From: Granulosicoccus sp.
GTDB taxonomy: Bacteria > Pseudomonadota > Gammaproteobacteria > Granulosicoccales > Granulosicoccaceae
Direction of reading: 5' to 3'
NCBI GenBank assembly: GCA_020627685.1
Contig: JAHDGK010000014.1
Span: 1-35,203, forward strand
DNA: 35,203 nt
Made by a program: the position numbers and the translations under genes. Positions 1-35,203 of this stretch are shown piece after piece; positions within the stretch are counted from its first letter, which is position 1; every line of letters begins with the position of its first letter. The notes beneath the pieces were generated by a model. That model was not told the DNA's origin. It saw only the letters and a program-made list of their open reading frames with translations, and made no database searches.

Positions 1-296
1 AGCACAACGGTGTTGTCTATCTGAGTGGACAGGTAGGCGACGGCGAGAGCATCACCGAGCAAACCATCGATTGCTTATCAAGGGTTGATGCGTTGCTTAA
101 AGAAGCCGGGTCTTCTCGCGAGCAGATTCTTCAGGCAACTATCTGGTTGGCAGATATCGGTGACTTCGCTGCGTTGAACGAAGTGTGGAATGCCTGGGTG
201 CCTACCGGGCATGCACCGGCGCGTGCGTGCGGCGAAGCTAAGTTGGCCAGACCCATTTTGAAAGTTGAAGTTATTGTGACAGCAGCCTACGACTAA
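1..296 (+). CDS. RidA family (YjgF/YER057c/UK114) protein, 5' end cut off
   Basis: The reading frame is open from base 3 of the window to a TAA at 294-296, so the start lies to the left and about 97 C-terminal residues are visible. RidA proteins hydrolyse reactive enamine/imine intermediates released by PLP enzymes to keto acids and ammonia in the cytosol. Some family members take part in catabolic pathways instead. The visible part has the family pattern: VYLSGQVG near the start, a central helix ([19 protein letters not shown]), the segment [18 protein letters not shown] carrying the Arg usually involved in binding the keto-acid carboxylate, and a C-terminal strand [11 protein letters not shown]. 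It converges on the aldehyde dehydrogenase gene with a 34-bp gap. Several PLP enzymes nearby fit a RidA partner. Whether this copy is a true deaminase or a divergent Rid subfamily cannot be told without the N-terminus. Confidence 0.88.
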
Positions 297-330
297 CCGT
301 TTCTCGACAGTTTTCATTGGTCCTGATTGC

Positions 331-1818
331 TTAGAGTTTTATCCAGGCAGTCTTTAAGTCCATATATTTGTCTAAGGCGTGTAGAGATTTATCGTGCCCG
401 TTGCCTGATTGTTTTACACCACCCATAGGAACAGTAAGGTCTGCGCCTCCATACGTATTTACATGGACAACACCGGTTTTCATTGCGCGTGTGAAACGAT
501 GTGCGCGGCTAAGGTCGCTCGTCCAGACACCACCTGCTAAGCCAAGCTCTGTACAATTCGCAAGCGCTACAGCTTCGTCTTCAGTATCAAATGCGGTAAC
601 GGCAAGTACAGGGCCAAACACTTCTTTTTGAGCCAATGTGTGGTTGGCTTCTACACCTGTAACAATGGTAGGTTCCATATAGTATCCACCGGTTTCTTTC
701 AATATTTGTTTTCCACCTTGGTACAGATTCCCGCCTTCTGCTTGCGCAGTTTCAACAAAATCCAAATTCATTTGCAGCTGACGCTCGTTATTGACCGCGC
801 CGGATTGCGTGTTTACGTCAAGCGGATCACCAATCTTCATGGCAGCTGCACACTTGGCAAGCTCCTCTGTAAATTCGTTGTGTATGGATCTCTCAACGAT
901 AAGCCGTGAGCCGGCAACACAGACTTGCCCTGAGTTTCGAAAAATACCGGCGGCGCTAACAGCAGCGGCTTGCTTTAAGTTTTTGGTGTCTGCGAAGACT
1001 ACGTTGGCTGATTTGCCACCAAGCTCTAGGTAGCACCGTTTCATATTGGATGCAGCAGAGGCCTGTAACAGTCTTCGGCCAGTCGCACCTGAGCCGGTAA
1101 ACACGAGTACATCAACGTCCATGGAGTGCGACAAGGTTTCACCAACAACGTTGCCTTCACCTGTCACGATGTTTAAGACACCTTCGGGTAGTCCCGCCTC
1201 GTGTGCTAATTCGCACATACGTATCAGTGATAACGATGCTGTTTCGGAAGGCTTTATGACCACAGAGTTTCCTGTTGCCAAGGCTGGCCCTAACTTCCAT
1301 GCACCAATCATTAATGGAAAATTCCATGGGATGATGGCTGCGACAACACCGATAGCCTCTTTATGAATCAATCCAAGTACGTCGGGAGAGGTGGGGGCAA
1401 TTTCTCCGTATATTTTATCAATGCTTTCTGCGTAAAACCGAAGTGTGGTAGCGGCTGAACCGCATTCAGCCTTGAACGCCATACCGATCTCAGTTCCATT
1501 GTCACGTACACCTAAAACAGCAAGTTCTAACGCCTCCGCCTCTATAAGGTCAGCCCACTTAAGCATGATCTTCTTACGAGCAGCGGCAGGCATATTGCGC
1601 CATCGACCATCATTAAACGCAGCCCTTGCACTGCTAATAGCGCGTTCAGTGTCTTCTTTGGTACCTGCAGCAACCTGGGTAAGTAGACGACCATCCAATG
1701 GAGACACGATATCCAAAGTTCCACCATCACTTGATGGCAAATGCTTCCCGTTGATAAGTAGGTTTTGAGTGGCGACCTTAGTGTGTCGCAGTGCATCGAT
1801 TTTTGTTTGATCTAACAA
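331..1818 (-). CDS. PuuC-like NAD(P)-dependent aldehyde dehydrogenase
   Basis: This 495-residue protein has normal length for the aldehyde dehydrogenase superfamily and oxidises an aldehyde to a carboxylate with NAD(P)+. Visible motifs are PWNFP with Asn166, the cofactor-site Lys189 in VIKPSE, TGSGATG at 241-247, the general base Glu265 in LELGGKSAN, the catalytic Cys300 in GQVCVAG, and a late EVFGPVL. It resembles E. coli PuuC (gamma-glutamyl-gamma-aminobutyraldehyde dehydrogenase) along its length, including the C-terminal SGNGHDKSLHALDKY region. That points to an omega-amino or amide-bearing aldehyde as substrate, which is inference. The start is TTG at 1818. An in-frame stop lies nine bases upstream (1825-1827), no ATG or GTG lies between, and an AGGT ribosome-binding site is well spaced. 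It follows the TRAP dctM gene on the same strand after 152 bp and may share its transcript. PuuA and PuuD are not seen nearby. Confidence 0.93.
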   Translation of the reverse strand: MLDQTKIDALRHTKVATQNLLINGKHLPSSDGGTLDIVSPLDGRLLTQVAAGTKEDTERAISSARAAFNDGRWRNMPAAARKKIMLKWADLIEAEALELAVLGVRDNGTEIGMAFKAECGSAATTLRFYAESIDKIYGEIAPTSPDVLGLIHKEAIGVVAAIIPWNFPLMIGAWKLGPALATGNSVVIKPSETASLSLIRMCELAHEAGLPEGVLNIVTGEGNVVGETLSHSMDVDVLVFTGSGATGRRLLQASAASNMKRCYLELGGKSANVVFADTKNLKQAAAVSAAGIFRNSGQVCVAGSRLIVERSIHNEFTEELAKCAAAMKIGDPLDVNTQSGAVNNERQLQMNLDFVETAQAEGGNLYQGGKQILKETGGYYMEPTIVTGVEANHTLAQKEVFGPVLAVTAFDTEDEAVALANCTELGLAGGVWTSDLSRAHRFTRAMKTGVVHVNTYGGADLTVPMGGVKQSGNGHDKSLHALDKYMDLKTAWIKL

Positions 1819-1970
1819 GCGATTTTACCTGTCGTTTAGGCGATTCAATGTTGACAACGTTGACGTGCCAGCAACGGGCATTTATGAAATGCAAGTTCCT
1901 ACACCAGTTCTAGAGAACCAAGAATTAAAATAGCGCGACATATCAAAAAGAGTTGATCGCAACCGCCAAC

Positions 1971-3260
1971 TTACATTAGCGACGGAAGCACCAACGCGAT
2001 TGAAGGTATCAAAGCCAGCAGCAGTAGTCTGAAAATATCCGCTATCCAGAATGGTGTGACCCCTTTGAAGATAGTTTTTACAGAGACATCTTTAAGGACG
2101 CCTTTAAGCACAAACACATTCAAACCAATAGGTGGCGTAATGAGGCTTATTTCAGTAGCTACAACTACCAGAATTCCAAACCAGATTAAGTCAAATCCCA
2201 AGGCTTCTACAACGGGTGCAAATATAGGTACTGTCAGGAGAATCATGGATAAAGATTCGAACACGCAGCCCAGTACCAAGTAGATAGCCAGGATGATGAA
2301 AATGACGCCCAGGGGCGAAACATCGAAGCTATTGACGATTTGAATAAGGCCGTCGGGTAAACCTGCGCGGTTAACGAAGTTTGAAAAAATCATAGCGCCA
2401 AAGAGCACCAGAAAGAGCTTCGCAGTTGTAAGCGTGGTTTCTCGAGAGACATCAAATAGGACTTTCCAACTCAAAGCACCGCGAGCCCAGGCTATTAAAA
2501 TGGCTCCAGCCGCACCCATACCGGCCGCTTCTGTAGGAGTAAAAGCACCGATGTAGATACCGCCGATAACGAAAATAAAGAGCCCGAGTGTGGTCCATAC
2601 ATCGCGCAGTGCGATTAAGCGCTCTTTCCAGGTGCTCCGTTCACCAGCGGGTCCTGCATCAGGATTTCGACTGACGACATACTTAACTGCAAAAAGGTAA
2701 AACATCACGCCGATAATGCCCGGGATGACACCCGCGATAAACAATTTGCCAACCGATGCGTTTGTAATGAGGCCATAGATAACCAAGATGACGCTTGGCG
2801 GAATGAGGATGCCCAGAGTTCCGCCTGCTGCAATAGAGGCTGTAGCGAGTGAATCGCTGTATTTGTAGCGCCGCATTTCAGGCATGGATACCTTTGACAT
2901 CGTAGCGGCTGTCGCCAGTGAGGATCCGCAAATGGCTGAGAACATGCCGCATGCACAGACAGTGGACATGGCAAGTCCACCTTTTTTATGGCCCAGAAAA
3001 ACAAAGGCAGCGCGGTACAATTCTTTTGCCATGCCGCCACGTTCAACCATCAGTCCCATCATGATGAAAAGTGGGACTACCGACAGGCCATAGCTTTGCC
3101 CTGAGTCTATGACCAGTCGTGCAGCACTGGACATGGCTGCTTTAAAGTTAGCCAGTTCTGCGAAGCCGACAACGCCGACCAGCCCTAGTGCCACGCCCAA
3201 CGGCATGCGCAAGAACGCAAGGACAAGAACCGCTGCAAATCCAATGAGTGCTGCCGTCAT
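1971..3260 (-). CDS. dctM: TRAP transporter large permease subunit (DctM family)
   Basis: A 429-residue, almost entirely hydrophobic protein with the spacing of a DctM-type large TRAP subunit. Features are an N-terminal pair of membrane helices, the segment GGTLGILIPPSVILVIYG typical of the family, a cytoplasmic basic stretch (RNPDAGPAGERSTWKERL), GGIYIGAFTPTEAAGMGA, and a C-terminal EISLITPPIGLNVFVLKG motif. In this family the large subunit forms the Na+-coupled elevator transport domain in the inner membrane and takes substrate from the periplasmic DctP protein. Its start overlaps the end of the dctQ gene by 4 bp, which shows translational coupling. It completes a dctP-dctQ-dctM operon read on the minus strand. 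The substrate cannot be named. The neighbouring catabolic genes suggest an organic anion or zwitterion used by this island. Confidence 0.95.
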   Translation of the reverse strand: MTAALIGFAAVLVLAFLRMPLGVALGLVGVVGFAELANFKAAMSSAARLVIDSGQSYGLSVVPLFIMMGLMVERGGMAKELYRAAFVFLGHKKGGLAMSTVCACGMFSAICGSSLATAATMSKVSMPEMRRYKYSDSLATASIAAGGTLGILIPPSVILVIYGLITNASVGKLFIAGVIPGIIGVMFYLFAVKYVVSRNPDAGPAGERSTWKERLIALRDVWTTLGLFIFVIGGIYIGAFTPTEAAGMGAAGAILIAWARGALSWKVLFDVSRETTLTTAKLFLVLFGAMIFSNFVNRAGLPDGLIQIVNSFDVSPLGVIFIILAIYLVLGCVFESLSMILLTVPIFAPVVEALGFDLIWFGILVVVATEISLITPPIGLNVFVLKGVLKDVSVKTIFKGVTPFWIADIFRLLLLALIPSIALVLPSLM

Positions 3261-3784
3261 TCTTGGTCGCTTCCTTCTAAGCCTTGGGTGGAGCCGGGTC
3301 GGGACAGGGTAATAACGAATCGCAGCAGAGACATAAATGCGGCGACAAAGATCGAAAGCGTGATAAATCCTACAACGATGTAGCGGGGGATGGATAAGTA
3401 CTCAGTGACATCCCCATCTTCCAAGGCGCGTATCGCATAGTCATACACCCGGTCGCCGAGCTTTATGGCAATGAAGAAGGAAATAGCCAGAAGTATGAGA
3501 CCGATAAACCAGCCCACATAGCCTTTTCTGAAGAAGCCGATAAGGTCAACGATGACGTGGTCATTGCGAAAGAACATCAACGGAAAGGAGAAGAAAATAA
3601 TCCCCGCCATACAAATACGCACCAGCTCAACGGCGCCTGTGACCGGCATCGTTAAAAAGTATCTGCCAATGACATCGGCACAGGTGAGAACAATAAGCCC
3701 GAGTAGAATACAGGCGGCGATATTGGCAGCAAAAAGGCCGGCAGAATCTGCCAGCCTTTCTGTTTTATCCAAGAAACGTTTCAT
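3257..3784 (-). CDS. dctQ: TRAP transporter small permease subunit (DctQ family)
   Basis: This 175-residue protein has four predicted membrane segments, at roughly residues 17-37, 50-70, 90-112 and 132-155, the normal topology of DctQ small subunits. After the second segment comes the family-like stretch FPLMFFRNDHVIVDL. In TRAP systems DctQ scaffolds DctM in the inner membrane and helps receive the periplasmic binding protein. The gene starts with ATG, has AAGGA upstream at normal distance, follows dctP by 21 bp and overlaps dctM by 4 bp, so all three are one transcription unit. DctQ proteins diverge fast, so the assignment rests on topology and position more than on strict motifs. Confidence 0.92.
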   Translation of the reverse strand: MKRFLDKTERLADSAGLFAANIAACILLGLIVLTCADVIGRYFLTMPVTGAVELVRICMAGIIFFSFPLMFFRNDHVIVDLIGFFRKGYVGWFIGLILLAISFFIAIKLGDRVYDYAIRALEDGDVTEYLSIPRYIVVGFITLSIFVAAFMSLLRFVITLSRPGSTQGLEGSDQE

Positions 3785-3805
3785 TGAGAAACTGAGTCCT
3801 TGTGA

Positions 3806-4810
3806 TTACTGTTGCGCGCGAAGATACTCAAGCGCTGCTTTGGCATCGATACCACGCTCAGCAACACCTTCAAGAACTGATGCTTCTATGCCGCTGGTAA
3901 TTTCAGTGAAGTAGGCACGCTCTTCATCGCTCGCATCAACGATTTCAAGACCGAAGTCAGCAGTGGCTCTTTCAATTCCGAATGCATCTGCTTCGTCCCA
4001 GAATTTACCGATTTGTCCAGCAAGGCCAACGCCGCTAGTTTTATCAACGCATGCTTTGTGCTCGTCAGATAAATCATTGTAGGTATCGCTGTTCAAGATG
4101 ATGGCAAAAGAGGTGGTGTACATGCCATCAGGGTTTCGATAAGAATGTTTAATCAGCTCTGCGACCTTAAACGAGTACAAAGTTTCAGCTGGAAAGAAAA
4201 CACCGTCAGCAACGCCAGATGCGATCGTCTCATAAACGGCAGGAGCCGGAACGTTTACACCGGCAACACCCAGTGCTTCGCCAACAGCGTTAGCAACACC
4301 ACCGCCCACTCGCAGTTTCATGCCTTTAACATCTTTATAAGAGGTGATCTTATCAACGGTGTTGAGGAGTCCGGGGCCGTGTACAAAATTGGCGAGAACC
4401 TCAACGCCTTTGGCTTCCTTTGCAGCAGCCAGGTATTTTTCGTGCGTGCGTTGGAAGGCAATAGACATTGACTCAGCGTTACCGCTGTTGCCGGGAAGTT
4501 CAGCAAGCTTCGTTGCCGCAAATTTGCCGGGCGTGTAACCGTGAACAATCCAGCCGATGTCGGCGACACCGTCACGAATAGTGTCGTATTGAGCCGGTGG
4601 TGGCGCAAGACCATTTTCAACTTTTAAGCTCAGTGAGCCACCTGAACACGCTTGGTATTGTTCGTTCATCCAAGGGAAAACAGCCGTTGCCATGGCGTGT
4701 TTTGGACCTGCCCAATGAGAGACGGTCAACACTTTGTCTGCAGCAAAGCTTGTGTTAGCTAGGGTCATAGTGACCGCTGCCATGGTGAGTGTCTTAGCAA
4801 TTTTATGCAT
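3806..4810 (-). CDS. dctP: TRAP transporter periplasmic substrate-binding protein (DctP family)
   Basis: A 334-residue secreted binding protein. Residues 1-23 form a Sec signal peptide with a basic start, a hydrophobic core and a likely cut after SFA. The mature part follows the DctP fold: VLTVSHWAGPKH at the start, then KGMKLRV, in which Arg167 is the conserved residue that normally salt-bridges a substrate carboxylate, and the later GVADGVFFPAETLYSFK segment. It differs clearly from the second DctP at 31845. It is closer to the branch whose members start with SHW and carry a proline-rich ENGLAPPPAQYD stretch, so the two transporters probably take different substrates. It heads the dctP-dctQ-dctM operon. 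Its start is about 86 bp beyond the 3' end of the ACT-domain gene on the same strand, so that gene may belong to the unit. Confidence 0.93.
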   Translation of the reverse strand: MHKIAKTLTMAAVTMTLANTSFAADKVLTVSHWAGPKHAMATAVFPWMNEQYQACSGGSLSLKVENGLAPPPAQYDTIRDGVADIGWIVHGYTPGKFAATKLAELPGNSGNAESMSIAFQRTHEKYLAAAKEAKGVEVLANFVHGPGLLNTVDKITSYKDVKGMKLRVGGGVANAVGEALGVAGVNVPAPAVYETIASGVADGVFFPAETLYSFKVAELIKHSYRNPDGMYTTSFAIILNSDTYNDLSDEHKACVDKTSGVGLAGQIGKFWDEADAFGIERATADFGLEIVDASDEERAYFTEITSGIEASVLEGVAERGIDAKAALEYLRAQQ

Positions 4811-4896
4811 TGTAATTCTCTGAATCTCCGAGTGTGGCCAGAGTATCGCTGCTATATTGATGTGTCGTCAATAATCAATTCCACAAATGGCGTGGC

Positions 4897-5331
4897 CTAC
4901 TCACTGCTTATTCGGTGTAACTCACGCATTGCGATGGCGGCTTTGTCCACCGGTACAAAAAGATGGTCATGGAAAAAACCGGACACCGGGTTTACGCCCA
5001 TATCCAATGCCGCGAGGGCGGTTGTAATGCGCGCAAGAAAACCGACGGCATCTAGCGATGAATGAATGTTTAGCGTGATCATGCGACAGGGAAACTCAAA
5101 TTCGACACCGCATTCCACTGCTTTGGCATGGTTGAGAATCAGCGTTATGCCCTCGGATTCCCTGAACTGCATGATTGGATTGAGTGCCAACAATTTGTCC
5201 TGATCATTGCTGAAGCTTGCATTGGCAGTGTCAGAGAACGTCGAAAAAACGAACTCATCTGGGTGAAGTGTGGGCTCCATCGACCGAATGAGATGGTCGA
5301 GATTGGTTTCACCGATGGCAGTCGGACTCAT
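4897..5331 (-). CDS. Small ACT-domain protein (COG3602-like)
   Basis: A 144-residue protein resembling the uncharacterised COG3602 family. The N-terminal part, SMEPTLHPDEFVFSTF, is the usual family opening. The C-terminal half, from about residue 80 (CRMITLNIHSSLDAVGFLARITTAL), has an ACT-like beta-alpha-beta pattern, ending with GVNPVSGFFHDHLFVPVDKAAIAM. ACT domains bind small ligands, often amino acids, and commonly control enzymes or regulators, but no function is established for this family. The gene lies between the divergent control region and dctP on the minus strand. It is therefore the first gene of the left-hand unit and may be co-transcribed with the transporter. A role in sensing the imported compound or a derived amino acid is speculation from position. 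Confidence 0.82.
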   Translation of the reverse strand: MSPTAIGETNLDHLIRSMEPTLHPDEFVFSTFSDTANASFSNDQDKLLALNPIMQFRESEGITLILNHAKAVECGVEFEFPCRMITLNIHSSLDAVGFLARITTALAALDMGVNPVSGFFHDHLFVPVDKAAIAMRELHRISSE

Positions 5332-5436
5332 AGCATTTGCGTGATGGTTAAGAATGCTCGCTCATCATAATGATGTCGGCCTAAGAGCGTTAGCTGTCAG
5401 CGCTCGATTTGCTTAGGAAAAATCACCTATTTTTTG

Positions 5437-5455
5437 TGTTTCATATAATGAAACA
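5437..5455. promoter_or_regulatory. Palindromic operator candidate between the ACT/TRAP unit and the IclR gene
   Basis: The sequence is TGTTTCAT, a 3-base spacer ATA, then ATGAAACA, a perfect inverted repeat with 8-bp arms. A TATAAT, the form of a -10 box, lies at its centre (5444-5449), but I see no good -35 element at 16-18 bp. It lies in the 217-bp gap between the divergently oriented ACT-domain gene and the IclR-family gene. IclR-family regulators bind short palindromes, and the TTTCA/TGAAA half-sites recall those of KdgR in that family, although here the arms are arranged the other way round. The best reading is the operator of the adjacent regulator, controlling both directions. No binding evidence exists. 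Confidence 0.55.
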
Positions 5456-5548
5456 TGATTGCAAAAAATGATTGATTTCGTGTATCAGCTCTGGCACCGT
5501 ATTGAGGCAGCGCGACAACCACGAAACATATAAGCGGCGTCATCTCAC

Positions 5549-6331
5549 GTGTCCACAGTTACTAAGGCAGTTGATTTACTGAATTTCTTTTCAGCTGAAA
5601 GAGCCGAAATACGGCTGGCTGATTTCCAGCGACTGACGGGTCGTGATAAGACCACAACCTATCGACATTTGTCTGCCTTGGAGTCCACCGGGCTTTTAGA
5701 GCAGGATGCCACCACACGCGCCTATCGAATTGGACCGGCTGTTTTAAGGTTCTCTCATATTAGAGAGGTCACTGTTCCGCGACGAGCCGGTGTACGCATG
5801 GTTCTACCCGGCTTGGCAGAAGTGACGGGTGAGACAGCACATGCATCCATACTACAGGGCAACACACTGGTGACGCTGGCAGATCATGCGTCCGCGCGGC
5901 ATAGCGCCAGAGTCGTTTTAGACAATGCGGTACTCCCGTTTCACGCCACTGCATCAGGCATGGCCGTTCTTGCCTTTGCAGACGATAAGTTAAAGCAGCA
6001 CGCTTTCGAACAGGCCGAGGCCTTTACCGACCAGACCGTTGTAGATCCTACTCAACTGGAAGCTTTGCTGCATCGAGTCCGCACAACGGGTTTCAGTGAG
6101 GTTGAAAGTAGTTTTGAAAAAGGTGTTCTCGGTATTGCGGTTCCCTTGTTCGATTCATCTCTTAAAGTGGCTGGATCTGTTGCGGTTGCCTCTGTCGCTT
6201 CGCGCGTCGATGACGCCTTGGTGAAACTTATCAAGCGAGAGCTGGTGACAGCAGCGAGAAGCATCTCGACAAGTTGGGGTGGAACGATACCGACTCAACT
6301 TGAATCAGTTTGGTCATCGCACTCGTTTTAG
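5549..6331 (+). CDS. IclR-family transcriptional regulator
   Basis: A 260-residue DNA-binding regulator of normal IclR length. Residues 1-65 form the winged helix-turn-helix (KAVDLLNFFS at the start, recognition-helix region TGRDKTTTYRHLSALESTGLL). Residues from about 75 form the C-terminal effector-binding domain, with the family segment AVLPFHATASGMAVLAF and the late region GVLGIAVPLFDSSLKVAGSVAVA. IclR proteins sense a pathway metabolite and repress or activate neighbouring catabolic genes. The start is GTG at 5549. An in-frame TAA at 5531 rules out an earlier start, although the ribosome-binding site is weak. A palindrome at 5437-5455 upstream is its likely target. The aminotransferase gene follows after 22 bp, so the regulator probably leads the catabolic operon and controls its own transcription. 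Confidence 0.93.
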   Translation: MSTVTKAVDLLNFFSAERAEIRLADFQRLTGRDKTTTYRHLSALESTGLLEQDATTRAYRIGPAVLRFSHIREVTVPRRAGVRMVLPGLAEVTGETAHASILQGNTLVTLADHASARHSARVVLDNAVLPFHATASGMAVLAFADDKLKQHAFEQAEAFTDQTVVDPTQLEALLHRVRTTGFSEVESSFEKGVLGIAVPLFDSSLKVAGSVAVASVASRVDDALVKLIKRELVTAARSISTSWGGTIPTQLESVWSSHSF

Positions 6332-6353
6332 TTTTATAAGGGATATTCAATCG

Positions 6354-7727
6354 GTGAGTACAGCGAGCTTAAAGACGTCAAATTTTCTTAAAGAAAATAA
6401 TGCCCAGCATATGTGGCATCCAATGGCGCACCCGGCGGATAGCCAAAACAATCCGCCTAAAATTATCACCGGTGCACACGGTGTGCGCATACGGGATGTT
6501 GATGGTAACGATCTCATAGATGCCGTTGGCGGTCTTTGGAACGTTAATCTGGGTTTCTCTTGCGACCCTGTAAAAAAAGCTATTGCGCAGCAGCTCGAAG
6601 AACTACCGTATTACTCAACGTTTCGCGGGACCAGTAATGATGCGGTCATAGAGTTGTCTTATGAGTTAGCCGATTTTTTTGAACCTGATGGCCTTCGTAG
6701 GGCATTTTTCACCTCAGGCGGATCAGATAGCATTGAGACGGCGTTACGGTTGGCCCGGCAATATCACAAAGTTCGTGGGGAATCCTCACGCACCAAATTC
6801 TTAAGTTTAAAGAAGGGTTACCACGGTACCCATATGGGTGGCGCCAGCGTCAATGGTAACGCCAATTTCAGAGTGGCTTATGAGCCTTTGTTACCGGGTT
6901 GTTTTCATGTCCCATCACCCTACGGATATCGCAATCAATTCAACGAGAGTGACCCGCAGAAATTATCAGAACTATGTATAGCTGCGCTGGAAGAGGAAAT
7001 AGCGTTTCAGGGTGCGAATACCATTGCAGCATTTATCATGGAACCCATCCTCGGGGCCGGTGGCATCATCGTGCCGCATGAAAGCTATGTGCCCAGAGTG
7101 CGACAAATATGCGAACAGAACGGCATCCTGTTTATAGCCGATGAAGTCATCACAGCGTTTGGTCGCACAGGTGCCTGGAGCGGGTCACGATTATGGGGAA
7201 TACAGCCCGACATGATGTGTACTGCCAAAGCGATAACCAACGGTTATTTTCCGTTTGGCGCAGTCATGCTCTCGGACAAAGTTGTCGATGTTTTTGAACA
7301 AGACACGAGCGGTGCCGCTGCTATCGGCCACGGCTATACCTACTCAGGACACCCAGTAGGCGCAGCTGCGGCAATCGCGTGCCTTGCCGAAACCAAGCGA
7401 CTCAATGTGATTGAAAATGCTGCTGCCCGTGGCACTCAATTATTTGATGGATTGAATAAATTGAAAGACAAGCATGACGTTGTTGGCGACGTGCGCGGAG
7501 GGCGAGGCTTGATGGCGGCAATAGAGCTGGTTGCCGACCGAGAAACAAAAGCGACTATCGATAAAAGTACGCCGCTTCGTATCCAAGAGGCTACGTATGC
7601 CGAGGGCGTGATGGTTCGGGTTTCCGGCCCCAATATGATTATCTCACCACCATTGATTGTCACTGAGCAAGATGTCAGCGACATCCTCGCGGCCATTGAT
7701 ACCGGTTTAAGTGCTGCGCATGGCTAG
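6354..7727 (+). CDS. Class III PLP-dependent aminotransferase (omega-amino acid/pyruvate type)
   Basis: A 457-residue class III (fold type I) aminotransferase. It has HMWHPMAHP near the N-terminus, GNDLIDAVGGLWNVNLG, SGGSDSIETALRLAR around the cofactor phosphate site, the pyridine-nitrogen-binding Asp263 in IADEVITAFGRTG, and the Schiff-base Lys292 in TAKAITNGYFP. Such enzymes move an amino group from an omega-amino acid, diamine or amine to pyruvate or 2-oxoglutarate. The start was set at GTG 6354, because AAGGGA lies 10 bp upstream and the protein then begins MSTASLKTSNF as expected. An ATG 75 bp upstream would overlap the regulator gene and add a tail without family resemblance. Together with the PuuB-like and PuuC-like enzymes in the window it suggests stepwise breakdown of an amine. 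The exact substrate is unknown. Confidence 0.92.
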   Translation: MSTASLKTSNFLKENNAQHMWHPMAHPADSQNNPPKIITGAHGVRIRDVDGNDLIDAVGGLWNVNLGFSCDPVKKAIAQQLEELPYYSTFRGTSNDAVIELSYELADFFEPDGLRRAFFTSGGSDSIETALRLARQYHKVRGESSRTKFLSLKKGYHGTHMGGASVNGNANFRVAYEPLLPGCFHVPSPYGYRNQFNESDPQKLSELCIAALEEEIAFQGANTIAAFIMEPILGAGGIIVPHESYVPRVRQICEQNGILFIADEVITAFGRTGAWSGSRLWGIQPDMMCTAKAITNGYFPFGAVMLSDKVVDVFEQDTSGAAAIGHGYTYSGHPVGAAAAIACLAETKRLNVIENAAARGTQLFDGLNKLKDKHDVVGDVRGGRGLMAAIELVADRETKATIDKSTPLRIQEATYAEGVMVRVSGPNMIISPPLIVTEQDVSDILAAIDTGLSAAHG

Positions 7728-8583
7728 TCAAAACGATTATGTGTGCTTATTAGGTACGAAAGGCGGCCCGGCAATTAGAACCGGGTCGACAAACCCCACG
7801 TCCAATTTGCTGTGCATCGCCAATCAGCAGATCGTCGTGGATTGTGGTTTGGGAGTGACTCGCGGATTAGTCGATCAAGGCATGCAGTTGCGTAACTTGT
7901 CTACCATTTTCATTACGCACTTACACTCGGACCACTACCTCGAATTGGGGCCTATGCTGCATACCGCTTGGACGGCAGGCTTAAAAACTCCGGTTGTTGT
8001 TTACGGTCCAGACGGGCTTGCTCGCTATTGGGATAAATTTATCGATTCAATGAGTGACGATATCCAGTTGCGTATTGAAGATGAAGGTCGCCCGGATTTG
8101 CATTCGCTGGTAAGTTTTATCTCGCTCGACGATGGTGAGGTGTTGACCACTGATACCTTGCAGGTCACGGCATTAAGAAATATTCATCCGCCATTGGTCG
8201 ATACATTTGCGCTGTCTTTTAAATCCGCTAAAACGCACGTTGTGTTCTCGGGAGACACGGCGCCTTTGCCCGCCTTGGAAGCGTTCTCGGCAGGAGCAGA
8301 ATTGCTGATTCACGAGGCTATGCTCGAAGAAGCACTTCCTGCCTTGTTCGCACGCATTGGAAATTCCGATGATCGCTTAAAAAAGCATTGGTTGCGCTCA
8401 CATACGTTCGCACACGATGCCGGTCGTATAGCTACCGCAGCCTCTGTCGGGGCATTAGCATTGAATCATCTCATTCCATCAGATGATCCGGATTACACAG
8501 AAGATCACTGGCATGCCGCGCTGGAGTCAACCTACACAGGCAAGCTATATGTTGGACAGGACGGGTTGAAGATTAATTTGTAG
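7720..8583 (+). CDS. Metallo-beta-lactamase-fold hydrolase (AtsA-/RNase Z-like branch)
   Basis: A 287-residue single-domain MBL-fold protein. It opens with LLGTKGGPAIRTGSTNPTSN, has the metal motif THLHSDH (His67, His69, Asp71, His72), a later VVFSGDTAP with the bridging Asp, IHEAM, the helix SHTFAHDAGRIA, and a final NHLIPS His. The opening GTKGGP and overall order resemble the branch that includes the Zn-dependent arylsulfatase AtsA and RNase Z-like hydrolases. Members cleave sulfate or phosphate esters, lactones or cyclic amides, so the reaction here is open. There is no signal peptide, so it is cytosolic. The start was set at ATG 7720, overlapping the aminotransferase stop by 8 bp. A GTG three codons upstream is also possible. 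The overlap shows that it belongs to the operon. Confidence 0.88.
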   Translation: MASQNDYVCLLGTKGGPAIRTGSTNPTSNLLCIANQQIVVDCGLGVTRGLVDQGMQLRNLSTIFITHLHSDHYLELGPMLHTAWTAGLKTPVVVYGPDGLARYWDKFIDSMSDDIQLRIEDEGRPDLHSLVSFISLDDGEVLTTDTLQVTALRNIHPPLVDTFALSFKSAKTHVVFSGDTAPLPALEAFSAGAELLIHEAMLEEALPALFARIGNSDDRLKKHWLRSHTFAHDAGRIATAASVGALALNHLIPSDDPDYTEDHWHAALESTYTGKLYVGQDGLKINL

Positions 8584-8662
8584 TCATTGCAAAGTATTCA
8601 GGTTTACTAAATCAAATTTTATAAGTGCGAATAGAATTGTCGCTACATCTGGAGAGGAAAGT

Positions 8663-9601
8663 ATGAAAAAAATTTTTGCAGCAGCTGTTCTCGGTGCATC
8701 CGTTTTATGCGCCGCAGGAACCGCTATAGCCGAATACCCTGAAAAACCCGTGAGTTTTATCGTTCCCTGGCCTCCGGGCGATTTAGAGGACGTCCTAACG
8801 CGAATGATCGCTGAAGACTTCCAAGAGAAGCATGGTGTCGCGGCGGCAGTCATCAACAAGCCGGGTGGCGGTGGTGGTCCCTTTCCAGGAGCTATCGATG
8901 TGGCCACGGCTGATGCTGACGGTTACACCGTTGGATCATTTGTAATAGCGGTACCTGCCATTGGCCACAACATTGGTATACCGGAACTGGCACCGGAGAA
9001 ATTCGACCCACTTGGTATTTTTCTAACCTATCCGTTTGTGCTGGTTGCCTCTAAAGATGCGCCGTATTCTTCCATGGCAGAGTTAGGTGAACACGCTAAG
9101 TCAAACAAAGTTGTCCTCGGGCACTTTGGTGCGCCATTGCCACCGACAAGAGCAACAATGGCTTTCGCCAAAAATGCCGGTTTCGAGTGGGGCTCTGACG
9201 CGGCATTCGATATGCTTGACTGCAACAGTCTAGCTTCGGGCGACGCGGATGTTATCAACACAACGTTGCAGTTGGTCATGCCTTGCCTTGATGATGTTCA
9301 GGTACTCGCATCAATCACTGACGAGCGAATTGCTCTGTTACCTGAGACGCCAACGTTAGGCGAACTTGATCCAGAATTAAACCTTGCGCTTTGGAATGGA
9401 TTGTTCGTTCGTAAAGAGACCCCAGCAGATGCGCGTGAAAAGCTGATTGAGTCTGCAAAAGCCACCATCATGTCTGAACGAGCTAAAGAGTTTGCGGCCA
9501 ACACTGGCGCTCTGTTGTACTGGCAAGATGCTGAGGCATCGGCGGCTCGTATCGTAGAAGATCGGGAAACGCTGGGTAAAATCAACGCCATCCTTGAGTG
9601 A
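8663..9601 (+). CDS. Tripartite tricarboxylate transporter (TctC/Bug family) periplasmic binding protein
   Basis: A 312-residue secreted binding protein. Residues 1-23 are a Sec signal peptide ending AIA, followed by EYPEKPVSFIVPWPPG, the Bug/TctC opening. The glycine-rich loop NKPGGGGGP and DADGYTVG follow, both typical parts of the ligand site. In a full system TctC passes a carboxylate to the TctA/TctB membrane proteins. No TctA or TctB gene lies in this window, so it is an orphan, as is common for this large family. It may feed a distant permease or act as a sensor. A strong ribosome-binding site (GGAGAGGAAAG) precedes the ATG. A clear terminator hairpin follows at 9646, so it ends a transcript begun upstream. 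Confidence 0.93.
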   Translation: MKKIFAAAVLGASVLCAAGTAIAEYPEKPVSFIVPWPPGDLEDVLTRMIAEDFQEKHGVAAAVINKPGGGGGPFPGAIDVATADADGYTVGSFVIAVPAIGHNIGIPELAPEKFDPLGIFLTYPFVLVASKDAPYSSMAELGEHAKSNKVVLGHFGAPLPPTRATMAFAKNAGFEWGSDAAFDMLDCNSLASGDADVINTTLQLVMPCLDDVQVLASITDERIALLPETPTLGELDPELNLALWNGLFVRKETPADAREKLIESAKATIMSERAKEFAANTGALLYWQDAEASAARIVEDRETLGKINAILE

Positions 9602-9645
9602 GGAAAGTCACTTGAATTCAGCCTTGTAAAGCTGATGATTGAACG

Positions 9646-9680
9646 CGGAGCAACCTGTTTGGTTGCTCCGTTTGTGTTTT
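9646..9680 (+). terminator. Rho-independent terminator after the TctC gene
   Basis: A perfect 10-bp stem, CGGAGCAACC (9646-9655) and GGTTGCTCCG (9661-9670), encloses a 5-base loop TGTTT and is followed by the T-rich tract TTTGTGTTTT. It lies 45 bp after the stop of the binding-protein gene and 38 bp before the start of the UPF0261 gene. The 5549-9601 run probably ends here, at least in part. Some read-through into the next operon is plausible because no clear promoter is visible in the short gap. Confidence 0.85.
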
Positions 9681-9717
9681 CAGCGCGTACAACTTTACAC
9701 GTTTCAGGAGTTATCAC

Positions 9718-10953
9718 GTGACCGAGTCAACCATTCTTGTTGTCGGAACTTACGACACTAAAGATGATGAACTGAACTACATAGAAACATGCATAACGGC
9801 TCAGGGCGGTCGCACGCTTTCGATGGATGTTAGCGTCTTGGGCGATCCGTCTTCAGCCTGCGATATATCAAAGCATGACGTGGCAGCGGCAGCATCAAGC
9901 TCTATTCAGGCCGCTATCGATAGCGGCGATGAAAATCATGCAATGCAAATCATGGCTCGCGGGGCATCCGAATTAACCGCAAAGCTTCACAGTGAAAACC
10001 GTATCAACGGTGTCATCATATTAGGTGGCACCATGGGAACCGACCTGGCGCTGGACGTTTGCCAGTCGTTACCCCTAGGTGTGCCGAAGTACGTGGTATC
10101 CACTGTCTCGTTTTCACCACTGATACCTGCAGATAGACTCTCACCCGATATTCAAATGATTCTTTGGGCCGGTGGTTTGTACGGTTTGAATTCCGTGTGC
10201 AAGGCCTCTTTAAGTCAGGCTGCTGGTGCTGTGCTCGGCGCTGCCAGAGCCGTCGAGCCGCCTGCTATGGATAAGCCTGTCATCGGCATGACATCTCTAG
10301 GCTCTTCGTGCTTGTCGTACATGAAGCTGCTGAAACCCGCATTGGAAGAGCGTGGTTATGAAGTGGCTATTTTCCACGCCACCGGCATGGGCGGTATGGC
10401 ATTCGAAAAAATTGCCAGCCAAGGTGGTTTTGCCTGCGTCATGGATTTTGCGCTTCCCGAGTTAGGTAATCTCTTGGCGGGGTCGGTGATAAACGCCGGA
10501 GAAGATCGCCTGCTTAATGCGGGTAGGCAGGGCATACCGCAGCTAGTCGCACCTGGTTGCCTCGATCTGATCGATTTTGCAGGCTGGCAGGACATTCCAG
10601 AACAATATTCAGACAGACCCTTTCATGCGCACAATCGCCTAATCAAGTCGTCAGGTTTGAACGATGAAGAGCGACGTGAAACTGCCAGAGAGATGGCAAA
10701 GCGGTTGTCCGGCAGTCAGGCTCCAGTGAATGTGTTTCTCCCTCTCAAAGGCGTTGAGGAATGGGACAAACCCGGTGAACCTGCGCACGACCCCGAGGCT
10801 TTGGCAGCTTTTATTGATGAATCGCGCAAGGTGTTTACAGCACCTATTCATCTCACAGAGGTGAATGCCCATATCAATGATCAGGAATTTACCGATGCGG
10901 TGCTAGCGTGCTTTGATGAATGGGTTGCCAGTGGTATTGTTAAAACCTCATAA
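9718..10953 (+). CDS. Tm-1-like ATP-binding protein (UPF0261 family)
   Basis: A 411-residue protein covering the whole UPF0261/Tm-1-like domain. It has the N-terminal signature VVGTYDTKDDELNYI, then GVIILGGTMGTDLA around residues 98-111, the conserved YVVSTVSFSPL, GMTSLGSSCLSYM, the FHATGMGGMAFEKIA segment, LVAPGCLDLIDF, and a C-terminal FLPLKGVEEWDKPG. The plant homologue Tm-1 binds ATP and inhibits tomato mosaic virus replication, but the bacterial role is not established. Bacterial members often sit in catabolic clusters, as here. The GTG start is supported by AGGAG seven bases upstream. It is the first gene after the terminator at 9646 and lies 40 bp before the FAD oxidoreductase gene. 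No enzymatic function can be assigned with confidence. Confidence 0.9.
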   Translation: MTESTILVVGTYDTKDDELNYIETCITAQGGRTLSMDVSVLGDPSSACDISKHDVAAAASSSIQAAIDSGDENHAMQIMARGASELTAKLHSENRINGVIILGGTMGTDLALDVCQSLPLGVPKYVVSTVSFSPLIPADRLSPDIQMILWAGGLYGLNSVCKASLSQAAGAVLGAARAVEPPAMDKPVIGMTSLGSSCLSYMKLLKPALEERGYEVAIFHATGMGGMAFEKIASQGGFACVMDFALPELGNLLAGSVINAGEDRLLNAGRQGIPQLVAPGCLDLIDFAGWQDIPEQYSDRPFHAHNRLIKSSGLNDEERRETAREMAKRLSGSQAPVNVFLPLKGVEEWDKPGEPAHDPEALAAFIDESRKVFTAPIHLTEVNAHINDQEFTDAVLACFDEWVASGIVKTS

Positions 10954-10993
10954 AAACACGTCCTAGCTGGTATTCAGGTAAGACCAAGCCATC

Positions 10994-12265
10994 ATGAATC
11001 AGGAAACTATTTCCCTTTGGGATGCATCCGCTGAAGAGCGCCCCATCGAGACGGAATTTAAACCCGACCGGCACGTCGATGTTGCGATCGTTGGTGGCGG
11101 ATTTACCGGGCTTTCAACCGCTTTGCACTGTTGCGAAAACGGTATGGAGGCACAGGTCATCGAAGCACGGCAAATTGGCTTCGGTGGCTCAGGACGTAAC
11201 TGTGGTTTGGTCAACGCTGCGCTTTGGTTACCACCTCAGGACGTCAGAAAACAACTGGGCACGGTCTATGGTCCGCGTTTTATCGAACAGTTTGGTAAGG
11301 GGCCAGAATATGTCTTCCATCTGATTGAAAAACATCAGATGCGTTGTGAAGTTACCCGCAGCGGCACCATTCACGCGGCTCACTCTCCGTCGGGTTATGA
11401 AGAACTGGAAGGTCGGGCTGCTGAGTGGAAACGTTTGGGCGAACCTGTTGATCTTATTGGCAGGGAAGAGGTCTCAGAGTTAATCGGTACAGACGTTTTC
11501 TTTGGTGGTTTGCTCGATCACAGGGCGGGCACGATAAACCCCATGGGTTACTGTCGTGGATTAGCACGTGCAGCCCATGGAGCCGGCGCCACTATAAGCA
11601 CAGGTGTTACTGCAACAGAGTTGCGAAAGCAGGGCGATGGCTGGTTGGTCAATACCGACAAAGGCGCGATCACAGCGAATAAGGTGGTACTGGGTACAAA
11701 CGCCTATACGGACAAGCTTTGGCCAGATCTGAAAAAGGTGTTCACCATGATTCACTACTTTCAGTTGGCGACCAAACCGCTAGGTGAAGAGGCATCGCAT
11801 ATTCTGCCGGGTAAGCAGGGGCTTTGGGATACCGGTCAAATCATGTTTAATATCCGAAGAGATGCCTTTAATCGTTTGCTGGTTGGCAGCATGGGTCAAG
11901 TCGTGGGTTCAACCGATAAAGGCTTGTCACATTACTGGGCCAAAAAGCGCATCCGAAAAATATTCCCAACACTGGGTGAGATGGAATTTGAAACTTCCTG
12001 GGACGGACAAATTGCCATGACGCCTGACCACCTACCTCGAATACATGAATTAGATAATGGCCTGTTTACGGCTATTGGTTATAACGGTCGTGGTATCACA
12101 ACTGGCACCTTGTTCGGTAAAGCATTCGCAGACTTACTGGCGGGTATGGATAAAGCGGACCTGCCACTTCCAGTCTCACCAATGAAAACTGTTGCGAGTG
12201 CTCCTGTTTTTAAAAAACTGTACCAGAGTGCTTTCGTGGCTAATCAAATTATCAAGAGTGTTTAG
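10994..12265 (+). CDS. FAD-dependent amine/amino-acid oxidoreductase (DAO family, PuuB-like)
   Basis: A 423-residue flavoprotein of the DAO family (glycine oxidase, sarcosine oxidase, PuuB). The N-terminal Rossmann motif is DVAIVGGGFTGLSTALH (Gly34, Gly36, Gly39), with Glu57 in VIEAR to bind the FAD ribose. Next comes IGFGGSGRNCGLVNA, matching the family segment near the isoalloxazine ring. The C-terminal part has ETSWDGQIAMTPDHLPRIH and GLFTAIGYNGRGITTGTLFGK. Such enzymes oxidise a C-N bond of an amine or N-methyl amino acid to an imine, giving aldehyde or ketone plus amine and H2O2. E. coli PuuB has the same layout, so gamma-glutamyl-amine-like substrates are possible. The product would suit the PuuC-like dehydrogenase at 331. 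It lies mid-operon, with 17 bp to the first possible start of the sulfatase gene. Confidence 0.9.
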   Translation: MNQETISLWDASAEERPIETEFKPDRHVDVAIVGGGFTGLSTALHCCENGMEAQVIEARQIGFGGSGRNCGLVNAALWLPPQDVRKQLGTVYGPRFIEQFGKGPEYVFHLIEKHQMRCEVTRSGTIHAAHSPSGYEELEGRAAEWKRLGEPVDLIGREEVSELIGTDVFFGGLLDHRAGTINPMGYCRGLARAAHGAGATISTGVTATELRKQGDGWLVNTDKGAITANKVVLGTNAYTDKLWPDLKKVFTMIHYFQLATKPLGEEASHILPGKQGLWDTGQIMFNIRRDAFNRLLVGSMGQVVGSTDKGLSHYWAKKRIRKIFPTLGEMEFETSWDGQIAMTPDHLPRIHELDNGLFTAIGYNGRGITTGTLFGKAFADLLAGMDKADLPLPVSPMKTVASAPVFKKLYQSAFVANQIIKSV

Positions 12266-12285
12266 TTTCGTAAAGTACACTCTTG
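12253..12285 (+). other. Hairpin across the oxidoreductase stop and the upstream side of the sulfatase gene
   Basis: CAAGAGTGT (12253-12261) and ACACTCTTG (12277-12285) form a perfect 9-bp stem with a 15-base loop that contains the stop codon of the FAD oxidoreductase. No T-tract follows, so it is unlikely to be a simple terminator. It could be an RNA-processing or translation-control structure within the operon. It also covers the alternative TTG start at 12283, which is one reason to prefer the ATG at 12313. Confidence 0.4.
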
Positions 12286-12312
12286 TCCGTAACATCTGAG
12301 CAAAGCGAATTA

Positions 12313-13956
12313 ATGAACATACTGTTTATCATGTATGACCAGCTTCGATTCGATTACTTATCTTGTGCGGGGCACCCGCACCTGAAGACACCGAACTTCG
12401 ACCGGGTAGCGGCTAAAGGGGTTCGTTTCACCAACACTTATGTTCAGTCACCCGTTTGCGGGGCATCACGCATGAGCTTTTATACCGGCCGCTATGCATC
12501 GTCGCACGGTGCTCAATGGAATGGCTTTCCATTGCGTGTCGGTGAGATGACGATGGGAGATCATCTGCGCCGGGAAGGGATGGACTGTTGGCTAATTGGT
12601 AAAACACACATGAAAGCCGATGCCGATGGTATGCAGCGCTTGGGGTTGTCAGCAGATTCAACCATTGGTGCTCGTCAGGCAGAGTGCGGTTTCGACACAT
12701 GGATACGTGATGACGGACTGTGGGGGCAAGGGCCCGATGGTTTCTATGATGAAAAGCGATCACCCTATAACGAATACCTTAAATCTAAAGGTTACCCCTC
12801 GGATAATCCCTGGGCTGATTTTGCGAATGCCGGTGTCAGTGAAGACGGAAAATTAGCCTCCGGTTGGATGTTTGCGAATGCAGATAAGCCTGCCAACATT
12901 ATGGAGCCTGACAGTGAAACGCCGTGGTTAACGCGTAAAACGATTGAATTCATGGAGCAGGCCGAAGACGGCTGGTGTGCACATGTCAGTTATATAAAGC
13001 CTCATTGGCCGTATATCGTTCCAGCGCCTTACCACAATATGTTTGGCGTTGAACACGTTCCTGAGGCTGTTCGTGCTGATATCGAAAGAGAGAATGCTCA
13101 TCCGGTATTTGATGCTTATATGGGAAATAAAATTGCCCAGGCATTCCAGCAGGATGAAGTTCGTAAGAAAGTTATTCCCGCCTACATGGGGCTAATCAAG
13201 CAATGCGATGATCAGCTGGGTGTCATTCTGGATTATCTTGAGCAATCGGGCCGGATGGATAACACCATGATCGTTTTAACTTCCGATCATGGCGATTATC
13301 TCGGTGATCATTGGTTAGGAGAGAAAGATCTATTCCATGATCAAAGTGCCAAAATACCACTCATTGTCTACGACCCACGTGCTGAAGCAGATGGCACTCG
13401 CGGAACTTGCTGTGACGCTCTGGTGGAGTCCATAGATTTGGCTGCAACCTTTGTCGAAGTGGCTGGTGGTGAAGTACCCGACCACATTATAGAGGGGCGA
13501 TCGTTATTACCTTTTTTACGGGGAGAAAATCCAGACTGGCGAGAATATGCCATCAGTGAATTTGACTACTCAGTAACTCCGCAGGCGGTAAAGCTGGGGC
13601 TTGAACCGCGTGATGCCAGATTGTTTATGGTGTTCGATGGTCGTTATAAGTTAATGCACGCGGAAGGCGGCTTTCGCCCCATGCTGTTTGATTTACAAGA
13701 AGACCCGCAAGAATTTAACGATCTTGCCAAAGAGGATAACCATGCAGAACATATCGATCGGCTTTATGGCTATCTAGCGCAATGGGGTAGGCGTCTAGCT
13801 CAACGAGTGACCAAGTCTGAAAACGATATAAAGGCAATGCGCGGGCGATCTATCCGCAGAGGCATTTTGCCCTTTCTAGTCGATGGCTCGGAGGTGCCGC
13901 CAGAGCTCACTGAATTTTATCGAGGTCCGGCACCCGGTAACTTTGTAGAAGAATAA
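12313..13956 (+). CDS. Type I sulfatase / phosphonate monoester hydrolase family enzyme
   Basis: A 547-residue alkaline-phosphatase-superfamily enzyme. The N-terminus, NILFIMYDQLRFDYL, carries the first metal-binding Asp (Asp9). Next is SPVCGASRMSFYTGRY, the sulfatase signature, with Cys49 expected to be oxidised to formylglycine and Arg53 beside it. The usual C-x-P-S-R core has Ala for Pro here, a form also accepted by the maturation enzyme. Later, TSDHGDYLGDHWLGEKD carries the metal-binding Asp-His pair. The long C-terminal part fits phosphonate monoester hydrolase and choline-sulfatase relatives. Substrates of this branch are sulfate, phosphate or phosphonate esters. There is no signal peptide, so it acts in the cytosol on an imported ester. 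No formylglycine-generating enzyme gene lies in the window. The start was set at ATG 12313. A TTG at 12283 would add ten unlike residues. Confidence 0.9.
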   Translation: MNILFIMYDQLRFDYLSCAGHPHLKTPNFDRVAAKGVRFTNTYVQSPVCGASRMSFYTGRYASSHGAQWNGFPLRVGEMTMGDHLRREGMDCWLIGKTHMKADADGMQRLGLSADSTIGARQAECGFDTWIRDDGLWGQGPDGFYDEKRSPYNEYLKSKGYPSDNPWADFANAGVSEDGKLASGWMFANADKPANIMEPDSETPWLTRKTIEFMEQAEDGWCAHVSYIKPHWPYIVPAPYHNMFGVEHVPEAVRADIERENAHPVFDAYMGNKIAQAFQQDEVRKKVIPAYMGLIKQCDDQLGVILDYLEQSGRMDNTMIVLTSDHGDYLGDHWLGEKDLFHDQSAKIPLIVYDPRAEADGTRGTCCDALVESIDLAATFVEVAGGEVPDHIIEGRSLLPFLRGENPDWREYAISEFDYSVTPQAVKLGLEPRDARLFMVFDGRYKLMHAEGGFRPMLFDLQEDPQEFNDLAKEDNHAEHIDRLYGYLAQWGRRLAQRVTKSENDIKAMRGRSIRRGILPFLVDGSEVPPELTEFYRGPAPGNFVEE

Positions 13957-13957
13957 T

Positions 13958-14722
13958 ATGAGAGCTCTGATAGTAGGTGCAGCAACAGGCATCGGTGCGG
14001 CTGTTGTTGAAAAGTGGAAGGCGAAAGGTTTTGAGGTCGTCGCACTCGATATTGCTAACCCCGCCAATGTGGATCAGTGGCTACCCGTCGATTTATCAGA
14101 ACCTTCCTCAATTGATGAAGCCGTTGGGCAGCTTAGCGGCACGTTTGACTGTCTCGTATCCAATGCGGGTCTACCTCCCCGAGACGGATTGGAAGAGAAA
14201 ATCCTTGCGGTGAATTTTATGGGTCTTGTGCGTTGTACGACCGCGCTGTTACCCAGGCTGAACAAGGGTGCTGCCATCGTGAACACAGCCTCCCGCGCAG
14301 GTATGGCTTGGCGGGAAAATATCGATCAGGTGAAAGCTTTAATGCAGGTGTCCAATCATGACGCTTTGCGCGACTTTATTGCCAAAGAAGGTATTGATCC
14401 TGTTCGCGCTTATAACTTATCGAAAGAGGCGCTAATAGTTTGGACCATGGCACAAACTGAACGCCTGCTTGAGTTGGATTTACGGATGAATACGGTTAGC
14501 CCGGCCGCAGTTAGCACCGGAATATTAAATGACTTCGCGTCGGCATTCGGCGACAGAATGGTAAAGAACGTGGAGCGTGTTGGTCGCCCCGGTACGGCAG
14601 ACGAAATTGCCGATGTCATCGTGTTTTTGAGCTCACCGGAAAGCCGATGGCTAAAAGGGGTAGACATTACAATTGATGGCGGTATGACGGCTGTTGTACA
14701 GACGGAAAATCTGGGCCTTTAA
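13958..14722 (+). CDS. Short-chain dehydrogenase/reductase (SDR)
   Basis: A 254-residue classical SDR. It has the coenzyme motif GAATGIG at residues 7-13, Asp31 at the end of the second strand, which favours NAD(H) over NADP(H), SNAG at 68-71, Asn86, Ser112, and the catalytic YNLSK (Tyr152, Lys156). A C-terminal SPESRWLKGVDITIDGG closes the fold. The enzyme interconverts an alcohol and a ketone in the cytosol. The region 113-150 is a little longer than usual between the Ser and Tyr and may shape the substrate pocket. The gene begins one base after the sulfatase stop, so the two are coupled. A plausible role is oxidation of the alcohol freed by ester cleavage, but the substrate is not known. 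Confidence 0.94.
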   Translation: MRALIVGAATGIGAAVVEKWKAKGFEVVALDIANPANVDQWLPVDLSEPSSIDEAVGQLSGTFDCLVSNAGLPPRDGLEEKILAVNFMGLVRCTTALLPRLNKGAAIVNTASRAGMAWRENIDQVKALMQVSNHDALRDFIAKEGIDPVRAYNLSKEALIVWTMAQTERLLELDLRMNTVSPAAVSTGILNDFASAFGDRMVKNVERVGRPGTADEIADVIVFLSSPESRWLKGVDITIDGGMTAVVQTENLGL

Positions 14723-14742
14723 CCACCTAGTACGGCCGCCTG

Positions 14743-14759
14743 ACGACTTTTTAAGTCGT
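14743..14759 (+). other. Short hairpin in the gap before the NicX-like gene
   Basis: ACGACTT and AAGTCGT form a perfect 7-bp stem with a TTT loop. It lies 20 bp after the SDR stop, in a 138-bp gap that is long for this operon. A weaker 5-bp stem (CCAAA/TTTGG, 14763-14781) follows. There is no T-tract, so termination is uncertain. The gap may hold an internal promoter for the 14861-20355 genes, but I see no convincing -35/-10 pair. Confidence 0.35.
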
Positions 14760-14860
14760 ACCCCAAACCGACAAGTTTTGGACTTTATGACGCAGCGTGT
14801 TTAATTCGAAGATTGAGTTAGCTAAACTGCGATAAGCGCATTATTCCGGCGGAGCCCACA

Positions 14861-15901
14861 TTGATCCAAGCACAGCCCCTAGAAGCATCATGGCTTTCGG
14901 CGTTTGTCCAGGTATTGGATAGATGTGCCATTGCCGATACCGAGTCTGTCATCGTGTTGTGCGAGCAACAGAGTCGCCCGGTGCTTGTGCAGCTAGCTGA
15001 GCTTGCACTCGGGCAACTGAATCGTTCATTTTATCGCCTGGTTCTTCCGACACCCAATCATATCAATGGACCCTTGGTGCGTTCTTCCGGCGCATCCCTT
15101 GCGTTGACCGGACAAGCCGGAGCGGTGGATGCGTTGTGTCGTGCCGATGTTGTCATCGATCTGACTATTGAAGGATTGATGCACGCCAGTGAGACGGCTC
15201 AGATATTGCGCTCAGGTACTCGCATACTCAACATATCAAACGAACATCCCGAAAGCCTGAGTCGCCTGGTGCCGCAGTCTTCCATGAAAGACATTGTCAG
15301 AGACTCGGTACGGCATCTAAAAGATGCCCAGCGTATGAGTGTAAAGTCAGCAGCCGGTACCGATCTAGAGGTCTCAATGGCTGGGGCTCAAACGGTGGGT
15401 GTTTGGGGTTGGACAGACAGGCCCGGAACGCTGGCACACTGGCCGGGTGGCTTAGTCGTAAGTTTTCCCAAAGCAAATTCAGTTAACGGGCAACTTGTGC
15501 TGGCAGCTGGCGATCTCAATTTGACGTTTAAGCGGTATATAGAATCCTCCGTGACACTAACGCTTGAGAACGACTATGTCGTGAAAATAGAAGGGCAAGG
15601 TGCTGACTGTGCCCTGATGAAAAACTATTTAGCCGCCTTTAACGACAAGGCTGCGTATGCCACCAGTCATGTTGGGTGGGGGTTAAACCCTGACGCACGT
15701 TATGAGGCAATGACGTTCTATGATCGTGAAGACACAAACGGTACGGAGTTAAGAGCTGTTGCTGGTAACTTTCTTTACTCTACCGGCGCTAATGAATTTG
15801 CGGGCAGATTTACTCGCGGGCATTTCGATTTACCGGTCATGAACTGCACCATTTCATTAGATGACAAAGTAGTCGTTGATGCGGGAGTTCCCGTTGCATG
15901 A
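14861..15901 (+). CDS. NicX-like 2,5-dihydroxypyridine 5,6-dioxygenase family protein
   Basis: A 346-residue protein that aligns over its whole length with Pseudomonas putida NicX as I recall that sequence. NicX is the Fe(II) enzyme that opens the ring of 2,5-dihydroxypyridine to N-formylmaleamate. Matching blocks are ADVVIDLT, ETAQILRSGTRIL, DRPGTLAHWPGGLVVSFP, TSHVGWGLNPDARYEAM, AGNFLYSTGANE, and GHFDLPVMNCTISLDDKVVV. The NicX iron ligands (His265, His318, Asp320) correspond to His270, His321 and Asp323 here, so the metal site is intact. The fold is related to M29 aminopeptidases, and automatic annotation may call it leucyl aminopeptidase. The start is TTG, supported by GGAG six bases upstream and an in-frame stop at 14819 with no ATG or GTG between. 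It overlaps the next gene by 4 bp. The true substrate may be a related hydroxylated heterocycle. Confidence 0.85.
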   Translation: MIQAQPLEASWLSAFVQVLDRCAIADTESVIVLCEQQSRPVLVQLAELALGQLNRSFYRLVLPTPNHINGPLVRSSGASLALTGQAGAVDALCRADVVIDLTIEGLMHASETAQILRSGTRILNISNEHPESLSRLVPQSSMKDIVRDSVRHLKDAQRMSVKSAAGTDLEVSMAGAQTVGVWGWTDRPGTLAHWPGGLVVSFPKANSVNGQLVLAAGDLNLTFKRYIESSVTLTLENDYVVKIEGQGADCALMKNYLAAFNDKAAYATSHVGWGLNPDARYEAMTFYDREDTNGTELRAVAGNFLYSTGANEFAGRFTRGHFDLPVMNCTISLDDKVVVDAGVPVA

Positions 15902-16722
15902 GTGATGAAGATAAGTTGAATAAACTGGCGGGCATCAGCTTTTCCGATTACCCGTCTGTAAATTCAGCGTCTGAGATCGAGACGCTCGTCTGTCTTCATG
16001 GTATCGGCGGCGATGATAAAAGTTTTCTTCCGCAATCAATTGCGTTGAGCGATGAATTTCGTGTCATCTCCTGGAACATGCCGGGATATCAAAACTCGGA
16101 TGCAATAACGCCCGTGACCTTTGAGTTGCTCGCAAAAACTTTAAAGGAATGGCTTGAAACACTGAACGCTGGGCCCGTTCATCTGGTGGGGCAATCCATT
16201 GGGGGCATGATTGCCCAGGAATGTGTCCATCGCTATCCTGAACTCGTTAAGTCTTTGGTGCTTATTGCTACAACGCCAGCTTTTGGCGGTCGTGATGACA
16301 GTTTTAAAGATGCGTTTCTTAAAGCCCGTCTAAAGCCCTTGGATGAAGGCAAAAGTATGCAAACTCTGGCTGAAGAGACTGTGCCTTTGATAACCGGTTC
16401 AAAGGTCTCCGATGAATCTATCGATCATGCAGTTCGTTCAATGGCAGCGGTGCCAGTTCAGACCTATAGAGAGATCTTAAAATGCCTTGTCACGTTTAAT
16501 AGGAGGGAAAGCCTATCTAACATTACGCAACCCGTTTGCGTAATTTCGGGTAGTGAAGATAGCAATGCACCCGCGGTGACTATGAAAAAAATGGCGGAAA
16601 AACTCTCTCATAGTGAGTATCACGAGTTAGAGGGAGCCGGTCATTTGGTTAACCTTGAACTGCCCGAAGCCAGTAATGACATCATTCGTCATTTTATTAA
16701 AAAACAAATTAGCCATGACTGA
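15898..16722 (+). CDS. Alpha/beta hydrolase, possible NicD-type deformylase or ring-product hydrolase
   Basis: A 274-residue alpha/beta-hydrolase-fold protein. The oxyanion-hole region is LHGIGGDDKSF. The nucleophile elbow is GQSIGG with Ser100, an acid residue lies at Asp221 in ISGSEDSNAP, and the catalytic His249 is in EGAGHLVNLELPE. Its start overlaps the NicX-like gene by 4 bp (ATGA), so the two products are made together. In nicotinate degradation the step after NicX is NicD, an alpha/beta hydrolase of about this size that removes formate from N-formylmaleamate. That makes deformylation the first guess. Hydrolysis of another ring-opening product is equally compatible, because the family is versatile and the acid residue here is in the classical position after the seventh strand. 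It is cytosolic with no signal peptide. Confidence 0.9.
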   Translation: MSDEDKLNKLAGISFSDYPSVNSASEIETLVCLHGIGGDDKSFLPQSIALSDEFRVISWNMPGYQNSDAITPVTFELLAKTLKEWLETLNAGPVHLVGQSIGGMIAQECVHRYPELVKSLVLIATTPAFGGRDDSFKDAFLKARLKPLDEGKSMQTLAEETVPLITGSKVSDESIDHAVRSMAAVPVQTYREILKCLVTFNRRESLSNITQPVCVISGSEDSNAPAVTMKKMAEKLSHSEYHELEGAGHLVNLELPEASNDIIRHFIKKQISHD

Positions 16723-17977
16723 TATACAGACAGATCAACCCATTTTTGATGCAGAGCAGTGGGGATTAACTGATCAGCAAATTGCATTGGGCGAGCAGGC
16801 TCGTCAGTTAGGAAAGGCTAACTTTGCTCCGCGCGCTGAAGGATATGATCGCGCCGCGTCATTCCCAACTGAAAACTTTACTGACCTGCACAATGCCGGG
16901 TTACTGGGAATATGCATCCCCTCAGATCAAGGCGGTCATGGTGCAGACCTGAAAACCTATATGCTGACCGCGTCTGAAATTGGTCGTTATTGTGGGGCAA
17001 CGGCGTTAACCTTCAATATGCATGTAAGCTCTTGTCTTTGGACGGGGCCGCTGGCTGATGGCTTATCCATAGAGCCTGATGTCCGAGAAAACCTACAAGC
17101 TGGTCGTCGTCTACATTACAAACGAATCATTGATGACGGGGCGATTTACGCACAGCCTTTTTCCGAAGGTGGCGCTGCGGCTGCTGGTAAAAAGGCCTTT
17201 GGAACCACGGCTCTGCGTCAAGAGGGTGGCTGGCTGGTTAACGGTAAAAAAATATTTGCATCTTTATCGGGTCACGCGAATTACTACGGAGCACTCTGTA
17301 CCGAACTGGAAACTCCGGATTCACGACCATCACGCAGTAATACCATGTACGTTGCAATACCCGCAGATGCACCGGGTGTCAGCGTAGAGGGTGATTGGGA
17401 TCCATTGGGTATGAGGGGTACGGTGTCTCGTACGCTGATATTCAAAGATGTGTTTGTGAGTGAAGAAGCCTTGCTGATGCCTCGTGGAGTGTATTTCAGT
17501 GCCGCGAGCCAATGGCCGCATATGTTTATGACATTAACGCCTGCATACATGGGGATTGCACAAGCTGCCTATGATTTTACCGTGAGCTATTTGCGCGGCG
17601 AATTACCTGGTACTCCGCCTATTAAGCGGCGTATGTATCCCACCAAACAGCTTGCAGTCGCTCAAATGCGCATCATGCTCGAGCAGACTAAATCGCTATG
17701 GTTTCAGAGTATCAGTGAAGCTAAACCCAGCCCGGATAAAGAATCGCTGATTCGTGCCTGGTCTGCGCAATATACGGTTATGGAGAATGCGAATGAAATT
17801 GCGCAATTGGCCATTCGAACCTGTGGCGGGCAGGCCATGTTGCGTTCACTGCATCTAGAAAGGTTGTACAGAGACAGTCGCTGCGGTGCGCTGATGCTGC
17901 CGTGGACCGCTGAGCTGTGTATGGATATGATCGGTAAGGCGGCTCTTTACGAAGCGGGTGAGAGTGACGAAGAATGA
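16715..17977 (+). CDS. Acyl-CoA-dehydrogenase-like flavoprotein
   Basis: A 420-residue protein with the three-part ACAD layout. The N-terminal helical domain runs from DEQ-like LTDQQIALGEQ to about residue 130. The middle beta domain includes AQPFSEGG and GWLVNGKKIFASLSG. The C-terminal helical domain includes AIRTCGGQAMLRSLHLERLYRD. These fold around FAD and would oxidise an acyl-CoA or, in related monooxygenase branches, add oxygen. The catalytic Glu of the usual YEGT segment is not present, because the matching place reads LMLPWTAEL. I also see no Glu in the alternative helix-G position. The reaction is therefore uncertain. The start was set at ATG 16715, overlapping the hydrolase stop by 8 bp. 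An ATG 60 bp upstream would add a tail read from inside the hydrolase gene. It overlaps the ligase gene by 4 bp. Confidence 0.88.
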   Translation: MTDIQTDQPIFDAEQWGLTDQQIALGEQARQLGKANFAPRAEGYDRAASFPTENFTDLHNAGLLGICIPSDQGGHGADLKTYMLTASEIGRYCGATALTFNMHVSSCLWTGPLADGLSIEPDVRENLQAGRRLHYKRIIDDGAIYAQPFSEGGAAAAGKKAFGTTALRQEGGWLVNGKKIFASLSGHANYYGALCTELETPDSRPSRSNTMYVAIPADAPGVSVEGDWDPLGMRGTVSRTLIFKDVFVSEEALLMPRGVYFSAASQWPHMFMTLTPAYMGIAQAAYDFTVSYLRGELPGTPPIKRRMYPTKQLAVAQMRIMLEQTKSLWFQSISEAKPSPDKESLIRAWSAQYTVMENANEIAQLAIRTCGGQAMLRSLHLERLYRDSRCGALMLPWTAELCMDMIGKAALYEAGESDEE

Positions 17978-19503
17978 GCTTGTACCGGCGCCTGAAAGGA
18001 CACGCACAATTTCAACCGGAAAAAACAGCGATAGATTTTGAAGGGCAGGTTGTTAGCTACCAACAGCTTCTCCAAAGAGTTGATGAGTGCATAGCCTATT
18101 TTGATAGTGCGAATATTAAAGCGGGTGATAGAGTCGCTTTTCTTGCTCTAAATCATCCGGATATATTTGCATTCGTTTTCGCTGCATCACGGGTAGGCAT
18201 TATTTTAGTACCGTTGAATTGGCGTTTGTCAGTTGATGAATTGGACTACGTCATTCAAGACTGTAGTCCCTCACTACTCATGCATGACGCAGACTTTGCG
18301 GATACCGCGCTTAAGCTCAAAGCCAATGCGTTAACTCAAAGTGGTAGTAGTTTTATGATTCAAGCTTTAGGTGAACCGCTTATAGAGAGCACGGGAGTTA
18401 ACCGAGATGTCGGTGAAAATAGGAACGTTTCAGTAGCTGAACAAGACAATGAGCTGAGCCGGGATTTTCTAATCGTATATACCTCCGGGACGACAGGAAG
18501 ACCGAAAGGCGCGGTACTAAATCAACAGGCTATTTTGTGCGGTGCCGAGATGTCTCAGCATATGCTCGACTTGACCAGTCATGATCGTGTGCTCAATGTA
18601 TTGCCTCTGTTTCATGTTGGCGGCCTCAATATTCAGCCACTTCCAACATTGCTTTACGGTGGAACGCTGTTCTTACACACACGTTTCGATCCGGCCATGG
18701 CAGCCCGTACCATGGAGGAGCAGAAAATCACCTTAATTAATTCTGTGCCTACCGTACTGCAAGCCATTCTTGCTACCGAGGAATGGAAAACAAGTTCGTA
18801 TAGTGATTTGCGAGCTGTCAGTATTGGGTCAACCGATGTCCCTATGTCGCTCATCAATAAAGTCCGTGAAAGAGACATTGCGTTAATTCAAATATACGGC
18901 GCTACAGAAACTTCACCGGCGGCCATTTATCAGAAAATTGAACATAGCGATAAGGTGGGTTCAATAGGTAAAGCCGGGTTACTCTGCGACATACGGCTGG
19001 TTGATGAAAACGACCGAGTGGTGGAGACAGGCTGCTCCGGTGAAATTCAAGTCAAAGGCCGTAATATCTTGTCGTACTATTGGAACAACAAAGAAGCCAC
19101 CGAATCCAGCATTGATAACGGGTGGTTTAAAACCGGCGATGTCGCGCACGAAGATAATGACGGGTTTTATTGGTTTGATGATCGCGTAAAGCATGTGATT
19201 ATCTCCGGAGGGGAGAACATTTATCCGGCTGAATTAGAACGTGTCATCGGTGAGCTACCCGGTATTGAAGCCGTGTCGGTGGTGGGGCAGGCTGATCAGC
19301 GATGGGGTGAGGTACCTGTCGCTGTCATAGTCGGTAATGCAACCGAAAAAAACATCAAAGACGCGTGCACTAAAGTCGCTCGATTTAAACAGCCAAAGCA
19401 GTTATATTTTGTCGACGAATTGCCCCGAAATGCCTTAGGGAAAATACAGGTACAACGAGTAAAGGAGCTAGTGACAACACTGGCCAACGAAAGTAAACAG
19501 TAA
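17974..19503 (+). CDS. Acyl-CoA synthetase / AMP-forming CoA ligase
   Basis: A 509-residue ANL-superfamily ligase. It has the P-loop YTSGTTGRPKGAV, the ATP-binding IYGATETSP, GWFKTGDVA, the hinge region FDDRVKHVIISGGENIYPAELE, and the C-terminal catalytic Lys490 in PRNALGKIQVQR. The enzyme activates a carboxylic acid with ATP to an acyl-AMP and transfers it to CoA in the cytosol. The length and motifs fit medium-chain or aromatic acid ligases, and substrate preference cannot be read directly. Its ATG overlaps the stop of the ACAD-like gene (ATGA), so the two are translationally coupled and probably act on the same acid. The PhyH gene follows after 18 bp. In this operon the acid may come from ring opening upstream, which is inference. 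Confidence 0.93.
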   Translation: MSLYRRLKGHAQFQPEKTAIDFEGQVVSYQQLLQRVDECIAYFDSANIKAGDRVAFLALNHPDIFAFVFAASRVGIILVPLNWRLSVDELDYVIQDCSPSLLMHDADFADTALKLKANALTQSGSSFMIQALGEPLIESTGVNRDVGENRNVSVAEQDNELSRDFLIVYTSGTTGRPKGAVLNQQAILCGAEMSQHMLDLTSHDRVLNVLPLFHVGGLNIQPLPTLLYGGTLFLHTRFDPAMAARTMEEQKITLINSVPTVLQAILATEEWKTSSYSDLRAVSIGSTDVPMSLINKVRERDIALIQIYGATETSPAAIYQKIEHSDKVGSIGKAGLLCDIRLVDENDRVVETGCSGEIQVKGRNILSYYWNNKEATESSIDNGWFKTGDVAHEDNDGFYWFDDRVKHVIISGGENIYPAELERVIGELPGIEAVSVVGQADQRWGEVPVAVIVGNATEKNIKDACTKVARFKQPKQLYFVDELPRNALGKIQVQRVKELVTTLANESKQ

Positions 19504-19521
19504 GGTAAGAAAAGAAAGACC

Positions 19522-20355
19522 ATGCCGAAAGTACTGACACAAAGCCAAATACAGGAATATCAGGAGACTGGATTTTTATCTCCCATTGATGTGATGTCTG
19601 AGCACGAGGCGCTACAGTACAAAGAGCGGCTTGAAGAGGCGGAAGCCAATCATCCAGAACATATTCATGCTGAAAACCGGAACAACGCGCATTTGAGCTT
19701 TGTGTTTCTAGATGAACTCGCCCATCATCCCGTCGTACTCGATGTTGTTGAAGACCTGCTGGGTGTAGACTTTACCTTATGGGCGAGCGTACTGTTTATT
19801 AAAGAACCGAGTTCCTCATCCTATGTAAGTTGGCACCAGGATGCGACCTACATGGGGATGAACAAGAACACTTTCTTAACACCTTGGATAGCACTAAGTC
19901 CGAGTAATCTGGAAACCGGATGTATGAGCATGATTCCGGGTAGTCATCACAACCATATTGTCGATCACGAAGATACCTTTGCTGAAGACAATATCCTCAC
20001 TCGTGGTCAACGCGTGAATAATGTCGATGAATCGCAAGCGGTTCATCTCATTTTAAAACCTGGTCAAATGTCCGTACACCATTGCGAAGTAGTTCACGGC
20101 TCCCAACCGAATAAAAGCTCTCAACGGCGAATCGGTTTTGCCCTGCAGTCTTATATGCAGCACGATGTCAGGCAAACTATCGGACAGAATCAATGGATGC
20201 ATTGCCGAGGTGAGAAACGTCGGGATGATGATCTGGTTGAACTACGTCGCCCGCGTTACGATCTGGATCCGCTCAGTATGTCGGACCGGGAAGCTGCTAG
20301 TAAAAACTACGCCGATATTCTCTACAACGGTGCGAAGCAGCGCCGGCTTTATTAA
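19522..20355 (+). CDS. PhyH-family Fe(II)/2-oxoglutarate dioxygenase
   Basis: A 277-residue PhyH-type oxygenase. The iron site is formed by His105 and Asp107 in SWHQDATYM and by His192 in VHHCEVVHGSQPNKSS. Arg203 in QRRIGFALQSYM would bind the 2-oxoglutarate carboxylate. The HxD form (Asp present) indicates hydroxylation rather than halogenation. Residues ESGC-like LETGCMSMIPGSH are the standard family core. Relatives hydroxylate phytanoyl-CoA, ectoine, quaternary amines and many small molecules, and some members remove groups by hydroxylation of an adjacent carbon. It lies 18 bp after the CoA ligase gene, closing the + strand operon, and converges on the exporter gene. It may act on the ligase product or on the entry compound, and the sequence does not decide. 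Confidence 0.92.
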   Translation: MPKVLTQSQIQEYQETGFLSPIDVMSEHEALQYKERLEEAEANHPEHIHAENRNNAHLSFVFLDELAHHPVVLDVVEDLLGVDFTLWASVLFIKEPSSSSYVSWHQDATYMGMNKNTFLTPWIALSPSNLETGCMSMIPGSHHNHIVDHEDTFAEDNILTRGQRVNNVDESQAVHLILKPGQMSVHHCEVVHGSQPNKSSQRRIGFALQSYMQHDVRQTIGQNQWMHCRGEKRRDDDLVELRRPRYDLDPLSMSDREAASKNYADILYNGAKQRRLY

Positions 20356-20385
20356 ACAACCCCGGGCTTGACCAAGGAAAACAGC

Positions 20386-21216
20386 TTACGGTGACTGCCG
20401 GCTTCGTTGCAGAGTGTATAGCCCCGCGGCAACGATAATGGCGGAGCCAAGCAGGGTCCAAAAATCAGGCAGTTGATGAAACACAAAGTAGCCGTAGATG
20501 GTTCCCCAAATGATCAACGTATAGTGTATCGGCGCGACAACAGCTGCTTCAGCACATTCTAAGGCTTTGATAACCATGACTTCGGCAACGGCTGCTGTCG
20601 CTGCCATTGCGAACAGAAATATCCACTGTGTCCAGGTAGATGGAAGTTCCCAGAAAAACGGTAAGGCCAGTGAAATTAAAAGGCTGGATGTAATAGCCGT
20701 ATACGCGATGGTTGTGGCGGTATTGTCAGTATCTGCAAGAACTCGTCCGATGACCTGCCTTGTCGCGTAAAACGCCGCAGCACCGACAACCAACATGGCA
20801 GCGGGGTGAATGATCCCCATACCCGGTCGTATAACAATCAGCGCACCAATAAAACCGATAACGACTGCACTCCAGCGTCTAACACCCACTTTCTCTTTTA
20901 GAATAAGCGCCCCCGCGATGGTGAGAAAAAACGGTGCGACAAAGCTTGCTGCAACAGCATCGACCAAAGCGACATATTTAACGGCATACACAAACAGTAA
21001 ACTTGAACAAACGACCAGTACACCGCGTGTAATTTGTAACTTTGGCTGTTGGGTTCTTAGAATGCCGGGGCCCCTTAAGAACAGTAAGAGGATAAGCCCC
21101 GAAAACAGTCCCAGTTGTCTGAACCAGATGATTTGTACAGGATGGAATGAGTCGGTAAGAAATTTTGCCAGCGTATCGCCAGCGGAAAACAGAAACATCG
21201 CGCACACCATCAACAT
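20386..21216 (-). CDS. EamA/DMT-family transporter
   Basis: A 276-residue integral membrane protein with two EamA repeats, each of about five hydrophobic segments. It starts MLMVCAMFLFSAGDTLAKFL, and the second repeat starts near GIIHPAAMLVVGAAAFYATRQVIGR. DMT proteins of this size usually export amino acids or metabolites across the inner membrane. The annotated ATG falls almost at the first membrane helix. The frame stays open for another 37 codons upstream (to the stop at 21328-21330), reading a Ser/Pro-rich segment that ends VRQSNSQRG, which looks like a normal cytosolic leader. No ATG, GTG or TTG lies in that stretch, so either the short form is real or a rare start is used. It is a single gene between two opposite operons. 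Confidence 0.88.
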   Translation of the reverse strand: MLMVCAMFLFSAGDTLAKFLTDSFHPVQIIWFRQLGLFSGLILLLFLRGPGILRTQQPKLQITRGVLVVCSSLLFVYAVKYVALVDAVAASFVAPFFLTIAGALILKEKVGVRRWSAVVIGFIGALIVIRPGMGIIHPAAMLVVGAAAFYATRQVIGRVLADTDNTATTIAYTAITSSLLISLALPFFWELPSTWTQWIFLFAMAATAAVAEVMVIKALECAEAAVVAPIHYTLIIWGTIYGYFVFHQLPDFWTLLGSAIIVAAGLYTLQRSRQSP

Positions 21217-21370
21217 TATTCCGCGCTGGCTATTGGATTGCCGTACGGGCGGAACAGAGCTAATCGGGCTTGAAGGTGAAATAGGGATGGCGATTCCATC
21301 GCTTTGCTGGCGGGCTGAGAACAGAACTTAGCACAGCCGATGGTTTTCCGAGCCAACTATATTGCTATAT

Positions 21371-21386
21371 GCGTCAGCGGTGACGC
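21371..21386. repeat. Short inverted repeat upstream of the M20 gene
   Basis: GCGTCA and TGACGC form perfect 6-bp arms around GCGG. It lies in the 236-bp divergent gap between the exporter gene (-) and the M20 gene (+), about 66 bp before the M20 start. The position would suit an operator, but the arms are short and overlap a competing stem (CAGCG/CGCTG), so this is only a weak candidate. Confidence 0.25.
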
Positions 21387-21452
21387 TGTTAGCGCAAACC
21401 CCGGACAAAGACGGGTAAGCTTAGAGTCATTGTGTTTGTTCAAAGTATCCTC

Positions 21453-22613
21453 ATGAAACCCGATATCTCCCGTTTATCAGACGAACTCGTCGCCATGGTT
21501 GGCATTCCCAGTGTCAATACGTTTGGTCATGCGGACCCTGAAGTGCCTTCCGAAGAGAATATGGCCTGCTATTTTGAGACGAGGCTGCTTGAGCTCGGGC
21601 TGACTGTCGAGAGTCATGTGGTTGAAGATGGCCGTCGAAACGTTTGGGGTCGTCTTAAAGGCACGGGGGAAGGTCCTACTATCTTGCTAGCCGGGCATCT
21701 GGATACGGTCGGTGTGGTCGGTTATGAAAATCCGTTTGATGGCCATGTGAAAGACGGGCGCGTTTATGGTCGTGGCTCTTGTGATATGAAGGCCGGTCTA
21801 GCCTGCTATCTGGAAGTTGTGCGACTGCTAAAGGAATCATCGCAGCCGCTTTCCGGTGATCTTATCGTTGCTGGCATTGTTGACGAAGAACACGCCATGA
21901 TAGGTTCCGCGTACTTTGGCAGGCACGGCCCCGCAGTTGACTATGCCATCGTGGCAGAACCATCCAGCCTTAAAATTAGTCCTGTCCATAAGGGACAAGT
22001 GTGCTTGACGATAAGCACAACAGGATTGTCGGTCCACTCCAGTATGCCTGAGCTGGGTATCAACGCGATCTACCATATGAATGCACTGCTATCAGCATTG
22101 CAGATCTATGCTCACGAGTTATCGATGCGCCCAGCAGATCCCATGTGTGGCAGCCCAACGTTCAGTGTCGGTACTATCAAAGGTGGTTTAAACGTCAGTT
22201 CAGTTCCTGATTCATGCGAAATTGAAATAGATCGGCGCACCATTCCGGGCGAGAGCTACGAATCAGTGATGGGTGAGTTAACACACATATTAAATAAACT
22301 TGCAGCCGACATACCTGACTTTACCTATGCCTTATCGGAGCCGTCGCTGAATGTTCCTCCGCTCAGTACCGCTATGACATCACCCTTAGTGACGTCCATG
22401 GAAGCTGCAGTCATGGAAACCTTAGGAAAAGAGGCTGAACTCGTTCCGTTTCCCGGCTCCACTGATGCACCTAACTTAGGCGTGCCAGCTGTCATTTGCG
22501 GGGCAGGAGCGCTTGCTCAGTGTCATTCTCTCAACGAGTATGTGCCGCTGGATGAAATGGTTGCAGCGGTAGAAATCTATATTGCAACGATACACAAGCT
22601 TCAAGCTCAGTAA
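21453..22613 (+). CDS. M20-family metallopeptidase/amidohydrolase (ArgE/DapE-like)
   Basis: A 386-residue dinuclear-zinc amidohydrolase. Metal and catalytic residues are His82 and Asp84 in LAGHLDTVG, Asp111 in RGSCDMKAG, the catalytic Glu145-Glu146 pair in VDEEHA, Glu169 in VAEPSS, and a late His in AQCHSLNEYVPLDE. The dimerisation lid domain lies between, at about 177-290, with KGQVCLTI, GLSVHSSMPELGINAI and DRRTIPGE. Relatives remove acyl groups from amino acids (N-acetylornithine, N-succinyl-diaminopimelate, N-acyl amino acids). The substrate here is probably an N-acylated or amide-linked amino acid, which is inference. The start was set at ATG 21453. A GTG 21 bp upstream is possible, but the ATG gives the usual N-terminus. 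The PLP enzyme gene follows after 45 bp. Confidence 0.92.
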   Translation: MKPDISRLSDELVAMVGIPSVNTFGHADPEVPSEENMACYFETRLLELGLTVESHVVEDGRRNVWGRLKGTGEGPTILLAGHLDTVGVVGYENPFDGHVKDGRVYGRGSCDMKAGLACYLEVVRLLKESSQPLSGDLIVAGIVDEEHAMIGSAYFGRHGPAVDYAIVAEPSSLKISPVHKGQVCLTISTTGLSVHSSMPELGINAIYHMNALLSALQIYAHELSMRPADPMCGSPTFSVGTIKGGLNVSSVPDSCEIEIDRRTIPGESYESVMGELTHILNKLAADIPDFTYALSEPSLNVPPLSTAMTSPLVTSMEAAVMETLGKEAELVPFPGSTDAPNLGVPAVICGAGALAQCHSLNEYVPLDEMVAAVEIYIATIHKLQAQ

Positions 22614-22658
22614 CGCGGCATAACTTGTCAGCGTAGCTTTCAACTGGACACTTAAATT

Positions 22659-23810
22659 ATGGATTGGCGAACACGACTACTCGATGCAACCCCACAGTCT
22701 CGGCGCGATTACCGATCGTTGGCTACACCTGTGTTCAGAGGCTCAACCGTTGTTTTCGATTCACAAAGTAAGGTGAGTGATGATTGGGAGCAAGACAAGA
22801 GTGGTTACTCGTATGGTTTATACGGAACCCCCACATCGCTAGAGCTAGCTTCCCGAATTGCAAAGCTCGAACAAGCAGAGCATACCTTTATTGTTCCCGG
22901 TGGGCAGGCTGCCATTGCCCTCGTTTATTTTGCGTTTTGTAAAGCGGGCAGCCATGCCTTAGTACCGCATTCTGCTTACGGTCCGAACAAAGAAATGGCT
23001 GTGGGTTTATTGCGCGGTTTGAATATCGACGTTGAGCCCTATGATCCACTGATTGGCAGTGGCATCGCAGACCTCATCAGAGAGAATACCTCGCTGATTT
23101 GGTGTGAGAGTCCGGGTTCTGTCACCATGGAAGTTCAAGATGTGCCGGCCATCGTGACAGAGGCGCATAGACGGGGAGTGAAAGTGGCTCTGGACAATAC
23201 CTACTCAGCGGGTGTTTTCTTTGACGCGTTCGCTCACGGTATCGATGTCAGTATGCAAGCCCTTACCAAGTATATTGGCGGGCACAGCGATTTATTACTG
23301 GGTTCTGTCTCCGTCAATGACGAAGAATCTTACTCAGCCATGGGCGATGTTTATCGTCAACTTGGGCTGGCTGTTTCCCCCGATGACTGCAGTCTTGCCT
23401 TGCGTGGTTTGCAAACCTTACCTGTCAGATTGGATCAGCTGGAGCGATCAACGTTGGCAGTGGCTCAGTGGTTACAAGCTCAGGAAGCTGTCGAGAGCGT
23501 TTATCATCCGGCGTTGCCTTCCTGCCCGGGACATGAATTCTGGAAGCGAGATTTTAGCGGCTCCACCAGCGTGTTCTCATTCCTGTTTTCTGAAAATATT
23601 TCACAAGAAAGTGTGGTGACTTTTATCGAGTCTCTTTCCCTTTTTCATATTGGCTTAAGTTGGGGCGGCATCAACAGCCTGGCTGTGGTCTATCCGGATG
23701 TAGAAAGACCCGGTAAGGACTATAAGGGGCGACTGGTAAGGCTCAATATAGGACTGGAAACAACTGAAGATTTAATTAACGATTTGCAGCGGGCATTTTC
23801 TCGAATCTAG
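22659..23810 (+). CDS. Cys/Met-metabolism PLP enzyme (cystathionine beta-lyase-like)
   Basis: A 383-residue fold-type-I PLP enzyme of the Cys/Met family. It has SYGLYGTPTSLELASRIAKLEQ near the N-terminus (the partner-subunit phosphate site), Tyr108 in PHSAYGPNK stacking on the cofactor, Asp179 in ALDNTYSAG, and Lys204 in ALTKYIGGHSDLLLG forming the Schiff base. The C-terminal region SLSLFHIGLSWGGINSLAVVYP and RLVRLNIGLE is closest to MetC-type cystathionine beta-lyases. Members split or replace beta or gamma substituents of amino acids. Outside a methionine operon, and between an amidohydrolase and a 2OG oxygenase, a role in cutting a modified amino acid is plausible. It should not be assumed to serve methionine synthesis. 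The next gene begins 25 bp downstream. Confidence 0.91.
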   Translation: MDWRTRLLDATPQSRRDYRSLATPVFRGSTVVFDSQSKVSDDWEQDKSGYSYGLYGTPTSLELASRIAKLEQAEHTFIVPGGQAAIALVYFAFCKAGSHALVPHSAYGPNKEMAVGLLRGLNIDVEPYDPLIGSGIADLIRENTSLIWCESPGSVTMEVQDVPAIVTEAHRRGVKVALDNTYSAGVFFDAFAHGIDVSMQALTKYIGGHSDLLLGSVSVNDEESYSAMGDVYRQLGLAVSPDDCSLALRGLQTLPVRLDQLERSTLAVAQWLQAQEAVESVYHPALPSCPGHEFWKRDFSGSTSVFSFLFSENISQESVVTFIESLSLFHIGLSWGGINSLAVVYPDVERPGKDYKGRLVRLNIGLETTEDLINDLQRAFSRI

Positions 23811-23835
23811 GATTTCCCATGCTAGGGTTAACAAC

Positions 23836-24612
23836 ATGCTGAATGACATTATCAATACCGAACGCTATGTGATTTCAGACCATGGCTTTCAAGCTGAATG
23901 CAAAGCACAACTGGACAAGCACGGGGTGTTGGTTGTGCCCGATTTTCTCACGCAACAGGCGGTTGAGTCTCTGGTTCATGAAGGGGAGGCTCATCATGAC
24001 AAAGCCTTTTTTACGAGCGGTGATCATAACGCCTACTTAAAGCCCAGCGATTCAACGTTCGATGCCAATCATCCACGTAATCGTACGGTCACATCGTCAA
24101 AGGGGTGCATTACCACCGATCAAATCCCGGACCGGTCTGTGCTTCATACCCTATACGGCGACGAACAATTCAAAGGTTTTCTGTGCAACGTTCTCGATGA
24201 ACAGGCGCTGCATGAATACGCGGACCCATTGTCGTCCATCAATTTGCACTATGCCTCTGAAGGTCAGGAGTTAGGTTGGCACTTCGACAACTCTTCATTC
24301 GCCATCACACTACTCGTGCAAAAACCCACCGGCGGTGGTGTATTTGAATTTGTAAAAAATGTACGAGACGCTGATAAAGGCGATATGAACTACGACGAGG
24401 TTGGGCGCATTTTAGACGGTACGCAAACGGTAGAAACCCTCAGTATGGATCCGGGGTGTCTGGTGTTGTTCCGCGGGCGAAACTCTCTACATCGCGTAAC
24501 GCCCACCATCGGTGATGTGTGCCGTATGCTTGTGGTACTGGCCTACAATAGTGAGCCTGGCGTTTCTTTGTCAGAATCTGCACGTATGACGTTCTATGGC
24601 CGCTTGAACTAG
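23836..24612 (+). CDS. 2OG-Fe(II) oxygenase, possibly of the BesD/HalD-like group (HxD type)
   Basis: A 258-residue protein with a jelly-roll Fe(II)/2-oxoglutarate site. His149 and Asp151 lie in [15 protein letters not shown], the distal His219 in NSLHRVTP, and Arg230 eleven residues later for 2-oxoglutarate. It is unlike the PhyH protein at 19522. Its size and the spacing between the two His ligands (70 residues) recall the free-amino-acid halogenase BesD and its hydroxylase relatives. In BesD the metal-binding Asp is replaced by Gly. Here the Asp is kept, so hydroxylation is expected. The family link is from memory and tentative. A good AGGG ribosome-binding site precedes the ATG. It lies 25 bp after the PLP enzyme and 32 bp before the 2Fe-2S subunit. 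An amino acid or small amine is a reasonable substrate guess. Confidence 0.82.
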
Positions 24613-24644
24613 GCCTTCGTATATTCCAAGTATGGGAAACTATC

Positions 24645-25109
24645 ATGATAAGCCTGACTATCAATGGAGAAGCGCACGAGGTTGATGTGCAACCAGAAAT
24701 GCCCTTACTTTGGGTTTTACGCGATGAACTGGGGCTAACCGGCACGAAATACGGATGTGGCATTGCACAGTGTGGCGCGTGTACGGTACATCTAGACGGT
24801 ATTGCCGTCCGGTCGTGTCAGCTGCGTGTGGGTAGTCTTCAAGGTGCGTCTATCACAACCATTGAAGGTCTGGGAACACCCAATGCCATGCACGCCGTGC
24901 AAGAAGCCTGGTCTGAGAAGCAAGTGGCTCAGTGTGGTTACTGTCAGTCAGGTCAGATGATGCAGGCCGCGTCTCTATTAACAACCACCCCTAAACCGAC
25001 TGATGCGCAAATCGATGCTGTCATGTCCGGCAACCTGTGTCGCTGCGGTACCTATCCGAGAATACGAGCTGCCATTCATGCGGCGTCTAATAAATTGCAA
25101 GAGGGCTAA
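24645..25109 (+). CDS. 2Fe-2S subunit of a molybdenum hydroxylase (IorA/NicA-like)
   Basis: A 154-residue protein with two [2Fe-2S] clusters, as in the small subunits of xanthine-oxidase-family enzymes. The plant-ferredoxin-type cluster is bound by Cys38, Cys43, Cys46 and Cys58 ([15 protein letters not shown], then SC). The alpha-helical domain cluster is bound by Cys97, Cys100, Cys132 and Cys134 ([10 protein letters not shown], then [10 protein letters not shown]). It moves electrons away from the molybdenum centre of its partner, encoded 3 bp downstream. The form is that of isoquinoline 1-oxidoreductase, nicotinate hydroxylase and periplasmic aldehyde oxidoreductases, in which no separate FAD subunit exists. 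Indeed no FAD subunit gene is present. The subunit has no signal peptide and would be exported bound to its Tat-carrying partner. Confidence 0.94.
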
Positions 25110-25112
25110 GTC

Positions 25113-27353
25113 GTGGGGAAACTAGCGACGATTACGCGACGTACTTTTCTGATTGGCAGTGCGGCTATTGCCGGTGGTATTGCTTTTGGTGTTTATAAGG
25201 TAAAGCAGACGCCCGATAACCCGTTAAACGATGAGCTTGCAGACGGTGCCGCCACCTTCAATCCCTGGGTACTGATTGACTCCGACAAAATTACGTTGGT
25301 AGTGCCTCATGCAGATAAAGGCCAGGGCGTTGCTTCTGCTCAAGCAGCTCTTATAGCGGAAGAGTTGGATGTTGGCTGGGGAGATTTTGACACAAGCTTT
25401 GGCAAGCCCAGTCCGGCTTACTGGAACACAGCAATGGCCGAGGAGGGTGTTCCGTTTATGAGTACCGACGAGAGCACCATTGCAGAAGGTTTGCGAGGTG
25501 TTGTCGGTGGTGTGTTGAAGCTTATCGGTATGCAAGGCACCGGTGGTTCGACCTCTATGCCTGACAGCTTTGACAAGCTGCGTGAGGCCGGCGCTGTCGC
25601 GCGTGAAACGCTCAAGCTTGCGGCGTCTAAAAAAACGGGCCTCGCCGTGTCTGAGCTTAAAACAGAGGGTGGTGCGGTTATTCTTCCTGATGGCAGTGCA
25701 ATCGCGTATACACAACTGGCAGATCTCGCGGCCACAATTGAACCTGCCGAAGATGTCACTCTACGCGATCCAGCCAGTTGGCGATTAATCGGAAAGCCTA
25801 TGCCGCGTCTTGATACGCTGGCCAAATCGACAGGCACCCAGCGCTACGGTATCGATTTGTCTGTCCCGGACATGGTGTATGCCACGGTAAAAATTAACCC
25901 GCGACAAGGCGGTGTTATGAATGGATTCGATGCGACCATCGCCAATGATATGCCCGGTGTTCTAAAGGTTATAGAAATTACCAACGGTGTGGCCGTCATT
26001 GCAACCAACACCTGGTATGCCATTAATGCTGCCAATGCCATTGAATTTAATTGGGGTGATGCACCTTATCCGGCTGAGCAAGAAGACCACTGGCAAGCGG
26101 TTAGCGATTCCTTCATTGAGGACAGGCTCGATAAGACCTGGCGCGATGATGGTGATATCAATATCTCTCTAGCGGACAGCGCTGTGTTCTCTGCTGAATA
26201 TCGTTCGCCCTATGTTGCCCATCAGCCGCTGGAACCTTTAAACGCAATCGTAAAGGTGAGTGAGCAGCAAGTTGAAGTGTGGACAGGGCATCAACTGCCC
26301 CGCATGTTGCAACAGCAGGTAGCCTCTGTAACCGGCCATGATTCTGAACAGGTCGTTTTCCATAACCAGTATATGGGCGGCAGTTTCGGGCATCGTTTGG
26401 AGCTGGAATACGTCAAGGTAGCAGCTGAAATTGCTAACCAAATGCGTGGCACGCCTGTAAAAATGACCTTCTCACGAGAAGAAGATTTCGCGCATGATTT
26501 TCCGCGCCACATTGCAATGGCACGGGGCCAGGGTTCTGTCAAGGACGGGAAGGTGCATGGCATAGATCTCAGCATATCTTCGGTATCACCGGTGAGTTCG
26601 CAAATGGGGCGGGTAGGTATTAGTGTGCCGGGTCCCGATGCTCAGATACCTGCTGGCGCATGGAACAACCCGTACAACATACCGGCCTATCGAATGCGTG
26701 CTTACAGGACGCCTGAACTGGCTCCGGTATCTTCCTGGCGGGCGGTGGGTGCCAATGGTGCCGGATTCTTTTTTGACAGTTTCCTCGATGAGCTTATTCA
26801 TGAGGCAGGAGCCGACCCCATGCAGGAGCGTATTCGGCTTATGCAGCACGATGTCTCTAGAAAGGTCTTAGAGGCGGTGGCAGACATGTCATCATGGGGC
26901 GGTGAATTACCCGCGAATCATGCGCGTGGTGTTGCCTTTGTTGAAAGCTTTGGTGTGCCTACAGCTGCTGTCATTCAAGTGTCCAGTGAAGAGGCTGGCA
27001 TACGCCTGCAAAATGTCTGGATTGCGGCTGATGTTGGAACGGTCGTCGACCCTGAAAACTTTGAAAACCTGGTGCAGGGCGGTGTTGTTTGGGGGTTGGG
27101 CCACGCGATGAATTGCGAAATCACTTACAGTGATGGAAAGGCGCAGCAATCAAACTATCATGCCCACCAGGCGATGCGGTTGCATCAGTGTCCGAACATC
27201 ATGGTTAGGGGCTTGGAAAACGGGAGTAAAATTCGCGGTATTGGTGAGCCACCCGTACCTGTTACAGCCCCGGCGTTGGCCAACGCTATATTTGCCGCGA
27301 CCGGTCAACGTATACGCGAACTACCGCTCAACAAGCATATAGATTTCGTTTAA
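25113..27353 (+). CDS. Molybdopterin-binding subunit of a Tat-exported molybdenum hydroxylase (IorB-like)
   Basis: A 746-residue large subunit. Residues 1-30 are a Tat signal with the twin-Arg motif TRRTFLIG (Arg9-Arg10) and a hydrophobic stretch, so the folded enzyme is exported or anchored. The cofactor-binding parts include GTQRYGIDLSVPDMVYATV, SPYVAHQPLEPLNAIV, NQYMGGSFGHRLELEYV, SSWRAVGANGAGFFFDSFLDE, and the active-site Glu712 in IRGIGEPPVPVTAPA. Relatives hydroxylate N-heterocycles (isoquinoline, nicotinate, quinoline) or oxidise aldehydes with water as oxygen donor. The start is GTG with AGAGGG seven bases upstream. NicB-type partners often carry cytochrome c domains. This protein has none, and no cytochrome gene is adjacent, so its electron acceptor is unknown. 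A MocA/CoxF-type maturation gene is also absent from the window. Confidence 0.93.
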   Translation: MGKLATITRRTFLIGSAAIAGGIAFGVYKVKQTPDNPLNDELADGAATFNPWVLIDSDKITLVVPHADKGQGVASAQAALIAEELDVGWGDFDTSFGKPSPAYWNTAMAEEGVPFMSTDESTIAEGLRGVVGGVLKLIGMQGTGGSTSMPDSFDKLREAGAVARETLKLAASKKTGLAVSELKTEGGAVILPDGSAIAYTQLADLAATIEPAEDVTLRDPASWRLIGKPMPRLDTLAKSTGTQRYGIDLSVPDMVYATVKINPRQGGVMNGFDATIANDMPGVLKVIEITNGVAVIATNTWYAINAANAIEFNWGDAPYPAEQEDHWQAVSDSFIEDRLDKTWRDDGDINISLADSAVFSAEYRSPYVAHQPLEPLNAIVKVSEQQVEVWTGHQLPRMLQQQVASVTGHDSEQVVFHNQYMGGSFGHRLELEYVKVAAEIANQMRGTPVKMTFSREEDFAHDFPRHIAMARGQGSVKDGKVHGIDLSISSVSPVSSQMGRVGISVPGPDAQIPAGAWNNPYNIPAYRMRAYRTPELAPVSSWRAVGANGAGFFFDSFLDELIHEAGADPMQERIRLMQHDVSRKVLEAVADMSSWGGELPANHARGVAFVESFGVPTAAVIQVSSEEAGIRLQNVWIAADVGTVVDPENFENLVQGGVVWGLGHAMNCEITYSDGKAQQSNYHAHQAMRLHQCPNIMVRGLENGSKIRGIGEPPVPVTAPALANAIFAATGQRIRELPLNKHIDFV

Positions 27354-27382
27354 GGCTGCGTCGTTAAAAGTTTGCAGCCTTA
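27351..27382. terminator. Inverted repeat shared by the ends of two convergent genes
   Basis: TAAGGCTGC (27351-27359) and GCAGCCTTA (27374-27382) form a perfect 9-bp stem with a 14-base loop. The left arm begins with the stop codon of the molybdenum hydroxylase gene, and the right arm lies inside the last codons of the ABC-F gene, whose stop is in the loop. Such a structure could end transcripts from both sides, but neither side has a T-tract, so true intrinsic termination is not certain. Confidence 0.45.
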
Positions 27383-28974
27383 GATTCCAGTTTCTGGCTG
27401 GCCAGGTATTCGTCATAGGTGCCCGCAAAATTAATCAGTTGCTGGTCTTTTATTTCAACAATCTGAGTGGCAAGTGAGGATACAAATTCTCTGTCGTGAC
27501 TGACGAACACGATAGTGCCTTCATAGTGTTCCAACGCCATATTCAAGGCCTCTATCGCTTCCATATCCATATGGTTCGTTGGTTCATCAAGCACCATTAC
27601 GTTTGGCGCACTTAAAATCAATTTGCCGAATATCAAGCGATTTTTTTCACCACCGGAACACACCTGTACCCGTTTTTCAAAGTCATCGGACGAGAATAGA
27701 AGCTGACCCAAAATGGCTCTGACCACTTGATCGTTGTGAGAGGGTTTTCGCCATTGGGTCATCCAGTCGAACAACGTAAAGTTGTTGGCAAATTCGTTGG
27801 TGTTGTCCTGAGGGCAGTATCCGATAGAAGCATTTTCAGCCCATTGGATTTCACCGTTCATCGGTTGTAACTCGTTCAGTAAGCCTCTTAGTAGCGTTGT
27901 CTTGCCTACACCGTTTTCACCGATAATAGCCAAGCGGGACCCTGCTTCAAGCATCAAGTTGCCTTTTTCAAACAGCAGCTCGTCGTCAAAACCCATAGAT
28001 AGGCTTTCTACAGTGACCGCTTGTCTGAATAGTTTTTTCTCTTGCGTGAACCGAATGTAAGGACTCACGCGGCTTGAGCGCTTAATGTCAGCTAGCTCGA
28101 TTTTTTGAATCTGCTTGGCACGAGATGTTGCCTGTTTTGCCTTAGAGGCGTTTGCAGAGAACCGGCTAACGAACTGTTGCAAGTCAGCGATTTGCGCTTT
28201 CTTCTTGGAGTTCTGAGACTGTAGAAGTTCTCTTGCCGCTGTAGAGGCGATCATAAAGTCATCATAGTTGCCTGGATAAACGCGAAGCTCGCCATAATCT
28301 ATGTCGGCCATATGCGTGCACACGGAGTTAAGAAAATGCCTGTCGTGCGAGATAATCACGATGGTGCTTTTCTGTTGGCTTAAGACGCCCTCTAACCAGC
28401 GTATAGCATTAATGTCGAGGTTGTTGGTTGGTTCGTCAAGCAGCAGTATGTCGGGTGATGAGAACAAGGCTTGGGCAAGCAACACTCTTAGTTTCCAACC
28501 GGGTGCAACTTCACTCATCGGCCCGAAATGCAAAGACTCTTCAATTCCTGCACCGCTTAAAAATTCACCCGCACGGCTTTCGGCGGTGTAGCCATCCATT
28601 TCAGCAAACTCAACTTCCAGTTCGGCAACTCGCATGCCGTCGGCCTCAGTCATTTCAGGTAGCGCATACAGGCGTTCGCGTTCTTGTTTTACCGTCCAGA
28701 GTTCCTGATGGCCCATGATGACGGTGTCAATAACACTAAATTCTTCAAACGCAAATTGGTCCTGATGGAGCTTTCCTATGCGTTCATTGGGTGTCAGTGA
28801 GACATTACCGGCGGTGGGTTCCAGCGAGCCACCCAGAATATTCATGAACGTCGACTTACCACAGCCGTTCGCACCAATCAGGCCGTAGCGATTGCCGTCG
28901 CCGAACTTCACTGAAATATTTTCGAAAAGCGGCTTGGAGCCGAACTGGATAGTAACGTTCGATGCAGAGATCAA
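27364..28974 (-). CDS. ybiT: ABC-F family ATPase, YbiT type
   Basis: A 536-residue protein with two ATP-binding cassettes and no membrane part. It matches E. coli YbiT along its length, beginning with the near-identical [16 protein letters not shown]. The first cassette has the Walker A GANGCGKS (residues 34-41), the YbiT-type signature [17 protein letters not shown] and DEPTNNLD. The inter-domain linker is basic and coiled ([22 protein letters not shown]). The second cassette has [18 protein letters not shown] and [12 protein letters not shown] proteins bind the ribosomal E site and adjust translation. YbiT is a housekeeping member, not a transporter and not a clear resistance factor. It is convergent with the hydroxylase operon and is probably unrelated to the catabolic genes. 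Its high similarity to enteric YbiT supports a gammaproteobacterial host. Confidence 0.95.
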
Positions 28975-29145
28975 GAGGGGGGCTCAACATTGGGCATCGA
29001 AATAGATGCCTTTCATGGGGGAAGGCGCGCATGTTAACACTGCAGGCTTGGTATTTGATTTCCCGATGGCAAGAGTGCTGTGCTTGTCACAGCCGGAAAA
29101 TCGCTTTTTACAGGCTACGCAATACTTAAGAAGGCTGCTGAGTTA

Positions 29146-29571
29146 TTAAGAATACTTAGGCGCTATGTTTAAGAGTGCCTGAATAAGCTCTGCCCGAATG
29201 TTCTTGGGTATGGACATAGAGGCTATTTCGTCCAGTACGAGATTGTTTGCATCGCGTAAAAGCTCTTCACCGGCGGGAGTCAGGGTTGCCAGGCTTTGCC
29301 GGGCATCTCGTTCACCTTTTTGAGTTGTGACATAGCCAATTTTTTCTAAAGGTTTCAACGCCCTTGTCACGGCTGAAGGCGTTAAATTGACAGCCCTTGC
29401 CAGATCGACACGGGTAGCAGCCCCGTTGTGTAAATCTTTCAATTGTTCGAGCAAATAGTATTCGGTAAAGCTGACCCCTTTTACGTTTGACAGGATCCGA
29501 TTGAGCCGTCCCTCGATACCGTTTGCTGCTGAAAGCAGCGCGAAGACAAACTGAGTATTCTTGATGTTCAT
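29146..29571 (-). CDS. MarR-family transcriptional regulator
   Basis: A 141-residue winged-helix regulator. The helix-turn-helix lies at about residues 50-75 (ATRVDLARAVNLTPSAVTRALKPLEKIG), followed by the wing with the conserved GERDARQSLATLTPAGEELL. Helices at both ends form the dimer interface. MarR proteins bind palindromes and are released by small phenolic or other ligands. A perfect inverted repeat begins four bases upstream of the start codon (29575-29606) and is the obvious self-operator. No Shine-Dalgarno sequence is visible between it and the ATG, so translation may be weak or leaderless. The gene stands alone between ybiT and the second TRAP operon, all on the minus strand, so any wider targets are unknown. 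Confidence 0.93.
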   Translation of the reverse strand: MNIKNTQFVFALLSAANGIEGRLNRILSNVKGVSFTEYYLLEQLKDLHNGAATRVDLARAVNLTPSAVTRALKPLEKIGYVTTQKGERDARQSLATLTPAGEELLRDANNLVLDEIASMSIPKNIRAELIQALLNIAPKYS

Positions 29572-29574
29572 GCG

Positions 29575-29606
29575 TGCATAATACGTGAGTAGTCACGTAT
29601 TATGCA
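29575..29606. promoter_or_regulatory. Perfect inverted repeat, likely MarR operator
   Basis: The arms TGCATAATACGTGA (29575-29588) and TCACGTATTATGCA (29593-29606) are exact reverse complements over 14 bp with a 4-base spacer GTAG. It sits directly upstream of the MarR-family start codon, where bound repressor would block transcription of its own gene. MarR sites are usually AT-rich palindromes of about this size. The repeat is longer and more exact than expected by chance. A role as RNA hairpin at the 5' end of the mRNA is an alternative. Confidence 0.7.
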
Positions 29607-29742
29607 AGTTATTTATGTTGGAAATAATTAGTCATCAATTTTCGCGAGTGGAACCGGCTCAACGCGTCCCTAATTGGAAGTTGTCTAAGCCGGTAATGAA
29701 AAGAAGATGCAATAGCTTGCGTAGCTCAAAGCGCTACATGTC

Positions 29743-31116
29743 TTATATGATTATTTCGGGTCCTAACAGCAGGGTTGGCAGAAAGGTCGATATTGCGGGT
29801 ATGTATGTCACAAGAATAAGGAATACGAACAAGACTAGTAGCCAGGGAGCTGCTGCTTTTACAATATTCAGGATGGGCATTTCGGCTATCCCAGAGGTGA
29901 CGAACAGGTTTAATCCCACTGGCGGTGTAACCATACCTATTTCCATATTGACCACCATGATGATGCCCAGGTGGATAGGGTCGATACCCAGTTCTATGGC
30001 AATTGGAAACAACAGCGGTGCCACGATGACGATCAATCCGGAAGGCTCCATAAACTGCCCGCCAATAAGCAAGATGACATTGACCAAAATAAGAAAAACG
30101 ATAGGTCCGACACCTGCGTCGACAATCATCAACGCAATTTTTTGAGGAATTTGTTCATCCGTCAGTACATGCTTCAGTATTAATGCGTTTGCAATGATAA
30201 ACAGCAGTACGACCGTGAGCTTACCTCCGGCATACAACGCATCTATCGTGTCTTTGTGAACAAGAGAGCGCGGGATCGCTAAAATATATTCTATGAGGCT
30301 GGGCTTGGTTTTACTTTCACGATGTGCAAGTGGCCCCATATCTTTGTAGATAAACGTGGCCACTAAGAATGAATAGACTGCCGCCACAGCCGCAGCTTCG
30401 GTGGGTGTAAAAATGCCGCCGTATATTCCGCCCAGGATAACGACAATAAGAAACAAGCCCCAGCCCGCATCTTTGCCTGATTCAATAACTTCTGACCAGC
30501 CAACCCACTCTCCTTTGGGCAAGCCTTTAAATCGTGCAACACAGTAAATGGCGGCCATCAGCATGAACGATACCAGTAGCCCGGGGATTATCCCTGCCAT
30601 AAACATACGCCCGACAGAGACATCAACGGATGCTGCATAAACAACCATAACAATGGAGGGCGGTATCAGAATGCCGAGCGTCCCTGCGTTACAGATGACA
30701 CCTGCTGCGAATTCTTTGGTATACCCCACCTGTGTCATTCCTGCGATGACGATAGAGCCGATAGCGACTACCGTTGCTGGAGATGATCCTGAGAGGGCAG
30801 CGAACAACATACAAGCGAAAACACCTGCAATGGCTAATCCGCCTTGCAAATGTCCAACACAGGCAATTGAAAAACGGATGATTCGTCGAGCAACACCTCC
30901 AGTTGACATGAATGACGAAGCCAAGATGAAGAACGGTATCGCTAATAGCGTGTAATGACCTTCAAACGCTGAAAACAGTGTTTGTGCGATTGAGGCTAAT
31001 GATCCATCGGAGAACCATAGTAAGAATAATATTGACGATAATCCGATCGAAACAGCTATTGGGACGCCGATTAGCAGCAAGCCGATAATGAGTGCAAAAA
31101 GTAATGCAATATCCAT
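29743..31116 (-). CDS. dctM: TRAP transporter large permease subunit (DctM family), second system
   Basis: A 457-residue, strongly hydrophobic DctM-type subunit. It has MDIALLFALIIGLLLIGVPIAVSIG at the start, GTLGILIPPSIVMVVYAASV, a charged cytoplasmic loop (residues around 215-235), GGIYGGIFTPTEAAAVAAVY, and the C-terminal EIGMVTPPVGLNLFVTSG. It has an extra hydrophilic loop (HRESKTKPSLIEYIL) compared with the first system, as in the classical C4-dicarboxylate branch. It forms the Na+-driven transport domain in the inner membrane. The start was set at 31116, overlapping the dctQ stop by one base (TAATG). A longer frame to 31182 would add 22 charged residues read from within dctQ and is rejected. 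It is the last gene of the dctP-dctQ-dctM operon. Confidence 0.94.
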   Translation of the reverse strand: MDIALLFALIIGLLLIGVPIAVSIGLSSILFLLWFSDGSLASIAQTLFSAFEGHYTLLAIPFFILASSFMSTGGVARRIIRFSIACVGHLQGGLAIAGVFACMLFAALSGSSPATVVAIGSIVIAGMTQVGYTKEFAAGVICNAGTLGILIPPSIVMVVYAASVDVSVGRMFMAGIIPGLLVSFMLMAAIYCVARFKGLPKGEWVGWSEVIESGKDAGWGLFLIVVILGGIYGGIFTPTEAAAVAAVYSFLVATFIYKDMGPLAHRESKTKPSLIEYILAIPRSLVHKDTIDALYAGGKLTVVLLFIIANALILKHVLTDEQIPQKIALMIVDAGVGPIVFLILVNVILLIGGQFMEPSGLIVIVAPLLFPIAIELGIDPIHLGIIMVVNMEIGMVTPPVGLNLFVTSGIAEMPILNIVKAAAPWLLVLFVFLILVTYIPAISTFLPTLLLGPEIII

Positions 31117-31775
31117 TAGCGCGTCTCCCCTTGAACGTCGGAAGAGGTCTCTTTGCTTCCCTCGTGCGATGCAATGATGCAATCTTTACGACCTGACTCT
31201 ATGTCCCTCAGTGCATAAACGTACCGTACGAGCATGAGTAGGGCGAACAAGGGAAGAACCGCGTAGGGAATAAAGCGCGGTATTTTTTCATACGGGTCGC
31301 CATCGTTAAATATACCCTCAAGAAACCGCATAAAGTCGGGCATTGGAATGCTGTAGACCTCATACCAGCCCTGATCCCTGAAATTCCAGTTAAAGCCTGT
31401 GGGAAACCATCTACCGGATGTCGTGGGCAGGTTGGCATAGTTGGCCCAGTAATCCCAGGACCCTTTGAAGATAAATACGCAGTAAATAATACAAATAACG
31501 GTAGCCAAGCGATTTATGCGCTTACGTGTCAGGTTTCCTACCATGGTTATCACCAGGTCGACACCGATATGTGCATTCGTAGAGACTGCGTGAACAGCAC
31601 CCAGTAAGACCAGCCACGCAAAAATAAAAACGGTAAGCTCAAGAGACCACAAAATGTTGCTCTCAAAAACATATCGGGCGATAACATTGGCAAACGTCAG
31701 AGCTGTCATAGTGCCAATGAGAAAAGCAATAATTCGTTTTTCGATATCAAAAAAACGGGAGCTAGACTCTTTCAT
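31116..31775 (-). CDS. dctQ: TRAP transporter small permease subunit (DctQ family), second system
   Basis: A 219-residue DctQ protein with four membrane segments, at about residues 13-32, 43-65, 88-110 and 165-185. It is longer than usual because of a hydrophilic segment of roughly 50 residues between the third and fourth helices (ANLPTTSGRW to PYEKIPRF). This insertion is seen in DctQ proteins of the C4-dicarboxylate branch. The N-terminal part FANVIARYVFESNILWSLEL is the most conserved family region. It supports DctM and docks DctP. It follows dctP after 69 bp that include a stable hairpin, and is coupled to dctM by a one-base overlap. Confidence 0.91.
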   Translation of the reverse strand: MKESSSRFFDIEKRIIAFLIGTMTALTFANVIARYVFESNILWSLELTVFIFAWLVLLGAVHAVSTNAHIGVDLVITMVGNLTRKRINRLATVICIIYCVFIFKGSWDYWANYANLPTTSGRWFPTGFNWNFRDQGWYEVYSIPMPDFMRFLEGIFNDGDPYEKIPRFIPYAVLPLFALLMLVRYVYALRDIESGRKDCIIASHEGSKETSSDVQGETR

Positions 31776-31810
31776 CGTGCAAGATTTTATTCGTAGGTTT
31801 TAAAGATGTA

Positions 31811-31828
31811 CGGCGCCTCCTTGCGCCG
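31811..31828 (-). other. Intercistronic hairpin between dctP and dctQ
   Basis: CGGCGC and GCGCCG form a perfect GC-only 6-bp stem around a 6-base loop that reads AAGGAG on the coding strand. It lies 17 bp after the dctP stop and about 35 bp before the dctQ start. Binding-protein genes are often followed by such stems, which protect the upstream message and lower expression of the membrane genes, and this explains it well. The Shine-Dalgarno-like loop is too far from dctQ to serve it directly. Confidence 0.55.
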
Positions 31829-31844
31829 CGAAGGAGAGTGCCAA

Positions 31845-32846
31845 CTAGTGCTTTTGGTTTATCTCTTGTGCAATGGCGATATTTTCTTCACCAACATCAT
31901 CTTTAAAACGCTCCCAAACTGGCTTCATTGCAGCGACCCATTCAGCACGCTGCGTAGCGGTTAGGGCTCGGACTTCACCTCCGGCATTTAGGATGGCCGT
32001 TTTGGCTTCTTCGTTGACCTGGGTAGATTCTGTATTTCGAAGGGCTGTAACATCTGCAACAATGCTTAAGAATTGATCTCGTATTTCAGCATCCAGACTG
32101 TCAAGCCAATCCACAGATGTCACAACCAGATAGTCGATGATTCCGTGGTTGGTTTCGGTAATACCATCTTGTACTTCAAAAAACTTACGCCCATAAATGT
32201 TGGACCAAGTGTTCTCCTGTCCATCGACAACACCGGTTTGCAACGCACCGTACACTTCCGCAAATGCCATCTTTTGCGGATTACCGCCAATGGCTTCCAT
32301 CTGGGCCACAAGCACATCACTGGGTTGGACGCGAAACCGTAAACCTTCTGCGTCTGTGGGTGAAATCAGAGGTTTGTTCGCGGACATTTGTTTCATGCCG
32401 TTGTGCCAGAAAGCCAAACCTTGCAGTCCCCGTTTATTCATTGAGCTACGGAGTGCTTCACCGTGTTCTGAGTTTTGAAATTCATCCACTGCATTGATGT
32501 TCTTAAACATGAACGGTAGGTCAAACAAACGAAACTGCTTAGTAAATTTTTCGAAGAGTGAAAGAGACGGTGCGGCTAGTTGTACATCTCCTCGAAGCAG
32601 TGCTTCAACGACTTTTTCATCGGTGTATAGAGAGGAGTTCGGGAAAACCTCCATACACGCTTTGCCGTCCATGTCGGCATTCACACGCTCTGCCAGAAGC
32701 GTTGCAGCAATACCTTTGGGGTGTTTGTCAGTATTAGTAACGTGACTAAATTTGATGACAATTTCGCCTTCTTCACAACTGGCGTTAGCGGCCTGTGGTG
32801 CGAGTAACGCTGATGCGATTGCAATAGGCAAGAACAACTTTTTCAT
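31845..32846 (-). CDS. dctP: TRAP transporter periplasmic substrate-binding protein (DctP, C4-dicarboxylate-like)
   Basis: A 333-residue secreted protein. Residues 1-22 form a Sec signal peptide (MKKLFLPIAIASALL, cut near ANA). The mature part follows the dicarboxylate DctP pattern: IVIKFSHVTNTDKHPKG, the ring-closing LRFRVQPSD with Arg172 that salt-bridges the substrate carboxylate, and GQENTWSNIYGRKFFEVQDG with Asn and aromatic ligand contacts. It is closer to malate/succinate/fumarate-binding DctP proteins than the first DctP of the window. A strong GGAGGA ribosome-binding site precedes the ATG. It is first in its operon and divergent from the DctB/DctD genes across 221 bp. This is the standard arrangement in which the two-component system switches on the transporter. 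Fumarate or maleate, end products of pyridine degradation, are conceivable substrates, by inference. Confidence 0.94.
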   Translation of the reverse strand: MKKLFLPIAIASALLAPQAANASCEEGEIVIKFSHVTNTDKHPKGIAATLLAERVNADMDGKACMEVFPNSSLYTDEKVVEALLRGDVQLAAPSLSLFEKFTKQFRLFDLPFMFKNINAVDEFQNSEHGEALRSSMNKRGLQGLAFWHNGMKQMSANKPLISPTDAEGLRFRVQPSDVLVAQMEAIGGNPQKMAFAEVYGALQTGVVDGQENTWSNIYGRKFFEVQDGITETNHGIIDYLVVTSVDWLDSLDAEIRDQFLSIVADVTALRNTESTQVNEEAKTAILNAGGEVRALTATQRAEWVAAMKPVWERFKDDVGEENIAIAQEINQKH

Positions 32847-33067
32847 TATATCCTCCGGTTTCGGTTCAGGTGATCAAAGTGCGGATAGAATGTTAAGAGT
32901 CGCTTATTTTATTTACAACGCGATCATGGTGTTTGTTTATTTTTCAATAAAAACAGCGTTTTACGTAAAAAGTGTGAGTTGCGGCGCCTTAGGAAATATG
33001 GAAATCCATAATTATTTAGGTGCAGTTTATAAAGATCCACAATTATCCCGCAGATGAGCTTTATTAA
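32847..33067. promoter_or_regulatory. Divergent control region between the second dctP and the DctB-like kinase gene
   Basis: This 221-bp AT-rich gap must hold the promoters for the TRAP operon (-) and the sensor/regulator operon (+). DctD-type regulators act with sigma-54, but I could not find a convincing -24/-12 element (GG, ten bases, GC) directed at dctP. A single GG-N10-GC at 32869-32882 points toward the kinase gene and is a poor match around its core. No long inverted repeat is visible. Confidence 0.4.
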
Positions 33068-34780
33068 GTGAGAAAATTCGCTGTAGTTTGTTGCGCGTTG
33101 TTGCTGATGACTGTCATTGCATTACTCGTCTGGCATAAAACGTACAACTCTGTCATCGCAGATCTGAGAAACAACGGTTACAACAACCTGGATAGAATTA
33201 TCGGTCAGTTTGAAGGTAATCTCTCGCAATTCAGAACGCTTGCGACCCTGGTTGCTCGTCAACCGGACGTGGTGAAGCTTGCGTTAAACCCAACCAGTAG
33301 TTACTTACCGGATGGGTATTTAGGGCTCACTGCAGCGACGTCAGGTGCATCCCGCATTGTTCTTTATAATTCAGAAGGTCAACCTATTTCTGCGCATGCG
33401 CAAGAGATTGACTCTGACAACGACGACACTATTAACCCCAATGTATCTTCTAAGTATTATTTTAAAAGAGCGATGAACGGTGCGCTCGGTTTTGAATATG
33501 TAATCGATGAAGACGCCAATACTCGAAAATTTATATTTGCACGTTCGGTGTTAGGAAAACAAAATTTGCAATGGGCAGTCGTTGCGGTAGAAGTATCCTT
33601 AGGGCGTTTTGAAGATGAATGGAGCAGTTTAAAAGAGACGGTTATATTTGTTGACGATAACAATACGGTGGCCCTGAGTAATAGAGCCAACCTGTTGCAC
33701 CGGCCGTTGTCACAAACTCGAAACGGGCCCATCGAAAATGATGCTGTGTATGTGGGTGAAGTCGGTTATGAACCCAAAGCGCGTTTACTACCGCTAGGGA
33801 AAATTGCCTACGGTGCTGGAATCATTCAACGAGACGTCCCTATATACGAGCTGCGGGCTTTCCTATTTGTTGATGATTCTGTGGCCCGTAATTCTGCGTA
33901 TTTGTCGATGGGGCTTGTGTTTGCGCTGGTGGGTTTTTTAATTAGTGTTATCTACGCTATCTGGAGTCATCAGAGACATCTCTTAAGTCAATTGGAATCA
34001 GAGCAAACACTGGCAATAGAGTTGGAAAAGCGGGTAGAAGAAAAATCTAAGCAGTTGCAGGCTACGCAACATGATTTAGTACAAGCGGCCAAACTCACTG
34101 CATTAGGAAAAATGTCAGCAGGAATAGGGCATGAGCTCAATCAACCTATTGGTGCTATTAAAAACTTTGCGATAAACGGTAAGCGTCTTCTAGAGAGAAG
34201 GCAATTGGAGCTTGTTGACGAAAATCTCTTTGATATTGCTGCACAGGCCGATCGTATGGCGCGCATCATCAGTCATCTGAGGGCTTTTGCTCGTCATGAG
34301 CCCGTTGAGATATCCACGATAAATCTGGTGAGTACGGTTAATTCAGCGCTAAAGCTTATTGAGGCAGAGTTGGATAGCGCAGGTGTTAGTGTGAATTTTC
34401 AACCGCTTGAAAAAGAGTATTTTGTGCAGGGTGGAAAAGTCAGACTTGAACAAGTGATTGTTAATATCATGAACAACGCTGTTGATGCCATGAAAAACTC
34501 AGCGCAAAAGGAGATATGGCTTGATATTGTTCGATCGCAAAATTCTACGCTATTGACAATAAGAGATACCGGGCATGGCATCGATGATACCGATAATGTC
34601 TTTGAGCCGTTTTACACCACCAAAACCGTTGACCAAGGAGACGGTTTAGGACTAGGGCTTTCCATATCTCACGGTATCGTTGCAAGTTTAAAGGGTCACT
34701 TGAGTTGTGAAAACCATGCACGAGGCGCAACGTTTACGATTGAGCTTATGAACGCGAACGGAGAGACTGACAGTGTCTAA
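33068..34780 (+). CDS. dctB: DctB-like membrane sensor histidine kinase
   Basis: A 570-residue sensor kinase. A membrane helix at about 5-23 is followed by a periplasmic sensor of some 255 residues of the double-Cache type (ASRIVLYNSEG, SKYYFKRAM, RKFIFARSV). A second membrane helix lies at about 279-299, then a coiled linker (QLESEQTLAIELEKRVEEKSKQLQ, from 308). The HisKA domain has phospho-accepting His355 in SAGIGHELNQPIGAIKN. The ATPase domain has the N-box VIVNIMNNAVDAMKNS, DTGHGID, and GLGLGLSISHGIVASL. DctB senses C4-dicarboxylates outside the membrane and phosphorylates DctD. The start is GTG at 33068. The response-regulator gene overlaps its end by 8 bp. The position opposite a C4-type TRAP operon supports this role strongly. 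Confidence 0.93.
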   Translation: MRKFAVVCCALLLMTVIALLVWHKTYNSVIADLRNNGYNNLDRIIGQFEGNLSQFRTLATLVARQPDVVKLALNPTSSYLPDGYLGLTAATSGASRIVLYNSEGQPISAHAQEIDSDNDDTINPNVSSKYYFKRAMNGALGFEYVIDEDANTRKFIFARSVLGKQNLQWAVVAVEVSLGRFEDEWSSLKETVIFVDDNNTVALSNRANLLHRPLSQTRNGPIENDAVYVGEVGYEPKARLLPLGKIAYGAGIIQRDVPIYELRAFLFVDDSVARNSAYLSMGLVFALVGFLISVIYAIWSHQRHLLSQLESEQTLAIELEKRVEEKSKQLQATQHDLVQAAKLTALGKMSAGIGHELNQPIGAIKNFAINGKRLLERRQLELVDENLFDIAAQADRMARIISHLRAFARHEPVEISTINLVSTVNSALKLIEAELDSAGVSVNFQPLEKEYFVQGGKVRLEQVIVNIMNNAVDAMKNSAQKEIWLDIVRSQNSTLLTIRDTGHGIDDTDNVFEPFYTTKTVDQGDGLGLGLSISHGIVASLKGHLSCENHARGATFTIELMNANGETDSV

Positions 34781-35203
34781 TACTGTATTGCTTGTAGAAG
34801 ATGATTCTGCAATGAGAAAATCCATCACGCAATCACTCCGCATGGATGGTTTAGAAGTTCTTGAAACCGGTAGTTTTGAAGAGGCGGTGTTGCATTTAAA
34901 TCGTCGATTTGAGGGGGTGGTACTGACCGACATCCGTCTACCGGGAAAAGACGGCTTTGAAGTGTTAAACCATTGTCAGTCCCTTGATGAAAAGTTACCC
35001 GTGCTTTTGCTAACCGGAGAGGGCGATATTCCCATGGCATTGGAAGCCGTTCGCCAGGGAGCGTGTGAGTTCTTAGAAAAGCCAATACATCCCGATCAGC
35101 TCACGCAGGCTATTAAAAAATGGCTGATGGCACGAGAGCTGACGCTTAAAAACCGGCTTTTAGAAGAACGACTTAATCAAACAGATTCGGTCGCAAATGC
35201 GTT
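34773..35203 (+). CDS. dctD: DctD-like response regulator, 3' end cut off
   Basis: 143 residues are visible before the window ends. They form a full receiver domain: acidic pocket VEDD (residues 8-11), phospho-accepting Asp53 in VVLTDIRLPGKDG, Thr81 in LLLTGEGDIPMALEAV, and Lys103 in FLEKPIHPDQL. A helical linker follows, KWLMARELTLKNRLLEERL. The receiver and linker are those of the NtrC/DctD class, so a sigma-54-interacting AAA+ domain and a DNA-binding domain are expected just beyond the window. The start is GTG at 34773, overlapping the kinase stop by 8 bp. Its likely target is the divergent dctP-dctQ-dctM operon. The output domain cannot be confirmed from this window. Confidence 0.88.
   Translation, partial: MSNTVLLVEDDSAMRKSITQSLRMDGLEVLETGSFEEAVLHLNRRFEGVVLTDIRLPGKDGFEVLNHCQSLDEKLPVLLLTGEGDIPMALEAVRQGACEFLEKPIHPDQLTQAIKKWLMARELTLKNRLLEERLNQTDSVANA

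Follow-up and report, generated by a model that had tools for sequence, protein, structure and literature searches.

Which pathway a NicX-like ring-cleavage gene of Granulosicoccus sp. serves, in an operon that does not resemble the known nicotinate pathway, is the question raised by the window, that is, the whole stretch of 35,203 nucleotides analysed here. The sequence-only reading had proposed that this gene overlaps an alpha/beta hydrolase gene, as a NicX-NicD pair would, and that an ACAD-like flavoprotein, a CoA ligase and a PhyH oxygenase are joined to it by overlaps of 4 to 8 bp. The overlap with the hydrolase gene was confirmed (4 bp, 15898-15901), and the hydrolase/ACAD (8 bp, 16715-16722) and ACAD/CoA ligase (4 bp, 17974-17977) junctions are of the proposed kind, but the PhyH gene starts 18 bp after the CoA ligase gene without overlap. 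A GGCGGAG ribosome site lies upstream of the NicX-like start codon with 6 bases between, and the proposed family assignments were borne out by Pfam/NCBIfam matches to Abhydrolase_1, Acyl-CoA_dh, AMP-binding and PhyH. The features considered are collected in Table 1.

Table 1. Features of the window considered in the analysis, with positions in the window
Feature	Position	Strand	Remarks
TRAP large permease DctM	1971..3260	-	relatives near the operon at seven loci
TRAP small permease DctQ	3257..3784	-	
TRAP solute-binding protein DctP	3806..4810	-	56-72% identical relatives near the operon at seven loci
NicX-like non-heme iron dioxygenase, 346 aa	14861..15901	+	core gene 1; TTG start
Alpha/beta hydrolase, 274 aa	15898..16722	+	core gene 2; Abhydrolase_1; same position in 57/80 loci
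ACAD-like flavoprotein, 420 aa	16715..17977	+	core gene 3; Acyl-CoA_dh; probable oxygenase component
AMP-forming acyl/aryl-CoA ligase, 509 aa	17974..19503	+	core gene 4; AMP-binding; in place in 57/80 loci
PhyH-type 2-oxoglutarate oxygenase	19522..20355	+	outside the conserved unit; HxD motif present
EamA transporter	20386..21216	-	relatives (65-68%) divergent upstream of the NicX-like gene in L049-L051
Molybdenum hydroxylase	24645-27353		

The NicX-like protein has the NicX fold and an intact iron site but does not count among the nicotinate NicX proteins. A sequence search matched its residues 12-345 to Pseudomonas putida KT2440 NicX (7cn3; E 3.5e-62), and its predicted model superposes on 7cn3 with a Z of 44.7 and 38% identity over 338 residues. 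The iron ligands His270, His321 and Asp323 noted earlier are present, to which Ser307 (KT2440 Ser302) is added as fourth ligand; all four are invariant among 24 homologues. They are kept, along with Arg293, His105 and His189 (KT2440 numbering), in 84/84 distinct proteins of the NicX subfamily to which the window protein belongs (type A), His105 being Phe in 5/8 nicotinate-type proteins other than KT2440 NicX. The two pocket glutamates of KT2440 NicX, E177 and E308, on the other hand, are Glu in 9/9 nicotinate-type NicX and in 0/84 of the distinct type A proteins. In the phylogeny, the nine nicotinate-type NicX, which have nic genes beside them, form one clade (support 100/100) with the window protein outside. 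As had been claimed, NicE and NicF are absent from the window: NicC, NicD, NicE and NicF of Pseudomonas sp. BYT-5 gave no match there at E 1e-3, whereas the same queries match at L170-L175, except NicC at L174. The hydrolase is not a NicD either: it shares 13-15% identity with two NicD proteins, 27% with a type B hydrolase (see below) and 39-55% with 12 type A hydrolases; the NicX-NicD pair was thus rejected, as was a nicotinate NicX on the grounds of clade, lost glutamates and missing partners in the window.

Comparison of gene neighbourhoods revealed the order NicX-like, hydrolase, ACAD-like and CoA ligase in 57 of the 80 best-scoring loci of named genomes. As the same four genes recur in the same order at so many loci, the operon is more than a chance arrangement. 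Of the 23 other loci, 10 end within 3 kb downstream; the hydrolase is undetected in 4 loci of this set that have NicX, ACAD and ligase genes. Among the regions of a further sample, no CoA ligase was detected around the operon in L104, L165 and L166, and in L164 only the NicX-like gene with a fused reductase is visible. Culturable bacteria that carry the operon include Roseibium aggregatum and Flavimaribacter sediminis. The PhyH oxygenase, which the sequence-only reading had counted as part of the operon, finds no counterpart at E 1e-8 among the other operon loci compared, and one remote match elsewhere in its own genome (18%, E 2e-7). It was rejected as a pathway member and is regarded as a local addition. 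A literature search, with supplements and most subscription papers outside its scope, found no description of the operon among the papers listed.

The one recurrent clue to the substrate is kynureninase, an identity given by TIGR01814 scores above cut-off in both proteins tested. Its gene lies directly 5' of the operon in L104, forms the order kynureninase-EamA-NicX-ABH-ACAD-ACS in L091 and L097, which also carry the window-type TRAP transporter, and in L168 is accompanied by tryptophan dioxygenase, both within 6 kb. Among genomes, kynureninase is present in 11/12 with a type A operon versus 85/365 others (Fisher p 1.8e-6), or in 6/7 type A genera when each genus is counted once (p 0.001). Several observations weaken this clue: only 5/80 loci and 1/8 regions, from about three lineages, have kynureninase close to the operon; many neighbours examined at other loci are housekeeping genes; and 5/5 type B and 7/15 nicotinate-type genomes have kynureninase too. 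The window's genome does encode a kynureninase (400 bits to 1qz9), but its gene sits on a different contig (C82), away from any operon relative and next to a flavoprotein that matches general aromatic hydroxylases, and tryptophan dioxygenase was not found in this genome. Since 39/48 members of its own family have kynureninase, presence within the family is uninformative. The absence of anthranilate 1,2-dioxygenase (AntA) was also considered as support for anthranilate and set aside as weak: a protein above the TIGR03228 cut-off is present in 0/49 genomes including the window's own (best 203 bits versus 671.9), but only 4/58 comparison genomes, part of the 97 kynureninase-bearing genomes outside type A (type B and nicotinate-type included), have one (p 0.12), so that its absence says little.

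On these grounds, the four-gene unit is tentatively read as a self-contained aerobic module that could well degrade an aromatic acid, most likely anthranilate or hydroxyanthranilate from kynureninase. The earlier view that the operon does not serve the nicotinate pathway is supported; its substrate may, though, lie outside the N-heterocycles, because kynureninase points to anthranilate. It is rather unlikely, although compatible with the NicX homology and the conserved iron site, that the same enzymes act with the same logic on a pyridine or other N-heterocyclic acid distinct from nicotinate. The molybdenum hydroxylase could then supply the ring hydroxyl in the window's genome, its 2Fe-2S subunit sharing 45% identity with a NicA and its MoCo subunit 22% with a NicB. 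Apart from the window itself, however, only nicotinate-type loci were found to have relatives of this hydroxylase pair, and no other type A locus does; moreover, both pocket glutamates are lost and the kynureninase neighbours would be left unexplained.

A hydroxylating role in the anthranilate reading would fall to the ACAD-like flavoprotein, which is 61-84% identical to 37 others and carries Pro396 and Met270, invariant in the 38 sequences, at the two known catalytic-Glu positions of acyl-CoA dehydrogenases. A flavin reductase adjoins the NicX-like gene in 6/8 type A regions of a phylum-wide sample, and two kinds of fusion occur, reductase with MarR (L164) and reductase with a LysR sensor domain (L064 and the type B locus L041). 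The L161 reductase scores 197 bits against the HPAH reductase model, under the cut-off of 340. Counting against a general partnership, the reductase cluster covers only 9/80 loci and no flavin reductase was recognised within the window. Because both catalytic Glu are absent and relatives have reductase partners, the protein is probably a two-component flavin monooxygenase rather than a dehydrogenase. Fold comparison brought no decision, as dehydrogenases reach Z 41.5 and 5z8t ('Flavin-containing monooxygenase') Z 39.5 without separation. This leaves some room for a true dehydrogenase or other flavoenzyme, with the NicX-like protein acting after a CoA-linked oxidation instead of a hydroxylation, an improbable arrangement given the Pro and Met substitutions and the dedicated flavin reductases. 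The likeness extends to the Group D two-component flavin monooxygenases (IacA, HsaA, DszC; HPAH reductase): the ACAD fold without catalytic Glu and a partner flavin reductase in relatives are shared, and here the ACAD-like protein is joined to a NicX-like dioxygenase. The reductase-MarR fusion of L164 is also a feature of HPAH C1.

Processing through CoA thioesters, as proposed earlier, is likely, because the ligase is in place in 57/80 loci and CoA-type enzymes lie beside single relatives: enoyl-CoA hydratase in L078 and L162, 3-hydroxyacyl-CoA dehydrogenase in L162, thiolase in L104 and CoA-transferase in L076. The ligase itself matches OSB- and feruloyl-type ligases; anthranilate ligase is absent from its 26 PDB matches at E 1e-40, which argues against anthranilate. 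We infer the substrate, the reactions and their order as follows. A carboxylic aromatic substrate would be taken up via the TRAP or another carrier, DctM relatives being found near the operon with 77-81% identity in L078, L082, L091, L094 and L097 and 70-71% in L095 and L111. Either this substrate or a later acid would be activated by the CoA ligase. Using reduced flavin supplied by a partner reductase, the ACAD-like protein would hydroxylate the ring, which the NicX-like Fe(II) enzyme would open with O2; the hydrolase would cleave the ring-opened product, and the fragments would enter central metabolism as CoA thioesters. More speculatively, the route may be an as yet unassigned one for kynurenine-derived anthranilate with CoA-linked, ACAD-type two-component hydroxylation through a sensor-coupled reductase, followed by NicX-type opening of a carbocyclic aminophenol ring; if true, such an opening would take the NicX family beyond its known activity on 2,5-dihydroxypyridine, and the route would be spread over many Pseudomonadota, plus MAGs placed in a few further phyla.

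That the operon belongs wholly or partly to the homarine (N-methylpicolinate) pathway reported recently is distinctly improbable: marine MAGs are, by their titles, among the carriers, and according to a citing passage in PMC13390433 homarine catabolism is a conserved trait of environmental bacteria that involves Mgd, but the CoA ligase and the enoyl-CoA hydratase, thiolase and kynureninase neighbours would not fit an N-methylglutamate route. Least probable, and largely refuted, is a nicotinate/picolinate NicX whose remaining pathway genes are dispersed across the genome. A NicE-like isomerase (58% identity) is indeed encoded elsewhere in the genome, but among TRAP genes with no other nic gene recognised nearby; NicF was not found there at E 1e-5, and the best NicC match reaches only 26%. 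With the separate clade (100/100), the changed pocket lacking E177 and E308 and an operon of its own gene set, the unit is therefore not the known nicotinate pathway, in which the partners of NicX are NicC, NicD, NicE and NicF, those of type A being other genes.

Among described systems, the anthranilate reading of the four-gene unit resembles the 2-aminobenzoyl-CoA pathway of Azoarcus evansii, likened here by description, in which anthranilate is activated with CoA and a flavin monooxygenase is used; in the passages of PMC4539516 on it, that pathway has one monooxygenase/reductase and beta-oxidation, and NicX-like ring opening is not described. A second cluster, type B (Aminobacter pAA02, Ensifer, Shinella, Sinorhizobium RAC02), also has NicX-like, ACAD and hydrolase genes, in the order NicX-ACAD-hydrolase and with a glutamine-synthetase-like enzyme in place of the CoA ligase; L033, L034, L041, L158 and L159 additionally carry gentisate 1,2-dioxygenase. 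On annotated plasmids, type B relatives are named 'peptidase M29'; no type A record with annotation was encountered.

With at least 582 relatives in named genomes (types A and B, possibly others), the NicX-like family is common, yet neither Pfam nor NCBIfam yields a match for the window protein at E 0.001. The MarR and LysR-sensor reductase fusions offer a handle on the effector. If the proposed reading is true, bacterial recycling of tryptophan-derived aromatic nitrogen would become testable in culturable strains.

The window's NicX-like protein matches P. putida NicX in sequence (E 3.5e-62), and its AlphaFold model (mean pLDDT 92.4) superposes on KT2440 NicX (7cn3) over 338 residues with a Z of 44.7 and an rmsd of 2.0 Å, compared with a Z of 21.6 for AmpT of Thermus thermophilus. 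In the KT2440 enzyme, as described in the available text of PMC7910607, the iron ligands are H265, S302, H318 and D320, the substrate hydrogen-bond network consists of H105, E177 and H189, and two channels are kept apart by H105 and E308. All four ligands are kept throughout an alignment of 117 NicX-family proteins, in which type was given by the best-scoring query. Positions 177 and 308 are both Glu in KT2440 and in the eight proteins closest to it, and in none of the 84 distinct proteins of the window's type (type A; 91 rows, 7 from contigs taken twice) or the 17 of the Aminobacter/Ensifer/Shinella/Sinorhizobium type (type B), while position 105 is Phe in 5 of those eight. In a 57-row tree, nine nicotinate-type proteins formed a single clade (support 100/100) and the remaining 48 fell across the branch from it, the window protein clustering with those of loci L021 and L023; neither type A nor type B was one clade (three changes each), and 11 of the 17 type B rows formed one (100/100).

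NicD, NicE and NicF were present at the nicotinate-type loci examined and NicC at most of them, these genes being identified at L033 and other records by annotated product only. Inside the window no match to NicC, NicD, NicE or NicF was obtained at E 1e-3, nor any to NicF in the whole genome at E 1e-5; the best NicC match in that genome reached 26% only, and a NicE-like isomerase (58%) lies on another contig, adjoining TRAP genes. On these sequence grounds the window protein is not nicotinate NicX, and the phylogeny, the loss of E177/E308 and the lack of these nic genes in the window bear out the sequence-only reading, which had proposed such a tree and had placed the operon outside the known nicotinate pathway.

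Coordinates of the operon, the type B cluster and neighbouring or related features
Feature	Location	Strand	Basis or remark
NicX homologue	Window four-gene set 14861-19503, gene 1	+	Sequence match to P. putida NicX
alpha/beta hydrolase	Same set, gene 2	+	Family search
ACAD-like flavoprotein	Same set, gene 3	+	Family search
CoA ligase	Same set, gene 4	+	Family search
Type B cluster, full set	L041 6263-18376		Some components also at L033, L034, L158 and L159
UPF0261, L-pipecolate-oxidase-like DAO, sulfatase/phosphoesterase, SDR	Window 9718-14722		Separate gene run ahead of operon; SDR gene end to operon start 138 bp
HalD/BesD lysine halogenase family protein	Window 23836-24612		Matches Pfam HalD and, in the PDB, lysine halogenases and hydroxylases; follows cystathionine beta-lyase gene; probably a hydroxylase, as the HFD motif is kept
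Molybdenum hydroxylase, two genes (2Fe-2S and MoCo subunits)	Window 24645-27353		About 9 kb from NicX-like gene; NicA likeness 45%, NicB likeness weak (22%)
NicE-like isomerase (58%) beside TRAP genes	L194 (window's genome) 9138-12865		May be an operon for taking up and isomerising maleate
ACAD, 55% identical to window's	L045 (Dolichospermum plasmid, cyanobacterium) 11989-13236		Amid mobile elements; no NicX-like gene annotated around it
Cytochrome P450 directly ahead of NicX-like gene	L078 (3636); L082 8376-9599		Enoyl-CoA hydratase also at L078; P450 family near NicX-like gene at 9 loci (best 80 of at least 582)

The four genes overlap successively by 4, 8 and 4 bp. The PhyH oxygenase gene, previously described as joined to the operon by an overlap, follows the CoA ligase gene after an 18 bp gap, which corrects this part of the earlier description; no counterpart of it was found at the other type A loci compared (best 80 of at least 582 relatives). 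The NicX-like protein was matched in 17 of 95 genomes searched, its own included, and the order NicX-hydrolase-ACAD-ligase holds at all 10 type A loci of sufficient length around these matches (L021-L026, L028-L031). A scan of named genomes gave at least 582 relatives, and among the best 80 analysed the full set recurs in the same order at 57, which answers the cross-genome neighbourhood comparison suggested earlier. Ten of the other 23 end less than 3 kb downstream of NicX; the hydrolase was not detected in NicX-ACAD-ligase sets at 4 of the 80 loci, and at L109, L112, L116 and L117 the surroundings differ. By record title, Granulosicoccaceae, Rhodobacteraceae, Roseibium, SAR116 and Burkholderiales are among the carriers, as are MAGs called Deinococcales, Anaerolineae and Acidimicrobiia. 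At L164, a region of the phylum sample, only the NicX-like gene and a fused reductase were seen. Since no CoA ligase was found near the operon at L104, L165 and L166, this enzyme may act late in the pathway.

The ACAD-like protein is 61-84% identical between the window and 37 others, and its top sequence matches are 5z8t, entitled Flavin-containing monooxygenase, and 5gj7, ordinary dehydrogenases coming next. Where butyryl-CoA dehydrogenase (9w60) has its catalytic Glu, the aligned residue is Pro396, the SCAD alignments ending just short of it; the alternative catalytic Glu of isovaleryl-CoA dehydrogenase, placed by eye through the SCAD alignment, corresponds to Met270. Both residues are invariant across the 38 sequences. 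Fold comparison did not separate dehydrogenase from monooxygenase. A flavin reductase gene adjoins the NicX-like gene in 6 of the 8 type A regions of the phylum sample (L161, L164-L168) and lies about 7 kb away in L162 and L163, and one reductase cluster spans 9 loci of the set formed by the best 80 of at least 582 and the window. Fusions occur with a MarR domain (L164) and a LysR sensor domain (L064 and type B L041). The L161 reductase best matches that of p-hydroxyphenylacetate hydroxylase (197 bits, below the model cut-off of 340); no reductase of the relatives' kind was seen within the window.

TRAP transporters were found near 18 of the best 80 of at least 582 loci (DctM at 45% identity or more), those of L078, L082, L091, L094 and L097 being 77-81% and those of L095 and L111 70-71% identical to the window's own DctM (1971-3260). 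The flanking genes scanned include enoyl-CoA hydratase (L078, L162), 3-hydroxyacyl-CoA dehydrogenase (L162), thiolase (L104) and CoA-transferase (L076), many further ones being housekeeping genes.

Kynureninase was found near the operon at 5 of the best 80 of at least 582 loci and in 1 of the 8 phylum-sample regions. Its gene directly precedes the NicX-like gene at L104, opens the series kynureninase-EamA-NicX-hydrolase-ACAD-ligase at L091 and L097, and stands at the locus edge at L094 (about 1 kb away) and L082 (about 9 kb); L082, L091, L094 and L097, whose NicX-like proteins are 74-82% alike, were counted as one lineage. At L168 kynureninase is separated from the NicX-like gene by about 2.5 kb, with an AsnC-type regulator in between, and tryptophan dioxygenase comes after it; the L104 and L168 identities were confirmed by NCBIfam. 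Kynureninase (E 1e-20 or better) occurs in 36 of 48 genomes carrying the NicX-like gene. In a sample of 397 further genomes from the phylum, kynureninase was present in 11/12 type A, 5/5 type B, 7/15 nicotinate-type and 85/365 remaining genomes, flanks having been seen for 8/12, 3/5 and 6/15 of the first three and the others typed by genus and score (type A versus rest, Fisher p 1.8e-6, or 0.001 after one genus was reduced to a single entry). The window's genome has a kynureninase, on another contig than the operon; tryptophan dioxygenase was not found in this genome, nor anthranilate dioxygenase above the cut-off.

Taken together, a route can be proposed in which an aromatic carboxylate would be taken up and activated with CoA, its ring hydroxylated by the ACAD-type oxygenase with a reductase and opened by the Fe(II) enzyme, and the product hydrolysed before CoA-linked degradation, anthranilate or a hydroxyanthranilate being the best single guess for the substrate. 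The full type B set comprises gentisate 1,2-dioxygenase, FAH hydrolase, nitrilase-type hydrolase, flavin reductase, NicX-like protein, ACAD and hydrolase, together with a glutamine-synthetase-like enzyme, a flavin reductase carrying a fused LysR sensor domain, and an APC permease. Its gentisate 1,2-dioxygenase (562 bits against 3bu7 for L041) is present in L033, L034, L041, L158 and L159. The available text of two reviews gives four aerobic anthranilate routes, and that of the 2018 review describes the gene for the gentisate route as not known at that time. In view of this and of its dioxygenase, the type B cluster merits attention.
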